A stretch of 64,000 nt of DNA. It comes from a virus. This document shows, piece by piece, positions 1-64,000 of the stretch (positions are counted from its first letter, which is position 1; each line of letters starts with the position of its first letter). Under the pieces are notes generated by a model. The model searched no databases. It had not been told where the DNA came from and was given only the letters and a program-made list of their open reading frames with translations. The stretch is taken from positions 1 to 64,000 of the IMG/VR virus record IMGVR_UViG_3300007511_001396, one strand, 5' to 3'. The translations under genes were made by a program, and so were the position numbers.

Positions 1-96
1 ATGGCAGCATTGAACAATAGAAGTTATATTGGTATCGACGTATCAGAAGAATACTGCGGCGTAGCCAAAGAAAGAATCGAGGGCTGCGGTGGATAA
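1..96 (+). CDS. C-terminal fragment of a DNA methyltransferase
   Basis: The window opens inside a gene; the 31 residues before the TAA contain RSYIGIDVSEEYCGVAKERI. This matches the usual C-terminal block of N6-adenine/N4-cytosine DNA methylases, where an (R)xYIGIDxxxxYCxxAxxRI segment closes the SAM-binding fold. The catalytic (D/N)PPY and FxGxG motifs would lie upstream and are not visible, so specificity cannot be stated. The ATG at position 1 is probably an internal methionine. In a phage such an enzyme typically modifies the phage's own DNA against host restriction; that role is inference. Confidence 0.72.
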   Translation: MAALNNRSYIGIDVSEEYCGVAKERIEGCGG

Positions 97-168
97 GCCA
101 TGGTACTTATATGTGGTAATTGTACCGAAGCAGTGTAATCAATATAGTATAGAGAGCATAAAGAATAA

Positions 169-447
169 ATGAGTTATAGAAATTACAACACAGACATTGA
201 AGTAGGAGATCTAATCAAATGGATTGAAGGTGGATACAGAAAACCATTTGGTGAAAGCTATGATCCTGATGCTAAGAGAATAGGAATAGTGAAGCGTATA
301 ATATGGTCAACACGTGGAGGACCCCCAACATTGATAGCACAAAGTTTGGACAACAAAGAGTGGACGATAGGTCTTGCACATACAGTAATTATATCGAAAA
401 CAAAGGAAGTACAAATAACCAGCGAGAGTAAAGGAAATAAATGTTAA
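169..447 (+). CDS. Small SH3-like protein (GDLIKW type)
   Basis: A 92-residue protein of unknown function. Near residue 12 it has VGDLIKW, followed by a GIVKRI strand and a LIAQSLDN turn. This beta-rich pattern (GDL...GIV...) recurs in several other small proteins in this window (3231, 3424, 4558, 5415, 5655, 6354, 15571) and looks like a KOW/SH3-type barrel. The fold is inferred from pattern only. The gene ends in the start region of the next small gene (7-nt overlap), so the two are probably co-translated. Confidence 0.6.
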   Translation: MSYRNYNTDIEVGDLIKWIEGGYRKPFGESYDPDAKRIGIVKRIIWSTRGGPPTLIAQSLDNKEWTIGLAHTVIISKTKEVQITSESKGNKC

Positions 448-539
448 ACTTGTTTATAGCAGCAATAGTATCGTCAATGTTTTCAATTATAGCATATGAG
501 GTAGTAGCATTGTATAAAGAGAGAGATTATAGAGAGTAA
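441..539 (+). CDS. Small single-span membrane protein, 32 aa
   Basis: The ATG at 441 is preceded by AAGGA (431-435) and overlaps the end of the preceding gene. The product starts with a continuous hydrophobic stretch (LFIAAIVSSMFSIIAYEVVAL) followed by a charged tail KERDYRE, so it is predicted to be an N-terminally anchored membrane peptide. No family is recognised. Support is the ribosome binding site, the overlap and the membrane-like composition. Confidence 0.42.
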   Translation: MLNLFIAAIVSSMFSIIAYEVVALYKERDYRE

Positions 540-914
540 GAAGATATAAAGATATTATTACAGATGTATAGAGATATATGTGTATAGTGTGTATAGATTA
601 TAGAGATATTATAGAGAGAGAATAGAGTGATTTGTGTACGTAGTGTGCATAAGTGGGATAAAGTGGTAGATAGTGGAACATTGTGGAATAAGGTGACTGT
701 TACGCTGGAGGTGATGGTTGGTGATGGGTTGGCGGAAATGTAATCAGTGGTGTGAAGGCTGTGATGGTGTGTGGGTATTATGCCCCACCACAGGCCATCA
801 GTCAAGCAATACTTTCACTTATTTTCACCACCACAAAACGCCGCATACACCCACATAAGCCCCGATTTCCCCCGCAAATCAGCGACAGATAAACGACAAA
901 CCAAGGACAGATAA
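540..914. other. Non-coding stretch with abrupt strand-composition switch
   Basis: I see no convincing gene. From 540 to about 780 the + strand is rich in G, T and A with very few C (many tatagaga and gtg/ggt runs). From about 781 it abruptly becomes rich in C and A with few G (ccccacca, cacccacataagcccc). GTGGG at 765-769 can pair with CCCAC at 784-788 across the switch. A GTTACG hexamer lies at 699-704. Such switches are seen at replication origins and at recombination joints; which applies here is not known. Confidence 0.5.
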
Positions 915-1370
915 ATGATAACAAACACAGCAACCAACCCCGCCACAAACGAGCGTCTCCATCACGTAGACGACAAACTGCTCACATCGTTTGAAATATG
1001 CGTAATGCAACATATGCTTATTGCCTCATCTTACACTATCCCGTGTGGCAGTATTGGCAGAGATATAGAGAACTACGTCAGAACAACAGCAGAGATGCTT
1101 ATATTGTCTGGGTATGCTGGCTGGACTGACGACAGCTATACCACAATTGTCCCCACAGATGACGGCATTACTGTAGGAGATGCATATAAAGAATACTTTA
1201 AAAGCGTAACACAATCACTGTTACGGACATATTTGGACGCATATAGACTATTCATTGAGACATTGCCAGCACATGAAGGCTTGACAGCACATGAAGGCTT
1301 GACAGCACATGAAGGCTCGCCAGCACATGAAGGCTTGACAGCATATGAAAGAACAGTGCCAGCGTGCTAG
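915..1370 (+). CDS. Hypothetical protein ending in AHEGLT repeats
   Basis: A 151-residue ORF starting at an ATG after GGACAG. The first 115 residues have no recognised family; the C-terminus is four copies of the hexapeptide (L/S)(T/P)AHEG encoded by an 18-bp tandem DNA repeat. The repeat continues after the stop codon in apparently non-coding DNA, so the repeat may be a DNA element that happens to be read here rather than a protein domain. Composition is C-rich, unlike most genes in the window. Whether it is expressed is uncertain. Confidence 0.4.
   Translation: MITNTATNPATNERLHHVDDKLLTSFEICVMQHMLIASSYTIPCGSIGRDIENYVRTTAEMLILSGYAGWTDDSYTTIVPTDDGITVGDAYKEYFKSVTQSLLRTYLDAYRLFIETLPAHEGLTAHEGLTAHEGSPAHEGLTAYERTVPAC
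1269..1350 (+). repeat. 18-bp tandem repeat array, first block
   Basis: Four direct copies of GCACATGAAGGCTTGACA (units at 1269, 1287, 1305, 1323; the third reads GGCTCGCCA at its end) plus a decayed fifth at 1341. They lie at the 3' end of the ORF at 915. A second block of the same unit is found at 1432-1480. Confidence 0.85.
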
Positions 1371-1431
1371 TCACAAAAGCTCTTCTCCCTATAAGGGCTA
1401 CCAAGCCTCACGGTATCAAAAAGCCCGATTT

Positions 1432-1480
1432 GCATGAAGGCTTGCCAGCACATGAAGGCTTGCCAGCGCATGAAGGCATA
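1432..1480 (+). repeat. 18-bp tandem repeat array, second block
   Basis: Three further copies of the unit (GCATGAAGGCTTGCCA at 1432, GCACATGAAGGCTTGCCA at 1448, GCGCATGAAGGCAT at 1466), separated from the first block by about 80 bp that include the stop codon of the upstream ORF. The spacing and phase resemble iterons, but no initiator protein is recognised next to them. Confidence 0.8.
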
Positions 1481-1893
1481 TAACGCTACAAGCAACTACT
1501 TAATAGTGACGGCGCTCCTACGGCAGCCCGTTGCGATACAGTATCGTCCCAATAACCGCCCCTTTATGGATACATGGCTTTACACACAGCAGGGAATACA
1601 TCATAATCGCAGCAGGATGCCCACAGATAGCCTTCAAAAACAAGATGAGCCCCATCACAGGCGTACAAAAAGAGAAGGCCCACCAAGCCCCTCCAAGCCC
1701 CATTAACCCAACAACACATTGTTACGGTTATAACAACCCTCCAACTTTCAACAGAGAGTACATTAATGAGTTATTTGCGCCCTACTATCATCACGTATTT
1801 GTTACGTTTTGTTACAGACAGTAGAGGCTATTTGACGTTTAGCATACCACCTATCCAACCCATTGTCCCAATACACCCGAAGGAGCCAACAAA
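1481..1893. other. Gap with no supported gene
   Basis: C-rich sequence after the repeats. Two short overlapping open frames exist (about 1434-1706 and 1531-1824), but neither has a convincing start site, domain or composition, so I do not call them. GTTACG hexamers begin at 1721. Confidence 0.4.
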
Positions 1894-2025
1894 ATGAACA
1901 CAGTAAATCTACGTGATAGAGTAGCAGCCAGAGTCTCAACCGTAACATTGAACGCCACACTGTTACTTGCCGTAACATTAGGTTGGATTGCAATCGTAAC
2001 AAGCAAAACAATCAGAGGTGAATAG
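1894..2025 (+). CDS. Small membrane protein, 43 aa
   Basis: The ATG at 1894 follows a clear AGGAG Shine-Dalgarno (1881-1885). The product has a charged start (NLRDRVAARV) and one hydrophobic span (LLLAVTLGWIAIV), suggesting a single-pass inner-membrane peptide. Three CGTAAC motifs sit inside the gene and encode Val-Thr pairs. No family is recognised. Confidence 0.5.
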   Translation: MNTVNLRDRVAARVSTVTLNATLLLAVTLGWIAIVTSKTIRGE

Positions 2026-2322
2026 ATGTGTAAGTGTGCGTAATCATTGAGGTTTAATATGCTTTAGCGTAACATTTTTTGTTACGTGTAACAAGCGGTA
2101 CCCCCTACCCCCCTACCTAACGGAATGTATGTCCATACCGTAACTTGGCACGGGTCTTGCAGGCGTAGTCTCCGCAATAACACCCCGCAAAATTCCCAGA
2201 TCTAAAGCGTAACACCCGCGTAACAATGTTACAAAAAATGCCCAAAAAAAAATCCCACACTTTTAGAACACAACCTACTATTTACAATGTATTTTGAACA
2301 CAACCCCCACTGGAGACATCAA
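2026..2322. other. Intergenic control region upstream of the 2323 gene
   Basis: No gene seen. It holds six of the exact CGTAAC/GTTACG hexamers, a pyrimidine run (ccccctacccccctacc, 2101-2117), an A-run at 2243-2252 and, at 2278-2284, a CTATTTA element 39 nt before the next start. It probably contains the promoter for the following small-gene operon. Confidence 0.45.
2278..2284 (+). promoter_or_regulatory. CTATTTA element, candidate phage promoter
   Basis: One of about ten CTATTTA heptamers lying 16-39 nt upstream of start codons in this window; here 39 nt before the ATG at 2323. Candidate -10-like element only. Confidence 0.3.
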
Positions 2323-2643
2323 ATGAAAATCACGAAACAGCAGTTAATGCGCATTATCAAGGAAGAGTTAGCCAAAACAAACGAATGGCAAGCCTTCGCA
2401 AAAGATGAAGAAGAACCAATTCCTGATGATGATGACCTCGACAAAGAAGGTGAAGAATACGGTGCTGGTTGGAGATTCGCAAAGATGGAAAAATGGAATG
2501 ATACAGGCGCATTGCCTCCAGAGAATGCATCAGTACATTGGGAAGCTGGCTATAAAGCTTGGCAAGATAACGCATCGGGCAACATATATGAAGAAAATGT
2601 CGTCCAAAGTGTTATTGAAAAACTAGCGAATTCAAACAAGTGA
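2323..2643 (+). CDS. Hypothetical acidic protein with IIKEE N-terminus
   Basis: The ATG at 2323 follows GGAG and gives a start of MKITKQQLMRIIKEELAKTN. The same lead-in (K-I-x-K-x-x-L-x-x-IIKEE) opens the next gene and the nucleotidyltransferase at 23320. After the leader the protein is acidic (EEEPIPDDDDLDKEGEE) and then aromatic/acidic with no recognised domain. The leader is a short amphipathic helix ending in I-x-E-E, like T4 capsid-targeting peptides that are cut by the prohead protease; packaging is inference. It overlaps the next gene by 4 nt. Confidence 0.65.
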   Translation: MKITKQQLMRIIKEELAKTNEWQAFAKDEEEPIPDDDDLDKEGEEYGAGWRFAKMEKWNDTGALPPENASVHWEAGYKAWQDNASGNIYEENVVQSVIEKLANSNK

Positions 2644-2930
2644 AAATAAATAAATCTACATTGATGAACATAATCAAGGAAGAAATAAAAGAGGTGTTGG
2701 CAGAAGGTTGGTCTGACGATTCCATTCAGTCGCGAGTTGATGCTGCGGCAGCCAGAGCCTTCGACGTTGTTTCGCTTTGGGCAGATAAAAGCAACATAAG
2801 TCGACAAGAGTTTATGGACCAATATGAGCACCAAGGCGAAGAAAGTATTGTGAGAGGATTACTTTCGCTTAACAACGCTGACCCTCAAGAAGTCGAAGCC
2901 GAATTAGACTTCATCGAAAAACACATTTAA
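2640..2930 (+). CDS. Hypothetical protein with IIKEE N-terminus
   Basis: A 96-residue product starting at GTG 2640, coupled to the previous gene through GTGA. It begins with KINKSTLMNIIKEEIKEVLAE, closely matching the upstream gene's leader. The rest is helical (DDSIQSRVDAAAARAFDVVSLWADKSNI...) and unrecognised. The shared leader on adjacent but otherwise unlike proteins points to a targeting peptide rather than to common function. Confidence 0.6.
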   Translation: MKINKSTLMNIIKEEIKEVLAEGWSDDSIQSRVDAAAARAFDVVSLWADKSNISRQEFMDQYEHQGEESIVRGLLSLNNADPQEVEAELDFIEKHI

Positions 2931-2943
2931 CAGAAGGTGACGC

Positions 2944-3165
2944 TTGATAACTCCATTACAGTTTATTGATATATACGAGAGAGCATCTTGCGTTATGATA
3001 CATGCTACTCAGTGCTTAGTGTTGCTCCCAGAGGTGTGTGAGTATGCCGTGAGCCTTGAGAAAAAGATAAAAGAGCTAGAGGGCAGGCTTGAAAATCTTG
3101 AGGGACTAGAGGGCAAGCCTGAGCTCATGCAAAAACACAAAGAGAGAAAACTTCCACCTTGCTAA
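2944..3165 (+). CDS. Hypothetical coiled-coil protein
   Basis: A 73-residue product from TTG 2944, preceded by GAAGGTGA. It has a hydrophobic first half with three cysteines and a Leu/Glu/Lys-rich second half (KKIKELEGRLENLEGLEGK) likely to form a short coiled coil. No family recognised; the start codon is uncertain. Confidence 0.42.
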   Translation: MITPLQFIDIYERASCVMIHATQCLVLLPEVCEYAVSLEKKIKELEGRLENLEGLEGKPELMQKHKERKLPPC

Positions 3166-3230
3166 AAATACTTATCCGTGTTATAATAGAAGAAGCAGTT
3201 ACAGTAATATACAATAAGGTAAGCGACATA

Positions 3231-3443
3231 ATGAACCCCACACCAAATCTAGTCAAAGGCGACCTAGTTGTAAGACATTACAGACACTATCCTTTCATTA
3301 GGCCATCCAATTTCTTACAACTAGGAATAATAATGAATGAAATGGACGATAACGTTGTTGAAGTGTATTGGTTCCAAGCTAAAACAAACGAAAGAGTAAC
3401 AAAGAAAGAGCTGGATATAGTAAATGGGCATTCAGAAAAATAA
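3231..3443 (+). CDS. Small SH3-like protein (KGDLVV type)
   Basis: The ATG at 3231 has AAGG 11 nt upstream and gives a 70-residue protein with VKGDLVVRHY, LGIIMNEM and VVEVYWF strands, the pattern of the small SH3-like family in this window. A longer frame from TTG 3159 would add a hydrophobic leader (LKILIRVIIEEAV) resembling the IIKEE leaders but has no ribosome binding site. Function unknown. Confidence 0.55.
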   Translation: MNPTPNLVKGDLVVRHYRHYPFIRPSNFLQLGIIMNEMDDNVVEVYWFQAKTNERVTKKELDIVNGHSEK

Positions 3444-3666
3444 AACTGCGCATATTATAAGAAAGTCTAGCCGAATGCTTAAGAAGGGTGACCTTGTGGC
3501 AAAAGACGCATATGTGTATAGCCCAGATCGTTATGGTATAGTGATAAATGTTGTCGACAAGAAGACGGTAGATGTATATTGGCTTGATAGCAATAGCTAC
3601 CCTTGGTATAGGCAACAGTCGTCTATGCAAACGAGACACCTGAGACTGTTGTCAAGTGTGGACTAA
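3424..3666 (+). CDS. Small SH3-like protein (KKGDLVAK type)
   Basis: An 80-residue product with LKKGDLVAKDAY, YGIVINVVD and VDVYWLDSN, very similar in pattern to the preceding gene (GDLV...GI(I/V)...V(E/D)VYW), so the two are probably tandem paralogues. A shorter start at ATG 3475 just before MLKKGDL is possible. The gene overlaps the end of the leftward ADP-ribosyltransferase by 4 nt. Confidence 0.58.
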   Translation: MGIQKNKTAHIIRKSSRMLKKGDLVAKDAYVYSPDRYGIVINVVDKKTVDVYWLDSNSYPWYRQQSSMQTRHLRLLSSVD

Positions 3667-4499
3667 ACCTCTTCACAGATGATAAAGAGTCCACTTTTTG
3701 GCTTGTGTATTTCTTTAATGCGAACTTGGCCTTTCCTGATTACTTCTTGCTCGTCCGGGTAGACCGAAAAAGAAAAAACTGGAGCGCCTGTTTTCGGACG
3801 TCTAATCATCAACAAGCATCTAATTTTTGTTGAGTGTTCATCGGGTCCAACGTAGATAAAACTTCGAGCTTGTTCTTCATCAGCAGTCCATGAAGATAAG
3901 TCGCGACCAAACATCATTCCAACCTTTAACTCGCTTGCAACATCTTGCGGCAACATTATGCCACGATATATGCTTTGGATGTTGTTCGAAGAGCGTATGC
4001 TGCCTTGCGCCATAGCACTAATTAATGTGTTGGCGACTTGATACTCTCCCAAGCTTGTTTCTACGTCTCCAGCTTTATCGGATTCTCTCCCCAAATTCCT
4101 TAACGTATCCGCCAAGTGTCCAGTAGCCTTGGATTTATCTTTATTGAAATTAGACGGATCGCGGACAGATTCGACATTGCCGCCTGTAAATAAGGCAATA
4201 GACGTCTGTATTATCGTCTGAAAGTCGTCGGTGTTTTTTTGTTTTGCTAATGACTCCTCATCTGTTCCCAAATATGACTTATATTCTGCCCAAGTGCTAA
4301 AGAGTCCTTGTGACGCAAGCTGGTTGGCGACAATGCTGACGAAATCTTGTTCCGGTGATTCCTCCATCGAGAGGGAGTCTTGGAAGTTGTCGTCGATTGG
4401 CCTGCCGGATGCGTGTGTTGCCGATAGTATGTCGTCGAGTGTGTCGGTTGCGCTTGATTCTTTTATTAGTTTGCGCCAGTTTTCTATTATTAATTTCAT
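3663..4499 (-). CDS. ADP-ribosyltransferase (R-S-E class) with head-targeting-like leader
   Basis: A 278-residue protein and the only leftward gene in the window. The C-terminal 100 residues show the R-S-E signature of arginine ADP-ribosyltransferases: R179 in IYRG, S202/S203 in LSSWT, and the catalytic E-x-E at 250-252 in PDEQEVI. T4 Alt, ModA and ModB belong to this class, and Alt is carried in the head and injected. The N-terminus MKLIIENWRKLIKE|S matches the shared leader on other proteins here and ends in I-K-E before Ser, like a T4 gp21-type cleavage site. The likely role is modification of host proteins at the start of infection (inference). Expression is driven from the palindromic region at 4500-4543. 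Confidence 0.82.
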   Translation of the reverse strand: MKLIIENWRKLIKESSATDTLDDILSATHASGRPIDDNFQDSLSMEESPEQDFVSIVANQLASQGLFSTWAEYKSYLGTDEESLAKQKNTDDFQTIIQTSIALFTGGNVESVRDPSNFNKDKSKATGHLADTLRNLGRESDKAGDVETSLGEYQVANTLISAMAQGSIRSSNNIQSIYRGIMLPQDVASELKVGMMFGRDLSSWTADEEQARSFIYVGPDEHSTKIRCLLMIRRPKTGAPVFSFSVYPDEQEVIRKGQVRIKEIHKPKSGLFIICEEV

Positions 4500-4543
4500 T
4501 TATTAAGCCTTTCATTTTAAATAGTGTGTGAAAGGCTTAATAA
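4500..4543. promoter_or_regulatory. 15-bp perfect inverted repeat between divergent genes
   Basis: TTATTAAGCCTTTCA (4500-4514) and its exact complement TGAAAGGCTTAATAA (4529-4543) flank a 14-nt spacer. It lies between the leftward ADP-ribosyltransferase start (4499) and the rightward gene at 4558. On the minus strand the arm includes AAAGG, which serves as a ribosome binding site for the transferase, so the structure could act as an operator, an RNA hairpin controlling translation, or both. There is no T-run to support a terminator. Confidence 0.65.
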
Positions 4544-4557
4544 CTAGTAGTTAGTGT

Positions 4558-4788
4558 ATGAGAACAGGCACTTTAGTATCCTTAAAAAATATGAATGACT
4601 GGGAGATGTATGGTGGCCGTGAGAATGGCAAATATGGCATCATTCTTGGCGTTGGTGATGTGTGGGATTTCCACACGTCGCAACCGTTAACCGACGAGAC
4701 AGTTGGCTATCGTGTATTATGGCATGATGGACATTGCGATGTGTATTGGGAATATGAATTGCAAATAATCAGTGAAGTAAAGCCTTGA
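4558..4788 (+). CDS. Small SH3-like protein (RTGTLVSL type)
   Basis: A 76-residue product with MRTGTLVSLKN, KYGIILGVGD and a C-terminal GHCDVYWEYELQII. The order (GxLV, GIIL, DVYW) matches the SH3-like family nearby. Function unknown; it ends just before the next gene. Confidence 0.58.
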   Translation: MRTGTLVSLKNMNDWEMYGGRENGKYGIILGVGDVWDFHTSQPLTDETVGYRVLWHDGHCDVYWEYELQIISEVKP

Positions 4789-4817
4789 GTCAGCTACTTA
4801 TTGTAGAGGCAATTGTA

Positions 4818-5084
4818 ATGACACGTAATGAAAATTTTAGAGCAATAATACTAGAAGAGCTAACAAAGACTGATAAAACTGAAATTAAGAAAATGATTTC
4901 GACTGAAGTTGAGAAAAATCTAAAGAAAGAGTTGAAAGATGCGCTTGCTGATGAACTAACCAAGGCGTTAAATTCTAAAGCAACAAAGGAAGACATTGCC
5001 GAAATAACCAAAAAAGTTATGAAGAAGCTTTATAAAGATTTATCTTACCATCATCCCTATATTATCGACCGAATAAAGGTCTAA
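4818..5084 (+). CDS. Conserved helical phage protein with IILEE leader
   Basis: The ATG at 4818 follows AGAGG with good spacing and gives an 88-residue protein. It starts MTRNENFRAIILEELTKTDK and continues as a lysine/glutamate-rich helix, ending in KKLYKDLSYHHPYIIDRIKV. I recall similar small helical proteins ending in HPYIIDRI in marine T4-like phages but cannot name a function. The leader is a weaker relative of the IIKEE leaders. An upstream TTG at 4785 is less likely. Confidence 0.6.
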   Translation: MTRNENFRAIILEELTKTDKTEIKKMISTEVEKNLKKELKDALADELTKALNSKATKEDIAEITKKVMKKLYKDLSYHHPYIIDRIKV

Positions 5085-5099
5085 ACAACTTCTGGTGCT

Positions 5100-5106
5100 C
5101 TATTTA
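5100..5106 (+). promoter_or_regulatory. CTATTTA element, candidate phage promoter
   Basis: CTATTTA in the 60-bp gap before the gene at 5145, 39 nt upstream of its ATG. Same heptamer and orientation as at 2278, 15540, 15849, 21153, 21775 and 57594. Confidence 0.33.
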
Positions 5107-5144
5107 AGGGCAATCAAAGCTACAAAGCTTAAAGGAATGAAGAA

Positions 5145-5408
5145 ATGAGTATTAAAATTGGTGCCTTATTGGCTTTTTTGGTGGTAGGCTCTTTGGGAAC
5201 GGGCACTGCAGCGGTTAATTTTAAATCTATTGAATCAAAAGATAATTTAAGAACAGTTGAAGACATTCAGGCAGCCACAATGTATCATGAAATGATTCTT
5301 GTTGCTCCGAATACTTGTTCAACAGAAGAGGTTACAATCGAGAAAAAAATTACGTGTTTTGATAATGAACTTGAATGGTTGATTATATCTGAGGAATCTC
5401 CTATCTAA
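5145..5408 (+). CDS. Small exported or membrane-anchored protein
   Basis: An 87-residue product from ATG 5145 (AAAGGA upstream). The first 24 residues form a signal-like hydrophobic stretch (IGALLAFLVVGSLGTGTAAV); the rest contains two cysteines (residues about 59 and 71) that could form a periplasmic disulfide. No family recognised. Export is predicted from the leader only. Confidence 0.55.
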   Translation: MSIKIGALLAFLVVGSLGTGTAAVNFKSIESKDNLRTVEDIQAATMYHEMILVAPNTCSTEEVTIEKKITCFDNELEWLIISEESPI

Positions 5409-5414
5409 TAATGT

Positions 5415-5651
5415 ATGAGGATTATTTCGTTAAAAATAGGACAGTTGATTCAAGATACGGCCACAGGCGAAATAGGACTCCTTATAAGACGTTATAACGT
5501 TATTCCAGAGTGTGACCCCGCAGTCTGGGTGTGGGAAGTGCTGTGGACTGGTGCCCAATCTAGCGACCAGCGTCGCGTCGACATTTATACAGAAGAAGGT
5601 ATAAAAAATATGATATTGTCCGAAGTATTTCAAGAAATTAAAAGTATTTAA
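5415..5651 (+). CDS. Small SH3-like protein (KIGQLIQD type)
   Basis: A 78-residue protein with LKIGQLIQD, GEIGLLIRRYN and VWVWEVLWTG. It is clearly related to the next gene (VGDLIID, HIGVLVRRTH, VYIWEILWIRD), so the two are tandem paralogues, and both fit the wider SH3-like set. The ribosome binding site is weak and the gene directly follows 5145, suggesting coupled translation. Confidence 0.6.
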   Translation: MRIISLKIGQLIQDTATGEIGLLIRRYNVIPECDPAVWVWEVLWTGAQSSDQRRVDIYTEEGIKNMILSEVFQEIKSI

Positions 5652-5654
5652 AAT

Positions 5655-5945
5655 ATGTACGATGAATACTTGCGAAAGAGCTTAAAAGATGTTATATTAA
5701 CTGTAGGCGATCTGATTATTGATATCGGAGGTGGACATATTGGAGTCCTTGTCAGACGAACCCATAGAATAGATATCATTGAAGATGATGTTTACATATG
5801 GGAGATCTTGTGGATCAGAGATATGACTCTACAGTCGATAGATGTGCCCAGAGATAGTCGATTAGAAGAAGATAATTTAAAAACATCAATAATAATGGGA
5901 ATTTATGACTGGTTCCCAGTAACAGGAGAGCAAAATGACATATAG
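5655..5945 (+). CDS. Small SH3-like protein (VGDLIIDI type)
   Basis: A 96-residue paralogue of the preceding gene: LTVGDLIIDIGGGHIGVLVR and VYIWEILW align with its neighbour's strands. It has an N-terminal helical extension (EYLRKSLKDVI). Function unknown; it overlaps the next gene by 11 nt. Confidence 0.6.
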   Translation: MYDEYLRKSLKDVILTVGDLIIDIGGGHIGVLVRRTHRIDIIEDDVYIWEILWIRDMTLQSIDVPRDSRLEEDNLKTSIIMGIYDWFPVTGEQNDI

Positions 5946-6387
5946 TTGGAACGTTTACAAGCTATTTAAGAGCGGCAAAAGGGCAAAAGCGCCAGTTGTT
6001 ACATTTGAACATGAAAATGGAGAAGATGTAGATGATTTTTTCGATAATAATATTAAAACAACGTTTGCAGGGCGAGCACTTGAGGCCAAATATCTCTTAT
6101 TAAGGAGTGATTTGTCCCAAGTTAGCGAAATTAGACAAACTGATGACAAAAATAAAAAGTTTTTGGTTGAATGTGGGAGAATAGTTACTCAGAATTTAAC
6201 AGAAGCAGGCAAATCGGTTGAAAATTTAGGCAGTGCGCTTGTTTATTGTAAAGAAAGTCAATGGAAGTGGCAATGGGCGGCAATAGAACGTGGCACTGGT
6301 CATTATGCTCATGGCGCATCACCTCTTTTTAACAGTGGAAAGGAGGCAGATGAGTGGATGAACGAAAAGATATCTCAAAACACATAA
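5935..6387 (+). CDS. Hypothetical protein, 150 aa
   Basis: A soluble mixed alpha/beta protein with no recognised family. It begins MTYSWNVYKLFKSGKRAKAP and has a tryptophan-rich stretch (SQWKWQWAAIERG) near residue 113. The gene overlaps both neighbours and belongs to the same small-gene operon. Confidence 0.5.
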   Translation: MTYSWNVYKLFKSGKRAKAPVVTFEHENGEDVDDFFDNNIKTTFAGRALEAKYLLLRSDLSQVSEIRQTDDKNKKFLVECGRIVTQNLTEAGKSVENLGSALVYCKESQWKWQWAAIERGTGHYAHGASPLFNSGKEADEWMNEKISQNT

Positions 6388-6590
6388 CTTGGGAAATTAA
6401 ACGTGGCGACCTAGTAAAAGTAAAACATTTTGACAAGACCGGGGATACATTTTATAGGTGTGGGTTAGTTTTAGAGAGAGAAATAACTAATCAACGAGAT
6501 TTATTCCCCCAAGCACGCATCTTAGTCTTCGCGACCGGCCAAGAGATACTAGTTTATCCAGCTTATGTTGATTTAATTTCAGCATCATAG
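6354..6590 (+). CDS. Small SH3-like protein (KRGDLVKV type)
   Basis: GTG 6354 is preceded by AAGGAGG with 7-nt spacing, a strong reason to choose it although it lies inside the preceding gene. The 78-residue product has IKRGDLVKVKHF, FYRCGLVLERE and RILVFATGQEILVYP, again the GDLV...GLV...(V) pattern of the small SH3-like family. Function unknown. Confidence 0.6.
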   Translation: MDERKDISKHITWEIKRGDLVKVKHFDKTGDTFYRCGLVLEREITNQRDLFPQARILVFATGQEILVYPAYVDLISAS

Positions 6591-6641
6591 TAAAATTCAA
6601 ACATTTCACTTCTACGTATCTATATGTAGGAGTGTTTTTTT

Positions 6642-6812
6642 ATGTATACCCGTTTTCAAAAAATGGTGCTTTGGACTACCTTTTCGGCTATTTGTGTCAA
6701 TATAGGCATCCTTATGTATGCTAACTGGTCAAACAATTTCGAATTACAGATTATTTCTATTTTAAATATGATTTTATTGAGTTGTGTTCTCTTACGCGAA
6801 GATACAAAATAA
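6642..6812 (+). CDS. Small two-span membrane protein, 56 aa
   Basis: ATG 6642 follows TAGGAG. The product has two hydrophobic segments (VLWTTFSAICVNIGILMY and LQIISILNMILLSCVLL) joined by a short polar loop and ends REDTK. Too small for family recognition; it could be a holin-like or superinfection-type membrane protein, but nothing in the sequence decides this. Confidence 0.5.
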   Translation: MYTRFQKMVLWTTFSAICVNIGILMYANWSNNFELQIISILNMILLSCVLLREDTK

Positions 6813-6828
6813 TAGGAGTGTTTTTAGA

Positions 6829-8427
6829 ATGAAACAGTATGTGAAATATATTTTTGTTCTGGCGGCTATTTTTACTAGCTGCACAGAATATGAACTTCAT
6901 GGTGATAAAAAAACGGTGGTAGTGCCCGAAGAGTCTCCTGATATCTCTGTATATCCTACACATATTGATTTTGGCTCTCTTAATGCGGACGGAGACATTG
7001 CATCAGAAGTAATAGTGATCACTAACGATGGACTTGATACTCTAAATCTTGACAACCTTGAAATGAAGGTTGGTAGTAGCGTCTTTTCTTTGTCCTCATT
7101 GGCCGTAGGATCGCTTGAGCCTGACGAAAAAACAGAACTGACCTTGACATACGATCCAGAAACTTATTCTAGCGACAGCGATTCTATCGTCATTTATTCT
7201 AACGACCCAGATGAACACATTTTAGAAATTCCAATTGTTGGAGAGGGTGCGGCTCCTGTGATTGATATTTCGCCAGAAGAACAAGATATGGGTATGACTT
7301 TAGTCGGCTGCGAAAATGAACAAATAATAAAGATCTCTAATTTTGGTAATGTTGATCTCGAAATAACAAGTGTTAATTATTTTGTTTCTTATCCTGCTGA
7401 CCTTTCTATCAGCACAGAAGAAAATATTAATGGTTTTCTGCCTTGGATTATACCACCAGGTGATTCTAAAATGGTCAAAGTGTATCATAACCCAATGGAC
7501 AGTGGTGCTGATTCAGGCTTTATCGAAATAGAGTCAAACGACCCCTTTGTTCCTGTTGCTGTTGCTGACCAAGACGCTTTTGGGGATTACACGGCGACAT
7601 TTGAAGAAAGATTTGAACAAGAAGAGATTGATTCCGTTGATGTCTTGTTTGTTGTTGATAACTCAGGTTCCATGGGATTCAATCAGATCAATTTATTGAA
7701 CAATTTCAATAGATTCCTAGTGTATTTAACATCTTCCGGAGTTTCATACAATATAGCTTTCATAACTACTGATGATCATGAGCTTGTTGGCCCTGTCATT
7801 AATTCTATGTTGGCAGATCCGTTAGCAGAAGCGTTGACACAAATAGGAAGTATCGGCACCAGAGGAAGCGCCCATGAACAAGGGTTTCAATCATCTCACG
7901 ATGCCCTACAGGCAGGTGGTCCAGCAGGAGATGGTGGGGACTTTTTCAGAAGAGATGCCAAATTAGTTATTATCTATGTTTCCGATGAAGATGATAGAAC
8001 ATATTCACACACACCTGCCACAATGTCTTCTTTTTTGTGGAGCTTAAAAAGCGATACTACGTTGGTAGTAGCTCATGCTATTGCTGGTGATGTGCCAGGG
8101 GGGTGTTCAACTAATGGTGGAGCAGATGAGGCACTAGAATACTTTGATTTGGTGGGATTAATGGGAGGAACATTCTTGTCTATCTGTGAAGATGATTGGA
8201 GTACACCGATGGAGAGCTTGGCTACTGCTTCTATTGTGTATGACACTTTTTTCCTCACCGAAACCCCCCTAGAGCGTACCATTCAAGTATTTGTAAATGG
8301 CGTAGAGGAATCTGGTTGGGTTTATAATAGTTCTGATAATTCTATTGTGTTTGAACGCTCTGCTATTCCATATGATGGCGATGACATTATTGTGGAGTAT
8401 GCTACCTTAGCTGAATGTATTGAGTAG
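6829..8427 (+). CDS. Lipoprotein with Hydin-like Ig repeats and a vWA domain
   Basis: ATG 6829 follows TAGGAG. The start KQYVKYIFVLAAIFTSC is a lipoprotein-type leader with Cys18 as the likely lipidated residue. Residues about 38-140 and 142-245 are two ASPM/SPD-2/Hydin-type beta domains (IDFGSL...GSLEPDEKTELTLTYDP). From about 270 there is a von Willebrand A domain with the MIDAS sequence DNSGS at 277-281. The C-terminus has the beta module (TIQVFVNGVEESGWVYN) seen in secreted vWA proteins of deltaproteobacterial lineages. It is probably a host-derived surface lipoprotein; a role in receptor masking or adhesion is inference. It is unusual in a phage. Confidence 0.75.
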   Translation: MKQYVKYIFVLAAIFTSCTEYELHGDKKTVVVPEESPDISVYPTHIDFGSLNADGDIASEVIVITNDGLDTLNLDNLEMKVGSSVFSLSSLAVGSLEPDEKTELTLTYDPETYSSDSDSIVIYSNDPDEHILEIPIVGEGAAPVIDISPEEQDMGMTLVGCENEQIIKISNFGNVDLEITSVNYFVSYPADLSISTEENINGFLPWIIPPGDSKMVKVYHNPMDSGADSGFIEIESNDPFVPVAVADQDAFGDYTATFEERFEQEEIDSVDVLFVVDNSGSMGFNQINLLNNFNRFLVYLTSSGVSYNIAFITTDDHELVGPVINSMLADPLAEALTQIGSIGTRGSAHEQGFQSSHDALQAGGPAGDGGDFFRRDAKLVIIYVSDEDDRTYSHTPATMSSFLWSLKSDTTLVVAHAIAGDVPGGCSTNGGADEALEYFDLVGLMGGTFLSICEDDWSTPMESLATASIVYDTFFLTETPLERTIQVFVNGVEESGWVYNSSDNSIVFERSAIPYDGDDIIVEYATLAECIE

Positions 8428-8489
8428 TTTATTATTTTTGGTTCTCTCCGATCTACTTATTAACGATATAAAGAAACAAGGAGTTTTAG

Positions 8490-9245
8490 ATGAACAGAGT
8501 AACGCTTATAATTTTTGCCATCGCTTGGGCGGCGGCCTTATCTTTCGGGTTGGCAACCGCAGCCGCCGCAGCAGAGCCTATCACAAGTAGTGGCTCTGAG
8601 AGCGTCTCAGCTTCTATGTCCCTGGTTGAAAAAAGAGTAAGGGAGGCTGCAGTGCAAATAGTTTTTGCGACAGGTGGACACGGCTCTGGCTCGCTTATAA
8701 AATATAAAGATTTACATCTTGTGATTACTGCCCAGCACGTTGCAGACGGGAGTTTGGGGAAAGTTTATCATGTTCAAAAGAGAGACGAGATAAAGAGAGG
8801 TGTTTTAGTTTATTCAGATGAGGCTCACGACATTGCAATTTTATTAATAACTCCGTCTAATCGTTTTGTGGGCATTAAACCTATCAAATACAACCCTCTA
8901 AAGGATATTGCTGAGGTGGGTACCAAAATTATTTATTCTGGCTATCCTTCGCACCACAGCACTCTTTCATTTAGAGGAGAGATTGTCGGGAATGAAGTTG
9001 TTAACGGCGCAGGAACAATGTTAATGATAGACGTGTTTGGCTGGTTTGGGTCATCTGGTTCTGTTGTGTACAATACAGATGGACAAATCGTTGGAATATT
9101 GTGGGGAGTAGATGTTGAAAGGCGACGAAATAATCAAGTGAACGAAAATATGGTCTGGGTTTCGCCTATACAAAATCTAGACATTGATTTAGCTATTAAA
9201 GCTTTGTGCAATGGACTAAATAAACCACCAAAAGCTTGTAGATGA
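8490..9245 (+). CDS. Secreted trypsin-like serine protease
   Basis: A 251-residue protein with an N-terminal signal peptide (LIIFAIAWAAALSFGLATAAAAAE). The chymotrypsin-fold triad is visible: H83 in TAQHV, D114 in DEAHDIAIL and S189 in GWFGSSGSVV. It lacks the PDZ domain of DegP-type proteases. ATG 8490 is preceded by AAGGAG. It overlaps the Nudix gene by 4 nt. A periplasmic protease expressed by a phage could process envelope proteins or defend against superinfection; this is inference. Confidence 0.8.
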   Translation: MNRVTLIIFAIAWAAALSFGLATAAAAAEPITSSGSESVSASMSLVEKRVREAAVQIVFATGGHGSGSLIKYKDLHLVITAQHVADGSLGKVYHVQKRDEIKRGVLVYSDEAHDIAILLITPSNRFVGIKPIKYNPLKDIAEVGTKIIYSGYPSHHSTLSFRGEIVGNEVVNGAGTMLMIDVFGWFGSSGSVVYNTDGQIVGILWGVDVERRRNNQVNENMVWVSPIQNLDIDLAIKALCNGLNKPPKACR

Positions 9246-9703
9246 TAAATATTAAATGGAAGAAACTCGTCGATAACGAGAAACTAAATACAGTGGCGTC
9301 TGTTATTTGCTCCGATGAAGATAAGATATTAGTTTTATTGAGATCAGAAACTGATAGCTTTGCACCATTACATTGGGATTTACCAGGTGGCCATGTAGAT
9401 GATTCAGATGCATCGATAGAGGCCGGGGCAATTAGAGAATTGGCCGAGGAGGCTGGATTAATAGCCAATTTAGATGATTTAAGATATGTAACCAAGAAGA
9501 GATTTAATAACACAAATAAATATTTCTTTATAATATCTGAATGGGATGGTGCTGTCAGGCTAATAAAAAATCCAAAAACTGGTATCCTTGAACACATTGA
9601 ATATAAATGGCTCACAATTAGTGAAATAAAAGAACTAGAAAAATCAATTATTCCCGCCTATTTATTGAAAAAAGGATTGGAGTTCTTAGATGACAAATTT
9701 TAA
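9242..9703 (+). CDS. Nudix hydrolase
   Basis: A 153-residue protein with a Nudix box at about residues 49-72 (GGHVDDSD...REL.EEAGL); the REL-x-EE-x-G core that binds metal is intact and the first part is one residue longer than the MutT standard. Phage Nudix enzymes act on nucleoside diphosphate derivatives such as ADP-ribose, dGTP or RNA caps. The substrate cannot be told here, although a nearby ADP-ribosyltransferase makes ADP-ribose-type substrates conceivable. Translationally coupled to both neighbours. Confidence 0.82.
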   Translation: MINIKWKKLVDNEKLNTVASVICSDEDKILVLLRSETDSFAPLHWDLPGGHVDDSDASIEAGAIRELAEEAGLIANLDDLRYVTKKRFNNTNKYFFIISEWDGAVRLIKNPKTGILEHIEYKWLTISEIKELEKSIIPAYLLKKGLEFLDDKF

Positions 9704-12401
9704 TAATGTTTGGAAAACTTTTTTAAACGAGAGTGGGTTCCAAAACGGACAATCTATTCAAGAAATCACAGACGACGAAGTAGAGCACATCCGCCCGATT
9801 CTTGACAGAATGGAAGAAGATCCAGACGCTCTCGCTTTTGGGGAATTATTCGATGGCAAAAACCGCCTCGTAATCGACTTTCCAACAACAGACGACACAT
9901 CAGAGATCGGTCGATTTATTGATATGATTGAAAACCAGCACGGCCTAACAGTCGACTACGCCAAGGGAATGGTTTCAGCAGAAAGAAAATTCAAGGCCGC
10001 CGCCCCAGACATTACTGGTGTGTCATATGCTTTAGGTGGAAAAGAGGTGACTAAAAAGTTCCAAATGAAGATTGGTAAGTATTTTGCCAAACTTGAAGAG
10101 CTTTTTTCGCGTTGGGCAGATATAATGCGAGAGGCGGACAAAACTTTGCAAAAGTCAAGTGGCCCAACTGCTCGACCCAAACTGGCTAGAATCTGGATTG
10201 GGCGCGGGGATTTCCCAAAAGCTTTCACTCCCGAAACTCTAAAAAATTATTTTAACACCGTAAACCAACTTGCGCTTTATACAAACATAAATCCCAGTGT
10301 TGTTGGCCATTGGAATCGTGCGGAGAAGTTTTTAGCCCCCACCGCTCGACGGAAATATGTCGCCGACGCTGAAGAACGGCGGCAAACCCAAGATGAAGAG
10401 GACAAGAGGAGGGGAAAAGAGCCTCGGAAGCGCAAACCTGTTGTTGCTCCAAGAACAGTGTTTGGTGTCTGGGCAGAATTCTGGGTTCAGAACGCTGATT
10501 ACATCAAGAAGAACATCGACGACATTAAGAGCGGCAACAAATACTCCATGGTCATCACTCGCCACCCCATCGATGTTCTCCGTATGGCTGACTTCGACCC
10601 TTTTGAATCTTGTCACTCGCCGCCATCACGACAAAACACTGAAAGCTATTATAAATGTGCTGTTGCAGAGGCTCACGGCGAAGGCGCCGTTGCTTATGTT
10701 GTCGAGACTGCTGATCTTCTAGCCACAACCGACTCTGGTACAATAGAAGAGGCCGAGGGCAAAATACAAGAGGGAGAGTTGTTCGCAGACGAGGCCCGGT
10801 ACGGTGTTCACGGACATCATGAGGAATTAGAGCCCGTCTCTCGTTTAAGATTGAGGTTGGCGAATGCTGTGATGGGCGGTGGCGAAGTTTCTGACATCGC
10901 TGTTCCCGAAGCTCGTGTATACGGTGAACCAATTGCTGGCCTCCAAGCTCGCCTATTGAAGTGGGCTCAAGAAAAGCAAGCACACATAGTCGAAAAGCTT
11001 CCGAGAACAAAAGACGGTAAATATGATCTCGGGAAAATACATTTCCGAGGAGGCTCTTATAGCGACTCTGGCGGCGAAGGCGGTCTTGGAGTGCGCTTTC
11101 GCGAGTTGATAGGGGTAGATCGAACTGAAACTATCGGGAACGTAAACAAGGATAATACAACTGAAGAAGAACTCCCTAGTCACGTTGAAGGCCTTATTGG
11201 TCGGTGGACAGAGGAGTGCACGGAGATCGCTGACAAATGGAACGACATGATGAAATACATCGACATGGGTTTCGACGTCGAAGACGACGGCGCTGGCGGT
11301 GTGTATATCCAACCATCTGCTAAAATTAGTATACAGATACCAAGAACAGATTTCTCTCGCCTTCCAAACCACAGCGACGTTAATGATTTAGTTTCCGAAG
11401 CCGGTGAGTATTTTAGAGATGTTGGGTATGGCTATGTGGGAAGTATAACATACTCACATATGCCAAGGAATCACATGATCGTCGGCTGGAACATCGATCC
11501 AGAGGCAGTGCCGGGAATGCCACAGCAGGACATCTATTTCGACCCAGAGATACTCGATGACCTCGGCGCAGAATTAAACAAAATCGATGATTTGGAAAAT
11601 GATTATGAGTTGTTCAGTAAAAAAGTATTGCAGCTGTTTAAACGTGACGGATGGATGTCAGGTGGCACCTTCCAGAACTGGGCCCTCGAACTTTATGATG
11701 ACAACGACCTGTATTATGAGTGGTCTGCGACGATTGATGAGCCTGACGAGCATGACGAGTTCTATGAGATTGAACTAAAGACCACCGACACCATAATCAA
11801 TCTTGCTGACTTCGTTGATAAGGACAAATACACGGTTAAGTGGAAATCCGGCAACCCAACAATAGCTTCTATCAATAACTATCCTGTGGCCTATGTTTAT
11901 AGTACAGGTAGGGGTGAAGAAGTCGAGGTCTCTGAAGCTCAAGAAGGTTTAAACGGGTATTACGATACATTTGCGAAAGCTAAACAAAACATTGAGGCTA
12001 TACTTGGAGAAAACGACTACGCTTATGACAGGATTATAAGTATTCTCAACAGCAGAGATTTTAGCATCGCTCTCAAAAAAGCCATGGGTGAAGGGAACCT
12101 TACTGATGGAATGTGGATGCCGAACTGGAATGTTAGTGCTAAAATGGCAGGCTCCTACGGCGATGAGGGCGACGTTGAAATAGAGATCGCAATGGCATCC
12201 GACGCCGACGACCCTGACGCTGCTGTTGCCTCGATGAAATCTGTGGCAGAAGAGTGGGACGACAACGACGAACTCAATGCAATGATTGCGAAGGTTGCTA
12301 AAGTTGTGCTGACCAAGGAATTGCAAGAGTCGAGGGTCAAAGGCAGAGTGAATGAGAACAAGAAAATAGTAAATACTTGGAAGGAATTTTTAAAATCATG
12401 A
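9690..12401 (+). CDS. Large 903-aa protein with targeting-like peptide at both ends
   Basis: No family recognised with certainty. The N-terminus TNFNNVWKTFLNE|S resembles the W-K-x-F-L-x-E leaders of the downstream genes, and the last residues (NKKIVNTWKEFLKS) repeat the same pattern. The middle has a long basic helix (around residue 235: EERRQTQDEEDKRRGKEPRK) and a notable block DFDPFESCHSPPSRQNTESY followed by KCAVAEAHGEGAVAYVVE. GC content is visibly higher than in most neighbours. Position at the head of the leader-bearing cluster suggests an internal head protein or injected effector (inference). It overlaps the next gene through ATGA. Confidence 0.6.
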   Translation: MTNFNNVWKTFLNESGFQNGQSIQEITDDEVEHIRPILDRMEEDPDALAFGELFDGKNRLVIDFPTTDDTSEIGRFIDMIENQHGLTVDYAKGMVSAERKFKAAAPDITGVSYALGGKEVTKKFQMKIGKYFAKLEELFSRWADIMREADKTLQKSSGPTARPKLARIWIGRGDFPKAFTPETLKNYFNTVNQLALYTNINPSVVGHWNRAEKFLAPTARRKYVADAEERRQTQDEEDKRRGKEPRKRKPVVAPRTVFGVWAEFWVQNADYIKKNIDDIKSGNKYSMVITRHPIDVLRMADFDPFESCHSPPSRQNTESYYKCAVAEAHGEGAVAYVVETADLLATTDSGTIEEAEGKIQEGELFADEARYGVHGHHEELEPVSRLRLRLANAVMGGGEVSDIAVPEARVYGEPIAGLQARLLKWAQEKQAHIVEKLPRTKDGKYDLGKIHFRGGSYSDSGGEGGLGVRFRELIGVDRTETIGNVNKDNTTEEELPSHVEGLIGRWTEECTEIADKWNDMMKYIDMGFDVEDDGAGGVYIQPSAKISIQIPRTDFSRLPNHSDVNDLVSEAGEYFRDVGYGYVGSITYSHMPRNHMIVGWNIDPEAVPGMPQQDIYFDPEILDDLGAELNKIDDLENDYELFSKKVLQLFKRDGWMSGGTFQNWALELYDDNDLYYEWSATIDEPDEHDEFYEIELKTTDTIINLADFVDKDKYTVKWKSGNPTIASINNYPVAYVYSTGRGEEVEVSEAQEGLNGYYDTFAKAKQNIEAILGENDYAYDRIISILNSRDFSIALKKAMGEGNLTDGMWMPNWNVSAKMAGSYGDEGDVEIEIAMASDADDPDAAVASMKSVAEEWDDNDELNAMIAKVAKVVLTKELQESRVKGRVNENKKIVNTWKEFLKS

Positions 12402-13231
12402 AATTATTAATGGAAAGGTGGCAAAGGTTTGTCATAAATGAAAAAGCCTGGATGGGGAAAGCCTTCCAAACGTTTAAGCGAAGGGTTGCTAAAGGTGAGC
12501 ATCCCCTAGCAGCAGCAAGGCGCACTTTAATAGGTGGCATAGATGAGAAAACAGGACAAGAATTAGAAGGCTCTACAAGGGTCGTATTTCAAATACCAAA
12601 AAACACAGATATGGTTGTCAAAGTCATCGCCGTTGATCTTTTAAAAAGGACAGGACAAGAATGGCTGCCACCAGACGAACCAGATTATGATAGAGGGAAT
12701 TTTAACAGACACCAAAAGATAATGTCAAATAAAAATGAAGCGTCTGTCAAACTTCAGATGAAATACCAAGATATATTTCCGAAAATATGGGAAGCGGCTG
12801 AGGATTACTCCTGGATACTAGTTGAGCGAGTAGAATTATTTGCTACACACAAAGAGATGATGGAGTTTCTTGGACTAGGAGAATTTTCTTTGAGTCGTCA
12901 AGAGTGGTTAGTTATTATGGAGGAAGTATTCAAACAATTACAGGGGCGAAGTAGGGCTGCGATCAATGCCAGAAATGACGTTTCAGAGAATGCCGATTTG
13001 GATGCCACAGTGGCAGATAACGGAAGCGAGAGGGAAGCTTTTATCACCAGAGATGAGCAAATGAAAGTTGTTGAACAATTAATAAATAATCATCACTTAC
13101 GTAGCATTTTTACTATCTTGGCAAAGACAAAGTTTCAGCCTAGAGAGTTTAGATATCAAAATGTCGGATATTCTAAAATAACTAACAAACTTATTTTATT
13201 AGATACTGGTGTATGGGACGAGAAACTATAA
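12398..13231 (+). CDS. Kinase-like protein with shared N-terminal leader
   Basis: Start chosen at ATG 12398, which overlaps the previous stop (ATGA) and gives MKLLMERWQRFVINE|K, the shared leader. The 277-residue protein then shows features reminiscent of a protein kinase fold: a VVFQIPKNTDMVVKV strand with K75, a conserved-looking Glu in the following helix (near 114), a hinge-like SWILVERVELF, and near the end GYSKITNKLILLDTGV, where DTG sits in the DFG position. A clear HRD loop is not visible, so it could be an atypical or inactive kinase. Head packaging and injection are inferred from the leader. Confidence 0.5.
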   Translation: MKLLMERWQRFVINEKAWMGKAFQTFKRRVAKGEHPLAAARRTLIGGIDEKTGQELEGSTRVVFQIPKNTDMVVKVIAVDLLKRTGQEWLPPDEPDYDRGNFNRHQKIMSNKNEASVKLQMKYQDIFPKIWEAAEDYSWILVERVELFATHKEMMEFLGLGEFSLSRQEWLVIMEEVFKQLQGRSRAAINARNDVSENADLDATVADNGSEREAFITRDEQMKVVEQLINNHHLRSIFTILAKTKFQPREFRYQNVGYSKITNKLILLDTGVWDEKL

Positions 13232-13603
13232 ATGAAAGCTATTGTTTTCAAAAACAGTAAAATACCACAGCTGTTAAGTATTGTTATACCTGTGGGGGCT
13301 ATTACTTTATTTCCTTTTATTTTTATTAGGGGTGATGGAGATGAGCGTGTGATAAATCATGAAAGCATTCATATCGCTCAATATGCTGAACTCTGGGTAA
13401 TTGGGTTTTTATTTTTATATGCTCTCGACTATTTGCGGGGCTACATAAAATACTGGCACATTCGTAGTGACATTTCACCAGCAGCACATAAATTTGCGGC
13501 TTATAAAAACATTCGTTTTGAACAAGAGGCATATTCTTATGAGTATGATATGAACTATTTAGAGAATAGGGTGCCATATGCTTGGCGAAAATATAAGATT
13601 TAA
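13232..13603 (+). CDS. Membrane protein with HExxH motif
   Basis: A 123-residue protein. Residues 42-47 read NHESIH, a zinc-peptidase type HExxH, followed by a hydrophobic span (LWVIGFLFLYALDYL) and later FEQEAYSYE, which could supply a third ligand. A preceding hydrophobic stretch (LLSIVIPVGAITLFPFIFI) suggests membrane association. Small HExxH membrane proteins of this shape are known but uncharacterised; activity is not assured. It lies directly between leader-bearing genes. Confidence 0.5.
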   Translation: MKAIVFKNSKIPQLLSIVIPVGAITLFPFIFIRGDGDERVINHESIHIAQYAELWVIGFLFLYALDYLRGYIKYWHIRSDISPAAHKFAAYKNIRFEQEAYSYEYDMNYLENRVPYAWRKYKI

Positions 13604-13606
13604 ACA

Positions 13607-13978
13607 ATGAAATTAATTTTTGAAAATTGGCGAAAGTTTGTATCCGAGGAAGAGGACACACAGCCCTCCGAGTATATTGATTTTAAAAGAGGTGACTGCT
13701 CTCTCTTGGCTAATGTAGTGGCAGATATGTTAGAACTGCCGACTTACGGCATTTTTGATAAAGCAGGCAACATACAGCATGTTTTTGTCTATGATCCTGA
13801 TACCGATGAAGCTATAGATTGTCGCGGAAGAATGCCAGTTAGAGATATAACCCAAAACATTCGTGGAGACGATTTAACTTATAGAAAAATAACACAACAA
13901 GAAATTAAAGATACATTTGGCACATATAGTGATGAAGAATACGAATATGCTGAAGAAGAGGCACACTCAATCATATGA
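13607..13978 (+). CDS. Possible Cys-His-Asp enzyme with shared N-terminal leader
   Basis: A 123-residue protein that starts MKLIFENWRKFVSE|E, one of the clearest copies of the shared leader. After it come C31 (RGDCSLLANVV), H58 (NIQHVFVYDPD) and an acidic residue near 72 (EAIDCRG), the order expected of papain-like or transglutaminase-like folds. The protein is small and the assignment is pattern-based only. A deamidase, protease or toxin-like effector delivered from the head is one reading (inference). It overlaps the next gene by 4 nt. Confidence 0.5.
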   Translation: MKLIFENWRKFVSEEEDTQPSEYIDFKRGDCSLLANVVADMLELPTYGIFDKAGNIQHVFVYDPDTDEAIDCRGRMPVRDITQNIRGDDLTYRKITQQEIKDTFGTYSDEEYEYAEEEAHSII

Positions 13979-14658
13979 AACTCCTACTTGAACAATGGCG
14001 ACAGTTCGTTAATGAAGAATATGAGCCGATTACAACTCTGCGAGTTTTTGATTTTGACGAAACAATAGCTCACACTCGTTCCGTAACACGTGTTACAGCC
14101 CCAGATGGTTCAACATTTTCCTTATCTGATCAGAAAGAATTTGACAGCTTTATGTCTTCTATGGCCGAAAAAGAGGGCATTAAAACATTTGATCCAGTTA
14201 GTGAGTTGATAAAGCTAGGATATAAAATGGATTTTTCTGATTTTGGAATTGTCAAAGAACCAACAGAAATAACAATTGTTACGGATGTGTTACGCACCTT
14301 CCCAACTAACTCTAAAACATATGTTATGACAGCAAGACGAGGCAACTCAATTGGGCCAATATTAGACTATTTAGAAGATATTGGTATAGACTCGTCAAAA
14401 GTTAGACCTATTGCAACCCAAGGTCAGTCAAAGGGGGCAACAATAGCACAAATGATAAGTAATAAAATAATGTCTACAGGTAAATCTAATATTACGCGAG
14501 TAGAATATTATGAAGATTCAGATAAAAACATTCAAGATGTTTTAGATCATATTTGTCGAGGAAATATTGATGCCATAAAAACAAAAGATTTTGAACTAGT
14601 CATATATAAAGTTATTTCTAATGGCGATGGATACACTTTTGAAAAGATTGGTTGCTAA
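13975..14658 (+). CDS. HAD-superfamily hydrolase with shared N-terminal leader
   Basis: A 227-residue protein beginning MKLLLEQWRQFVNE|E. The HAD motifs are clear: DFDET at 26-30 (nucleophile D26, D28), VMTARR for motif II and YYEDSDKNI for motif IV. It resembles the HAD/acid phosphatase-like domains that remove phosphates from nucleotides or polynucleotide ends. Substrate unknown. The gene carries three CGTAAC/GTTACG hexamers (14082, 14278, 14289) of the kind clustered at 699-2232. The leader suggests co-packaging with its neighbours (inference). Confidence 0.75.
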   Translation: MKLLLEQWRQFVNEEYEPITTLRVFDFDETIAHTRSVTRVTAPDGSTFSLSDQKEFDSFMSSMAEKEGIKTFDPVSELIKLGYKMDFSDFGIVKEPTEITIVTDVLRTFPTNSKTYVMTARRGNSIGPILDYLEDIGIDSSKVRPIATQGQSKGATIAQMISNKIMSTGKSNITRVEYYEDSDKNIQDVLDHICRGNIDAIKTKDFELVIYKVISNGDGYTFEKIGC

Positions 14659-14691
14659 TTTAGAACTACTTACGAATACGGAGATATTCTT

Positions 14692-15012
14692 ATGCCTATA
14701 GAAAACGGATGGGACACTTATTCTAAATTAGTCCTACAGCAACTTGAGTCAATGTCAAAAGGGATTGATGCCTTAAGAGAAGAGTTACACGGAGTAAAGC
14801 AAGAACTAACTGAGCTAAAAGCCAGAGAGGACAGAATATATGACCTCAAAGAATGGAAAGAAAAGATTGATGAAGTAGTATCGCCAACGCAACTTGGAAA
14901 AATAGTACTCGATGTAGAATCATTAAAGATTTTTCAGACAAAGGCAGTGACAATATTTATGGTTGTGCAATTTGTGATGGCAATCGCAGTAGTATATTCT
15001 CATTATTTGTAA
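14692..15012 (+). CDS. Coiled-coil protein with C-terminal membrane anchor
   Basis: A 106-residue product: residues 10-60 form a heptad-rich coiled coil (LREELHGVKQELTELKARED) and the last 25 residues are hydrophobic (VTIFMVVQFVMAIAVVYSHYL), so it should be tail-anchored in the membrane. This shape is common in small phage proteins near lysis or membrane functions. No family named with confidence. Confidence 0.55.
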   Translation: MPIENGWDTYSKLVLQQLESMSKGIDALREELHGVKQELTELKAREDRIYDLKEWKEKIDEVVSPTQLGKIVLDVESLKIFQTKAVTIFMVVQFVMAIAVVYSHYL

Positions 15013-15094
15013 ATGTTCAATATTTTAGACAACTATTAAACAAATAAGGTATTTTTGGATTATCGCTTTAGGCCACTGGTGGTATAGTTACTTT

Positions 15095-15382
15095 ATGACG
15101 TGGGAATATGTAGACAAATCAGTTATTACAAGAATAGTGAATCAAATTGCTGGAAAGATTTCAGAAGAAGATAATCTTGTAGAGCCATATTTTATCCAAG
15201 GTAGCGGTAATATATGGTGTTATAAACCAAATAGCAAAAGTATGGTACGATTACCACGAGGCATTTATGGATTTATTATTAGCCTCAAAGAAGATAATTT
15301 GGGGCGTGTTTTGTTCTATTCAGAATATGGGGACATAGTGGTTATAGAAAAGGAAGAGCTCATAACAATAGGATTTAACTAA
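15095..15382 (+). CDS. Small beta-rich protein, possibly SH3-like
   Basis: A 95-residue product with an N-terminal helix and then beta-type segments (RGIYGFIISLKE, GRVLFYSEYGDIVVIEKEELI). It may be a distant member of the small SH3-like set but lacks the GDL(V/I) signature. The 82-bp gap before it holds GGTATAGTTAC (15078-15088), also seen at 22730. Stop overlaps the next gene's ATG. Confidence 0.48.
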   Translation: MTWEYVDKSVITRIVNQIAGKISEEDNLVEPYFIQGSGNIWCYKPNSKSMVRLPRGIYGFIISLKEDNLGRVLFYSEYGDIVVIEKEELITIGFN

Positions 15383-15525
15383 TGCTATTTTCATTTAATA
15401 ATTTTTGGCTCTTTGCTGTTACTTTATTCGGAACATGGGCATTTTATGGACTGTTCGGATTTGACTTCACAATTGTCACTGTGTTGGCCATAGGTTTGTT
15501 CTCAAGCTTTACAAATAATGTTTGA
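15382..15525 (+). CDS. Small membrane protein, 47 aa
   Basis: ATG 15382 overlaps the stop of the preceding gene. The product is almost wholly hydrophobic (FWLFAVTLFGTWAFYGLFGF and FTIVTVLAIGLFSSF), with two predicted spans. Translation by coupling is likely since no strong ribosome binding site is seen. Function unknown. Confidence 0.5.
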   Translation: MLFSFNNFWLFAVTLFGTWAFYGLFGFDFTIVTVLAIGLFSSFTNNV

Positions 15526-15539
15526 TAAAGATAAAGCTT

Positions 15540-15546
15540 CTATTTA
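15540..15546 (+). promoter_or_regulatory. CTATTTA element, candidate phage promoter
   Basis: CTATTTA in the short gap between 15525 and 15571, 25 nt upstream of the ATG at 15571. Confidence 0.33.
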
Positions 15547-15570
15547 TATTTAACAGGAAGTTTAAATGAA

Positions 15571-15822
15571 ATGAAAGAGAAAGCCATTTTTGGAGAAACC
15601 GCTGGGGGCGAATTTCAAATAGGTGATTTAGTCGAATGGGTACGCTGGAATAAAGAAGAAAATGTCTTTGAGCCACAATACGGATTGATCACAGAAGTAA
15701 AAAACGAGATAAAGTCAAATAGATTAGTGTCAGTCTCTAGGGTTATTCCACTGAACGCTCCTTCTTCCGAAAAGGAGTTTTTTACATTAAGTTTACGACT
15801 TGTCTCAAAGGGTGGCTTATAA
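15571..15822 (+). CDS. Small SH3-like protein (QIGDLVEW type)
   Basis: An 83-residue protein with FQIGDLVEWVRW, YGLITEVKN and RLVSVSRV, matching the GDLV...GLI... strand order of the family around 3231-6590, and nearest in signature to the first gene of the window (GDLIKW). Function unknown. Confidence 0.58.
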   Translation: MKEKAIFGETAGGEFQIGDLVEWVRWNKEENVFEPQYGLITEVKNEIKSNRLVSVSRVIPLNAPSSEKEFFTLSLRLVSKGGL

Positions 15823-15848
15823 AGGTCTGATTTATCTCTTACTTATAA

Positions 15849-15855
15849 CTATTTA
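15849..15855 (+). promoter_or_regulatory. CTATTTA element, candidate phage promoter
   Basis: TATAACTATTTATGG in the gap after 15822; the heptamer ends 24 nt before the ATG at 15879. Confidence 0.33.
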
Positions 15856-15878
15856 TGGTATATTTGGGACATAAAAAG

Positions 15879-16736
15879 ATGATTAACACTATAGAACCTC
15901 TAATTCGACAGTTTATGCCTTTCGCTCAAGAGCAACTTGGGTTTGAAAGACCACCTAAACTGTTTTTGAGACAAGATTCAGATAACGCTGCTGATCCTCT
16001 CGGTAAAACAGCTTTTTATGATCCAAATAAGCGTAGCATAACATTGTTTATCACAGATAGACACCCTAAAGACGTTTTACGCTCTCTGTCACATGAGCTA
16101 GTACATCATATTCAGAATTGTCGAGGCGACTTTGACAACACTATGGAAATGGGCGAAGGATATGCCCAAAATGATGAACATCTTCGTGAAATGGAGAGAG
16201 AAGCCTACGAAAGAGGAAATTTATTGTTACGCGATTGGGAAGACGGTATTAAAAACACTACTTATAGTGAACATTTGCAAAAAGGAGGCAAAAATCATAT
16301 GTCAAATAAAAGTTGGAAAAACAGGGAACTGAATGGTCTCCTGATGGAACGTTTTGGGTTTAATTTTAAACCACTAGTAGAAGGTTGTGGTTGTGAGGTT
16401 AACGAAGAAGATGTCAACGAAGAAGAAGTTATTGAAGAAGAAGATGTCAACGAGTGTGGAGAAATGGCACCCGACGAAATAGTATCTCTTGATGCGGAAG
16501 AAAGTGAGCCTGTAGCTGTTGAAGAACTAGCTGCTGAATTGTTAATAATCGCTCAAAAGATTTCTGATTCGTTTGGCGAAGAATCTAGTGATGTTGTTGA
16601 CTTGGGGCAAGATAATGGTGTGGTTGAATCGACGAACAAGACAGTCGTTTCAGAGGCACATGTTAAACAAACAGTTAAGACTATTTTGGTAAATAATCTT
16701 ATCAAACATTTAAAAAAGGAAACTAAAAATGGGTAA
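15879..16736 (+). CDS. Zinc metallopeptidase-like protein with acidic tail
   Basis: Start set at ATG 15879 because the CTATTTA element lies just upstream. Residues 71-78 read SHELVHHI, an HExxH zinc site (H72, E73, H76), followed by an EMEREAYERG helix that could supply the third ligand. From about residue 175 the protein becomes very acidic with a repeated VNEED/VNEEE/VIEEE stretch. Related peptidase-annotated genes occur in marine myoviruses, where their role is not established. An activity on head proteins is possible but unproven. Overlaps the next gene by 8 nt. Confidence 0.62.
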   Translation: MINTIEPLIRQFMPFAQEQLGFERPPKLFLRQDSDNAADPLGKTAFYDPNKRSITLFITDRHPKDVLRSLSHELVHHIQNCRGDFDNTMEMGEGYAQNDEHLREMEREAYERGNLLLRDWEDGIKNTTYSEHLQKGGKNHMSNKSWKNRELNGLLMERFGFNFKPLVEGCGCEVNEEDVNEEEVIEEEDVNECGEMAPDEIVSLDAEESEPVAVEELAAELLIIAQKISDSFGEESSDVVDLGQDNGVVESTNKTVVSEAHVKQTVKTILVNNLIKHLKKETKNG

Positions 16737-16956
16737 AAAATGGAAAAGAATGTTGGTGCATCGCAGGGCAGCTGCCAACAGTGGAGTAATATCGGATACG
16801 CCAGCCGCAGAGGTGGTTGTGCCTGCTGAAAAAACGGAAACAGTGGTAGAAGCCGTTGAAGAAAAAGTTATTGAGGAAGCGTCTATAGAGGCTGTTAAAA
16901 AGCCATTGCCTACTTCTCGTAAAAAGAGAGCTAAAAAGACTAAAAAGTCTGATTAA
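16729..16956 (+). CDS. Small Ala/Val/Glu-rich protein with basic ends
   Basis: A 75-residue protein: basic N-terminus (GKKWKRMLVHRRAA), an AEVVVPAEKTETVVEAVEEK middle and a strongly basic C-terminus (TSRKKRAKKTKKSD). Low complexity, probably unstructured or DNA/scaffold binding. ATG overlaps the preceding gene. No family recognised. Confidence 0.5.
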   Translation: MGKKWKRMLVHRRAAANSGVISDTPAAEVVVPAEKTETVVEAVEEKVIEEASIEAVKKPLPTSRKKRAKKTKKSD

Positions 16957-16971
16957 TAAAGGGAGCAAGAT

Positions 16972-17235
16972 ATGTCGATGAATATAGATTGGCAACAGTT
17001 TATTATAGGTGAGGGTGTAGAAGATAAAAACATTTTTACCTATTTGCAGGGTCTTCAAGAGATCCTTAATAACTTGCGCCCTAAAACAATGACTGAACAG
17101 CGGCGAGTTGCTTTGGCTAAACAACATCTACGGGAAATAAAAAGAGCATCTCGAAAGATGCTTAATGAGATGAATGTTTTACAAGAAAAGATCAACATTC
17201 TGGAAGAAAGTAGGACAGAGACTGTCAATGACTAA
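16972..17235 (+). CDS. Small helical protein with weak leader
   Basis: An 87-residue protein starting MSMNIDWQQFIIGE|G, a loose version of the W-x-x-F-(V/I)-x-E leader. The rest is helical and basic (REIKRASRKMLNEMNVLQEK), likely a coiled coil. ATG 16972 follows GGGAG. Overlaps the next gene by 8 nt. Function unknown. Confidence 0.52.
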   Translation: MSMNIDWQQFIIGEGVEDKNIFTYLQGLQEILNNLRPKTMTEQRRVALAKQHLREIKRASRKMLNEMNVLQEKINILEESRTETVND

Positions 17236-18067
17236 ATCTGTAGTGCATGAGATCGAAATTGATCTTTCTGATGACCCAAGGACAGTTGCCATTATTCCTG
17301 GTGCTTTCAAGCCACCGACACGTGCTCATTTGGGCTTAGTTGAATCTTATCTTACTATGGCCGATGAAGTTCTTATTTTAATTTCTGCTCCAACACGTAA
17401 AGGCAGATCGCTGCCTAATGGCAAAGAAGTGACTGCCGAAATCTCTAAACAGATTTGGGAAATGCTCTTATCTTCTGAGGCTCTTATGAATGTCAAGGTT
17501 GAAATATCTCCTCATGCATCACCAATTACTGCGGCATATGAGATGATTGGTGACGATGGACCATTTAAGGTCGGTGATACAATTATTTTGGGAGTTGGCG
17601 ACAAAGGCAATGATCCGAAGAGATTTTCTGGTGCTGGAAAGTATGTGAAAGAAGGCGTTAATTTTAAAGTCATTCCTGGTCAGCTTGATGGCCACAGTCG
17701 TGAATATTTAACCCTTTTGGATTCTTGGGATTCTTATGAACAGATGCCAAGTGCTGGTGGAGGTAACCCAGAGGCGATAAACGCCAGTGATTTACGGTTT
17801 ATTCTCGGAAAAGTTGATGAGGGCGATGATGTTGCTAGGCATTTGCTTGGTGATTTCGTATTTCCGGAGAATGTTGATAAGATTTTGAGTATTTTTGGCA
17901 TTTTGAATAACCTTGGAGAAATGTCGGCAGCAGGTGCTGGCGCTGTTAGTGGTTTTGCGGGGTCGCTTGGGACGATCAAAAAAAGAAAAAATAACTTTAA
18001 AGAGGTTGACGCCTCATTGGTAAATGAAATTTACAAACTATTTATAGAAAAAGGTATTATACAATGA
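17228..18067 (+). CDS. HIGH-family nucleotidyltransferase-like protein
   Basis: Start at ATG 17228, overlapping the previous gene. Around residue 20 the sequence PGAFKPPTRAHLGLVESYL corresponds to the GxFxPxHxGH segment of cytidylyl/adenylyltransferases (first His replaced by Thr, second kept). VLILISAPTRKGR and DTIILGVGDKG fit later strands of the Rossmann-like fold. The C-terminal 100 residues are not recognised. It could act on NMN or a sugar phosphate, or be a structural relic. Context among leader-bearing proteins gives no clear pathway. ATGA-type overlap with the next gene. Confidence 0.66.
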   Translation: MTKSVVHEIEIDLSDDPRTVAIIPGAFKPPTRAHLGLVESYLTMADEVLILISAPTRKGRSLPNGKEVTAEISKQIWEMLLSSEALMNVKVEISPHASPITAAYEMIGDDGPFKVGDTIILGVGDKGNDPKRFSGAGKYVKEGVNFKVIPGQLDGHSREYLTLLDSWDSYEQMPSAGGGNPEAINASDLRFILGKVDEGDDVARHLLGDFVFPENVDKILSIFGILNNLGEMSAAGAGAVSGFAGSLGTIKKRKNNFKEVDASLVNEIYKLFIEKGIIQ

Positions 18068-18891
18068 ACACCAAAGAAGAAAAGATACTTAGAAATAGTA
18101 TACAAGAAATGATTCGCTTTGTCAAGAACAAAAGAGAAAATAAAATATCTTCTACAATTAGGGAAGCTCTCAATTCGGAAATAGCAATCTTACAAGAAGA
18201 AAAAGAACTTCGAATTATTATACGAAAAATGGTAATGTTGGAATCCAAAAAACTGGCAGAAGGTATGCCTGATGGAGATCCGACACCCAACAAATCTACA
18301 GGTATAAATGTATTAGAAGATTTATTAAAGAAGATTATCCCCGTTTTAAAAATTGATTTTAAACTCCTTACTACAAGTTCTGATCAGAGGCATTCGTATC
18401 GAGCGCATATCCTTAGCGCTGTGGTAAAATCTTTATCCCCTGCTATTGCTAATGATGAGGCTGGAGAGTCTTCAAAAAGCGATTTAGACGAAGAAGTTGA
18501 TATTGAAATTGGCGATGAAGAGCCTGTAGATGATAAATTCATTGATATTAGGACTGACGCTGAGCGGGATTCCGAGGACGGCAAACAAGAAGTTGATCCA
18601 CGTGATGAGTTTGGCTCTGGGTTTGAGGGTTCTGATCAGACTGGTCGAAACATGGCCTTCGAATCTTTCAAAAAAGTTGAAACTGGTATCTTAGATGCTT
18701 ATGATTTATTGTCTAATGATGAAGATCAAGAGCTATTTTATGACTATTTGATAGCCAACCTAAAATTGTATTTTGACAAATTTGAGAATGAAATGGCTGG
18801 AGAAATAGAAGAGCCTTCCAATCAAGCATATGATATGGCGAAACAACAGGAAGAACCTGAAATATCAGGCGGTGAAGAGTTAGAATTCTAA
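18064..18891 (+). CDS. Acidic helical protein, 275 aa
   Basis: The N-terminal 75 residues are highly charged helix (LRIIIRKMVMLESKKLAEGM); the remainder is strongly acidic (KSDLDEEVDIEIGDEEPVDD) and ends with another acidic helix. No family recognised. The composition would suit a scaffold, head-core or internal protein, but no homology is visible. A CTATTTA element lies at 18038-18044, 20 nt before the start. Confidence 0.55.
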   Translation: MNTKEEKILRNSIQEMIRFVKNKRENKISSTIREALNSEIAILQEEKELRIIIRKMVMLESKKLAEGMPDGDPTPNKSTGINVLEDLLKKIIPVLKIDFKLLTTSSDQRHSYRAHILSAVVKSLSPAIANDEAGESSKSDLDEEVDIEIGDEEPVDDKFIDIRTDAERDSEDGKQEVDPRDEFGSGFEGSDQTGRNMAFESFKKVETGILDAYDLLSNDEDQELFYDYLIANLKLYFDKFENEMAGEIEEPSNQAYDMAKQQEEPEISGGEELEF

Positions 18892-18921
18892 ATAAACTTT
18901 GTGACAATTTAACTTTTTTAC

Positions 18922-18950
18922 TTGACAAGATTAAAATTGTATAGTACATT
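18922..18950 (+). promoter_or_regulatory. Sigma70-type promoter, moderate match
   Basis: TTGACA (18922-18927), a 17-bp spacer, then TACATT (18945-18950; 4 of 6 to TATAAT), in the 160-bp gap before the gene at 19052. Confidence 0.45.
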
Positions 18951-18970
18951 ATAAATGTTGTTGCTAGCAT

Positions 18971-18990
18971 GTGAAAGTTTGTGAAAGTTT
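18971..18990 (+). repeat. 10-bp direct repeat downstream of promoter
   Basis: GTGAAAGTTT twice in direct tandem, beginning about 20 bp after the -10 element at 18945. The position, in the initially transcribed region, suits an operator or RNA-level control site. The remainder of the gap to 19051 is very AT-rich and holds nothing else I can name. Confidence 0.5.
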
Positions 18991-19051
18991 AAACTAACAA
19001 TTACATTATAATATATTATATTAATACTATCAAGTATATTATATAAGAAAC

Positions 19052-19408
19052 ATGAAAGTTAAAAAAAATAAAAGATTAAGACCTTTAGAACATTTAAGTG
19101 TTTTAAAAAAACTTAGAAAAGAAGGAAAGATAGATGATAGCTTTCTGGTATGTTTAAATTCTTTAGAATTAGAAGATATAATAGCTATAAAGTTAGAATT
19201 ATCAGCTAGACTATTAAATCACAGACCTTATGGATTTGATATCTGGAAGAAAATACCAAAGATAGTTAAAGAATCAATATTAAAGTTTTCTATCTCTTCT
19301 ACAGCTTCAAAGAAAGCTGCTGCAAGGTTTTTAGGCTTAACATCACCAGAATTTAATTCTTTATATAAGAACTACGATATACAGAAATATTTCGATAAAA
19401 ACACATAA
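19052..19408 (+). CDS. AT-rich HTH-like protein, 118 aa
   Basis: A basic helical protein beginning MKVKKNKRLRPLEHL. The C-terminal part (TASKKAAARFLGLTSPEFN) looks like a Fis-type helix-turn-helix, with a preceding DIIAIKLELSARLLNHRPYG helix. Similar small proteins occur in marine T4-like phages as unassigned conserved genes. It could be a transcription regulator. Its coding DNA is much more AT-rich than the lipoprotein gene right after it, and no clear ribosome binding site is seen. Confidence 0.55.
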   Translation: MKVKKNKRLRPLEHLSVLKKLRKEGKIDDSFLVCLNSLELEDIIAIKLELSARLLNHRPYGFDIWKKIPKIVKESILKFSISSTASKKAAARFLGLTSPEFNSLYKNYDIQKYFDKNT

Positions 19409-19419
19409 TGGAGGTTATT

Positions 19420-20742
19420 ATGAAATGGAAAAGTTTAGCTTTATTAGCATTGCTAGGTTGCGAAGAGGGTAAAATCACTGGTGAAGCCTCCGATGTGGAC
19501 GGAGCAGAGGACTCAGCTGACGAAGGGGCCGAAGAGGAGGCTCCAAAGGCCGTCAACGGTACTATTTCGGGGACGGTGGAAGTTCAGCTTTATCAGTCTG
19601 GCGATGACGGCGAACGGGAGTATGTCTCTTGGGACGAAGCCACTGGGGGAGTTTATATCTTCGGTAGTATTTTTGTATCGAGCTATTTTGTGGACGAAGA
19701 AGGTTTTGAGCACTTTACTGGGGACGCAGTGGTCGAAAACCCCGAAGTCACACCTAACGAATACACCTTGGAAATGGGGCTAGACGACGCAAGAGGTGTT
19801 TATGTGTACTCTATCGTTGATTACTGGCAGGACAGAATTATTGGCTCGTCAGAGCCTAAAGGCGTATACCCGCTAGAAGTTGATGTGGTTAACGGCGCGG
19901 ACGTAACCGACATCGATATGAACATTCTCACCCCTATTTACAGCGGTGGCGGTGGTTGTGGCGGTAGCGGCGGTGGTGGTGGAGAAGGCTCTGGTCTAGC
20001 TAGCAGTATCGAGATCAGCGGGGACGCTTACATCACGATGTCTTACGCTGGCGGTTCAGCCGCAGCAATGATTATGAACAGCAACAACGAAGGGCCTTAC
20101 TGGTACAACTGGTTTACACCAGAGAGCGCTGGTGGTGGAGCTGTTGGATCTTACGGAATGCGTACTTGCTCTGGATATGGCGAGATGCAGTTGGTGGCAG
20201 CTTGGGACTCTAATGGCAACAATATGATTGATCCTACAGACCGCTGGGGTGCATTCGCTCCAACTCCAGACGTAGATGGAAATCCGATTGATATCCAATA
20301 CGAAGACCTAGAAGGCTATGATTTACAGATTCCTCTCGGTGATGGGCCTGGGTTAAATATGGTTCCATTTGTACGCTTAACGGGTGATGTACACATTCCT
20401 GATGCCACTTTTGACGAGCTACCAAGCGGCACTACAGTTTACGTGGCGGCCTTAAAATACCGTCCAGACGGTGAGTTCTCTGTAGCAGAACTTGGTTCGG
20501 CCTACGACTTGGTAACCTATGAGTGGCCTGAATTAACTGGTGAAACCCAAAAGGACTACGCGTTAACGGTTCCAGCCAACACGATTGCGTACTTGTGGGC
20601 ATATGCTGACATGGATGGCAACGGTGTTGTCAACGAGTCCGGTGAGCCAATCGCAAGTGGTGGAGACGAGAATGGAAAAGTCCCAACTGGTACAACGCCA
20701 ACATCATCAAACGATTTAAGTTTGCACACTGCAAACGAATAA
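19420..20742 (+). CDS. Large lipoprotein with glycine-rich linker
   Basis: Start at ATG 19420, with GGAGG at 19410-19414. The leader KWKSLALLALLGC|EEG is a good lipobox (Cys14). After an acidic tether the protein has beta-rich segments split by a glycine linker near residue 178 (SGGGGCGGSGGGGGEGSG). DMDGNGVVNESGEP near the end looks like a calcium-binding DxDxNG loop. The gene is close to 50% GC, well above its neighbours, and resembles surface lipoproteins of deltaproteobacterial-type hosts. Recent acquisition from a host and a surface (exclusion or adhesion) role are inferences. Confidence 0.68.
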   Translation: MKWKSLALLALLGCEEGKITGEASDVDGAEDSADEGAEEEAPKAVNGTISGTVEVQLYQSGDDGEREYVSWDEATGGVYIFGSIFVSSYFVDEEGFEHFTGDAVVENPEVTPNEYTLEMGLDDARGVYVYSIVDYWQDRIIGSSEPKGVYPLEVDVVNGADVTDIDMNILTPIYSGGGGCGGSGGGGGEGSGLASSIEISGDAYITMSYAGGSAAAMIMNSNNEGPYWYNWFTPESAGGGAVGSYGMRTCSGYGEMQLVAAWDSNGNNMIDPTDRWGAFAPTPDVDGNPIDIQYEDLEGYDLQIPLGDGPGLNMVPFVRLTGDVHIPDATFDELPSGTTVYVAALKYRPDGEFSVAELGSAYDLVTYEWPELTGETQKDYALTVPANTIAYLWAYADMDGNGVVNESGEPIASGGDENGKVPTGTTPTSSNDLSLHTANE

Positions 20743-20751
20743 ACAATATAA

Positions 20752-21115
20752 GGGGGCGCAATGGTTTCGACTAGGTAAGAGAAACGAATAGTGCAAGTAG
20801 TCTAACGAATAACAGACTTAAAATGTAGTTCAAAAAAATAATTGCTAATAACAATAATTTCTACAACGACGCTGCCTTAGCAGCATAGTAGGGAGGTGCT
20901 TAGAGCCTTCTATCCAATCTAAGCTAAATGCCTGATTCACATTGACGTTATAACGAATCAAAATGGTTACCCTACTTGTAGTAGGTGGACCCAGAGACGA
21001 CATAAGGGTGGTTGAATACTGTCGTAACCTTTGCTGGGATTAGAAACCAGATAAACTTGTGAATGACTTGAAATGGAAATTATTTAGGACAGCGGTTCGA
21101 CTCCGCTCGCTTCCA
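20752..21115 (+). ncRNA. ssrA: Transfer-messenger RNA (tmRNA)
   Basis: The 5' end GGGGGCG (20752-20758) pairs with CGCTTCC (21108-21114); A21115 is the discriminator and CCA is not encoded there. The 5' part has the conserved GGTTTCGAC, and the T arm is AGCGG-TTCGACT-CCGCT (21091-21107). The tag frame opens after an in-frame TAG (20826-20828), reads KKIIANNNNFYNDAALAA from 20832 and ends in tandem TAG TAG (20886-20891). After it comes GGTGCTTAGAGCC, as in E. coli tmRNA. The exact resume codon (AAA 20832 or another codon up to GCT 20844) is not certain. With SmpB it would rescue stalled ribosomes and tag proteins for proteolysis; no smpB gene is seen here, so host SmpB is presumably used. Confidence 0.93.
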
Positions 21116-21152
21116 ACTCCACCAAAAAACCCGCCGTTTCCATTACTTTAAA

Positions 21153-21159
21153 CTATTTA
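21153..21159 (+). promoter_or_regulatory. CTATTTA element, candidate phage promoter
   Basis: CTATTTA between the tmRNA and the HNH gene, 20 nt before the preferred ATG at 21179. Confidence 0.3.
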
Positions 21160-21178
21160 TTATAAAGGAGTAATGGAA

Positions 21179-21733
21179 ATGGCCAAGGTTTTTATAAAGT
21201 GCGAAGTATGTGATTTAGAATTTGAAAGAAAAAGGGGTGAGGTAAACAGAAGTAAGAGATTAGGTAGACCTCAATATTGCTCAAGGAGGTGTTCCGCAAA
21301 GGCGAACGAAGGATCTTTAGGAGAGCATTTAGGCTCGGGCAGACCAGAAAACCTAATAAAAGGAAACCGGAGAGACAAATACTCGGAGTTTAAATGGTTT
21401 ATGAGGTGTATAAGACGAAGAAACAAAGAATACAACGTTGATTTAGAATTCCTAAAAAACTTATGGGAAGAACAATCAGGTATCTGTCCACTAACAGGTT
21501 GGAGCCTAATGTTGCCTAAACACTCAAGCAAATGGAAAACAAAACAAGAAAAACAGTATCGGGCTAGTATCGATAGAATCGACAATTCGAAAGGATATAC
21601 CAAAGGGAATATAAGGTTTATTTCAGTCATGGCGAATTATTGTAAGAACGACTTTACAGATGAAGAGGTTAAACTGTTTTGTGAAGCTGTCGTTAAAAAC
21701 GCCTCCACCTCGTCACCACCTCGTCACCACTAA
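21179..21733 (+). CDS. HNH-type endonuclease with N-terminal zinc finger
   Basis: ATG 21179 is preferred over ATG 21173 because it sits at normal distance from GGAG (21167-21170). Residues 7-36 carry two cysteine pairs (CEVC...YCSRRC), a zinc knuckle. The nuclease core has SGICPLTGW and ASIDRIDNSKGYTKGNIRFI, the pattern of phage HNH-like homing enzymes. Lying immediately after the tmRNA gene is typical of a free-standing homing endonuclease that spreads itself near a conserved target. The C-terminal tail is a short Ser/Pro/His repeat encoded by duplicated CGTCACCAC. Confidence 0.75.
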   Translation: MAKVFIKCEVCDLEFERKRGEVNRSKRLGRPQYCSRRCSAKANEGSLGEHLGSGRPENLIKGNRRDKYSEFKWFMRCIRRRNKEYNVDLEFLKNLWEEQSGICPLTGWSLMLPKHSSKWKTKQEKQYRASIDRIDNSKGYTKGNIRFISVMANYCKNDFTDEEVKLFCEAVVKNASTSSPPRHH

Positions 21734-21774
21734 CAGGTGACAAAAAAGTCACACACAAACTGACGAATAAGATA

Positions 21775-21781
21775 CTATTTA
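21775..21781 (+). promoter_or_regulatory. CTATTTA element, candidate phage promoter
   Basis: ATACTATTTACTT in the gap after the HNH gene; the heptamer ends 26 nt before the ATG at 21807. Confidence 0.33.
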
Positions 21782-21806
21782 CTTTAGTCAACGGAGACAC
21801 GAGTGA

Positions 21807-22079
21807 ATGATTTCAGAAGAACTATTTTTGCAAGCTGGATTAATAGGAGCAGCCCTTACTGGGTGTTTTTGGGTAATCGGTGTTCATATTTATAGGGCAA
21901 TAATCTTTTCAATGTCGGCCACTAGACAGAAAAAAATAGAAGAAATAAATTTAATAGTTCAAGATTTATTAGATGAAGCAACAAACACTAATCGATGTGA
22001 TATAATTGATATTGAGGAATGTGAAATAGAAATTGTTCCTCATAACAGAAAACAAATAAGGAAAAAAAATGACAGATAA
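21807..22079 (+). CDS. Small membrane protein, 90 aa
   Basis: One N-terminal hydrophobic span (LIGAALTGCFWVIGVHIYRAIIF) followed by a basic turn and an acidic cytoplasmic-type tail (EECEIEIVPHNRKQIRKKND). The 3' end overlaps the next small gene by 11 nt. No family recognised. Confidence 0.5.
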   Translation: MISEELFLQAGLIGAALTGCFWVIGVHIYRAIIFSMSATRQKKIEEINLIVQDLLDEATNTNRCDIIDIEECEIEIVPHNRKQIRKKNDR

Positions 22080-22248
22080 TAGCGAAATCAAAAATTGGAA
22101 GAACGTAGGGACATTTGATACTTTTCAAGAAGCAAACGAATTACGAGATAATTTAAAAGATAGCTTTGGCGAAGACATTCAAGTAAAAATAAAACGCTGT
22201 GGTCATGCTGGTCTCAGATACCAAGTTAAGACTTATTATGGGGCTTAA
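22069..22248 (+). CDS. Small protein, 59 aa, SPOR-like pattern
   Basis: ATG 22069 follows AAGGA. The product MTDNSEIKNWKNVGTFDTF... continues as QEANELRDNLKDSFGEDIQV and ends RYQVKTYYGA. A strand-helix-strand order (GTFDTFQEANELRDNL...YQVKT) is reminiscent of SPOR or DUF-type small domains, but it is too short for certainty. The next gene starts directly after the stop. Confidence 0.5.
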   Translation: MTDNSEIKNWKNVGTFDTFQEANELRDNLKDSFGEDIQVKIKRCGHAGLRYQVKTYYGA

Positions 22249-22716
22249 ATGAAAGAAAAGAAAAACAAAACAGTAATGGTATCTGGCGGTATGGATCCTA
22301 TACATTTTGGTCATGTGCGTATGATCCAAGAGGCAGCCAAATACGGCGATGTCATTGTGGTCTTGAATTCAGATAAGTGGCTGTTTAGAAAAAAAGGCTT
22401 TGTTTTTATGAATTACGACCAAAGAGCCGAGATAGCCAACGCCATAAAAGGAGTCACAGTTGTATCAAAAGTAGACGACAAAGATAACACAGTTTGTGAA
22501 GCAATTGAACGCTTGAAACCAGATTATTTTGCAAATGGTGGAGACAGAGGGAGAACAAACACCCCAGAAGTAAATTTATGCAAAGAAATGGGTGTAGAAT
22601 TGTTGTGGGGTATCGGTGGTAACAGTAAGGTTGCCAGTTCAAGCGATTTAGCGTCTAAGGCAAGAAATTCACAGCCACATCCACCCAAAGCCAAAAGAAA
22701 GGTATCAAAAAAGTAA
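22249..22716 (+). CDS. Cytidylyltransferase-like nucleotidyltransferase
   Basis: A 155-residue protein with the nucleotidyltransferase signature GGMDPIHFGHVRMI (HxGH) at about residues 13-26, VVVLNSDKWL and DYFANGGDRG, close in form to glycerol-3-phosphate cytidylyltransferase and HldE C-terminal domains. The C-terminus is basic (PPKAKRKVSKK). It probably activates a sugar or polyol phosphate; a link to the glycan island 5 kb downstream is plausible but not shown. Preceded without a gap by the 59-aa gene. Confidence 0.75.
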   Translation: MKEKKNKTVMVSGGMDPIHFGHVRMIQEAAKYGDVIVVLNSDKWLFRKKGFVFMNYDQRAEIANAIKGVTVVSKVDDKDNTVCEAIERLKPDYFANGGDRGRTNTPEVNLCKEMGVELLWGIGGNSKVASSSDLASKARNSQPHPPKAKRKVSKK

Positions 22717-22765
22717 TACTATTGCTCTAGCGAAGGTATAGTTACAATAATGCTGGAGAAAACAT

Positions 22766-23323
22766 TTGAAAGACATTGCAGGCACACATCCATTCCAGCA
22801 AGATATTAGAATGAAAGCCTTAAAGTTGGACTCTTCTTATCGGCCAATAGAAATAATAGACGCAATAGAAGCTTTAGTTATGTGCTTAATGGGGAAAGCT
22901 CAAGCTGTTGAATCGTATGATAGAGAAATACGATCTCCGAGTAAATCATTTAAAATACCAGCAGTCGTAGTTTTGAAGCGTTATATTAAGAAAAATAGTT
23001 TATCGGTAACTCCGAATAGATTAAATGTTGTTTGGCGAGACCAAAATCAGTGTCAATATTGTGCGAAGAAATTTAAAACTTGTGATCTGACTATCGACCA
23101 CATCTTGCCTAAGAGCCGAGGCGGCACAAAGTCTTGGACAAATCTTACGACAGCATGCAAAAAATGTAATCAAGCAAAGGGAAATAAAACACCAAGTGAA
23201 TGTGGTATGTACCCTCTACGAAAGCCATCACAACCACAGTCTACAATAATGTTTTATTTGAAAAGGGGTGCTATAAATGATTTATGGCAAGACTACTTAT
23301 GGGAAAAGGTTATGGCTGAATGA
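22766..23323 (+). CDS. HNH endonuclease
   Basis: A 185-residue protein. TTG 22766 is chosen because GGAG lies at proper distance upstream; the alternative ATG 22811 (MKALKLDSSY) has none. The C-terminal half is a textbook HNH domain: CQYCAKKF, LTIDHILPKSRGG, NLTTACKKCNQAKGNK, with two zinc-binding Cys pairs. The N-terminal half (YRPIEIIDAIEALVMCLMGKA) is the leader domain common in phage HNH proteins of this group. Overlaps the next gene by 4 nt. Confidence 0.85.
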   Translation: MKDIAGTHPFQQDIRMKALKLDSSYRPIEIIDAIEALVMCLMGKAQAVESYDREIRSPSKSFKIPAVVVLKRYIKKNSLSVTPNRLNVVWRDQNQCQYCAKKFKTCDLTIDHILPKSRGGTKSWTNLTTACKKCNQAKGNKTPSECGMYPLRKPSQPQSTIMFYLKRGAINDLWQDYLWEKVMAE

Positions 23324-24324
23324 TTATCACAACAGAAAGACTTAAACAAATAATAAAAGAAGAGGTCTCACAATATATTGTTGAAGGCGGCAATATTTTC
23401 AAAGGAGAGACCCAAAGCATCCCAAGAGAATCAATTAGGCCAACACTGGAGCGTTATTATAAGATCCTCAAAGATTTATTTCCTCAGAAAGCTGAAGTGT
23501 TCGACAAATTTGAACCTGTTGGCTCTGTGGGTAAAAAACCGGTGTCTGGTGATATTGACATAGCTCTTGACGCCAGAGAGATGTTCGATGGTGGTGAAAT
23601 AAACTCCGAAGAACTAATCAAGTGGAATGTAGACCCGCAACGCTGGGAAGAAGAGTTTCAAAAGATACACAAACGAGCTAGGACAGCATCAGAAAAAATG
23701 TCACGATGGAAAGCCTTTCTTAGATTAGTGGGAGAATACACAGAACAGAATGCTGAAATGATCAAGGTTGCTCCAGCTAAAGTAACTTATAATAATTTGT
23801 TTTCTTTATTCCCACAGTTTGATGTAGATGGTATTGAACAGCCATTTGGCGTTCAGATAGATTGGATGATTGGCGGCATCGAATGGTTGAAGTTTGCTTA
23901 TCACTCAGACCCTCCAGTCGATGGAGAGAACATTAAAGGCTTACACAGAACACAATTAATGTTGGCAATGTTTGGACAAAAGGGATATTCTTTCCAACAT
24001 GGCCGTGGAGTAATAAACAAAGAGACAAAAGAAATTGTGGTTGACACCCCAGAAGAGGCATTAAATCTGTTAGGTAATTTATATCACACCCCCATCACAA
24101 GAGAACAAACAAACAATTATCACAACCTTCATCAATACTTACTACAAAACGCGACAGAAAAAGAATACAATGATGTTATTGATTCTTATTTAAAGATTTT
24201 AGATTACACAAGGGCAGATATCCCATTGGACATTCAAGATAAATGGATCGAAAACAAAGAAAGATTAAAACTAACAGGAAGATATCTTCCAGATGATTCA
24301 AATCTAAAGAGATATGCTATTTAA
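23320..24324 (+). CDS. Pol-beta-type nucleotidyltransferase with IIKEE leader
   Basis: A 334-residue protein that starts MIITTERLKQIIKEEVSQYI, the same leader type as at 2323 and 2640. The catalytic pattern of the Pol-beta nucleotidyltransferase superfamily is visible: G68-S69 followed by D78-x-D80 (VGSVGKKPVSGDIDIAL), with a further possible acidic residue in QIDWMIGG. It could transfer NMPs to tRNA, protein or another target. The leader suggests head packaging, which would make it an injected enzyme (inference). The overlap with the HNH gene suggests coupled translation. Confidence 0.66.
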   Translation: MIITTERLKQIIKEEVSQYIVEGGNIFKGETQSIPRESIRPTLERYYKILKDLFPQKAEVFDKFEPVGSVGKKPVSGDIDIALDAREMFDGGEINSEELIKWNVDPQRWEEEFQKIHKRARTASEKMSRWKAFLRLVGEYTEQNAEMIKVAPAKVTYNNLFSLFPQFDVDGIEQPFGVQIDWMIGGIEWLKFAYHSDPPVDGENIKGLHRTQLMLAMFGQKGYSFQHGRGVINKETKEIVVDTPEEALNLLGNLYHTPITREQTNNYHNLHQYLLQNATEKEYNDVIDSYLKILDYTRADIPLDIQDKWIENKERLKLTGRYLPDDSNLKRYAI

Positions 24325-24345
24325 GAATGACAACTCCGAGGTAAT

Positions 24346-25677
24346 ATGTCAGTAAAGAAAAACTATGTGTTAGATACAAGTGTTTATCTAACGGATTCCG
24401 ATTCAATTAATAAATTTAACAATCACGATATCTTCATTCCACTGAAGGTGCTTGAAGAAATAGATAAACACAAAAAGCGACAAGACCAAGTTGGTATTAA
24501 CGCTAGGCAGATTGTTCGTACCCTAGATAGCATACGAGAAAAAGGAAATCTACAGAAGGGAGTGAGACTAGGAAAAGGTAAGGGTATTCTCAGAGTTGTT
24601 TCTTTTGAGAGCTTAAACACTTCAGAGTTTCCAGCTGATTTAGATCTATCAGTTCCCGATCATGTTATCATAGCCACAGCACTTGCGATACAAGCAGAGA
24701 ACCCAAAAAGAAAAATGGTTGTAGTATCACGTGACATCAATATGCGCGTTATTTGCGACTCACTTGGCCTACAAGCAGAAGACTATATTAGCGAGAAGGC
24801 TGTTGTTTCTTCAGAGCAATTGTATCAAGGTATGGTAGTACATTTGGTTGATGATCAATTTGTAGATCGATTTTATGCCGGTGATGAACTTTATATCGAT
24901 GAAGATGAAGCAAAAAGTCAATGGTATCCTAATCAATATATTTTGATGGTGTCTAGTACCAATGAGAAGAAGAGTGCAATAGCACGCTTCTATAACCACC
25001 AGGAGCCTTTGAAAAAAGTAATCCACTCCAAGATATCTGATTGGAAAATAAACTCAAGGAACAAGGAACAGGCGTTCGCTATTGACCTACTATTAGACCC
25101 TACAGTTAAGTTAGTATCATTGGTTGGTAAAGCTGGTAGTGGAAAAACTTTAATAGCATTAGCATGTGGGTTACAACAAGTATTAAATGCCGGCGACAAC
25201 GACTATGATCGTCTCATAGTTGCTCGACCAGTCCAACCCCTTGGCAAAGATATCGGTTTTCTACCAGGTGATGTCAATGAAAAGATGCTCCCTTGGTTGA
25301 TGCCTATTCAAGATAATCTTAAATTCTTAATGGGCGGCAAGACCCCACTTGAGATGTATATGGACAAAGGTAAGATAGAGATTGAGCCATTGACTTATAT
25401 CCGTGGTCGCTCAATAGCAAATGCATTCATTGTCATTGATGAAACACAGAATTTAACAATGCATGAGATAAAAACAATCATAACCAGAATAGGTGAAGGC
25501 TCGAAGATAGTTTTAACCGGAGACGTGGAACAAATAGATAATATCTATGTTAATGAAACATCAAATGGCCTTGCGCACGCTGTAGAAAAGTTCAAAGAGT
25601 ACAGAATCGCTGGTCACGTTACTTTCAAGAAGGGTGAACGCTCCGAGCTTGCTTCACTAGCGGCAAAGGTGTTATAA
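24346..25677 (+). CDS. phoH: PIN-PhoH protein (PhoH2-like ATPase/RNase)
   Basis: A 443-residue two-domain protein. Residues 5-150 are a PIN-type RNase domain (VLDTSVYLTDSD with D10, VVSRDINMR near 127). Residues about 240-443 are a PhoH ATPase with Walker A GKAGSGKT at 261-268, Walker B FIVIDETQN at 361-369, and LTGDVEQID. Bacterial PhoH2 unwinds and cuts RNA. PhoH proteins are common in marine phages, where their role is unclear. A CTATTTA element ends 22 nt upstream. Full-length and intact. Confidence 0.9.
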   Translation: MSVKKNYVLDTSVYLTDSDSINKFNNHDIFIPLKVLEEIDKHKKRQDQVGINARQIVRTLDSIREKGNLQKGVRLGKGKGILRVVSFESLNTSEFPADLDLSVPDHVIIATALAIQAENPKRKMVVVSRDINMRVICDSLGLQAEDYISEKAVVSSEQLYQGMVVHLVDDQFVDRFYAGDELYIDEDEAKSQWYPNQYILMVSSTNEKKSAIARFYNHQEPLKKVIHSKISDWKINSRNKEQAFAIDLLLDPTVKLVSLVGKAGSGKTLIALACGLQQVLNAGDNDYDRLIVARPVQPLGKDIGFLPGDVNEKMLPWLMPIQDNLKFLMGGKTPLEMYMDKGKIEIEPLTYIRGRSIANAFIVIDETQNLTMHEIKTIITRIGEGSKIVLTGDVEQIDNIYVNETSNGLAHAVEKFKEYRIAGHVTFKKGERSELASLAAKVL

Positions 25678-25684
25678 TTTTTAT

Positions 25685-25713
25685 TTGACATTCTATTGAC
25701 AACCTGTTATAAT
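25685..25713 (+). promoter_or_regulatory. Perfect sigma70 promoter
   Basis: TTGACA (25685-25690), 17-bp spacer, TATAAT (25708-25713). It directly precedes the gene at 25731, whose CGGAGAG ribosome binding site follows. The leader would be very short. Confidence 0.8.
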
Positions 25714-25730
25714 ATTATTACGGAGAGAAA

Positions 25731-26012
25731 ATGAACAAAGAAAAAATAGTTACCGAAGAACAAATACACACAAATCCTATGTTAGCGATGAGAGTTGAAA
25801 AAGACTCAGAACTTAAAGAGTATCTTGTGGAATATGTCGGTACAAAACTAAATAACGAAAACGTAACCGTCAATATGATAGCAGAAGTGTTGGCATCAGA
25901 CTTTCCTGAATTTATGTTTTCATTCGCTGAAGAAAATTTCCTTCGCGGCTACCAATTAGGACTAGATGATGCTGAAATACTTAATAGAGACTCACAAGCA
26001 ACAAATGAATGA
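25731..26012 (+). CDS. Hypothetical protein, 93 aa
   Basis: A mainly helical acidic protein (MNKEKIVTEEQIHTNPMLAM...) with no recognised domain; its end (FLRGYQLGLDDAEILNRD) resembles the amphipathic helices of small phage regulators. It has its own perfect sigma70 promoter, so it is likely transcribed by unmodified host polymerase, i.e. early. Overlaps the metallopeptidase gene by 8 nt. Confidence 0.6.
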   Translation: MNKEKIVTEEQIHTNPMLAMRVEKDSELKEYLVEYVGTKLNNENVTVNMIAEVLASDFPEFMFSFAEENFLRGYQLGLDDAEILNRDSQATNE

Positions 26013-26658
26013 AATAACAGATTTCTATACACCAACTGGGATACACGTTTACTTTAAAGATAAAATGGTAAATGATGAAATTGATTTAGAAAAGGTAATA
26101 TCCAAAGTAGAGTCAATCGTTCCCATACATTGTTTAACAGAAGTTGAAATGATAATTGTTGGGTGGTTTGATGAATTTGAAGAGCGAAACCTAAGTGCAT
26201 TTTATAAAGATTCAGCTTTGTATGTCTCCAATATTCAACAGAGTAACGAAGAACTTTATGAGGTCATAATTCATGAGATAGCCCACTCGCTAGAGGGAGA
26301 TTATGGTTATGAGTTATATGGTGATGAGAAAATGAAAGATGAGTTCTTGAGGAAGAGAGAATATCTTCATGACATTCTCTGGAAGGCAGACTTTAAGGCC
26401 CCACTTTCGTTATTTATGGAAATAGAATATAATGAAGAATTTGATATGTTTTTGTTTGAAGATATTGGGTATGACAAATTAATAACCATTTTGTCAGGTG
26501 TCTTTATTAATGCATATGCTCCGACATCACTCAGAGAATATTTTGCTACAGGATTTGCTGATTATTTTATTGAACCAAATCACAAATTTCTTCAAAATGT
26601 GTCACCTTTGTTATATCAGAAAATAGAAAAAGTATTAAAAGAGCCAGATTTTACTTGA
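26005..26658 (+). CDS. Zinc metallopeptidase-like protein
   Basis: Start at ATG 26005, overlapping the preceding gene; an upstream ATG at 25966 would add 13 residues. The zinc site is HEIAHSLEGDYG (HExxH), and a later SLREYFATGFADYF helix resembles the third-ligand helix of anthrax-lethal-factor-type peptidases. About 218 residues, no signal peptide, so an intracellular target is likely. Substrate unknown. The promoter at 26655 lies at its 3' end. Confidence 0.62.
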   Translation: MNEITDFYTPTGIHVYFKDKMVNDEIDLEKVISKVESIVPIHCLTEVEMIIVGWFDEFEERNLSAFYKDSALYVSNIQQSNEELYEVIIHEIAHSLEGDYGYELYGDEKMKDEFLRKREYLHDILWKADFKAPLSLFMEIEYNEEFDMFLFEDIGYDKLITILSGVFINAYAPTSLREYFATGFADYFIEPNHKFLQNVSPLLYQKIEKVLKEPDFT

Positions 26659-26683
26659 CAACTCAGGATAAGTAAGATATAAT
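26655..26683 (+). promoter_or_regulatory. Perfect sigma70 promoter
   Basis: TTGACA (26655-26660), 17-bp spacer, TATAAT (26678-26683), followed by AGAGGGG and the TTG start at 26713. Second perfect host-type promoter within 1 kb; it could drive the nuclease and the glycan genes after it. Confidence 0.8.
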
Positions 26684-26712
26684 ACAAAGCAAACCATAAC
26701 AGAGGGGTTACT

Positions 26713-27486
26713 TTGCCTTACATTTCTTATTCGGCGCTTAAAGACTGGGCACAATGTGCTTTTTATCATAAATTAACACGAGTGGATGGCATTGAGCCGT
26801 TCGAAGGGAACGAATATACAGCGTTTGGTAGTGCTATACATTCTTTGTGTGAGAGAAAATTACTCAAAGAAGAAGTCAATGATGATGAATATTTCATAAA
26901 AGAGTTTGAAAATAATTTAGCCAAGCTACCAAATAGTCTTGAGCTAAAAACTGACCTAATCGAGAAAATGAAAGTTCAAGGAACAGAAATTGCCCCAGAG
27001 ATAGAGGGAGCACTTGATGAATATTTTGATGAATATGAAGTATTGGCAGTAGAAATGGCATTAGATGAACCAATTGATGGAGAGAGCGAATACACCTTTA
27101 AAGGTTTTATTGATGCGATAGTTGCCACACCAGACGGTAAAGTACATATCTTTGATTGGAAGTCTTGTTCTTGGGGCTGGGATCCGAAGAAAAAGGGAGA
27201 TAAAATAACAACTTATCAATTAACCCTTTATAAAAAGTTCTTCGCTCAGAAGATGAACATAGAGCCAAAAGATGTGGAAACACATTTTGCCTTACTCAAA
27301 AGAACAGCAAACAAAAATAGAGTTGAATTCTTTCGAGTGACAAGCGGGCAAAGAAAAACAGACAACGCTTTAAAACTTTTAAATACTGCTCTATACAATA
27401 TCAAGAATAAGCGGTATATTAAGAATCGACTATCCTGTACATCAGGCTATGGTTGCAAGTTCTACGGAACCAAACATTGTAAATGA
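26713..27486 (+). CDS. Cas4/RecB-like PD-(D/E)xK nuclease with Fe-S cluster
   Basis: A 257-residue protein from TTG 26713 (AGAGGGG upstream). The nuclease signature is D134 (GFIDAIV) and D148-x-K150 (IFDWKS), followed by Q169-x3-Y173 (YQLTLY). Cys15 plus C242, C248 and C256 form the four-cysteine arrangement that holds a 4Fe-4S cluster in Cas4 and AddB nucleases. Phage members of this family act in recombination or DNA-end processing. No CRISPR array is present. The gene sits at the border with the glycan island. Confidence 0.84.
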   Translation: MPYISYSALKDWAQCAFYHKLTRVDGIEPFEGNEYTAFGSAIHSLCERKLLKEEVNDDEYFIKEFENNLAKLPNSLELKTDLIEKMKVQGTEIAPEIEGALDEYFDEYEVLAVEMALDEPIDGESEYTFKGFIDAIVATPDGKVHIFDWKSCSWGWDPKKKGDKITTYQLTLYKKFFAQKMNIEPKDVETHFALLKRTANKNRVEFFRVTSGQRKTDNALKLLNTALYNIKNKRYIKNRLSCTSGYGCKFYGTKHCK

Positions 27487-27503
27487 AGGAACAATATTGA
27501 ATA

Positions 27504-28790
27504 ATGAAAAAAACTAAAATCTTAACGATCTCAGATCACCCATTATCTCCTAGCGGAGTTGGAACACAGACTAAATACTTTATAGAAGCACTTCTCAAAA
27601 CAGGTAGATATGAATTTATCTCTTTGGGCGGTGCTATCAAGCATCAAAGTTATGAACCACAAAAAGTAGAGCCATATGGAGATGCTTGGCGAATTTTCCC
27701 AATAGATGGATATGGGAACCATGAAGTGATACGCTCTATAATACAAAAAGAGAAACCAGATGTATTATGGTTTATGACCGATCCACGATTCTTTACGTGG
27801 CTTTGGGAAATAGAAAATGAAGTTAGGGCCAATATCCCAATGGTATATTATCATGTTTGGGATAATAAGCCCCACCCACATTTTAATGGAATATTTTATA
27901 GATCAACAGATGTAGTGGCGTGTATTTCTAAAGTAACACACGATATATTACAAAATGTATCACCTGATGTTGAAAGTTGTTATCTGCCTCACGCAGTACA
28001 CTCCAACGTTTTCAAGCCATTAACCACAGAAGAAGATGTTTTAAAAATAGACATTCTTCGTGAAAGATTAACTGTTGAGAGCACAAAGAATCATAAGAAT
28101 AAAAATAAAAAAGTGTTTTTATGGAACAACAGAAATGCTAGGCGAAAGCAAAGCGGAACTCTGATCTGGTGGTTTAAAGAATGGCTCGATAAAGTCGGTC
28201 ACGATAAAGCATGTCTGTTAATGCACACAGATGCACGAGATCCACATGGCCAAGATTTACCACATCTTATTGAACAAGTAGGGGTCAATGATGGACAAGT
28301 GTTGTTGTCCACTGAAAGAGTAGGCGCAGAGAGACTGTCTTTACTTTATAATATGGCCGACTTTACTATTAATATATCAGATGCAGAAGGATTTGGTCTG
28401 GCTACTCTAGAGTCACTGTCTTGTGGAACCCCAATTATTGTAAATATGACAGGCGGCCTTCAAGAACAGGTTACCGACGGCCAGAATTGGTTTGGATGGG
28501 GGATACAACCCAGTTCTAAGGCTGTAATAGGTTCACTACAGGTGCCATATATTTATGAGGACCGTATTTCTCAAGAAGACTTTGAAAAGTCTTTAAACAA
28601 AGCATTAAAACTCCCGAAGACAAAATATAAGAAGATGTCCGAGGCTGGAATAAACCACGTTAAAACAAAATATAATTTTGAAACATTCGAAAAAAGCTGG
28701 GTTGACTTGATGGATAATATAGTTGAAACTCGTGGCTCTTGGGAAACTAGGAAGAATTATAAGCGTTGGCATTTATTGGAGGTAGCGTAA
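27504..28790 (+). CDS. GT4-type glycosyltransferase
   Basis: A 428-residue GT-B protein opening the glycan island. The N-terminal SDHPLSPSGVGTQTKYFIEA resembles the acceptor-side Gly-rich loop; the C-terminal part contains SDAEGFGLATLESLSCGTPI, the E-x7-E nucleotide-sugar site of GT4 enzymes. It would add a sugar to a cytoplasmic acceptor; donor and linkage are unknown. TAATG overlap with the next transferase. Confidence 0.82.
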   Translation: MKKTKILTISDHPLSPSGVGTQTKYFIEALLKTGRYEFISLGGAIKHQSYEPQKVEPYGDAWRIFPIDGYGNHEVIRSIIQKEKPDVLWFMTDPRFFTWLWEIENEVRANIPMVYYHVWDNKPHPHFNGIFYRSTDVVACISKVTHDILQNVSPDVESCYLPHAVHSNVFKPLTTEEDVLKIDILRERLTVESTKNHKNKNKKVFLWNNRNARRKQSGTLIWWFKEWLDKVGHDKACLLMHTDARDPHGQDLPHLIEQVGVNDGQVLLSTERVGAERLSLLYNMADFTINISDAEGFGLATLESLSCGTPIIVNMTGGLQEQVTDGQNWFGWGIQPSSKAVIGSLQVPYIYEDRISQEDFEKSLNKALKLPKTKYKKMSEAGINHVKTKYNFETFEKSWVDLMDNIVETRGSWETRKNYKRWHLLEVA

Positions 28791-30055
28791 TGAAAAAGAA
28801 AATTTTACTTAAGGCACCACTTTTGACTAGATCTGGATATGGAGAACAGAGCCGATTTGCGTTGCGTGCATTGCGCTCACGAGAAGATTTATTTGATATC
28901 TATGTTCAACCTCTTCAATGGGGAAAGACATCTTGGGTTTCATTGGTAGATGACGAAAGGAAATGGATTGATCAGACAATAGAAAAAACTATTGCTTATC
29001 TACAATCAGGTGGCCATTTTGATATGTCCCTACAGGTTTCAATACCAAATGAGTGGGAAAAAATAGCCCCCGTCAATGTAGGATATACTGCCGGAATAGA
29101 GACAACGAAAGTAGCTCACCAATGGATCCAAAAAGGCAATGAAATGGATAGAATTATTGTTGTTTCAGATCACTCCAAGAACACTTTCCAAGAGACAGAA
29201 TACACAGCTATCAATAAAAATGATCAATCTCAGCAGTTTAAAATTAAAATTGATACCCAAATAGATTCAGTAAATTATCCAGCTAAAACTTTTGACACCT
29301 TACCAGATCTAGAGCTAGAGTTATCCACAGATATTAATTTTTTGACTGTCGCACAATTCGGCCCTCGAAAAAATCTCCCAAATACTATTCGATGGTTTGT
29401 TGAAGAATTCAGGGACGAAGACGTAGGGCTCGTTGTAAAGACAAGTTTTGCGAAGAATTGCTTAATGGATCGTGAAAAGGTATTCAGTGAGCTAAAGAAA
29501 TTTCTTTCCACTTTAGGCGACCACAAATGCAAAGTATATTTGTTACACGGAGATATGGAGGATGATGAGATGCATTCACTTTATACTCATACTCAAATAT
29601 CGGCTCTAGTAGCTTTAACTCACGGCGAAGGCTTTGGGCTACCAATCTTTGAAGCGGCATATAGTGGCTTGCCGGTCATAGCCACAGGATGGTCAGGCCA
29701 GTTGGATTTCCTAGTAGATGAAAACAAAGCCGAGCACTTTTATAATGTTGCATTTGATATTAATCCAGTGCCCCCAGAGGTTGTCTGGGATGGTGTCTTA
29801 GTTAAAGAATCAGGCTGGTCATACCCTCGTGAAGAATCTGCAAAAGCTAAGATGAGAAATTGTTATGAGGATATTTTAAGTAACGAAAAAGACACTTTTG
29901 TCGCTAATGCTGAATCATATGCCGAATCAGTGCAAGCCAGATTTGCCGAAAGTAAACAAAACTCGTTATTCGTAGAAAGCCTTTTAGATTATGTCAGTAC
30001 CGAAGAAGAGAGGCAGTGGCAAGGTATCATTGACCAAGTGGTAGAATATGACTAA
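28790..30055 (+). CDS. GT4-type glycosyltransferase
   Basis: Start at ATG 28790, with GGAGG ten nt upstream and overlap with the previous stop. The 421-residue protein begins MKKKILLKAPLLTRSGYGEQ and contains LTHGEGFGLPIFEAAYSGLP, the GT4 donor site. A DHSKN... TVAQFGPRKNLPN segment fits the second Rossmann domain. Related in form to its upstream neighbour, and likely part of the same glycan assembly. Overlaps the next gene by 8 nt. Confidence 0.82.
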   Translation: MKKKILLKAPLLTRSGYGEQSRFALRALRSREDLFDIYVQPLQWGKTSWVSLVDDERKWIDQTIEKTIAYLQSGGHFDMSLQVSIPNEWEKIAPVNVGYTAGIETTKVAHQWIQKGNEMDRIIVVSDHSKNTFQETEYTAINKNDQSQQFKIKIDTQIDSVNYPAKTFDTLPDLELELSTDINFLTVAQFGPRKNLPNTIRWFVEEFRDEDVGLVVKTSFAKNCLMDREKVFSELKKFLSTLGDHKCKVYLLHGDMEDDEMHSLYTHTQISALVALTHGEGFGLPIFEAAYSGLPVIATGWSGQLDFLVDENKAEHFYNVAFDINPVPPEVVWDGVLVKESGWSYPREESAKAKMRNCYEDILSNEKDTFVANAESYAESVQARFAESKQNSLFVESLLDYVSTEEERQWQGIIDQVVEYD

Positions 30056-31703
30056 AGAGGTTATTTTTGTTTCTGACTTCTTCGCAGATGAAGTTCGTGG
30101 AGGAGCAGAACTATGTAATGATGCCTTAATCAAAATACTGGGCAGAGATTATAAAATAACAACAGTGAAGTCTCAGAATATCACTCCGAGAGACCTTGAA
30201 GATTCAGATAAAAAGATATTTGTAATAGCTAACTTTTTCTTATTACAAGAAGCAGTTAAATATGCTCTTGAAGATAAGACATATATTATTTTAGAACATG
30301 ATCATAAATATGTTGCTTCCAATAATCCATCTTTGTATCCTGATTTTTTGGCCCCCGAAGAGCAGATAATAAATAAAAGATTTTATACCAATGCGTTGGC
30401 CGTTTTGTGTCAAAGTAAAAAGCATTCAGAAATATTACAAAAGAATCTTTTAATAAACAATATTGTAAACCTTGGCGGCAACCTGTGGACAGAGGAGCAA
30501 TTATCTGTTCTTGAGCAGAACATCGACACGCCTCAAAAAACAGACTTTGCTGTTATAAGAACGAATAACAAAAACAAAGGAATGCCAGCAGCAATTGATT
30601 TTTGCAACAAACAAGGGATTGACTTTCAATTTATCGAAAGTCAACCATTTGAGAGCTTTATATCTACTTTGGCAAGCGTCAAGCATCTTGTGTTTTTTCC
30701 TCAATGGTTTGAGACATACAATCGGTTGTCAATAGAAGCTAGAGTAGTTGGGTGTAAATTGGTGACCAATTCTTTAATAGGGGCCGCCAGCGAAGAGCAT
30801 TTTAAATTAAAGGGCAGAGAGTTGTTGGATTTTCTACGCGAAAACAACACCACTTTAATTAAAAAATGGAAGGTTATCCTCAGTGAACAAGAAATAGCTT
30901 TTATACCCCCAGTAGAACTACCAAAGGTAACTATTTTTTGCCCCCTATATGCTGGCGAAAAATACATTAAAGGCTTCTTGGAAGATATTGAAAATCAAAC
31001 TATTTTTGAAGATTGTGAATTGATTATAATCAATGCAAACTCGCCAGAGAATGAAGAAGAAATTATTTTAGATTTTATGAAATCAAACAACAACGTAGTA
31101 TACAGGAAATTAGATTATCGAGCCACTGTTATGGAAACAGAAAATATGGCCATTGAAATGGCAACCGGTGACTTTTTTGCTCAAGCTTGCGTTGATGATA
31201 GACATTCAGCAACATATTTAGAAACAATGGCGAAACACCTTCATTATTCTAAGGGCGTAGACTTGGTATATGCTGATTGTTTCCAGACCACTGCCCCCAA
31301 CGAAACATTTGAAAAAAACAGCTCTAATGGGACACTATATGAGCACTCTAAAAATGCTTTTAGTAGAGAGAATATGATTAAATGTTTGCCTGGCCCAATG
31401 CCTATGTGGAAGAAGTCCATACACAAGACAGCAGGCCTCTTTAATGACTCTCTGTCCTATGCTGGAGACTGGGAAATGTTTTTAAGGATGGTTGAGGTAG
31501 GTTCTGTTTTTAAAAAGATTAAGAGGCCTCTGGGGCTGTATTTCTATAATGATGATGGTCTCTCAACATCAAAAGAACACTCGAAACCAAGACAGAAAGA
31601 AGAGGCGGAAGTATTCTTTAATTTTAAGGATATTTTTGGTCAGAAGAACTTTGAAGCTTATAAAAGCTATTTTCAACATTTAAGAGGAGAAGAAAATGAG
31701 TAA
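30048..31703 (+). CDS. Bimodular glycosyltransferase (GT-B-like plus GT2)
   Basis: A 551-residue protein with two modules. Residues 1-275 look like a GT4-type GT-B domain, beginning VRGGAELCNDALIKIL and containing FFPQWFETYNRLSIEARVVG. From about 298 a GT2 (GT-A) domain follows: KVTIFCPLYAGEKYIKGFLE, then QACVDDRHS as the metal-binding D-D site. Such fusions allow two successive sugar additions. Specificity unknown. Overlaps the next gene by 8 nt. Confidence 0.78.
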   Translation: MTKEVIFVSDFFADEVRGGAELCNDALIKILGRDYKITTVKSQNITPRDLEDSDKKIFVIANFFLLQEAVKYALEDKTYIILEHDHKYVASNNPSLYPDFLAPEEQIINKRFYTNALAVLCQSKKHSEILQKNLLINNIVNLGGNLWTEEQLSVLEQNIDTPQKTDFAVIRTNNKNKGMPAAIDFCNKQGIDFQFIESQPFESFISTLASVKHLVFFPQWFETYNRLSIEARVVGCKLVTNSLIGAASEEHFKLKGRELLDFLRENNTTLIKKWKVILSEQEIAFIPPVELPKVTIFCPLYAGEKYIKGFLEDIENQTIFEDCELIIINANSPENEEEIILDFMKSNNNVVYRKLDYRATVMETENMAIEMATGDFFAQACVDDRHSATYLETMAKHLHYSKGVDLVYADCFQTTAPNETFEKNSSNGTLYEHSKNAFSRENMIKCLPGPMPMWKKSIHKTAGLFNDSLSYAGDWEMFLRMVEVGSVFKKIKRPLGLYFYNDDGLSTSKEHSKPRQKEEAEVFFNFKDIFGQKNFEAYKSYFQHLRGEENE

Positions 31704-32121
31704 CCAAAGACGATATATGCCAACATTGGCAGAACTAATAGACAGACTAACAATTGTTCAATTAAAAGAAGTTTTAATAGCTGACCATAAGCCGGAATAT
31801 GCCCAAGAGATTTCTGATATTATGCATGATATAGATTTAATTCTAAAAGAGGGTAATATTGTTCTAGATGCAAAAGCTTTAAGAGCTTTGGTCGTAGTTT
31901 CACAATATAACTTACATATCTGGCACAATGAGTCGAACTATAGAAAGGGTATCGATGAAGGAAACAATTTAGAACTAACACATGGATTAAACGGCATTAG
32001 AAATAGGGCTAAAAACAGAATCCAAAACATGGTTAATGGTCGCAAGGATTACAAAACAGACTGCCTAGCAGCTGATATGCACTCTTGGGAACCATCTTGG
32101 AACAATGACCAAGAAGGCTGA
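31696..32121 (+). CDS. Hypothetical protein in glycan island
   Basis: A 141-residue soluble helical protein (PTLAELIDRLTIVQLKEVLI near the start, GRKDYKTDCLAADMHSWEPS near the end). No domain recognised. It is embedded by overlaps between a glycosyltransferase and an oxidoreductase, so it is part of the same operon. Confidence 0.55.
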   Translation: MSNQRRYMPTLAELIDRLTIVQLKEVLIADHKPEYAQEISDIMHDIDLILKEGNIVLDAKALRALVVVSQYNLHIWHNESNYRKGIDEGNNLELTHGLNGIRNRAKNRIQNMVNGRKDYKTDCLAADMHSWEPSWNNDQEG

Positions 32122-33202
32122 CTTTGAAATAGTGATAGTCGGCGCTGGAGTCGTTGGCTTGGCTATTGCTGAAGAATTGTCCAAGACTTATGACAACATT
32201 CTAGTAGTCGACAAAGAAAGATCATTTGGCAACCACACATCTAGCAGAAATAGTGAGATTATTCATTCTGGGCTCTATTATCCTAAATCTACTCTAAAGA
32301 CAAAATTGTGTATTGAGGGCAACAGATTATTGTATGAGTTTGCCAAAGATAACAAATTACCACACAGAAGATGCGGAAAGTTAATTGTAGCCTCCGAAGA
32401 TAAAGAGATACCAGTATTAAAAAAGTTATTACTTCAGGGTTTAGAGAATGGAGTAAGTGATTTGGAAATGGTGTCTAGTGATTATATAAAGGACGTAGAG
32501 CCACAAATAAAAGCGATACAAGCCTTGAAAGTGCCATCAACTGGTATCATCGATAGCCACCAATTAATGGCAAGACTTGAATCTAACGCCGAAAATAGAG
32601 GAGTCTGTTTTTCGTATAACACAGAGATTTCGAATATTAATAAAAAAAATGATCTTTTTTGGTTGACAAGTGGCAACGATGATGTTATGATATCTTCAAG
32701 GGTATTAATAAACTCTGCTGGGTTGTGGTCAGATGAAGTGGCCGCAATGGCAGGAATAAAAGATTATAAGATATTTTGGTGTAAAGGGGAATATTACAAG
32801 ACCACAAAATATCGCAATATGAATCACTTAATATACCCAGTACCAGATCCAGATGGCAAATATCTTGGAATACACACAGTGTTAGATTTGGATGGAAATG
32901 TTTCTTTTGGCCCAAACGCCACATATGTTGATAATTTAGACTATTATCAAACAGAAGATAATATAAGACACTTCAAAAATTCTATTGATAGATATTTAGA
33001 CATTACTGAAAATGACTTAACGCCATCTATGGTTGGCATTAGACCAAAGATTCAAAGCCCATCAGAAACATTTAAAGACTTTATCATTAAAAATGAAGCC
33101 GACAACGGCTACAACAACCTAATCAATTTAATTGGAATTGAATCACCAGGCTTAACAAGCTGTCTAGCGATAGCAAAACTAACAAAAGGACTAATACAAT
33201 AA
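32105..33202 (+). CDS. FAD-dependent oxidoreductase (LhgO/DAO family)
   Basis: A 365-residue protein with the FAD dinucleotide-binding GAGVVG near residues 12-17, followed by VDKERSFGNHTSSRNSEIIH, the substrate-side signature of L-2-hydroxyglutarate dehydrogenase/oxidase-like enzymes. The C-terminal VGIRPKIQSP and LIGIESPGLTSCLAIA close the fold. It would oxidise a hydroxy acid or similar; in a sugar cluster it might act on a sugar-derived acid (inference). Stop and next ATG overlap (TAATG). Confidence 0.8.
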   Translation: MTKKADFEIVIVGAGVVGLAIAEELSKTYDNILVVDKERSFGNHTSSRNSEIIHSGLYYPKSTLKTKLCIEGNRLLYEFAKDNKLPHRRCGKLIVASEDKEIPVLKKLLLQGLENGVSDLEMVSSDYIKDVEPQIKAIQALKVPSTGIIDSHQLMARLESNAENRGVCFSYNTEISNINKKNDLFWLTSGNDDVMISSRVLINSAGLWSDEVAAMAGIKDYKIFWCKGEYYKTTKYRNMNHLIYPVPDPDGKYLGIHTVLDLDGNVSFGPNATYVDNLDYYQTEDNIRHFKNSIDRYLDITENDLTPSMVGIRPKIQSPSETFKDFIIKNEADNGYNNLINLIGIESPGLTSCLAIAKLTKGLIQ

Positions 33203-34131
33203 TGAATATTTTAATCACTGGCGCAGCAGGATACATCGGGAGCGAGTTGATAGATTACTTGCTCAAAGACAATCACACAGTAATTGCATATGACAACTTA
33301 ATGTATGATCCAACATCTCTCTTGAGATACACAAACAATCCTAATTTCTCATTCGTCAAAGGAGATGTAAGAAACTTAACGCTCTTGGGAGAACATATGA
33401 AAGATGCAGATGTGATCATTCCTTTGGCAGCTCTTGTTGGGTTCCCATTATGTGATCAAGACCCACGCGCTGCCCAAGAAATTAACCATGATGTTAACAC
33501 TTGGATAGCCAACAATAAAAGGCCAGAACAGAGGGTCATTTACCCTTGTACAAACTCTGGTTATGGAACAAGTGAAGATGGCTCTGTTTGTACTGAAGAA
33601 TCCCCGCTGAATCCGGTATCACTATATGGACGAACAAAAGTCGCCGCAGAAGAAGAATATAGAAAGGTTGATAACTTTGTAACATTCAGGTTTGCAACTG
33701 TTTTTGGCCCAGGGTCACGTATGAGGACAGATTTATTAGTAAACAATTTTGTTCTAGGAGCCCTAAGAGAGCGACTTTTAGTTTTATATGAATGCGAATT
33801 TATGAGAAACTATGTACATCTGCAAGATGTCTGCCGAGCATTTAAATATATTATTGATAATTGGGATACTTGCAAAAACGAAACATATAATATGGGTAAC
33901 GATAGTTTGAATATGAACAAATTGCAATTAGCTGAGAAAATTCAAGAACATATTCCTTTAGAGATTATTAAAGCAGAATTTAACTCAGACCCGGATATTA
34001 GGGATTACGAAGTCAGTAGTCAAAAGTTTTATGACAAGGGATTTGAATGCGCTTATGATCTAGATGACGGCATTCGCCAATTAGTGACAGCTTATAGTAT
34101 CATTGAATCACCGTGGTATGCAAACTATTAA
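33202..34131 (+). CDS. NAD-dependent sugar epimerase/dehydratase
   Basis: A 309-residue SDR protein with ITGAAGYIGSELIDYL at the NAD site and the catalytic pair in YGRTK (Y-x3-K). The YPCTNSGYG segment supplies the Ser/Thr. The family interconverts nucleotide sugars; exact substrate (UDP-, GDP- or CDP-linked) cannot be told. Starts one base into the previous stop codon. Confidence 0.8.
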   Translation: MNILITGAAGYIGSELIDYLLKDNHTVIAYDNLMYDPTSLLRYTNNPNFSFVKGDVRNLTLLGEHMKDADVIIPLAALVGFPLCDQDPRAAQEINHDVNTWIANNKRPEQRVIYPCTNSGYGTSEDGSVCTEESPLNPVSLYGRTKVAAEEEYRKVDNFVTFRFATVFGPGSRMRTDLLVNNFVLGALRERLLVLYECEFMRNYVHLQDVCRAFKYIIDNWDTCKNETYNMGNDSLNMNKLQLAEKIQEHIPLEIIKAEFNSDPDIRDYEVSSQKFYDKGFECAYDLDDGIRQLVTAYSIIESPWYANY

Positions 34132-34141
34132 GGGAGACAAC

Positions 34142-35653
34142 ATGGAGCACGAAATAGATGTTTTATTTGTTCACCCAAATGGTTCTCCGATAATATACCA
34201 AGAACTTAGTAAAACATATTCTGCAATAGAACCACCTATTTGGGCAGGACTTTTGGCCAATAATGCCAGAAAGAATAATTTTAAAACTAAAATTTTAGAT
34301 TGTGAGGCAGAACGCTTTGGAGCAGAAGAGTCAGCAAACGCTATTAAAGCGATAAATCCAAGGCTAGTCGCCTTAGTGATTTATGGACAACAGCCATCCG
34401 CATCCACACAAAATATGATTGGTGCCCGTGTTCTACTAGAAGAGTTAAAAAACAAAGACTTCATAGGAAAGACAATATTAATAGGATTGCATCCATCTGC
34501 AACATCCCGCAACACTATGGAAACTGAGATAACTGACTTTGTTTGTCAAGGCGAAGGGCCACACACAATAAAGGCTCTTTTAGAGATAGATATGAACAAT
34601 ACTGAGCATTTATCAACAGTTCCGAGTCTCTGGTATCGCGATGATCAAGACACAAAATGTACGACTCCTGCTCCTATAATACCACAAGAAGAACTTGCAA
34701 CAGAACTTCCGGGTATGGCTTGGGATTTGTTACCGATGGACAAATATCGAACATCAAATTGGCACGCCATGACCAATGAAGATGACCGAAGCCCATTTGC
34801 ATCTCTGTATACTAGTCTAGGTTGCCCTTTCAAGTGTAGCTTTTGTTGTATAAATGCCCCCTTTGGAAATAACAATTTAGAGAATTGGGACTCAGCCCGT
34901 AATAAATTTCGCTATTGGGATCCTGAATTTATGATCACGGAGTTTGAAAAATTGCATGAAATGGGAATCAAGAATGTAAAGATAGCAGATGAGATGTTTG
35001 TATTATATCCGGATCACTTTATGAGACTGTGTGAGATGATTATCGATAGAGGGTATAAATTTAATATTTGGGCATATGCTAGAATAGATACGGTAAAAGA
35101 AAAATATTTAAGTACTCTCAAGAGAGCAGGAGTAACTTGGTTGGCACTAGGAATAGAATCTGGAAACACTATGGTAAGAAAAGATGTCACTAAAGGTAAA
35201 TTTACTGATGTTAAAATTAAAGATTTGGTTGAAAATATCCAAAATGCGGGCATCAAAGTAATAGGCAACTATATTTTTGGATTACCAGAGGACACAATGG
35301 AGACTATGAGAGATACTTTGGATTTAGCTAAAGAACTAAATTGTGAGTTTGCTAATTTTTATTCTGCAATGGCTTATCCTGGTTCTAAATTATATTTAGA
35401 TGCCTTACGAGAAGGCTGGGAACTGCCAGATTCATATGTTGGCTTCTCTCAACACTCTTATGAAACGAAGCCTCTACCAACTAAACATATCTCGGCAGCC
35501 CAAGTTTTAGGATTCAGAGATAAAGCTTTTGATGAGTACTACAAAAACGAGGATTATCTTGTTATGATAGAGGAGAAGTTTGGACACTCTACTAGGCAAG
35601 GCATAGAAGAGATGGTAAAGATTAAACTTAAACGAAAGATTTTAGGAGATTGA
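34142..35653 (+). CDS. B12-binding-domain radical SAM protein
   Basis: ATG 34142 follows GGGAG. The 503-residue protein has an N-terminal Rossmann domain of the cobalamin-binding type (HPNGSPIIYQ, ILIGLHPSATSR) and a radical SAM core with C228-x3-C232-x2-C235 (CPFKCSFC) for the 4Fe-4S cluster. Members (BchE, P-methylase group) methylate unreactive carbon or phosphorus or form rings. The classic D-x-H-x-x-G cobalamin ligand motif is not obvious. In this setting C-methylation of a sugar is one reading (inference). Confidence 0.8.
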   Translation: MEHEIDVLFVHPNGSPIIYQELSKTYSAIEPPIWAGLLANNARKNNFKTKILDCEAERFGAEESANAIKAINPRLVALVIYGQQPSASTQNMIGARVLLEELKNKDFIGKTILIGLHPSATSRNTMETEITDFVCQGEGPHTIKALLEIDMNNTEHLSTVPSLWYRDDQDTKCTTPAPIIPQEELATELPGMAWDLLPMDKYRTSNWHAMTNEDDRSPFASLYTSLGCPFKCSFCCINAPFGNNNLENWDSARNKFRYWDPEFMITEFEKLHEMGIKNVKIADEMFVLYPDHFMRLCEMIIDRGYKFNIWAYARIDTVKEKYLSTLKRAGVTWLALGIESGNTMVRKDVTKGKFTDVKIKDLVENIQNAGIKVIGNYIFGLPEDTMETMRDTLDLAKELNCEFANFYSAMAYPGSKLYLDALREGWELPDSYVGFSQHSYETKPLPTKHISAAQVLGFRDKAFDEYYKNEDYLVMIEEKFGHSTRQGIEEMVKIKLKRKILGD

Positions 35654-35654
35654 G

Positions 35655-36266
35655 ATGTTTACGAAAGAAGATTTAATAGAATATGAAAATGAGATTGCTG
35701 CTCGTTTTGACGATGCCCAAATAAGGGCACCAGTACATTTGTACAATGGAAACGAAGAACAAATTATAAAAGTGTTCAAAGAACAAGACATTGGTCAAGA
35801 TGACTGGGTTCTCTGTTCCTGGAGAAGCCATTATCAATGCTTATTGAAAGGAGTACCACCAGACGCTCTAACAAAAGCTATCTTGCAAGGCCGCTCCATT
35901 TCTCTTTGTTTTGCAGAGCAAAGAATCTTGTGTTCTGGCATTGTAACTGGCACGATACCAATTGCTGTTGGCATTGCATTAGATATTAAGCGAAAAGGTG
36001 GAACAAATAAAGTGTATTGTTTTATGGGTGATATGACATCTGAAACCGGTGTGGCCCACGAAAACATTAAATATGCAAGAAACCACGAGCTACCAATTCA
36101 CTTCATCATAGAAGATAACGGTAAATCAGTGTGTACTGACACGAGAGCAACATGGTCTCAAGATACTATGACCTTTGAGGGAATAAATGATGATTATGTT
36201 ACGTACTATAAATATAATTTAGATAAATACCCGCATGCAGGCGCGGGAAAGAGGGTTCAATTCTAA
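35655..36266 (+). CDS. Thiamine-diphosphate enzyme, alpha-like subunit
   Basis: A 203-residue protein with the ThDP signature GDMTSE...N (GDMTSETGVAHENIKYARNH then IIEDNGKS), as in E1-alpha subunits of 2-oxo acid dehydrogenases, and GTIPIAVGIALDIK before it. It is much shorter than pyruvate dehydrogenase E1-alpha (about 350-400). Together with the next gene it should form one heteromeric ThDP enzyme. No E2 or E3 genes are present, so a transketolase-like or carboligase role on a sugar is more likely than oxidative decarboxylation (inference). Confidence 0.8.
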   Translation: MFTKEDLIEYENEIAARFDDAQIRAPVHLYNGNEEQIIKVFKEQDIGQDDWVLCSWRSHYQCLLKGVPPDALTKAILQGRSISLCFAEQRILCSGIVTGTIPIAVGIALDIKRKGGTNKVYCFMGDMTSETGVAHENIKYARNHELPIHFIIEDNGKSVCTDTRATWSQDTMTFEGINDDYVTYYKYNLDKYPHAGAGKRVQF

Positions 36267-36805
36267 TGGGACTATATTTTGATGAAATAGAGAGAGCTAT
36301 GACTTATCTCGGAAAGCAAGAAGATACAATTTTTCTTGGACAAGCTGTTGCCTATAAGGGTACTGCTATGACTAATACTTTGACAGGGGTTTCGAGAGAC
36401 AAGCTTATTGAAATGCCTGTCAACGAAGAGATGCAAATGGGGATCACTAACGGGTTGAGCATAGCAGGTTCTGTGCCGATTAGTATATATCCGAGATGGA
36501 ACTTTCTATTGTGTGCCGTTAATCAATTGGTCAATCATCTCGATAAGCTTAAAGAATATTCGCATGGTGAGTACGTCCCGAAAGCAATTATTCGAGTAGG
36601 TATTGGCTCGGAGCGACCACTAAACCCTCAGATCCAACACACAGGAGATTTCACAGAAGCTTTTAGAGCTATGACTACTAATATAGAAGTTATTCGTTGT
36701 GATGAGCCAGAAGATATTTTCCCTGCATATCACAAAGCTTATAATCGGACAGACGGTAAAAGCACAATAGTGGTAGAATATGGAGATTATTATGGAGAAA
36801 AATAA
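36266..36805 (+). CDS. Thiamine-diphosphate enzyme, beta-like (pyrimidine) subunit
   Basis: A 179-residue protein resembling the pyrimidine-binding domain of E1-beta/transketolase: MPVNEEMQMGITNGLSIAGS supplies the catalytic Glu, and PISIYPRWNFLLCAVNQLVN follows. The C-terminal transketolase domain of normal E1-beta subunits (about 330 residues) is missing. The stop-start overlap with the alpha gene supports a tightly matched pair. Confidence 0.78.
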   Translation: MGLYFDEIERAMTYLGKQEDTIFLGQAVAYKGTAMTNTLTGVSRDKLIEMPVNEEMQMGITNGLSIAGSVPISIYPRWNFLLCAVNQLVNHLDKLKEYSHGEYVPKAIIRVGIGSERPLNPQIQHTGDFTEAFRAMTTNIEVIRCDEPEDIFPAYHKAYNRTDGKSTIVVEYGDYYGEK

Positions 36806-37748
36806 TAAAGTTTTATTTGTTACAGAAAAGTGGTGTGATGCTGATCCAAATAAGGGCTTGACAAACAACTACCATAATCTTTTTGGAACCTTTCGGAACA
36901 CATTCCCAGATACACAATTTAATATTGTACATATGGACGAATACTCTCTTCGGAAGAAACAACATATTGATAATTTTTTGATGACTCTTATCGAGCGCTC
37001 GGAACCTGACATCGTTATTTTTTCTTTGCTAGGTAAGTCTAACCTTAATCCCACTAATATTAGTTTAAAATTTATTAAAGAAAGAGGTTGCAAAACTGTC
37101 TTTATGTGGCCAGATGTGTTCGATGGCTGGGGCATTCCAGAGATACAAGAACTAAATGTCGAAGGCTTGGCTGATTTGCATGTCTGCTGGGGTTCAGAAA
37201 AGAATTTTGAGACAGAACAAGATAATGTTGTTTGGTTATGGGCACCACAAGACGAAACACTGTACCACCCGTTGGAAAACAACATGCACACCTTGGAATC
37301 TAGCTTCCTCGGTAGCCCTAGATACCCCGAAAGACAAAAATTCTTAACACACCTTTTAACATCTGGTGCAAAAGTTTTTATTGGTGGAGGTCAGCGAGAA
37401 GAGGGCTTAACTCCAATGAAATATGCTGAACTGATGAGAAATAGCAAAATAAGCATCAACTTTCCACAGGGGCCAGATGGATATGATCAATGCAAGGGTC
37501 GAGTATGGGAGATTTTGGCAAGCAAATCTCTTTTGTTGGAAAGAAAGAATAATGCCACTGCTGCTCTATTAACAGAGGGTGTCCATTATATTGAATTTAC
37601 AGATGAGGAAGATCTTGCAGCAAAAATAGATTACTATCTTGAGAATGATGGCGAAAGAGAACATATCGCCGAAAAGGGCTATCAACGATTCAAAGAAGCA
37701 TTTACGGCAAAAGTGTTTTGGAACACAATTATGGAGAGAATAAAATGA
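36792..37748 (+). CDS. CgeB/GT-B-like glycosyltransferase
   Basis: Start at ATG 36792 with GGAG six nt upstream, inside the end of the previous gene. The 318-residue protein ends with GRVWEILASKSLLLERKNNA and a helix typical of CgeB/YkvP-type GT-B proteins. The middle contains INFPQGPDGYDQCKGRVWE. It probably transfers a sugar in the same glycan; donor unknown. Four-nt overlap (ATGA) with the next gene. Confidence 0.68.
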   Translation: MEKNNKVLFVTEKWCDADPNKGLTNNYHNLFGTFRNTFPDTQFNIVHMDEYSLRKKQHIDNFLMTLIERSEPDIVIFSLLGKSNLNPTNISLKFIKERGCKTVFMWPDVFDGWGIPEIQELNVEGLADLHVCWGSEKNFETEQDNVVWLWAPQDETLYHPLENNMHTLESSFLGSPRYPERQKFLTHLLTSGAKVFIGGGQREEGLTPMKYAELMRNSKISINFPQGPDGYDQCKGRVWEILASKSLLLERKNNATAALLTEGVHYIEFTDEEDLAAKIDYYLENDGEREHIAEKGYQRFKEAFTAKVFWNTIMERIK

Positions 37749-38575
37749 GTTATAAGTATGATGTTTCGATTCTGATGCCAGCAATCAGAACACACCAATG
37801 GTTAATGATGTATGGCAGTTTATTCAATGCTTGTAAGAACTATTCTTGGGAGCTTGTGATGGTTAGCCCATTTGATTTACCACCAGAGATGCAACACTTT
37901 GATAATGTTAAATTGATAAAAGACTACGGCGCCCCAACAAGAGCCGCCCAAATAGGAGCAATTCAGTGTGAAGGAGAATATATGTATCATTGTGTAGATG
38001 ATGCTATTTTTCTCCCTGATGCTATTGACGATACTATGGACTTTCTGAGAGAACATAATAATAAAAAGTTTGTTGTCAATATGCGATACAGAGAAGGCGC
38101 CTTATATTCGGGAGGCACTCTTCCAATGGGATTTTGGACAGCACACTTCCACGACGAGTTGCGGCTTGCTGGGATACCGAGAGATTATAAGATCTCTCTT
38201 CATCACTTTATGAGAATGGATTATTTTAAAGAACTGGGCGGTTGGGATTGTCAATTTGAATACATTAATCATCCGTTACATGATCTGATGTTTAGAGTGC
38301 AGGCAGATGGCGGCAGATTATTTGACTCCCGCACAGACGCCACAACTTGTAATCACTACGTCAACAAAACAAAAGATCATGCTCCAATATATGATGCACA
38401 AACCTTTGGCGATAAACCAAAATTTGATGCTATTTATTCATCGCCCGATGCTGCATCTAAGAGAATCAAACTTGATTTAGATAATTGGCAGCAAACATCC
38501 CCAGTGTGGAAGCGTAGATTTGAATCTAAAAATGGCAAGTTACCACAGAGCTATAAGGAGCTAGGATATAAATGA
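37745..38575 (+). CDS. GT2-like glycosyltransferase, paralogue 1 of 3
   Basis: A 276-residue GT-A protein beginning MSYKYDVSILMPAIRTHQW. It has KDYGAPTRAAQIGA and a DD metal site in HCVDDAIFL, and ends SPVWKRRFESKNGK. The same landmarks (K-D-(Y/F)-G-x-P-x-R, x-DD, WKRRF) recur in the genes at 40366 and 41151, so these three are paralogues. Probably transfers sugars in the phage glycan. Confidence 0.75.
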   Translation: MSYKYDVSILMPAIRTHQWLMMYGSLFNACKNYSWELVMVSPFDLPPEMQHFDNVKLIKDYGAPTRAAQIGAIQCEGEYMYHCVDDAIFLPDAIDDTMDFLREHNNKKFVVNMRYREGALYSGGTLPMGFWTAHFHDELRLAGIPRDYKISLHHFMRMDYFKELGGWDCQFEYINHPLHDLMFRVQADGGRLFDSRTDATTCNHYVNKTKDHAPIYDAQTFGDKPKFDAIYSSPDAASKRIKLDLDNWQQTSPVWKRRFESKNGKLPQSYKELGYK

Positions 38576-39357
38576 AAGTAGGAATAATAGGTGTTGGTAT
38601 TGTTGGAGGTGCATGTAAATTTGGCTTTGAGCTTTTAGGACACAATGTTTCGGTACATGATATTGCACTTGAGACAAAAATAGAAGATGTTTTGGATACT
38701 GAAGTGGTATTTGTGTGCGTTCCGTCCCCACAAGGAGATGATGGAGCTTGTGACATTTCAATAGTAGAAGAAGTTGTCAACAATTTAAACCAGTTGGGAT
38801 ATCAAGGGATTGTAGCGATTAAATCAACAGTTGTACCTGGAACAACCAAGGCATTAATCGAGAGCACACTTATGAATATTGTTTTTGTACCAGAATTCTT
38901 AAGAGAGCGTTGTGCAATTACTGATTTTACTGAAAACCATGATGTGTGCATAATCGGCTGTAGTGACCCCGAGACGTTTGAAAAAATAAAAGACTGCCAC
39001 GGACATCTACCTGAAAAGTTCGTCCGTCTTACGCCCTCTGAGGCCGAGTTCTGTAAGTATTTCAACAACGTCTATAACGCCACTCTTATTATTTTTGCCA
39101 ATAGCTTCTATGAAGCTTGTAAAGAGCAGGGCGTCGATTACACAAACATTAAAAATGCTGTTGTGAATCGTAAACACATTCACGGCAATTATCTCGAATG
39201 TAATGACAATTTTAGGGGCTTTGGGGGAATGTGCCTCCCAAAAGATGTGTCAGCTATGGCAAAACTAATGGAAAGCTCAAGTGTTGATTTTTTTGATGAT
39301 TTATTAGATGAAAATAGTAAATACAAAGTTACTGTATTTGAAGGAATGAGGAAGTGA
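38572..39357 (+). CDS. Short UDP-glucose/GDP-mannose dehydrogenase-like protein
   Basis: A 261-residue protein with the NAD site VGIIGVGIVGGACKFGFE, STVVPGTT, E-F-L-R-E-R and the active-site Cys221 in FGGMCLPKD. Family members are 390-440 residues; the C-terminal UDP-binding domain is absent, so this is a shortened form that keeps the catalytic centre. It would oxidise a sugar nucleotide at C6 to a uronic acid if active. Overlaps both neighbours by 4 nt. Confidence 0.78.
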   Translation: MKVGIIGVGIVGGACKFGFELLGHNVSVHDIALETKIEDVLDTEVVFVCVPSPQGDDGACDISIVEEVVNNLNQLGYQGIVAIKSTVVPGTTKALIESTLMNIVFVPEFLRERCAITDFTENHDVCIIGCSDPETFEKIKDCHGHLPEKFVRLTPSEAEFCKYFNNVYNATLIIFANSFYEACKEQGVDYTNIKNAVVNRKHIHGNYLECNDNFRGFGGMCLPKDVSAMAKLMESSSVDFFDDLLDENSKYKVTVFEGMRK

Positions 39358-40373
39358 AAAAAATATTAATAACAGGAAGCCAAGGCTTTATTGGTTCATA
39401 TCTATGCGCAGAGTTTTTAAATAAGGGATATGAGGTCATCGGCCTAGATAACTTTTCTAAATATGGCCCAGTTGATAGGTCACATGACAACCATCCAAAT
39501 TTTAGACTCTTGGAAATGGACGCTATTAACTTAGATCCAGATAATATACCCCCAGAACTACAGGGCATCGAATATATAATAGCTGCTGCAGCAATGATCG
39601 GAGGAATTACTTATTTTCATAAATATGCCTATGATTTATTGGCTACCAATGAACGCATACTTGCTTCAACGTTCGATCTAGCTATTAAATTAAACAAAGA
39701 ACAAGCATTGAAGAGAATAGTCGTATTATCTAGCAGCATGGTGTTTGAAAACACCGATATTTATCCGACCCCTGAAGAAGAAATTAAAACTTGTGCCCCA
39801 CCAATGAGCACATACGGATTCCAAAAGCTTGCAGTAGAATATTTTTGTAAAGGAGCACTTGAACAATATGGTCTCCCGTATACCATTATCAGACCCTTTA
39901 ACTGTGTGGGTGTTGGCGAGGAAGACGCTATTGGAGAACACGAAGTAAAATCTGGCAACATTAAGCTAATGATGAGTCACGTATTGCCAGATATCATAAA
40001 TAAAATTCTCAAAGGCCAAAACCCTGTTCACATTTTAGGGACTGGCAATCAGATAAGGTGCTACACTAACGGTAAAGATATAGCTAGAGGCATACGCATG
40101 TGCTTAGAGAGCGAAAATGCAATCAATAATGACTTTAATATATCTACACCCTCGGCTACATCTGTGGTAGAATTAGCTGAGACAGTGTGGGACATTATAA
40201 ACCCAGGTGTCCCATTTTCGTTTGCTAGTGATGAAGCCTATCTCTACGATGTACAAAAGAGAATACCAGATGTCTCCAAAGCAAAGGACTTAATCGGATT
40301 TGAAGCGGAGGTTTCTTTTGAGGAATCAGTTCGAGAGGTTATTGATTATATGAGGAGTAAAGAAATTGGATAA
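39354..40373 (+). CDS. NAD-dependent nucleotide-sugar epimerase
   Basis: A 339-residue SDR protein starting (GTG) with ILITGSQGFIGSYLCAEFLN, the catalytic YGFQK (Y-x3-K) and SSSMVFE. It follows a UDP-sugar dehydrogenase-like gene, so it might act on the uronic acid product as an epimerase or decarboxylase, but the substrate is not shown by sequence. TTG start of the next gene overlaps its end. Confidence 0.78.
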   Translation: MKKILITGSQGFIGSYLCAEFLNKGYEVIGLDNFSKYGPVDRSHDNHPNFRLLEMDAINLDPDNIPPELQGIEYIIAAAAMIGGITYFHKYAYDLLATNERILASTFDLAIKLNKEQALKRIVVLSSSMVFENTDIYPTPEEEIKTCAPPMSTYGFQKLAVEYFCKGALEQYGLPYTIIRPFNCVGVGEEDAIGEHEVKSGNIKLMMSHVLPDIINKILKGQNPVHILGTGNQIRCYTNGKDIARGIRMCLESENAINNDFNISTPSATSVVELAETVWDIINPGVPFSFASDEAYLYDVQKRIPDVSKAKDLIGFEAEVSFEESVREVIDYMRSKEIG

Positions 40374-41154
40374 GCCAGAAATATCTCTAATATTGCCAAG
40401 TATTAGGCCAGATAGATTAGAGGGGTTGTATGAATCTATTCTTAAATCCACCAATCGTTCATTTGAATTAATAGTGGCGGGTCCGTACCCATTACCACCA
40501 GCACTACAAGATATAAAAAATATCAAATATGTTAAAGATTATGGCTCACCTGTACGAGCTTCTAATGTCGCCGCGTCATTATGTGAAGGAGAAGTCTACA
40601 CATGGTTAGCAGATGATTGTATAATGTTTGAAGATTCACTTGATAAGTGTATGGACATATTTTATGAAATGGGAGATTCTAAAAATAATGTACTTGTGGC
40701 AAAGTACTTTGAGGGCGAAATGGGCTCCCAAGAGCGAACCAGTCTTCAGCCAGATAGTTATTTTAAAATTATTAATACCCCAGCTAGTTCTCCACATCTT
40801 CCAAAAGATTGGTGGCTCTTTAATATTGCTTTTATGCGTGCAAGCTTTTTTGAAAAACTTGGTGGTTGGGATGCGTCATATGAAGGCACTTGGGCATCTC
40901 ATGCTGATATGGCAATCAGAGCACAGTTTGCGGGAGCAAATGTAAAGATGGCTGATGTACCCTTATTTGTTTGTGATCATATGCCTGGTGGAACTGGTGA
41001 TCATATGCCAATCTTTATTTGCCAACACCAACACGATGAACCACTCTTACACCAAAGATACAGAGATCCACAATGGACTTTGAATTTACCCCACAGGATG
41101 AAAATTGACAACTGGAAAAACGCACCAATTATTTGGAAACGGAGATTTAAATGA
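40366..41154 (+). CDS. GT2-like glycosyltransferase, paralogue 2 of 3
   Basis: A 262-residue protein starting at TTG 40366 (DKPEISLILPSIRPDRLEGL). It has KDYGSPVRASNVAAS, the ADDC metal site and ends APIIWKRRFK, matching paralogues at 37745 and 41151. The start overlaps the end of the epimerase gene by 8 nt. Confidence 0.75.
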   Translation: MDKPEISLILPSIRPDRLEGLYESILKSTNRSFELIVAGPYPLPPALQDIKNIKYVKDYGSPVRASNVAASLCEGEVYTWLADDCIMFEDSLDKCMDIFYEMGDSKNNVLVAKYFEGEMGSQERTSLQPDSYFKIINTPASSPHLPKDWWLFNIAFMRASFFEKLGGWDASYEGTWASHADMAIRAQFAGANVKMADVPLFVCDHMPGGTGDHMPIFICQHQHDEPLLHQRYRDPQWTLNLPHRMKIDNWKNAPIIWKRRFK

Positions 41155-41927
41155 CGCATTATGATGTTTCTATATGCTTGCCAGCCCACAGGACACATTT
41201 GTGGGAGCGATTATATAATTCAGCCGCAGAAGCTGTTGGTCCCAATTATACTTGGGAACTTATTTTAGTAGGCCCTAACGAGCCACCACCATCTTTGTTA
41301 AATAAAAAGAATTTTAAGTTTTTTAAAGATTTCGGAACACCCTCTCGTTGTGCTCAGATAGCCACTACTCTAGCAGAGGGAGAATTAATGATGTGGGGCT
41401 CAGATGATGGTTATTTCTTGAAGAATACTATCAAAGAGTGTATTGACATGCACAAAAATCTTCCCTATCGAGATATTGTAATTATAAAATATGCCGAAGG
41501 TAGAGATCACTCAGGGAAATGTCCCGATGAGAGCTACTGGAAGGCTTGGACTCATCCAGATCAAAGATTACCGGGAATTCCACAAGACTTCTATATTACT
41601 TTGCTGGCTATGTATAAGCTAGATTACTTTCGTCAACTTGGTGGTTGGGATTGCTCTTTTGAACATTTAAATATGAATACCCACGATTTAGCATTTAGGG
41701 CTCAAAGAGATGGCGCAAAAATTCACTTTTCACCAAATTTGGTCTTGACGTGCGACTGGAATCCCAACGAGGGCGATCACGTCCCTGTACAAGAAGCATA
41801 TCATAATAATGATGCCCCTCTATTTCAAGCACTTTATAGAGAACCAAGGCCAAATAGAATAAGGATTGATTATTTTAATTGGACAAAGAGTCCACCAATT
41901 TGGAAAAGGAGATTCGGTAATGAATAA
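41151..41927 (+). CDS. GT2-like glycosyltransferase, paralogue 3 of 3
   Basis: A 258-residue protein beginning MTHYDVSICLPAHRTHLWER. It has KDFGTPSRCAQIATT, the metal site GSDDGYFL and ends [12 protein letters not shown]. Adjacent (4-nt overlap) to paralogue 2, consistent with tandem duplication. Each copy may add a different residue to the same glycan. Confidence 0.75.
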   Translation: MTHYDVSICLPAHRTHLWERLYNSAAEAVGPNYTWELILVGPNEPPPSLLNKKNFKFFKDFGTPSRCAQIATTLAEGELMMWGSDDGYFLKNTIKECIDMHKNLPYRDIVIIKYAEGRDHSGKCPDESYWKAWTHPDQRLPGIPQDFYITLLAMYKLDYFRQLGGWDCSFEHLNMNTHDLAFRAQRDGAKIHFSPNLVLTCDWNPNEGDHVPVQEAYHNNDAPLFQALYREPRPNRIRIDYFNWTKSPPIWKRRFGNE

Positions 41928-42852
41928 AAAAATACTGATTACGGGCGCCAAAGGTCTTGTTGGTTCTGCTTTAAGAAATATACAGACAGACCACGATGAG
42001 TTTGATTTTGTGTTTTCTGGCCACCAAGAACATGACTTGACTAAAGAAGAAGATGTTAAGCGATTATTTGAAGAAACAAAACCAGATTATGTAATACATA
42101 CGGCAGCTCGTGTCGGAGGTATCGGTAGGAATTTATCAACACCGGCAGAGCAATTTTATTGCAATATTTTAATGAACACTTTTGTTATTCATTATGCACA
42201 ACTTTATAATGTTGAAAAATTATTAGCCTTCTCTTCAGTCTGCGCTTTTCCTGCCGGCGCAGAAAACTTTAATGAAGATATTTTGCACGATGGGGAACCA
42301 TACCAAGCTCATTACTCATATGCCTATTCTAAGAGAATGGTAGATGTTCAAATAGGTGCGTACAAGCAGCAACATCAAGTTAACTATTGTTCTGTCATAC
42401 CTGGCAATATCTTCGGCGAAAATGATAATTTTAATTTAGAAGACGGTCATGTTGTTCCGTCTCTTATTCATAAGGCATATTTGGCTGCAAGAGACGGAAC
42501 CTCGTTGGAAGTGTGGGGCGATGGTAGCCCATATCGAGAATTTTTGAGTTCAAGGGACATAGCTCGCGTGTGTATAGAGCTTCTTAAATCTAACAAACAA
42601 TTGCCCCAACGCATAATTGTCTCTGGAGAGAAAGAAACAAGGATTTCAGAGTTAGTTAAAATGATATGTGAGGCAACTGGTTTAAAAGATATCAAGTGGC
42701 TCACTGAAAAGCCAAATGGCCAAATGCGCAGACCGACTAATAAGAGTATCTTCCATTCAACATTGCCAGACTTTCAGCATGCTGATCTAAAAGATTCTAT
42801 TAATAAGACAGTAGAGTGGTTTGGTAAAAATTATCCCAATGTGAGGAAATAA
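41920..42852 (+). CDS. GDP-fucose synthase or GDP-colitose synthase homologue
   Basis: Start at ATG 41920, overlapping the previous gene. The 310-residue SDR protein has [32 protein letters not shown] at 105-111 and the catalytic Y134-x3-K138 (SYAYSK), all hallmarks of the Fcl/WcaG family, which epimerises and reduces GDP-4-keto-6-deoxymannose. ColC (GDP-L-colitose synthase) is a homologue that acts on the 3-deoxy intermediate. Because a ColD-like enzyme follows 2.5 kb on, the ColC role is a serious alternative to Fcl. Confidence 0.86.
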
Positions 42853-43841
42853 TGAAGACAGCACTCATAACAGGAGTTACTGGTCAAACTGGTAGTTATC
42901 TCGCAGAACTACTCTTAGATAAGGGGTATACTGTAGTAGGTATCAAGCGCCGCACATCATTATTGAATACTGCTAGGATAGATCATCTATTAGATAAAGA
43001 AAATTTTATTCTATCTTATGCAAATATGACTGATTCTGGAAACCTACACCGCATTCTGCAGAAATATAACCCTGATGAGATATATAACTTAGCGGCACAA
43101 TCTCACGTTAGGGTTTCTTTCGACACGCCATATGAAACAGCAGACATTACAGCTATGGGGACACTTAGAATGCTAGAGGCTGTGAGGAATGTTTGCCCTA
43201 GAGCTAGAATTTATCAAGCCTCTTCGTCTGAGATGTTTGGGGACAATCCCGAAACACCACAGAGCGAATCAACAGCATTACAACCAGCTAGCCCTTATGC
43301 TTGTTCAAAAGTGTTTGCTCACCACTTGTGCCGCAATTATAGAGAGAGTTACAAAATGCATATCTCTAGTGGTATATTGTTTAACCATGAGTCGCCTAGG
43401 AGGGGTGAAACATTTGTCACTCGTAAGATAACTCGTGCTGCAGCAAGAATTAAATTAGGTATTCAAGATAAGCTATACCTAGGAAACCTTGAAGCAAAGA
43501 GAGATTGGGGTTATGCTGGCGATTATGTTGAGGCGATGTGGCTGATGTTACAACAAGAAGAACCTAGTGATTATGTTGTTGCAACCGGCGAAACACACAC
43601 AGTGCGGGACTTTCTTCAAGAGGTCTTTGATCAAGCGGGCTTAGATATAAACACTTTTGTAGAAACAGATGAGAGATTATTCAGACCACATGAGGTGCCT
43701 TTACTCCTAGGAGACCCGTCTAAAGCAAGAGAGAAGTTAGGTTGGTCACCAACAATAAGATTTAAAGAATTGGCCAAAATGATGTATGATTCAGATTTAC
43801 AAGAAGCAAAGAATGAGGAGACAAAAAATGAAAAAACTTAA
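42852..43841 (+). CDS. gmd: GDP-mannose 4,6-dehydratase
   Basis: A 329-residue protein that is full-length for the family. It has the NAD site [49 protein letters not shown] with catalytic residues around 124-127, and Y149-x3-K153 (YACSK). It converts GDP-D-mannose to GDP-4-keto-6-deoxy-D-mannose, the entry point to fucose, colitose, rhamnose and perosamine. The start coincides with the previous stop. Confidence 0.93.
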
Positions 43842-44379
43842 TTTGGGATGTGGGGACAGGAAACTACACGGATTTATAAACATAGACGCCAGAGAAGAAG
43901 TATCACCAGATGTTATTTGTGATGTCACTAAAATTCATGAAAAATACTCAGATGCAGACTTAGTGTATGCTTGTCACGTCTTGGAGCATTTTCCGACAAA
44001 GCCGTTTGAATACCAAAAGGTATCTTGGGAAGAAGTCTTAAACAGTTGGTACAAATCGTTAAAGGTTGGTGGTATACTGAGACTATCTGTCCCAGATATT
44101 AAAGCAGCTTGTTCTTATTACTTAAGAACTAATGATTTTAAATCAGTACAGGCATTTTTCTATGGAGGTCAGAAATATGATTTTGATTTTCATTACCACG
44201 CTTGGTCAGAAGAAACTCTATCTGAGGCGCTCAAAAACATAGGATTTAAAACTGTAAAGAGATACGACTGGAGAAATACGGAACATTTTTACGTAGATGA
44301 TTACAGTCAAGCTTATTTACCACATATGGATAAAGTAAGTGGTGAATTAATGAGCTTAAACTTAGAAGCAACAAAATAA
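43828..44379 (+). CDS. Class I SAM-dependent methyltransferase
   Basis: ATG 43828 follows GAGGAG. The 183-residue protein opens [20 protein letters not shown], the SAM-binding motif I with the acidic motif II residue in [17 protein letters not shown] is the typical post-II strand and helix, and [11 protein letters not shown] follows. It probably methylates a sugar or lipid-linked glycan in this cluster; target unknown. Confidence 0.8.
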
Positions 44380-44389
44380 AGGATTAAAA

Positions 44390-45553
44390 ATGACTATCGA
44401 ATACCCATTAGCAAAAGAGACTATCAATGAACAAGACATTGATGAACTGTGTACTTGGCTCAAGAGCTACCCACGCCTCACAAAAGGTGATTTAACGTGG
44501 CAAGTAGAAGAAGATTGGGCTAACTACATCGGCACAGACTACGCAGTGTTTAACAATTCAGGCTCCTCGGCAAATCTGCTGATGATTGCTGCCGCAGTGC
44601 AGGCCGGCAGAATACCAAACAAAAAGATTGTAGTACCATCTGTTGGCTGGGTTACTACCATTGCCCCAGCAATGCAATTAGGGCTGCATCCTATAATGGT
44701 CGGAGCCGATAAAGAAACATTTGGAATGGATTTAGATCAGCTTGAAGAGGTATGTGAAAGAGAAAGACCAGATGCTGTTATCTTTGTTCAAGTTCTTGGG
44801 GTACCTCACCACCGAGACAGGATACTTGAGCTAAAAAAGAAGTATGGCTTTATTCTTTTAGAAGATGCATGTGCTGCTCTCGGCGCTTCATATTCCGATG
44901 GCGAAATGGTAGGCACGGTCGGTGATATGTCATCATTTTCATTTTACTTTGGCCACCAATTGTCAACGATAGAGGGGGGAATGGTAAACACAAACGATAA
45001 AGAGCTTTATGAAATGCTTCTTATGTTGCGCTCACATGGTTGGGCTAAAGACTTATCACCCGCAACTACTGAAAAAATGATGGCAAAGTACAACATTGAC
45101 GACTTCCATAGCCCATTCACATTCTTTGTACCAGGATACAATCTCAGATCTACTGATTTGCAAGCCTTCCTGGGCATCAGGCAGGTCAAAAAAGCAGATT
45201 GGACTGCTAACCAGCGAAACAAAAATCACCGCCTCTACGCCGAACTGCTGGACGGCTATGTAGACTTTCAGAGATGGGGCGAGCACAACCCAGTGTCTAT
45301 TTCTTTTGGCGCACTAGCAAACAGCACAGAACACCGTAGAGAAATTGTTGAGAGGCTTGTGGCTAACGGAGTGGAGACTAGAATCTTTAGTGCAGGTAAT
45401 CTGGGCCGCCACCCCTTTTGGGTTGACAAATACGGAACATTTGAAGATGAAATGAGCGACAAAATACATTCTTGTGGATTCTTTGTGCCGAACTATCCAG
45501 AATTAACTTCGGCAGATATAAGATTTATTTGTGATGTAATAAAGGGAAGTTAA
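44390..45553 (+). CDS. colD: ColD-like GDP-4-keto-6-deoxymannose 3-dehydratase
   Basis: A 387-residue member of the DegT/DnrJ/EryC1/StrS PLP family. In ordinary members a Lys (motif K-N-x-T-x-G-E-G-G) binds PLP. Here the site reads FYFGHQLSTIEGGM with H189 in place of Lys, the substitution that defines 3-dehydratases such as ColD and the CDP-pathway E1 enzyme. With gmd in the same operon supplying GDP-4-keto-6-deoxymannose, ColD (which removes the 3-OH and yields the colitose precursor) is the best reading. The iron-sulfur cysteines of E1 are not seen. One-base stop-start overlap with the next gene. Confidence 0.82.
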   Translation: MTIEYPLAKETINEQDIDELCTWLKSYPRLTKGDLTWQVEEDWANYIGTDYAVFNNSGSSANLLMIAAAVQAGRIPNKKIVVPSVGWVTTIAPAMQLGLHPIMVGADKETFGMDLDQLEEVCERERPDAVIFVQVLGVPHHRDRILELKKKYGFILLEDACAALGASYSDGEMVGTVGDMSSFSFYFGHQLSTIEGGMVNTNDKELYEMLLMLRSHGWAKDLSPATTEKMMAKYNIDDFHSPFTFFVPGYNLRSTDLQAFLGIRQVKKADWTANQRNKNHRLYAELLDGYVDFQRWGEHNPVSISFGALANSTEHRREIVERLVANGVETRIFSAGNLGRHPFWVDKYGTFEDEMSDKIHSCGFFVPNYPELTSADIRFICDVIKGS

Positions 45554-46299
45554 TGCGAATATTGGTTATCGGCGAGAGCTGCAGCGATATATATCAATAT
45601 GGAGAATGCGTAAGATTAGCACCCGAAGCGCCTGTTCCAATTATTAAGATTGATGATAGTAACAAAAAAGAGATGCCAGGGATGGCCATGAATGTATATA
45701 ATAATATATTTTCTCTGGCTGGGTCAGTAGGAGACATAGCTATCAAGACCAACCCAAATTGGAAAGAAGTAAAAAAGACAAGATTTGTAGACTATCGTAC
45801 CAACTATATTATTCTAAGGGCTGATGAAGGTGACGACGAGATCCAAAGGTGTGATGTAGAAAAAATAGACTTTTCAATCTATGATATTGTGGTTATTTCT
45901 GACTACAACAAGGGCTACTTATTAGAAGAAGACATAGAGTTCATATCTATGCAACATCCAGTAACACTCCTAGATACAAAAAAGATACTTGGCGACTGGT
46001 GTAAGAATATTACTTTCATCAAAATAAATGATTTTGAATTCAACAGGACAAAACATAAACTAACGGATCAAATAAGAGACAAAATGGTAGTAACATTAGG
46101 GCCAGATGGGGCTTCTCATAAGGGTGTAATATACCCAGTTCCGAAGGTAGAGATAAAAGATACTGCTGGAGCAGGTGATACTTTTATATCAGCATTGGCA
46201 GTAAGATATGCTCTCACCGAAGACATTGAAGAATCTATTCAATTTGCTAACAAGTGTGCAACTATTGTTGTTCAAAAGAAAGGGGTTTCTACTATATGA
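45553..46299 (+). CDS. PfkB/HldE-type sugar kinase (short)
   Basis: A 248-residue protein with the HldE kinase-like start LVIGESCSDIYQYGECVRLA, PEAPVPII, and the catalytic anion-hole motif DTAGAGDTF at 203-211 (D209). HldE kinase domains are about 310 residues; roughly 60 residues are missing between the first domain and RFVDYRTNY. With the next gene it reconstitutes HldE-type activity: phosphorylation of D-glycero-D-manno-heptose 7-phosphate or a similar sugar phosphate. ATGA overlap with the next gene. Confidence 0.82.
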   Translation: MRILVIGESCSDIYQYGECVRLAPEAPVPIIKIDDSNKKEMPGMAMNVYNNIFSLAGSVGDIAIKTNPNWKEVKKTRFVDYRTNYIILRADEGDDEIQRCDVEKIDFSIYDIVVISDYNKGYLLEEDIEFISMQHPVTLLDTKKILGDWCKNITFIKINDFEFNRTKHKLTDQIRDKMVVTLGPDGASHKGVIYPVPKVEIKDTAGAGDTFISALAVRYALTEDIEESIQFANKCATIVVQKKGVSTI

Positions 46300-46688
46300 A
46301 GAATGTAATATGGACTAACGGATGTTTTGATATTTTACATCGTGGTCACTTTGAGATGTTAAAGTATGCTAAGTCATTGGGCGACTACTTAATGGTTGGT
46401 ATAGATTCGGACGAGAAAGTAAAAAAAGATAAGGGTTATCACAGGCCATTTAATAGCCAAAATGATCGCAAGTTTGCATTAGAATCAATACGATATATTG
46501 ATGAAGTGGTTATATTTGATTCTAAAGAACAACTAGAGTCGCTTATAGAAGACATATCGCCAACTAAGATGGTAATAGGTTCTGACTGGAAAGGTAAAGA
46601 GATAGTTGGGAGCAAACACTGCACAGATGTTTGTTTTTATGATAGAATAGGTTCTTATTCCACAACCAAGATATTAGAGAGTAGATAA
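46296..46688 (+). CDS. HldE-type sugar-phosphate adenylyltransferase
   Basis: Start at ATG 46296, coupled to the kinase gene. The 130-residue protein has WTNGCFDILHRGHFEMLKYA with the nucleotidyltransferase HxGH, VGIDSDEKVK, and GSDWKGKE, and ends with YSTTKIL, all as in the C-terminal (RfaE2) domain of HldE, which makes ADP-heptose. Kinase and transferase are fused in many bacteria and split here. The heptose epimerase and isomerase steps would need host enzymes. Confidence 0.85.
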   Translation: MKNVIWTNGCFDILHRGHFEMLKYAKSLGDYLMVGIDSDEKVKKDKGYHRPFNSQNDRKFALESIRYIDEVVIFDSKEQLESLIEDISPTKMVIGSDWKGKEIVGSKHCTDVCFYDRIGSYSTTKILESR

Positions 46689-47023
46689 TGACATTAGTTT
46701 TTGACATAGATGGCACAATATGTAGAAAGCCAAAAGAGCTAGACTATAGCGATAGTGAGCCTATAGTGGAAAGAATACAAGAAATAAATAATTTATACGA
46801 AAGAGGTCACACTATTATCTTTCTAACAGCGAGAGGTATGGGAAGGTTTAACAACGATGCGGAAAAAGCGGAAGCCGAGTTTAGAGACTTGACAGTCGCC
46901 CAGCTTAAAGAATGGGGCGTGTTATATCATCAACTTTTTTTGGGAAAACCTTCGGGCGATTATTATATAGACGATAAGGGGATTAGAGATGTCGATTACT
47001 TTAGAAATGACACATGTAAATAA
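46688..47023 (+). CDS. Small HAD-family phosphatase-like protein
   Basis: A 111-residue protein with VFDIDGTICR (D5, D7 of motif I), FLTARGMGR for motif II and YYIDDKGI for motif IV. Its small size and position next to HldE-type genes recall the sugar-phosphate phosphatases of heptose and capsule pathways; GmhB-type dephosphorylation between the kinase and the adenylyltransferase is a plausible role. It overlaps the cupin gene by 35 nt. Confidence 0.72.
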   Translation: MTLVFDIDGTICRKPKELDYSDSEPIVERIQEINNLYERGHTIIFLTARGMGRFNNDAEKAEAEFRDLTVAQLKEWGVLYHQLFLGKPSGDYYIDDKGIRDVDYFRNDTCK

Positions 47024-47348
47024 AGGTTGGGGCTGGGAGCGATGGATAGTAAACAATAGCGAATATTGTGGGAAACTATTATTCTTTAATAAGGGTAAAC
47101 GTTGTTCATGGCATTATCATAAGTTAAAAGATGAGGTTTTTTATCTTCAATCTGGCAAAATGATTGTTTATTATTCTGATGATGACGCCCTCGAAGAAGC
47201 AAAGCAACTTGTCTTAAATCCTGGCGATAACTTTCATGTCTATCGGGGATTAAAACACCAAATGGTGGCATTAGAAGAATCAGAATTGTTCGAGTTCTCT
47301 ACGGAACATTTCGACACAGACTCATATAGAATTTTAAAAGGAGATTGA
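46989..47348 (+). CDS. Cupin-fold protein
   Basis: A 119-residue cupin: CSWHYHKLKDEVFYLQSGKM gives the metal-binding H-x-H...E, and NPGDNFHVYRGLKHQ is cupin motif 2. Cupins next to sugar genes are often mannose-6-phosphate isomerase-like or nucleotide-sugar isomerases. Long overlap with the HAD gene. End of the glycan island. Confidence 0.75.
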   Translation: MSITLEMTHVNKGWGWERWIVNNSEYCGKLLFFNKGKRCSWHYHKLKDEVFYLQSGKMIVYYSDDDALEEAKQLVLNPGDNFHVYRGLKHQMVALEESELFEFSTEHFDTDSYRILKGD

Positions 47349-47349
47349 G

Positions 47350-47568
47350 ATGAAAACAAAAGAAATGAAATTATCAAACCAAGCATTAGGGGCTGTAATG
47401 ATGGCTTTACAAGAGTCATTATTAAATGAGCTAGACATTGTGCCTATTTTGAAAGGTTTTACGCTAGTAGAAACAGATGATGGGCTTATAGTCAGGAATC
47501 CACCAACTGTTAGAGTTTCTGATAATAAAGATATCACCAACGATGATTTGAAAAACTTAGGGGACTGA
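47350..47568 (+). CDS. Small conserved phage protein, 72 aa
   Basis: A 72-residue product with NQALGAVMMALQESLLNELD, a helical segment I associate with small proteins near late genes of T4-like marine phages, then IVPILKGFTLVETDDG. Function unknown. It leads the late gene block; stop and next ATG overlap. Confidence 0.58.
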   Translation: MKTKEMKLSNQALGAVMMALQESLLNELDIVPILKGFTLVETDDGLIVRNPPTVRVSDNKDITNDDLKNLGD

Positions 47569-47837
47569 TGCCAAGATATTGCTATAAATGTTCCAAATGC
47601 AGTCATGAACAAATATTGAGACATGGCATTACAGAGAAGCCTGTCTTGAATTGTAATAAATGTAAGGAGCCAGACTCTTTGGTAAAAGCTTTATCTACCC
47701 CAAGAGTGATCAACAAGGATAGCATTAGTAACAATGAATCTGTTGGCGAGGTCACTAAAGAATACATCGAACTCAACAAGCAGATTTTAAAAGAAGAAAA
47801 AGATAAAGCAAAAGAGAAGATATATGAGCCGACTTGA
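47568..47837 (+). CDS. FmdB-type zinc ribbon protein
   Basis: An 89-residue protein with an N-terminal zinc ribbon: YCYKCSKCSHEQ and LNCNKCKEP give two CxxC knuckles about 20 residues apart, as in FmdB/CxxC-type regulators. The C-terminal half is a basic/acidic helix (NKQILKEEKDKAKEKIYEPT). Being directly upstream of the sigma-like gene, a role in late transcription is conceivable but not shown. Confidence 0.72.
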   Translation: MPRYCYKCSKCSHEQILRHGITEKPVLNCNKCKEPDSLVKALSTPRVINKDSISNNESVGEVTKEYIELNKQILKEEKDKAKEKIYEPT

Positions 47838-48159
47838 AATTATATTAACTGCATCCATTACGCTATCAATATTATTAAATATTGGCTTGATGGTCTATGC
47901 CCGTAACGTAGTGACTACTCTATTATCAGTATCGGCTGAGTTTAGCGATTTAAAAAACATGACAGATAGTTTTGCTGAACATATAAAATCAGTCTATGAA
48001 TTAGAAATGTTCTATGGAGATCAGACATTATCTGCCTTAATGGCACATGCCACATCGTTTAATAATTATCTTGATACATTTGAATATATCTATGAACTAT
48101 CTGAAGACCTAAAGGACACAGAATTTGACAATAATCAGGCAGAAGAGACGACGAAGTAA
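47824..48159 (+). CDS. Membrane-anchored helical protein, 111 aa
   Basis: N-terminal transmembrane helix (LEIILTASITLSILLNIGLMVYA) followed by a long soluble helix-rich part. No family recognised. It overlaps the zinc ribbon gene by 14 nt and the sigma-factor gene by 35 nt. Confidence 0.55.
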   Translation: MSRLEIILTASITLSILLNIGLMVYARNVVTTLLSVSAEFSDLKNMTDSFAEHIKSVYELEMFYGDQTLSALMAHATSFNNYLDTFEYIYELSEDLKDTEFDNNQAEETTK

Positions 48160-48832
48160 GTCTAAAAAAAATTATTACTTCACTAAAGTACATGAAGACG
48201 CCATCATAAAATATGTTGCATCTGATTCATATAGAGAAAAGAATGAACTTTATATGGCTTTTATTCGACCTGCTTTTAGTGAAATGGTAGACAAGATTGT
48301 ATTTGCTTATAAGTTTACTACATTATCTAACATTGATTGTTTGCGAGAAGAGTGTAAGACTTGGCTTATAACAATATTAGACAAATATGATCCAGGAAAA
48401 GGTTCCAAAGCTTTTTCATACTTTAGTGTGGTAACAAAAAATTGGTTTATTCATAAGGTAAAGAAGCAACAAAAGAGATTGTCTAGGGAAATAGATTTCG
48501 ATAATGTCTCTAAATCGCATGAACAAGAATTTCTTTCGACCACTGAGTCATATATTTCAAATCGTGAAGAAGCTGAGTTTTGGATATCATTCCACAAAGA
48601 GCTTTCCTCGTGGGATGTATCTCAAATGAGAGAGACTGATTTGAAAGTTTATAAAGCCATTATAATACTCTTTGAATCCAAAGATGATATAGAAATTTTC
48701 AACAAGAAAGCGATCTATCTCTATTTAAGAGAGATAACCGGTCTCAATACTAAACAGGTTGTCAACTCATTGAAGAAATTCAAAAAGAAGTATTTTGCCT
48801 TTAAAAAAGACTGGGAGGGAGGTTTTGTATGA
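48125..48832 (+). CDS. 55: T4 gp55-like late sigma factor
   Basis: A 235-residue protein (TTG start 48125 inside the preceding gene; N-terminus RQKRRRSKSKKNYYF is basic). It shows the gp55 landmarks: a region-2-like segment FRP/AFSEMV...YKFTTLSN, LITILDKYDPGKGSKAFSYF and the C-terminal KAIYLYLREITGLNTKQVVN. In T4 gp55 directs host RNA polymerase to late promoters, together with gp33 and the sliding clamp gp45. The structural genes begin shortly after it. Its promoter element in this phage is not known; CTATTTA is a candidate. Confidence 0.88.
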   Translation: MTIIRQKRRRSKSKKNYYFTKVHEDAIIKYVASDSYREKNELYMAFIRPAFSEMVDKIVFAYKFTTLSNIDCLREECKTWLITILDKYDPGKGSKAFSYFSVVTKNWFIHKVKKQQKRLSREIDFDNVSKSHEQEFLSTTESYISNREEAEFWISFHKELSSWDVSQMRETDLKVYKAIIILFESKDDIEIFNKKAIYLYLREITGLNTKQVVNSLKKFKKKYFAFKKDWEGGFV

Positions 48833-49128
48833 GCAAACAGGATTTAGAAACCTTAGTATCAGAAGCTTTAAATAATATACGAAACGATAGAAAGCTATCA
48901 CGTGAATTTTTAAATGACATAGCTAATATTATAGCCGCCGATGCAGAACAAAATAAGAGCCTAAGTGTGGTGGCAGCCAAACACATAGAGACGCTGCAGC
49001 GTTCTAACGAACAATTGGTGAAAATTATAGGCTTGCGACAAAAGACGGCTTCCCAAAGTAGTGAGTTGTCTAAAGAAGATAAGGATAGTTTATTTGATAT
49101 GATACAAGCTATACCAGATGATGTCTAA
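48829..49128 (+). CDS. Small helical protein, 99 aa
   Basis: Wholly helical and acidic (LETLVSEALNNIRNDRKLSR, IIAADAEQNKSLSVVAAKHI). ATG coupled to the sigma gene stop (4-nt overlap) after GGAGG. No family recognised; it could be a chaperone or a tail-assembly helper by position. Confidence 0.55.
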   Translation: MSKQDLETLVSEALNNIRNDRKLSREFLNDIANIIAADAEQNKSLSVVAAKHIETLQRSNEQLVKIIGLRQKTASQSSELSKEDKDSLFDMIQAIPDDV

Positions 49129-50221
49129 GTTAGACTATTCTTCATTTACTACTGACAAAGAGAAAATCTCGCTTTTGGCAGCTACCGTTTCAGGTAAGCT
49201 AACTTCTGGCACAGCCGGAGAAGTAAGAGAGTTCACTGCTATAGTGCTGAGCACAATTGGTGAACCCTACGAAGCAAGTTTTTTCGTGAGGGCAAAAATA
49301 GTCGGTGATAAAAACAACAAGCCACTCCCAGCTATAGAGAACCCACATTCCTTTTTACCAGATGTGTGTAATATAGTGAATGCGGAAGATGCTAATAATG
49401 TAGTAGCCTTGACTAAAATGTATACTAAATTTTATGCCTTAAATCCTTTATCCGGCCTCAGTGAGCCAGTTTCAGTAGGCGATATAATACGAGTATCTAT
49501 GACAAGAGATTCAGATGGTTTCTTGATTACAGAAAGGGGCTCTATCCTAAATGTGCTGACGAAAGCACCCAATGTCATCAAAAAAGATTTTAAATGTGAT
49601 AGTGTGCAAGCTTTGTTTGACAACGTTGGTTCTCTAAATCTACCGGTAGAATTAGATCCAATTCTACCAATTAATACACCATCGGATGTAAGTGAATTTT
49701 CTGAACGATACGACGCTGATGACACTATAGAAGAAAAGGATAAACACGCTAAATATTTAAAAATCTGCCACCCAGAAGTTATTCCGTATTTCAAAGCTTT
49801 TATTTATCGCGCTTGGTCAGAAAAGCAAGCACACATTTCAATTAATAGTACTTATCGTGACCTACCAGAGCAAAAAAGGTTATTTAATAAATGGATTAAT
49901 GGAACTAAAGAATATCAAGAAACACATGCCAAGCCGGTAAAACCTGGCTCCAGTTATCACAACGTTGGATTAGCTATGGATTTCAATCCTACCATATCTG
50001 GAAAGACTATTATGAGAGCAGATGACGTTACAACTTGGGAAGCCTCGGGCATACCAGCTATTGCAAGGTCAGTCGGATTGCGCTGGGGAGGAGCATTTGG
50101 AAACAATTACGATCCCATACACGTTGATCTAGGCAGCAGGGTCAATAATCAAAGTAAATTAAAAATGCTTGCAGATGCCTCTGAACAAAATGTGGCAGCT
50201 AACAGGGTAGAAATTACTTAA
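49118..50221 (+). CDS. Tail-associated M15 peptidase with N-terminal baseplate-type domain
   Basis: A 367-residue protein. The C-terminal third is a VanY/M15 zinc peptidase: STYRDLPEQKRLF, SSYHNVGLAMDFNP (H and D ligands) and DPIHVDLGS (third His). The N-terminal 150 residues are beta-rich (VREFTAIVLSTIGEPYEASF...VSVGDIIRVSM), consistent with a gp5-type OB fold. By position it should be the hub peptidase that opens peptidoglycan when the tail contracts. Two adjacent ATGs (49118, 49121) are possible starts. Confidence 0.78.
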   Translation: MMSKLDYSSFTTDKEKISLLAATVSGKLTSGTAGEVREFTAIVLSTIGEPYEASFFVRAKIVGDKNNKPLPAIENPHSFLPDVCNIVNAEDANNVVALTKMYTKFYALNPLSGLSEPVSVGDIIRVSMTRDSDGFLITERGSILNVLTKAPNVIKKDFKCDSVQALFDNVGSLNLPVELDPILPINTPSDVSEFSERYDADDTIEEKDKHAKYLKICHPEVIPYFKAFIYRAWSEKQAHISINSTYRDLPEQKRLFNKWINGTKEYQETHAKPVKPGSSYHNVGLAMDFNPTISGKTIMRADDVTTWEASGIPAIARSVGLRWGGAFGNNYDPIHVDLGSRVNNQSKLKMLADASEQNVAANRVEIT

Positions 50222-50238
50222 AAAAAGGCTATTTTATA

Positions 50239-51204
50239 ATGAAAAAAACTCTATCAAAACCCGAAAATACCGAAACCGTCCAAGAGAAGCTAGATCGCGG
50301 AGGCAATGTAAACATAGCCACAGGTGGCTTAGCTCACTCTGATCCTTTGAGTCCTAGATATGCGTTCAATAGAGCCAGTAACGAGTACATTATTAGAAAC
50401 AACGATGCGTTTGTTGTGTTTGGCCAAGACAGACCATCGGATGAATCAACAGGTGCTGGCGCACTAGGGTTTCCGTCTGAAACTATAGATTTAGTTACTG
50501 GTCGAAAATCAAGCACCAATGATGGCAACGGTCCCAAATCAAATGAGATAGTTAATAATGATTTTGTCACAGACGCTGCAAGAATATATATTAGCAAGAA
50601 GACAAAAATAGATACTCACTTTGGAATAGATCGTGAAGACTCTAATAAAGAACAGTGGCGCTCTGCTGTGGCACTGAAGGCAGATCACTTAAGACTATTT
50701 GGGAGAGAACATATTAAAATAGTAACAGGTCACACAAAAGGAATTGCAGAGAAAAATTCAACAGGTGGTGACTATGAGCGAGCCGGCAGAATAGATCTAA
50801 TAGCCGGCAACCATGTTGGTTCTCAGATAGTTCAGTTACCAGAGATGGTGAAAAAACTAGGTAAAGCATTCTTTCCTCATTTTGAGCCAGAAGTGAAATA
50901 TCTACAGCCTCTAATAAAGGGCGATAATTTAGAAATAGCACTTAAAGAAATGAACGACCATATACAGAGCCTCACAGGTATAGTGCTGACACAGGCAACA
51001 ATGTTAACGGCTGTAATGGGAGCAATGGCTGTCAATCCATTACCTCACTATCCTGCTGCTTGTTCGGCATATATTACAGGGAATACGTTGGCAGCCACAA
51101 CGCCACTATGGTCATTGAAGACACAAATTGCTGCTTGGGAAACTAATTACTTGAACGAAAATGCAACTCGTTATATATGCAGCAGAAACGTTAGAACAAC
51201 CTAG
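50239..51204 (+). CDS. Predicted virion (baseplate/hub) protein, 321 aa
   Basis: A soluble protein rich in Asn, Gly and Asp. It includes a beta-type middle (VALKADHLRLFGREHIKIVT, GRIDLIAGNH) and a C-terminal helix (LEIALKEMNDHIQSLTGIVL). No domain named. Its place between the hub peptidase and the 1985-aa protein, and its beta-helix-like middle, suggest a spike or hub component. Confidence 0.62.
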   Translation: MKKTLSKPENTETVQEKLDRGGNVNIATGGLAHSDPLSPRYAFNRASNEYIIRNNDAFVVFGQDRPSDESTGAGALGFPSETIDLVTGRKSSTNDGNGPKSNEIVNNDFVTDAARIYISKKTKIDTHFGIDREDSNKEQWRSAVALKADHLRLFGREHIKIVTGHTKGIAEKNSTGGDYERAGRIDLIAGNHVGSQIVQLPEMVKKLGKAFFPHFEPEVKYLQPLIKGDNLEIALKEMNDHIQSLTGIVLTQATMLTAVMGAMAVNPLPHYPAACSAYITGNTLAATTPLWSLKTQIAAWETNYLNENATRYICSRNVRTT

Positions 51205-51222
51205 GCCACAAGATTTTTAAAA

Positions 51223-54200
51223 ATGACTAAAGACTTTATTAAACAAATGCAAGATCCAGAAGGCACAGGCTTGTCAGACAATTGTAGTGACAAAGAGATA
51301 TCTCAGGATACAAATAAATATTGTTCACCATGTCGACCAAATCCAAAAGAAATAATACCTAATTGGACAAAACTGTCTAAATTTAAGCCATTTCTGAACA
51401 AAAGAATATGCAAATATCAAATCACAATAGAAACAGAATATGATAGTATTATTTCTAGGATCCCAGATGCCGATAGCAAAAGTGCCTCTCACTTAGAACA
51501 AGCAAGCGAAGAGATCCTTTCCGATACTTTTGGAGAATACAGAAGTGAGGCTATAGAACACTTGCTGAACTTCTTCAACAAAGATGATTCACAAGAGAGC
51601 AGCTTATTAGTTGAATCATCTTTGGAGAATACTGATTTTTATCTAGATATACGCCCAAAGAGCCGTATCAAATTGTTATTCTCTGTGCCATTTGATGTAA
51701 TTAATTCACTGGAAGATTCTTTAGGTGAAAATACTTGTGAAGAACAAAGTACCAACCTACAAGTTAGATATACGCCTGATGAACTCACAGACTGGCACAA
51801 GCGAGTAGGGACAATGCTGGGAGTATATTCCCGAAATTTAAAAGTGTTTCGAGCTATAGAGAATTCTAATATAGTTTTTGAAGATGGGCATTTATTCAAC
51901 TTAGAGGATTATGCTCTGAATGCTGGTCAATCGAAGACACTTTTTGGAAACCTAATACCAGAACTAATGTCATTCCTGAATAGCAAAGGACAAAGCACAG
52001 ATTCCATTGAATATCTAACCTTCCACCTTAGTCAGAATTACAATATAGAGAAACTATCTATCGAAACGACAGACGGCAAAAAGACTAATTTTATTAAAAA
52101 ACTAAAATTTCTAAAGACACCCAATAGTTCTTGGACAGATCCCACCGCCTTGGCTTATTTGTATAACCTTAGAAATATGAATGACGACTTAACGGCACGT
52201 GTGCCACCCAAGTGGACATCGTTTATAAAAAAATATACATACCCAGAGACTACCGAAAGGAGCTTCACAGAGGCTCCAAGTGACTCGTCTGGTTGTCTAC
52301 AGGAGGCCATGAAGAAAGCCGGAACCCAGCTAGGACAAGATCTGTTGGATCCAATTTTTGGCTTAGGAGATGCGGTAGCATATAATTTTAGAGAACTGCG
52401 ATGTAATGTTGACGCAGACACTCTAGCTAAACAGAAAGCACAATTAAAGAAACTTGGAATAGAAGACAAAGATATAAACACTGAAATGCTTTATTCTCTC
52501 GCCAAAGAGCAGTTATACGACTCTTTTGATGGAGACACGATAGTGAGTTGTGAGACTATATTCGGAGGTGGCACTACTGAAACAGCCTCTGATTTATTTA
52601 AAGAGATACGAGCCAATTTTGATAGATTAAAAATGTGCGGCCTATTAGATTTACTGACAGATGCCTATCGATGTCTGATGTCAGGACTCTCACTCGAACA
52701 ATCGCTATCATCGATAACACTAAGTGCCATAAACTCTATGTCAATTGGTAATTTAGGTAAACTATTCATAGGCTTACCGCTAGAAAAACAAGAAGAAATA
52801 GACTCATTGGTAAGAGATAATTTATCATCTGGCACCTTCTTTGGGGACGATAGCGCAAATAAAGAAGCTTTTGATGATATTGTGGGCAACTTTGATTACA
52901 ATCGCCCTTGGGAAGAAGACGATTCGGACAAACTAGATTCCATGTCTAGGCAGGAGGGTCCACAGAGCCAAGATTCATACGGTATTTCGTTTACAGTAGA
53001 ACAAAAGAGAGTTAGGACGCTGGGCGGCTCCACCACTATCGACAGAAAAGTAATATCCGTTGTCTTACAGGCCTACAGAGAAGCTATTGTTAAATCTTAT
53101 GCTGACGATCTACTGTCTTTGGTTGACTATCTCGGAAAGTTCCCAGGCTCCAGTTTGATATCATCAGCAATGCAAATTGGGCACTGTCCGTCGGTGCCAC
53201 TCTTTAATCCATCATTCCCTGATTATATTAATAGTTTTGAGTTACCTATTTGTAGAGACATGAAGGAAATTTCTTTTCCACGATTAGTGACACCTCCTTA
53301 TGATAAATTCGTTGATCTCTGGCAGTTGATTCTAAATGCTGCCAAGATAGCAATAGCTCAAATGATTCATAAATTATTGTTTATATTAATGAAAAGAGTT
53401 TGCGAATTGGCCAATGCTGGAGCTTGTGGTGCGCTTGATTTAGCGGGAGATCTGGCCAGAAATATATCTGATGAAAACAATACACTCAGAGAAGTTATCA
53501 GAGAATCAATATGTGACTCAACCACTGAAGAAGAAGTATTAGACGAAACTATAAAAGAAATATTTGGTTCTTTAGGCGGCGGCGACTGGGGTAATAGCCA
53601 AAGAGTTTCAGACTTCACGGCAGATATGTCACGCTCGACTACGCCAAAAGAAATCTCAGATGCCCTATTGGGAAACCCTTCTCCGGAGTTTTTAAATATA
53701 GTGGCAACCATAGCCGCCTATGAGTACCCCGAACTTGCCCCTTCTTTCAAGAACCACTTACAGACAAAGAGGTTATTTAAAAACATAGGTAATCTATTAC
53801 CACTAGACTTTAAAAGCCAGATGCGCCAAAAGATAGATAATGAAATATCATCAAACAGGATACCTGCTAACCCAAGTCTGTGTGCGTCTGATGAACAAAT
53901 AACTTTATTTAAAGATTATCGCTGTGAGTTGTTGGCTGGAAGAGTAACTCCGAATCAATGTGAGCATCTTCAGCCATCAAATTTAGACGATATATCCACA
54001 CTAGGTGACATTTTACAAGGCGGCGTTTCTGCCTTTATTGATGATAATATGCCACCTATGGTTTCTGATTCTGGCTGCGACGACGGCGTTTTTCCTCGTG
54101 AGCCAAAAGTTGTAGCTCAGGCTGTCTCTCTGTCGCTGACTAGCCAAATGGAAACCCTACAATCAGAATATATTACCGATATGCTTGGAAACGGCCCCAC

Positions 54201-57180
54201 TAAGAAGAACTGGGGCTTATTTAATATGATTCTCTCTGATACACTTGGTGCCCCTTTGAGCACACACCATAGAAAAACAGATAACAGGAGAAATAGGGTT
54301 GACTTTTATTCCGAAACAGAACCAGAAGAGGGCGACGAAAAGCCATTTTCACCATTTTTGTTAGCTTCGGCGTTGGCCGCCTATGCATCATCTCACCCCA
54401 AAATAGAAACTCAACGAGGAGCATATCCTCTCTATGTGGGAGAGTGGCTTAAAAGTCAAATGGAAAATGAATCACATACGTTTAACTTGGATAACCAAAT
54501 ATCAAGAGTTGACGATACAATACAAAAAACGACCCCTGGCATAGTTTACACTTTTAAAGACAATGCGAGAGGTATAGAAGATTATAAAGATTCATATGGA
54601 TATGGTTTTGAGATAAAACTCCACTTCTCGGAGCTAACGGATAATTTGATGGGTAAAGCAGTAAACAAAACAGCTGGCTACACCCCCACCAGTGAGCATT
54701 CTCCTGTGCCTAGTGATTTCAGTAGAATAGAGATAAATGAAATGTTCAATGCCTCTTTTAACCCAGATGCTTCTCTTTTATCGTTATTTCCTCTAGCAAA
54801 TCTTGTAGCCAAAAACCTTAGAGCTGATATGATTTTTAAAGAATCAAAATTTAATTTTATTGTATCAGAGGACACATTTGAAGACATCGACTTGAGGCCA
54901 TTTGCCAATTTCGTATCTACATTTTCAAGTTATCGGCCTGAGAGCCCACAGGCTACATTATTAAAAGATATTTTAGCATCCTCTGGTACAGAAGCCTCAA
55001 TGTCCTCAACAATAAGAACACTTAATTTAATACTAGGGGACATTAGTTCCGCAATATGGTCGAAAGTGACTGATAATGAGTCATCGTTTCTGTACGGAGC
55101 CAAATATGACTCCTTGACGACAAAAGATGCAGAATATGTGGTGTCCGATGGCCAAACAAATTCAGCTGGCGGAACCATATACTCCGAGGCAGAGATAATA
55201 TCAGAGGATGGAAGTCTGCGTAAAATAAACAATAAAGACGAGATTCTCGGCATGAGCAGAATGCAATATGAGATAAATAGTGGTATATATCATGACCCCA
55301 GTGCAACCAACAGAGTATATTTTTTAGAGCCTTCGAAATACGGAGGATCATATATAAACCCACCAGTATCCTTAGTACCTATTGAAAACGACGGCTGGCT
55401 AGGGTTCATGGAAGTATTGTTCCCAGAACACAATGAGGTAGTATCTGAGTCAAGTAATATAATTGGATTTGAGGACATAGGTTCCTTGATGGATAGTCTA
55501 TATCCTAAACTTTCTGATGATTTGCGTATGTCTAAGCTACAAAGTGATTTTGAGGAGTTGCCATACGATAGGTTAATGGTACGTTCATCGAAAGCCTTCA
55601 TGCATGGATTAGTGACGGCGGCCATCAGAATATTTTGTAGCACCAGTATTATCAAGAGTTTGAACGTTAACTCTGTTTTTCCAATTGATTCTTCAAATCT
55701 GTACGGTTCAACTTATGCCTCATATTTGGCCGAAACAATGAAAGATAGCTTTTTGGATCCGCAAGGTGCAGAATGGGACTGGATATCTGCTGGGATAGAT
55801 ACAGACTTCTGGTATGCGTTCTTGGAACAATCTGTGCAAATATATTCTCGTCGCATTGAGATGGGCGAAATAAATCCACCCAATAGAATTAAAGCTGCAT
55901 TAACCCGCTTAAATGATCTACAGGAAGCATATGAATACCCGAGTAGACAAGATTTAAAAACTGCAAAATATTTAAAACAGTCATCTCCCTTTGAGACTTT
56001 AAGGGGCTATCGTCTCGAACAAAACTTTGATGCAATAAAAGTATCTGAAGAAGATGCCAAAATGATTTTGATAGAGCTTATCAAAGAGCAGCTAGATTAC
56101 TTGGGCGCCAAAATAATAAAGCGAACACCTGCGTCAAAACAGAGTATGCAAATCTTTGATGCAGACTTATTTTTACTCAACGAGATAGCTGTCGGTGCAG
56201 ATATAAATGTAAAATCAAAATTGTCCGAGATTAAAGGCAGCACCATTGGTGAAATCGCAGACTATGGAGTAACTGACTATGAATCTAAGTCACTAGTGAT
56301 AGAAAAGTTTATTAGTATACAAGGAGTAAAATTCAGTAACGCTGAGGCATTAGAAATACTAAGCGAACATACATCTCCGTCAGATATGATTAGTGATGTT
56401 TATTTGGGTAATCTAAAGTTAATCAAAGATAAGTGTGACCACATTGTTGGCATAGACGGCAAAATGAGCATACAATATGGATTAGTCCTGTCAGTGATAG
56501 TTGACGGTAATAAGAGAGAAATAACTTCTATAGAGATGAACCCAGTAGACACTGAAGTACGACTGTTGCCTCCAATAGAATCAAATAGTGATTTATTATT
56601 GTGTTTAATAAAAAAACTCAAAGAAGATAACGTCTTTCGTCTGATATCAGAGTATATTTTCCCAACTAGAAAATTAGTCTCTATGGCAGCAATTTATGCC
56701 GATATGGGTTTACTTCCATCGATAGGAGAAAAGACGGTCGAAGATGGTGAGACTTGGAAAAAGACAACACTGACATCTTTGTTTGCAGGAGTCGATACCT
56801 TTGATGATTTGAAGAAGCCTGGCGTATACGCTTCTCCTGAATATGATGGCGAAGGAAACATCACCAATATAACGTTAGAAGGAAATGAAGGATGGTCATC
56901 TTCAAATGATCGCTCAACATGGTCACCATTCTATCTAGAATGGGACGAGTGGGACAAGGTACTTGTCAGAAATTCAAAAAGCAGAATTAAAAAATTGTTT
57001 AAAATGCATTATAAATCTAGAGACTTTGATATTAAAGATATAAATGACGGCGACTCTTCCCCTACTCGTGTTAAAGCCAAAGAGCTAAAAGAAAAGATGC
57101 AAGCTGCCCCTAGTGACAAGATATTGCCGTGGTACCGACGTCGCAATCTCCGCCCCAAGCCAACTATTTCTGATGATTAA
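51223..57180 (+). CDS. Giant 1985-aa predicted virion protein
   Basis: The largest gene in the window. It has no signal peptide and only isolated hydrophobic helices (IAIAQMIHKLLFILMKRVCE near 710). No catalytic motif is visible. Length, lack of enzyme motifs and position directly before gp25 and gp6 point to a baseplate or hub structural component; the family is not recognised. Frame is intact throughout, with no sign of decay. In T4 no single baseplate protein is this long, so it may combine several functions. Confidence 0.66.
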   Translation: MTKDFIKQMQDPEGTGLSDNCSDKEISQDTNKYCSPCRPNPKEIIPNWTKLSKFKPFLNKRICKYQITIETEYDSIISRIPDADSKSASHLEQASEEILSDTFGEYRSEAIEHLLNFFNKDDSQESSLLVESSLENTDFYLDIRPKSRIKLLFSVPFDVINSLEDSLGENTCEEQSTNLQVRYTPDELTDWHKRVGTMLGVYSRNLKVFRAIENSNIVFEDGHLFNLEDYALNAGQSKTLFGNLIPELMSFLNSKGQSTDSIEYLTFHLSQNYNIEKLSIETTDGKKTNFIKKLKFLKTPNSSWTDPTALAYLYNLRNMNDDLTARVPPKWTSFIKKYTYPETTERSFTEAPSDSSGCLQEAMKKAGTQLGQDLLDPIFGLGDAVAYNFRELRCNVDADTLAKQKAQLKKLGIEDKDINTEMLYSLAKEQLYDSFDGDTIVSCETIFGGGTTETASDLFKEIRANFDRLKMCGLLDLLTDAYRCLMSGLSLEQSLSSITLSAINSMSIGNLGKLFIGLPLEKQEEIDSLVRDNLSSGTFFGDDSANKEAFDDIVGNFDYNRPWEEDDSDKLDSMSRQEGPQSQDSYGISFTVEQKRVRTLGGSTTIDRKVISVVLQAYREAIVKSYADDLLSLVDYLGKFPGSSLISSAMQIGHCPSVPLFNPSFPDYINSFELPICRDMKEISFPRLVTPPYDKFVDLWQLILNAAKIAIAQMIHKLLFILMKRVCELANAGACGALDLAGDLARNISDENNTLREVIRESICDSTTEEEVLDETIKEIFGSLGGGDWGNSQRVSDFTADMSRSTTPKEISDALLGNPSPEFLNIVATIAAYEYPELAPSFKNHLQTKRLFKNIGNLLPLDFKSQMRQKIDNEISSNRIPANPSLCASDEQITLFKDYRCELLAGRVTPNQCEHLQPSNLDDISTLGDILQGGVSAFIDDNMPPMVSDSGCDDGVFPREPKVVAQAVSLSLTSQMETLQSEYITDMLGNGPTKKNWGLFNMILSDTLGAPLSTHHRKTDNRRNRVDFYSETEPEEGDEKPFSPFLLASALAAYASSHPKIETQRGAYPLYVGEWLKSQMENESHTFNLDNQISRVDDTIQKTTPGIVYTFKDNARGIEDYKDSYGYGFEIKLHFSELTDNLMGKAVNKTAGYTPTSEHSPVPSDFSRIEINEMFNASFNPDASLLSLFPLANLVAKNLRADMIFKESKFNFIVSEDTFEDIDLRPFANFVSTFSSYRPESPQATLLKDILASSGTEASMSSTIRTLNLILGDISSAIWSKVTDNESSFLYGAKYDSLTTKDAEYVVSDGQTNSAGGTIYSEAEIISEDGSLRKINNKDEILGMSRMQYEINSGIYHDPSATNRVYFLEPSKYGGSYINPPVSLVPIENDGWLGFMEVLFPEHNEVVSESSNIIGFEDIGSLMDSLYPKLSDDLRMSKLQSDFEELPYDRLMVRSSKAFMHGLVTAAIRIFCSTSIIKSLNVNSVFPIDSSNLYGSTYASYLAETMKDSFLDPQGAEWDWISAGIDTDFWYAFLEQSVQIYSRRIEMGEINPPNRIKAALTRLNDLQEAYEYPSRQDLKTAKYLKQSSPFETLRGYRLEQNFDAIKVSEEDAKMILIELIKEQLDYLGAKIIKRTPASKQSMQIFDADLFLLNEIAVGADINVKSKLSEIKGSTIGEIADYGVTDYESKSLVIEKFISIQGVKFSNAEALEILSEHTSPSDMISDVYLGNLKLIKDKCDHIVGIDGKMSIQYGLVLSVIVDGNKREITSIEMNPVDTEVRLLPPIESNSDLLLCLIKKLKEDNVFRLISEYIFPTRKLVSMAAIYADMGLLPSIGEKTVEDGETWKKTTLTSLFAGVDTFDDLKKPGVYASPEYDGEGNITNITLEGNEGWSSSNDRSTWSPFYLEWDEWDKVLVRNSKSRIKKLFKMHYKSRDFDIKDINDGDSSPTRVKAKELKEKMQAAPSDKILPWYRRRNLRPKPTISDD

Positions 57181-57229
57181 GCTATTCAAAATGACAGTTG
57201 ATGATATTTAGTAATAAGGAGAATATCTG

Positions 57230-57601
57230 ATGGCCACCATTTCTTTTAAAGCACCAGCATCACTAGATAAATTAGATGGACTGACAATGCTATCAAGCAT
57301 TGCCCCAACACTGAAACAAAATTTAAAAATGTTGCTGCTGACAATGCCTGGCGAAAGAGTAATGACACCGGATTTTGGCTGTGGATTAAAGAGATTTCTA
57401 TTTGAAATGCGAGCTTCGCCACATCTTGTGTCAGATATTGAACAAACAATACGAGAACAGGTCGCAGCCTATATGCCGGTTATAAAGATAGATAGAATTA
57501 TTTTTGATGACTTCAGCGGCGATGAGAATGCCTTGTCCGTTTCTATTTGGTACTCGGTTCCGTCATTAGCTATCTCGGATTCCATAATAACTACTATTTA
57601 G
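57230..57601 (+). CDS. 25: Baseplate wedge protein gp25/GPW
   Basis: A 123-residue protein of normal family length. It has LKQNLKMLLLTMPGERVMTP and DFGCGLKRFLFE, the core gp25/GPW signature (the P-x-F-G-x-x-L turn), then IEQTIREQV. gp25 is a conserved wedge subunit that nucleates sheath assembly and pairs with gp6. ATG 57230 follows AAGGAG. The sequence ATATTTA at 57204-57210 is a near match to the CTATTTA element. Confidence 0.88.
   Translation: MATISFKAPASLDKLDGLTMLSSIAPTLKQNLKMLLLTMPGERVMTPDFGCGLKRFLFEMRASPHLVSDIEQTIREQVAAYMPVIKIDRIIFDDFSGDENALSVSIWYSVPSLAISDSIITTI
57594..57600 (+). promoter_or_regulatory. CTATTTA element, candidate phage promoter
   Basis: CTACTATTTAG at the end of the gp25 gene; the heptamer ends 15-16 nt before the gp6-like ATG at 57616. 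It overlaps coding sequence, so it may be coincidental. Confidence 0.25.
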
Positions 57602-57615
57602 TTGGAGAGTAATAA

Positions 57616-59412
57616 ATGCCTGACGACCAAAAAAAGATTGTACCGATAGATTATACGGCTACCGAATATGAAGGTATTCGCAAAGAACTAAATCAATTGG
57701 CTGAGAGATTTTATCCGGATACCTTTAAAGACTTTTCGGAAGCGTCTTTTGGTGCCATTTTGTTAGATGCTGTTGCATATGTTGGAGACCAGTTGTCTTT
57801 TTACTTAGATTACAATGTTAACGAAGCATTTTTGGATACAGCCTATCAATATAATAACATTTTGCGACATGGCCGTGCTATGGGCTACAAACACAAAGGT
57901 CGTTCCTCTACTTTTGGTAAAGTATCGTTGTTTGTACTTGTTCCAGCTACTTCTGTTGGCCTTGGTCCTGACCAGCGTTATATACCGATTATCAAAAGAG
58001 GAACCAGATTTTCATCTGACTCGTCATTGAGTTTTATGTTGACAGAGAATGTTGATTTTGCTAATCCGTCAAATACAACAGTAGTTGCAAGGACAGACAA
58101 CGCCACCGGAGCCCCGACTTATTATGCTATTAAGGCATACGGTAATGTTGTTTCCGGACATATAGGGCAACAAAAAATAAGTGTAACTGACTATGAAAGA
58201 TTTAAGCGTATTCGACTGACTGCAGCCAATGTTAGTGAAATTATAAGTGTAACTGACTCTGAGGGTCGTGAATATTATGAAGTTGAAAACTTATCCCAAG
58301 ATGTCATTTTTAAGGAAGTCCCGAATGATAATTTTAAAAATGATAATGTAGCTTCCATAGTGAAGCCATTTCTTGTCTCAAGAAAGTTTATTGTTGAACA
58401 TGATAGGTTCAATACGTATTTGCAATTTGGCTCTGGAAGATCTGGCGAAACAGACATAGTCGCAGAACCACAGTCAATAGCAATGGATGTCTTCGGAAAA
58501 GATTATATTTCAGATACCTCATTCGACCCGACGAGACTATCAAAGAATGAAAACTTTGGGATTGTGCCAACAAACACAACTTTAACAATTTCATTTCGAG
58601 TGACTAACCCAATGAGTTCAAACTCGGCTAGCAACTCAATCACCAATGTCTCGAAGGCTACATTTGAGTTTGCAGACAAAGAAAAGTTGTCCATTGAAAC
58701 ACTGAGAGACGTCAAAAACTCTCTAGAGGTCACAAACGAAGCCCCGATAATGGGTGACACTTCTGCTTTGTCGTCGGGTGAAGTAAAGCGACGAATACTA
58801 GACACTTTTCCGACGCAAAATCGTGCTGTCACTAAAGCCGACTACGAGAACATAGCATACAGGATGCCTAGCAAATATGGCTCGCTAAAGAGAGTATCTG
58901 CCCAAAAGGATCCCAACTCTCTGAAAAGAAACCTCAACCTATATGTCATATCAGAGGACAATTATGGCAAGCTGATTGCAACTAATTCTACTATCAAAAA
59001 TAATTTAAAGACTTGGCTTGAACATTATAGGATGATTAGTGATACAATCGATATCCTAGACACACATATTTTAAACTATGGGATTGAATTTATAGTCAGA
59101 CCGCTTTCACAAGTAGATAAATACGATCTGTTCAACAAATGTGTTGAAAAACTGAAAGAATATAATGCATCTGCTCTGTATATCGGGGAATCGATTAAAA
59201 TAAGTGACATCTATGGTGCACTCAGAGAAGTGCCTGGAGTAATGGACGTGGTATCAATTAAAATAATCAACAAACATTCTGGCAAATATTCTAATGTCAG
59301 AATAGACATTAACTCAAATATGTCTCCTGATGGCGGATATGTAAAAATACCGAAGAATGTCATTGCGGAAATAAAGTTCCCAGACGATGATATTAAAGGA
59401 AAAATTAGATAA
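57616..59412 (+). CDS. 6: Baseplate wedge protein, gp6/baseplate J-like
   Basis: A 598-residue protein. The N-terminus (PIDYTATEYEGIRKELNQLA, FGAILLDAVAYVGDQLSFYL) is the characteristic start of T4 gp6/baseplate J proteins, and the C-terminal YGIEFIVRPLSQVDKYDLFN and REVPGVMDVVSIKI match the end of that family. gp6 dimers form the inner ring of the baseplate wedges. It follows gp25 as in T4-like gene orders. Its stop overlaps the next start. Confidence 0.87.
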   Translation: MPDDQKKIVPIDYTATEYEGIRKELNQLAERFYPDTFKDFSEASFGAILLDAVAYVGDQLSFYLDYNVNEAFLDTAYQYNNILRHGRAMGYKHKGRSSTFGKVSLFVLVPATSVGLGPDQRYIPIIKRGTRFSSDSSLSFMLTENVDFANPSNTTVVARTDNATGAPTYYAIKAYGNVVSGHIGQQKISVTDYERFKRIRLTAANVSEIISVTDSEGREYYEVENLSQDVIFKEVPNDNFKNDNVASIVKPFLVSRKFIVEHDRFNTYLQFGSGRSGETDIVAEPQSIAMDVFGKDYISDTSFDPTRLSKNENFGIVPTNTTLTISFRVTNPMSSNSASNSITNVSKATFEFADKEKLSIETLRDVKNSLEVTNEAPIMGDTSALSSGEVKRRILDTFPTQNRAVTKADYENIAYRMPSKYGSLKRVSAQKDPNSLKRNLNLYVISEDNYGKLIATNSTIKNNLKTWLEHYRMISDTIDILDTHILNYGIEFIVRPLSQVDKYDLFNKCVEKLKEYNASALYIGESIKISDIYGALREVPGVMDVVSIKIINKHSGKYSNVRIDINSNMSPDGGYVKIPKNVIAEIKFPDDDIKGKIR

Positions 59413-61013
59413 TGGCGATTAAGCGATATACTGCTAGTGCAGACAACACAATTGTTAATGCTTTTAAATCAAACTTAAGAACTCGTGCTACTGGATCGAA
59501 TGCTGGAGCAGCTGATGTTGTCGAAGTGTTTTCTATTTATGCCCGTCAAGCAACGGGCTCAACTGAACTATCACGTGTCTTGATGAAATTCCCTGTTGAT
59601 TCTATCACTTCAGATCGCAATGCTAGCACATTACCTGCAAGTGGCAGCGTTAGTTTTTATCTGAGGCTTTTTAACGCCCCACATGCTAAGACAACTCCTC
59701 AAGACTTTGAGTTGATGGTGTTACCCGTTTCTAGTTCTTGGCAGGAAGGGCATGGCCTAGATCTAGAGTCTTATAAAGATGAAACTAAAGGCAACATTGG
59801 CTCAAATTGGATGAGTGCTTCCAATTCTGCTGCTTGGAATACTGTCGGCGGAGATTTTCTAACGGGTTCAGATATTCCAATTTTTAGCCAATCGTTTTCA
59901 ACTGGCCTCGAAGACATCGAAATAGATATAACATCGCTGGTAGAAAACTGGGTAGACGGCACAATAGATAATTATGGTGTAGGTATTCACCTATCTTCAA
60001 GTTATGAGGGTTATTATTCGAGCTCACTTGGAGTAGGTGTTCCGACTGGGAGTATATTGGACAACAGATCAGGTGCCACAGAATCATATTACACTAAGAG
60101 ATTTTTCGCAAGAGGGACTCAATACTTTTTCCTTAAGCCAACAATTGAAGCTAGATGGGACTCACGACGTAATGATGATCGCGGTGATGCACAATACAGT
60201 AGCTCTTTGGCGAACACAGAAGACAACCTCAATACTCTCTATTTATATAATTATGTGAGAGGGGCTCTTGCTGACATCCCATCAGCGTCTACTGGTTCAA
60301 TTTATGTTAGCCTATACTCTGGGTCGGCAAACAATTCTGCGCCGTCAGGCAGTGCCCTGCGCTTACCTACAACACTCCCACACTCTAATGTGGGCACCAA
60401 TAATCAATATGTAGTAACAGGCGGCTGGGTTGAGACAGGAATGTATACCGCATCGTTTGCCATCACGGCTGCAATGACCCCAATAAACACAGTCTTTGAT
60501 GTTTGGCATGACGGAACCGGCGATGCTGGCTCAACTGGAGCACTAGTTTCCGATAACAGCGTCCAATTCTCTACATCATCTTTTAAGCCAGCATCCTTGG
60601 TGTCAGCACAGACCACTAAGCGACCAACTTATTATTTAAATATCACCAACTTGCAAGATAAATATCGTAGCGATGAGACTGCTAGACTTGATCTCTTTGT
60701 GAGGAATAAAAATTGGAGTCCGACAATATACACAGTTGCTACAAACAAAGTAGAGTCCACTACAATCCACAGCGCATCTTACAGAGTATTCCGCTTACTT
60801 GATGCATATGAAGCAATTCCATATGGCACTGGCTCAGAAATGAGTACTGCCCTGTCTTACGATGTATCAGGCAGTTATTTTGATTTTGATATGAGCTTAT
60901 TGGAAGCTGGTTATGCTTATGCATTTAAGTTTTCATTTTATGACTCAAGTCGTAAATCTTGGATAGAGCAACAAGAAATGTTTAAATTTAGAGTAGAAGA
61001 ATATGAGTATTAA
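59412..61013 (+). CDS. Predicted baseplate or tail structural protein with DNRLRE-like domain
   Basis: A 533-residue Ser/Thr-rich protein. The first 240 residues (DNTIVNAF near the start, LSRVLMKFPVDSI, LVENWVDGTIDNYGVGIHLS) follow the DNRLRE/CBM96-type beta-sandwich pattern. The remainder is repetitive beta sequence. Such proteins are common as wedge or fibre-network parts in marine myoviruses. Overlaps the last gene by 11 nt. Confidence 0.7.
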   Translation: MAIKRYTASADNTIVNAFKSNLRTRATGSNAGAADVVEVFSIYARQATGSTELSRVLMKFPVDSITSDRNASTLPASGSVSFYLRLFNAPHAKTTPQDFELMVLPVSSSWQEGHGLDLESYKDETKGNIGSNWMSASNSAAWNTVGGDFLTGSDIPIFSQSFSTGLEDIEIDITSLVENWVDGTIDNYGVGIHLSSSYEGYYSSSLGVGVPTGSILDNRSGATESYYTKRFFARGTQYFFLKPTIEARWDSRRNDDRGDAQYSSSLANTEDNLNTLYLYNYVRGALADIPSASTGSIYVSLYSGSANNSAPSGSALRLPTTLPHSNVGTNNQYVVTGGWVETGMYTASFAITAAMTPINTVFDVWHDGTGDAGSTGALVSDNSVQFSTSSFKPASLVSAQTTKRPTYYLNITNLQDKYRSDETARLDLFVRNKNWSPTIYTVATNKVESTTIHSASYRVFRLLDAYEAIPYGTGSEMSTALSYDVSGSYFDFDMSLLEAGYAYAFKFSFYDSSRKSWIEQQEMFKFRVEEYEY

Positions 61014-64000
61014 AAAGCTTTTCAATCCATCTGAAAAATCAAAAAATTACTTATCTGACACAACGAACAAAGAAGCCTTTTCTGATGTTGAGTCAAAACA
61101 TAATGTGAATGAAATAGTTTCTTCTCGGAAGGGGCATACGCCACAAGTAGATTACTCCAATCCCGCAAACTTTGCAAGATACGGCTCGGCCTACCTTTAT
61201 TATCAAACAGCTATTGAAAAGATTCATAATACGTATCCATATGATGGCTCTCATTTAGAGAAGAATAAATTTCTTAATGAAGCTTTGGACATCGATAAAT
61301 ACATTCTTGATAACCTCTATCCACGAACAAATGGATATGCCCGTTTAAGCAATAGCGGATGGGGAACTAGACAAGGTGCCCAGCGCGATGGGTATGGGCT
61401 ATCAGACTCTATTGAGTACATATCTTTTTTTGGCGGACCTGGCACTGGATCATATACAGGCTCTTTGCAAAATATGTTTCCGGATTCGTCCACGACAGCT
61501 AGGGCATCGACAAATATTTATGATTCCGACATTTACACAACAGAGGGTCTTGTTTCTGACTATGGAGTGGCAACAAGAGAATCAAATCTCAAGAGTGATT
61601 TCGATATAGGCGTTACAGTAGAATTTTGGTTAAAGAAACCAGCTTTCTCAACGAGCGATACGGAAAAAGAAATAATATTAGACATCTGGAACAACGAACT
61701 GTCCAGTAGTTCTGACTATGGTCGCATTTCTATTGCATTAACTGGCGGTGCAGGTAGTCCGTTCGTATTAACTGCTCAATCAGGCTCCACGGGTATATTC
61801 GAACAAAGTATAGGCTCAGGCGTTAGTACATCTTCTCTGACATCTTGGCAACATTATGCTCTGTCTTTTGAAAACTCTGGAAGCTCTTTTCACACCAAGC
61901 TTTATATAAATGGCAAATTGAACGACTCAAATAGTGTAGCTAGTACAATCAACAAGCTTCAATCAAAAAACATAATGGGTCGCATAGGTTCACTTATTAC
62001 TTCCCCGTCAGGATCTTCGGCAGCCGCTGGTTGGGGCAAATTGAGCGGCTCACTAGATGAGTTTAGATTTTGGAAAACCTCTAGAACTCCCGAACAAATA
62101 GATAGAAATTGGTTCTCCCCAGTCTATGGCGGCTCAAACGTTGATATCAACAACGCCGACTTAGGTCTTTATTATAAATTTAACGAGGGAATATCAGGGG
62201 ATTCTACGATAGATTCCAGCGTCTTGGATTATTCTGGCAGAGTATCCAATGGCTCTTGGTTTGGTTACGCTGTTGGAAACAGAAGTACTGACTCTGCTAT
62301 ATTGGAATCGTCTGCCTCATCTTCTGAATTCAAAGATCCTATCATTTATGCAACTCATCCCGATGTTGTATCACTGAAGTCATCTTTGTTAGAACGAGGC
62401 TCCTTTCATGACAACAACAACAACGGAACTTTCTCAACACTGTTACCGTCTTGGGTAACAGAAGAAGAATCAGAATCAAAAACAACAGATACTAAAAAAA
62501 TATCACATATTGTTGGAGCCTATTTCGATAAACTGTATCTTCAAATAGAGTCTCTTAATTCGATAAAGAGTCCAACTTATACTAGTGCATCTCATGCTCC
62601 ATATTCATTTGCTTCTCATTTACCGCAGTCAATGGGTCTATATGTACCAGAAATCTTCATAGATGCTGACGTGATGGAGAAAATGCTAAATCGCAATAAT
62701 GATAAATTGTTTGAGGGCGACTTAGAAGAGACTAAAAACTTAATTTATCAAAATTTATACAACAACTTGACTCACATTTACAAAAGTAAGGGAACTGAAC
62801 GCTCAATAAGAAACGTTTTACGCTGTTTCAACGTAGATGAACGATTGGTTCGATTGGGAGTATACTCTGATGGCCAAACGTATGAACTCAAGAATAATCT
62901 AAAACAGACACTCAGAAACGACAACCTATTGAACTTCAATCGATCTGGTAATGTAGGTGCAGTAGTTTATCAAGCTGTGAGCGCATCATCTCAAGACACT
63001 GGCGATTTTATTTCTGGCAGTTTGATAGCTGGCCAAGAAGACAAGTATGGCTTTACAATGGAGGCAAATGTTGTCTTCCCGTCGTTTCTATCCGACTCAG
63101 ATCAAGTTGACAGAAACACAACGACCATCTCGCTGTTCGGCTTAAATTCACCAGATATCATTAACCGTTCAGATACCACTTGGCAATCTGTTGATTCCTC
63201 TAACTTTGAAGTATATGCAATCAGAGATGATCGAAATTCAAAGAACGTATATTTTAAACTCACCTCATCTAACGATCCGTTCCCTATGCCAGAATTGACA
63301 AGTAGTGTCTTCTTTGGAGTCTATGATGACGAACGTTGGAACATCTCAGTAAGACTGAAACCTGACAAATACCCAACTGCTGATATTGTTTCTGGCTCAG
63401 ATGATTACAAATACACTCTAGAATTCAGAGGCACCAACACAATACTTGGCGCTCCAAGAAATACTTTTATGCTGACAGCTTCAGTGACACAAGATATAGG
63501 CCGAAGCTTCTTAAAGGGAGCAAAGCGAGCTTATATTGGTGCTCGGCGAACAAACGTTACCGGAGCACTGTTGGTGTCATCAGATGTACAATTTTCTAAT
63601 TTAAAATATTGGACAAAGTATATCGATGACTCTGACTTAAATCAGCATGCAGTAGACATTGATAACAAGGGAATTTCGAAAGCATATCGTTCAATATCTC
63701 CGCTTGACCCAGAAGCTCGCCGTTTTGAGATCACTAATCAAAATACCTTAGCACTAGATTGGAATTTTAATAATATAACTGGCTCTGGTCCGTCTGGAGA
63801 ACTGTATGTGCAAGACATTAGCTCTGGCTCACTTGATATGCGAAACAATTATGGCTGGATAGGTAATGTTGTCGGCTATCAACACACTGGTTATGGCTAC
63901 GGGTTTGACACAAATTCAACTGATGTGATAGCAAGGATTCCCATAAACTCATATAGATTTATAGATCCAGAGACTCCGATAGCATCAGAGATGGTACAAA
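61003..64000 (+). CDS. Large tail structural protein with LamG-like domain (incomplete)
   Basis: An uninterrupted frame from ATG 61003, overlapping the previous stop, to the end of the window (999 codons, no stop reached). Residues about 205-370 form a LamG/concanavalin-type beta-sandwich (FDIGVTVEFWLKK, LTSWQHYALSFENS, TKLYINGKLND, GSLDEFRFWKTSRTPEQI). A second stretch near 680-870 (FTMEANVVFPSF, ERWNISVRLK) may be another such domain. It is Ser/Gly-rich elsewhere. The likely role is a tail or baseplate-periphery protein that may bind carbohydrate. The 3' end is outside the window. Confidence 0.78.
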   Translation, partial: MSIKKLFNPSEKSKNYLSDTTNKEAFSDVESKHNVNEIVSSRKGHTPQVDYSNPANFARYGSAYLYYQTAIEKIHNTYPYDGSHLEKNKFLNEALDIDKYILDNLYPRTNGYARLSNSGWGTRQGAQRDGYGLSDSIEYISFFGGPGTGSYTGSLQNMFPDSSTTARASTNIYDSDIYTTEGLVSDYGVATRESNLKSDFDIGVTVEFWLKKPAFSTSDTEKEIILDIWNNELSSSSDYGRISIALTGGAGSPFVLTAQSGSTGIFEQSIGSGVSTSSLTSWQHYALSFENSGSSFHTKLYINGKLNDSNSVASTINKLQSKNIMGRIGSLITSPSGSSAAAGWGKLSGSLDEFRFWKTSRTPEQIDRNWFSPVYGGSNVDINNADLGLYYKFNEGISGDSTIDSSVLDYSGRVSNGSWFGYAVGNRSTDSAILESSASSSEFKDPIIYATHPDVVSLKSSLLERGSFHDNNNNGTFSTLLPSWVTEEESESKTTDTKKISHIVGAYFDKLYLQIESLNSIKSPTYTSASHAPYSFASHLPQSMGLYVPEIFIDADVMEKMLNRNNDKLFEGDLEETKNLIYQNLYNNLTHIYKSKGTERSIRNVLRCFNVDERLVRLGVYSDGQTYELKNNLKQTLRNDNLLNFNRSGNVGAVVYQAVSASSQDTGDFISGSLIAGQEDKYGFTMEANVVFPSFLSDSDQVDRNTTTISLFGLNSPDIINRSDTTWQSVDSSNFEVYAIRDDRNSKNVYFKLTSSNDPFPMPELTSSVFFGVYDDERWNISVRLKPDKYPTADIVSGSDDYKYTLEFRGTNTILGAPRNTFMLTASVTQDIGRSFLKGAKRAYIGARRTNVTGALLVSSDVQFSNLKYWTKYIDDSDLNQHAVDIDNKGISKAYRSISPLDPEARRFEITNQNTLALDWNFNNITGSGPSGELYVQDISSGSLDMRNNYGWIGNVVGYQHTGYGYGFDTNSTDVIARIPINSYRFIDPETPIASEMVQ

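What the first reader, a model, noticed from the sequence alone, without database searches (positions are those of the whole stretch)
20752..21115. Phage-encoded tmRNA with an Asn-rich tag and unclear resume codon
A complete tmRNA with good acceptor stem, T arm and tag frame. The frame can only start after an in-frame TAG at 20826, so the tag is at most 19 residues and ends NNNNFYNDAALAA. The usual UAG-U-C spacing before the resume codon is shifted: the other reading after UAGUU would give only QKN and a stop. A phage tmRNA can change which proteins are tagged and degraded. No smpB is seen in the window.
Basis: partly seen in the sequence, partly recalled or inferred. Interest (0 to 1): 0.7.

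Follow-up and report, generated by a model that had tools for sequence, protein, structure and literature searches.

The report
Phage-encoded tmRNA, ordinary resume codon
This virus of bacteria carries its own complete copy of tmRNA, the RNA that frees stuck ribosomes and tags their unfinished proteins for destruction; such viral copies are already known, the supposed oddity at its start codon is not real, but the gene turns out to be a fixture of a large group of uncultured viruses with tags of their own.

Summary
The tmRNA is real: ARAGORN and Rfam both place a complete one-piece tmRNA at 20752-21115. The "unclear resume codon" is a misreading. The tag is ANNNNFYNDAALAA. PK2 is supported by strong compensatory changes. 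The one real local peculiarity is the 3' end: the acceptor stem closes on CGCUUCC-A but ACU follows instead of CCA, apparently after a 6-nt tandem duplication; about a fifth of viral relatives also lack an encoded CCA. No SmpB is found in this record or in about 30 relatives, so SmpB must come from the host. Wider finding: the gene is positionally conserved and apparently vertically inherited in a large uncultured T4-like clade. It sits on the same strand after a 118-aa protein with a predicted Fis-like HTH; 72 of 74 testable contigs chosen by that protein carry a tmRNA. Tags form viral series (ANNNxHFE...RLAA, ANDNV...YALAA). The ANNN type was found in only 3 of 84,980 prokaryote genomes, at least two being phage DNA in MAGs. 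Phage tmRNAs are an established kind. No expression evidence exists.

The parts
20752..21115 (+). tmRNA (ssrA) gene, one-piece
   Evidence: ARAGORN; Rfam RF00023 103.8 bits; identical in a second contig L157, 8164 bases at 99.99% identity
20752..20758 (+). acceptor stem 5' strand GGGGGCG; G3 pairs with U70 (alanyl-tRNA synthetase identity pair)
   Evidence: G3-U70 in 134 of 135 distinct viral tmRNAs
   Evidence: Rfam alignment; comparison by eye of sequences
20832..20843 (+). A-run and UAAUU that set the resume codon
   Evidence: rule from PMC2481249
20844..20891 (+). tag reading frame GCU...GCA UAG UAG, peptide ANNNNFYNDAALAA; end of frame forms hairpin GCUGC/GCAGC at 20871-20884
20891..20924 (+). 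pseudoknot 2 (GGGAGG/CCUUCU and GCUUAGA/UCUAAGC)
   Evidence: 13 of 13 pairs formed in the window; 98% of cells paired over 55 distinct segments, 8 pairs with two-sided change, slid controls 31-57%
20934..21050 (+). pseudoknot 3 and 4 region, differing from close relatives; exact pairing not settled
   Evidence: Rfam alignment weak here; sequence inspection
21054..21090 (+). helix 2 3' strand, AACUUGUGAAUGAC..., shared by this viral group
21091..21115 (+). T arm AGCGG-UUCGACU-CCGCU, acceptor 3' strand CGCUUCC and discriminator A
21116..21124 (+). ACUCCACCA trailer: CCA is not encoded at the expected place; looks like a 6-nt tandem duplication (UCCAAC/UCCACC) of the usual end
   Evidence: same in L157
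19052..19408 (+). 118-aa protein (p19052), conserved upstream neighbour of the tmRNA in this viral clade; all-helical, C-terminal Fis-like helix-turn-helix by predicted fold; not SmpB-like
18064..18891 (+). 275-aa protein, unknown family, part of the conserved gene order before p19052
19408..20742 (+). 444-aa lipoprotein-like ORF lying between p19052 and the tmRNA; among the loci compared, a homologue was seen only in the near-identical contig L157
22249..22716 (+). cytidylyltransferase-like protein, conserved downstream marker of the locus
24346..25677 (+). PhoH-like ATPase with PIN domain, conserved downstream marker of the locus

Best explanation
It is a structurally intact phage-encoded one-piece tmRNA. 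After transcription (probably with the upstream genes), it is trimmed at both ends, receives CCA from the host's nucleotidyl transferase, is charged with alanine by host AlaRS through G3-U70, and with host SmpB enters ribosomes stalled on broken messages. Translation resumes at GCU 20844 and adds (A)ANNNNFYNDAALAA, whose LAA end hands the protein to host ClpXP-type proteases. The likely benefit to the phage is to keep ribosomes free while host and phage mRNAs are being degraded during infection. Shown: the anatomy, PK2 conservation, positional conservation, absence of SmpB in the records searched. Inferred: transcription, processing, charging, tagging and benefit.
For: Full-length Rfam and ARAGORN matches; canonical resume signal; G3-U70; PK2 98% paired with two-sided changes at 8 of 13 pairs against slid controls of 31-57%; same locus order p18064-p19052-tmRNA-...-p22249-PhoH in relatives with diverged proteins; 72 of 74 testable contigs chosen by p19052 carry a tmRNA; tmRNA divergence tracks p19052 divergence over 90 loci, Mantel r=0.68, 0 of 2000 permutations as high.
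Against: No expression data. No SmpB in the record or relatives, so function depends on an unidentified host. CCA not encoded, so an extra processing step is needed (though 26 of 135 viral relatives lack it too). PK3/PK4 pairing is unsettled; the Rfam score is lower than that of the close relatives (103.8 against 112-120).
Confidence: 0.85

Rival explanations
1. A decoy or modulator: the phage tmRNA competes with host tmRNA for SmpB, AlaRS or ribosomes and so weakens or redirects host trans-translation, rather than adding useful rescue capacity.
For: No phage SmpB; mycobacteriophage DS6A carries little more than the tRNA-like domain and such a molecule strongly inhibits tmRNA (PMC4131195; PMC11915505); tags differ from those of the bacteria checked.
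Against: A decoy needs no tag frame, resume signal or PK2, yet these are conserved here and across relatives.
Confidence: 0.1
2. A recently captured host ssrA or an attachment-site relic left by an integrating element.
For: Host ssrA genes are integration sites and have been proposed as the source of phage copies (PMC9004378); the 3' end carries a small duplication.
Against: Same position and strand in dozens of viral contigs; no tyrosine integrase in seven records searched; no bacterial ssrA with this tag type found beyond three MAG hits, two of them in phage DNA.
Confidence: 0.03
3. A decaying gene: the 3' duplication has destroyed the encoded CCA and the tmRNA is no longer functional in this particular virus.
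For: CCA replaced by ACU; extra G-U pair in the acceptor stem; lower Rfam score.
Against: All seven acceptor pairs, all five T-stem pairs, G3-U70, resume signal, tag frame with double stop and all 13 PK2 pairs are intact; other viral tmRNAs lack CCA.
Confidence: 0.07

Closest known systems
Bacterial one-piece tmRNA (ssrA, Rfam RF00023)
   Same: Acceptor and T arm, G3-U70, A-run plus UAAUU before a GCU resume codon, tag ending LAA, pseudoknots
   Different: Encoded by a virus without SmpB; helix 2 and tag sequence belong to a viral series; CCA not encoded here
Phage tmRNAs: mycobacteriophages Bxz1/Wildcat, Bacillus phage G, Streptomyces BE1/BE2 phages, huge phages
   Same: Complete tmRNA in a phage genome (PMC4131195; PMC7162821; one search list)
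   Different: Different phage lineage and tags; huge phages as a group also encode SmpB (PMC7162821), not found here
Methylophilales phage Melnitz and pelagimyophage tmRNA
   Same: T4-like marine myophage with its own tmRNA and no sign of integration (PMC9004378)
   Different: Theirs is two-piece and permuted, under a glutamine riboswitch; this one is one-piece and follows a Fis-like gene. No riboswitch reached Rfam's cut-off in the window

Membership tests
tmRNA (RF00023) | Full-length covariance-model match above gathering score | tested here: met
   103.8 bits against 47, model 1-374
tmRNA (RF00023) | tRNA-like domain with 7-bp acceptor stem, T arm, G3-U70 | tested here: met
tmRNA (RF00023) | Resume signal (conserved U-A before the -1 triplet) and resume codon | tested here: met
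   AAAAAAAUAAUU-GCU; rule from PMC2481249
tmRNA (RF00023) | Short in-frame tag ending in hydrophobic LAA with stop | tested here: met
   ANNNNFYNDAALAA UAG UAG
tmRNA (RF00023) | Pseudoknots, typically four | tested here: inconclusive
   PK2 strongly supported; PK1 supported by inspection of a few relatives; PK3 and PK4 plausible but unsettled
tmRNA (RF00023) | Mature CCA end | tested here: inconclusive
   Not encoded at the expected place; addition by the host cannot be tested
tmRNA (RF00023) | SmpB partner | not testable with these tools
   Absent from the virus and relatives; host unknown
tmRNA (RF00023) | Alanylation and tagging activity | not testable with these tools
   needs experiment
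Two-piece permuted tmRNA (RF04321) as in Melnitz | Permuted gene order | tested here: not met
   One-piece order throughout; no RF04321 match at gathering score in the window
p19052 as an SmpB substitute | SmpB sequence or fold | tested here: not met
   No PF01668 match in the records; predicted all-helical fold (pLDDT 84), nearest solved folds are Fis, weakly (E about 0.8)

The most novel reading that the evidence does not exclude
In a large uncultured T4-like clade, tmRNA is a core viral gene kept with a Fis-like protein, with virus-specific degradation tags (many ending RLAA instead of ALAA) shaped for the infected cell, so that trans-translation during infection is run with the phage's tag and not the host's; the Fis-like protein may regulate or otherwise act with it.
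Probability: 0.3. Interest if true: 0.6.

Novelty: new member of a known kind. Interest (0 to 1): 0.42.

Why it matters
Phage tmRNAs have mostly been reported genome by genome (402 phages, 2.3% of 18,146 genomes; PMC9004378), with capture from a host or prophage as one suggested origin. Here one appears as a near-universal, position-conserved gene of a whole clade, which argues that ribosome rescue is a regular viral need. The tag series gives a direct handle: tagged peptides could be sought in metaproteomes of infected communities.

Tried and rejected
BLAST of the tmRNA against 50,697 phage records: no match. p19052 against the same: no match. Idea that p19052 replaces SmpB: rejected by predicted fold. 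Idea of a bacterial source: a pattern scan of 84,980 genomes gave three hits; the WOR-3 one lies near a run of N with a p19052 homologue, the Marinimicrobia one carries p22249, an HNH gene, PhoH and p26713 of the phage, and both MAGs have another tmRNA elsewhere; the Flavobacteriales contig (4.7 kb) is unresolved. Marinimicrobia native tags (ADYGYMAAA, GESNYALAA and others) do not match, and 1 of 245 genomes of that phylum had the pattern. The scan was for ANNN tags with this PK2 only, so a host with another tag would be missed. Single-strand folding energy is uninformative. Closest cultured relatives by baseplate protein: Microcystis phage Mel-JY01 and Flavobacterium phage immuto have no tmRNA match over the cut-off; a 484-kb uncultured phage does.

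Full report
WHAT IS THERE. A complete one-piece tmRNA lies at 20752-21115 on the + strand (ARAGORN). Rfam matches the whole model with 103.8 bits, E=1.9e-39. The window belongs to a 74,320-base IMG/VR virus record with T4-like structural genes. A second contig (L157, 8,164 bases, one mismatch to the window) carries the identical gene, so it is not a single assembly's error.

THE RESUME CODON. The real signal is AAAAAAAUAAUU at 20832-20843 directly followed by GCU at 20844. In E. coli the stretch is AAAAAAUAGUC-GCA, and A86 in it is the key nucleotide (PMC2481249). Among 135 distinct viral relatives, UAGUU (60) and UAAUU (30) are the commonest five bases before the resume codon. The alternative frame reads QKNNC-stop. 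So this part of the finding is ordinary.

STRUCTURE. All seven acceptor pairs and five T-stem pairs form, including G3-U70, the alanine identity pair, present in 134 of 135 relatives. PK2 was tested on 55 distinct segments: 98.0% of cells paired, 8 of 13 pairs with changes on both sides; sliding one strand by 1-3 bases gives 31-57%. That control favours a structure read off the same sequences to some extent, but the two-sided changes are many (for example C-G 24, A-T 24, T-A 4 at one pair). PK1 is supported by inspection; PK3 and PK4 are not settled.

THE 3' END. Relatives end CGCCTCCACCA or CGTCTCCACCA; here the sequence is CGCTTCC-A-ACTCCACCA. The simplest reading is a 6-nt tandem duplication (TCCAAC/TCCACC) followed by one change, leaving the usual stem but ACT where CCA should be. 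CCA would be added after trimming. 26 of 135 viral relatives also lack an encoded CCA, so this is not by itself a sign of decay.

THE LOCUS. Four virus groups compared at length (window, G002, G003/G004, G008) share the order p14692, p15855, p17174, p18064, p19052, tmRNA, p22249, and further on PhoH where the compared stretch reaches it, with various inserts, and this extends to many contigs found by a tmRNA pattern. To avoid that circularity, contigs were then fetched by p19052 alone: 405 relatives found, the best 80 kept. Of 77 new ones, ARAGORN finds a tmRNA downstream in 64 and Rfam in 8 more, four of them cut by the contig end. Three others end within 138 bases of p19052 and cannot be judged; two (L257, L261) show none. 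So 72 of 74. The sample is the nearest fifth of the family and contains near-duplicates, so the figure should not be read as a rate for all. p19052 and the tmRNA lie on the same strand in all cases measured and sometimes overlap by 33-56 bases. Their divergences correlate (Mantel r=0.68 over 90 loci, 0 of 2000 permutations), as expected of vertical inheritance.

THE NEIGHBOUR. The window's p19052 has no family in Pfam or PHROGs, and its relatives have only scattered weak PHROG matches. AlphaFold2 gives an all-helical model (pLDDT 84) whose nearest solved structures are Fis proteins, with weak E-values near 1; a profile search also touches NtrC and Fis at E 0.2-0.7. I read it as a probable Fis-like DNA-binding protein, not as SmpB.

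TAGS. Two main viral series appear: ANNNxHFE/D...(R or A)LAA and ANDNVxxDYALAA. Tags end RLAA in 60 and ALAA in 59 of 135. A specific pattern for the ANNN series hit three of 84,980 prokaryote genomes, at least two in phage DNA. The window's own tag end was found in one further contig only, L157.

MECHANISM. Most likely it works as an ordinary tmRNA with host SmpB, AlaRS, CCA-adding enzyme and proteases, relieving ribosomes stalled on decaying messages during infection. A decoy role is possible but hard to square with the conserved tag frame and resume signal. None of this has been tested by experiment here.

KNOWN OR NEW. Phage tmRNAs are well established (PMC4131195, PMC9004378, PMC7162821). 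This is a new member. What goes beyond the literature seen here is the clade-wide conservation, the Fis-like neighbour and the tag series; only open-access papers were searchable, so prior description elsewhere cannot be excluded. That the contigs are marine is likely from MAG labels and my memory of dataset numbers, but was not verified.

Noticed in passing
window 6784-8427 and 8490-9245: A signal-bearing protein with HYDIN-like Ig domains and (by eye) a von Willebrand-type segment, followed by a trypsin-like protease; unusual cargo for a T4-like phage and possibly a hint at the host lineage.
   Followed up: partly
window 27504-47348: A long run of glycosyltransferase-like and nucleotide-sugar genes (GDP-mannose dehydratase, DegT aminotransferase, PfkB kinase, FAD oxidoreductase by Pfam), looking like a surface-polysaccharide pathway.
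   Followed up: partly
L142, L089, L129, L141, L118, L050, L152, L047: The reading frame of the p19052 homologue runs 33-56 bases into the 5' end of the tmRNA gene, so the same DNA is coding sequence and acceptor/D-region.
   Followed up: no
L042, L061, L069, L076, L096, L104, L133: Viral tmRNAs with tags such as GDYQPTYAYAA that ARAGORN places at about 136-173 in the gene, well beyond the usual 85-98; either a long insert before the tag or a miscall.
   Followed up: no
L243, L244, L201: Odd tag ends or starts: QQRLTA with double stop, and a 23-residue call VQNKLVPVFANNNEHFDAVALAA, probably ANNNEHFDAVALAA with an over-long frame.
   Followed up: no
L162 (CP070664.1, WOR-3 MAG chromosome): A phage-type tmRNA with a p19052 homologue sits in a bacterial MAG chromosome near a run of N; the scaffold is probably chimeric.
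   Followed up: partly
LR756508.1 positions 92434-92880 and 414804-414915: A 484-kb uncultured phage carries one tmRNA match and a second, 112-base match to the ends of the model only, reminiscent of tag-less tmRNA.
   Followed up: no
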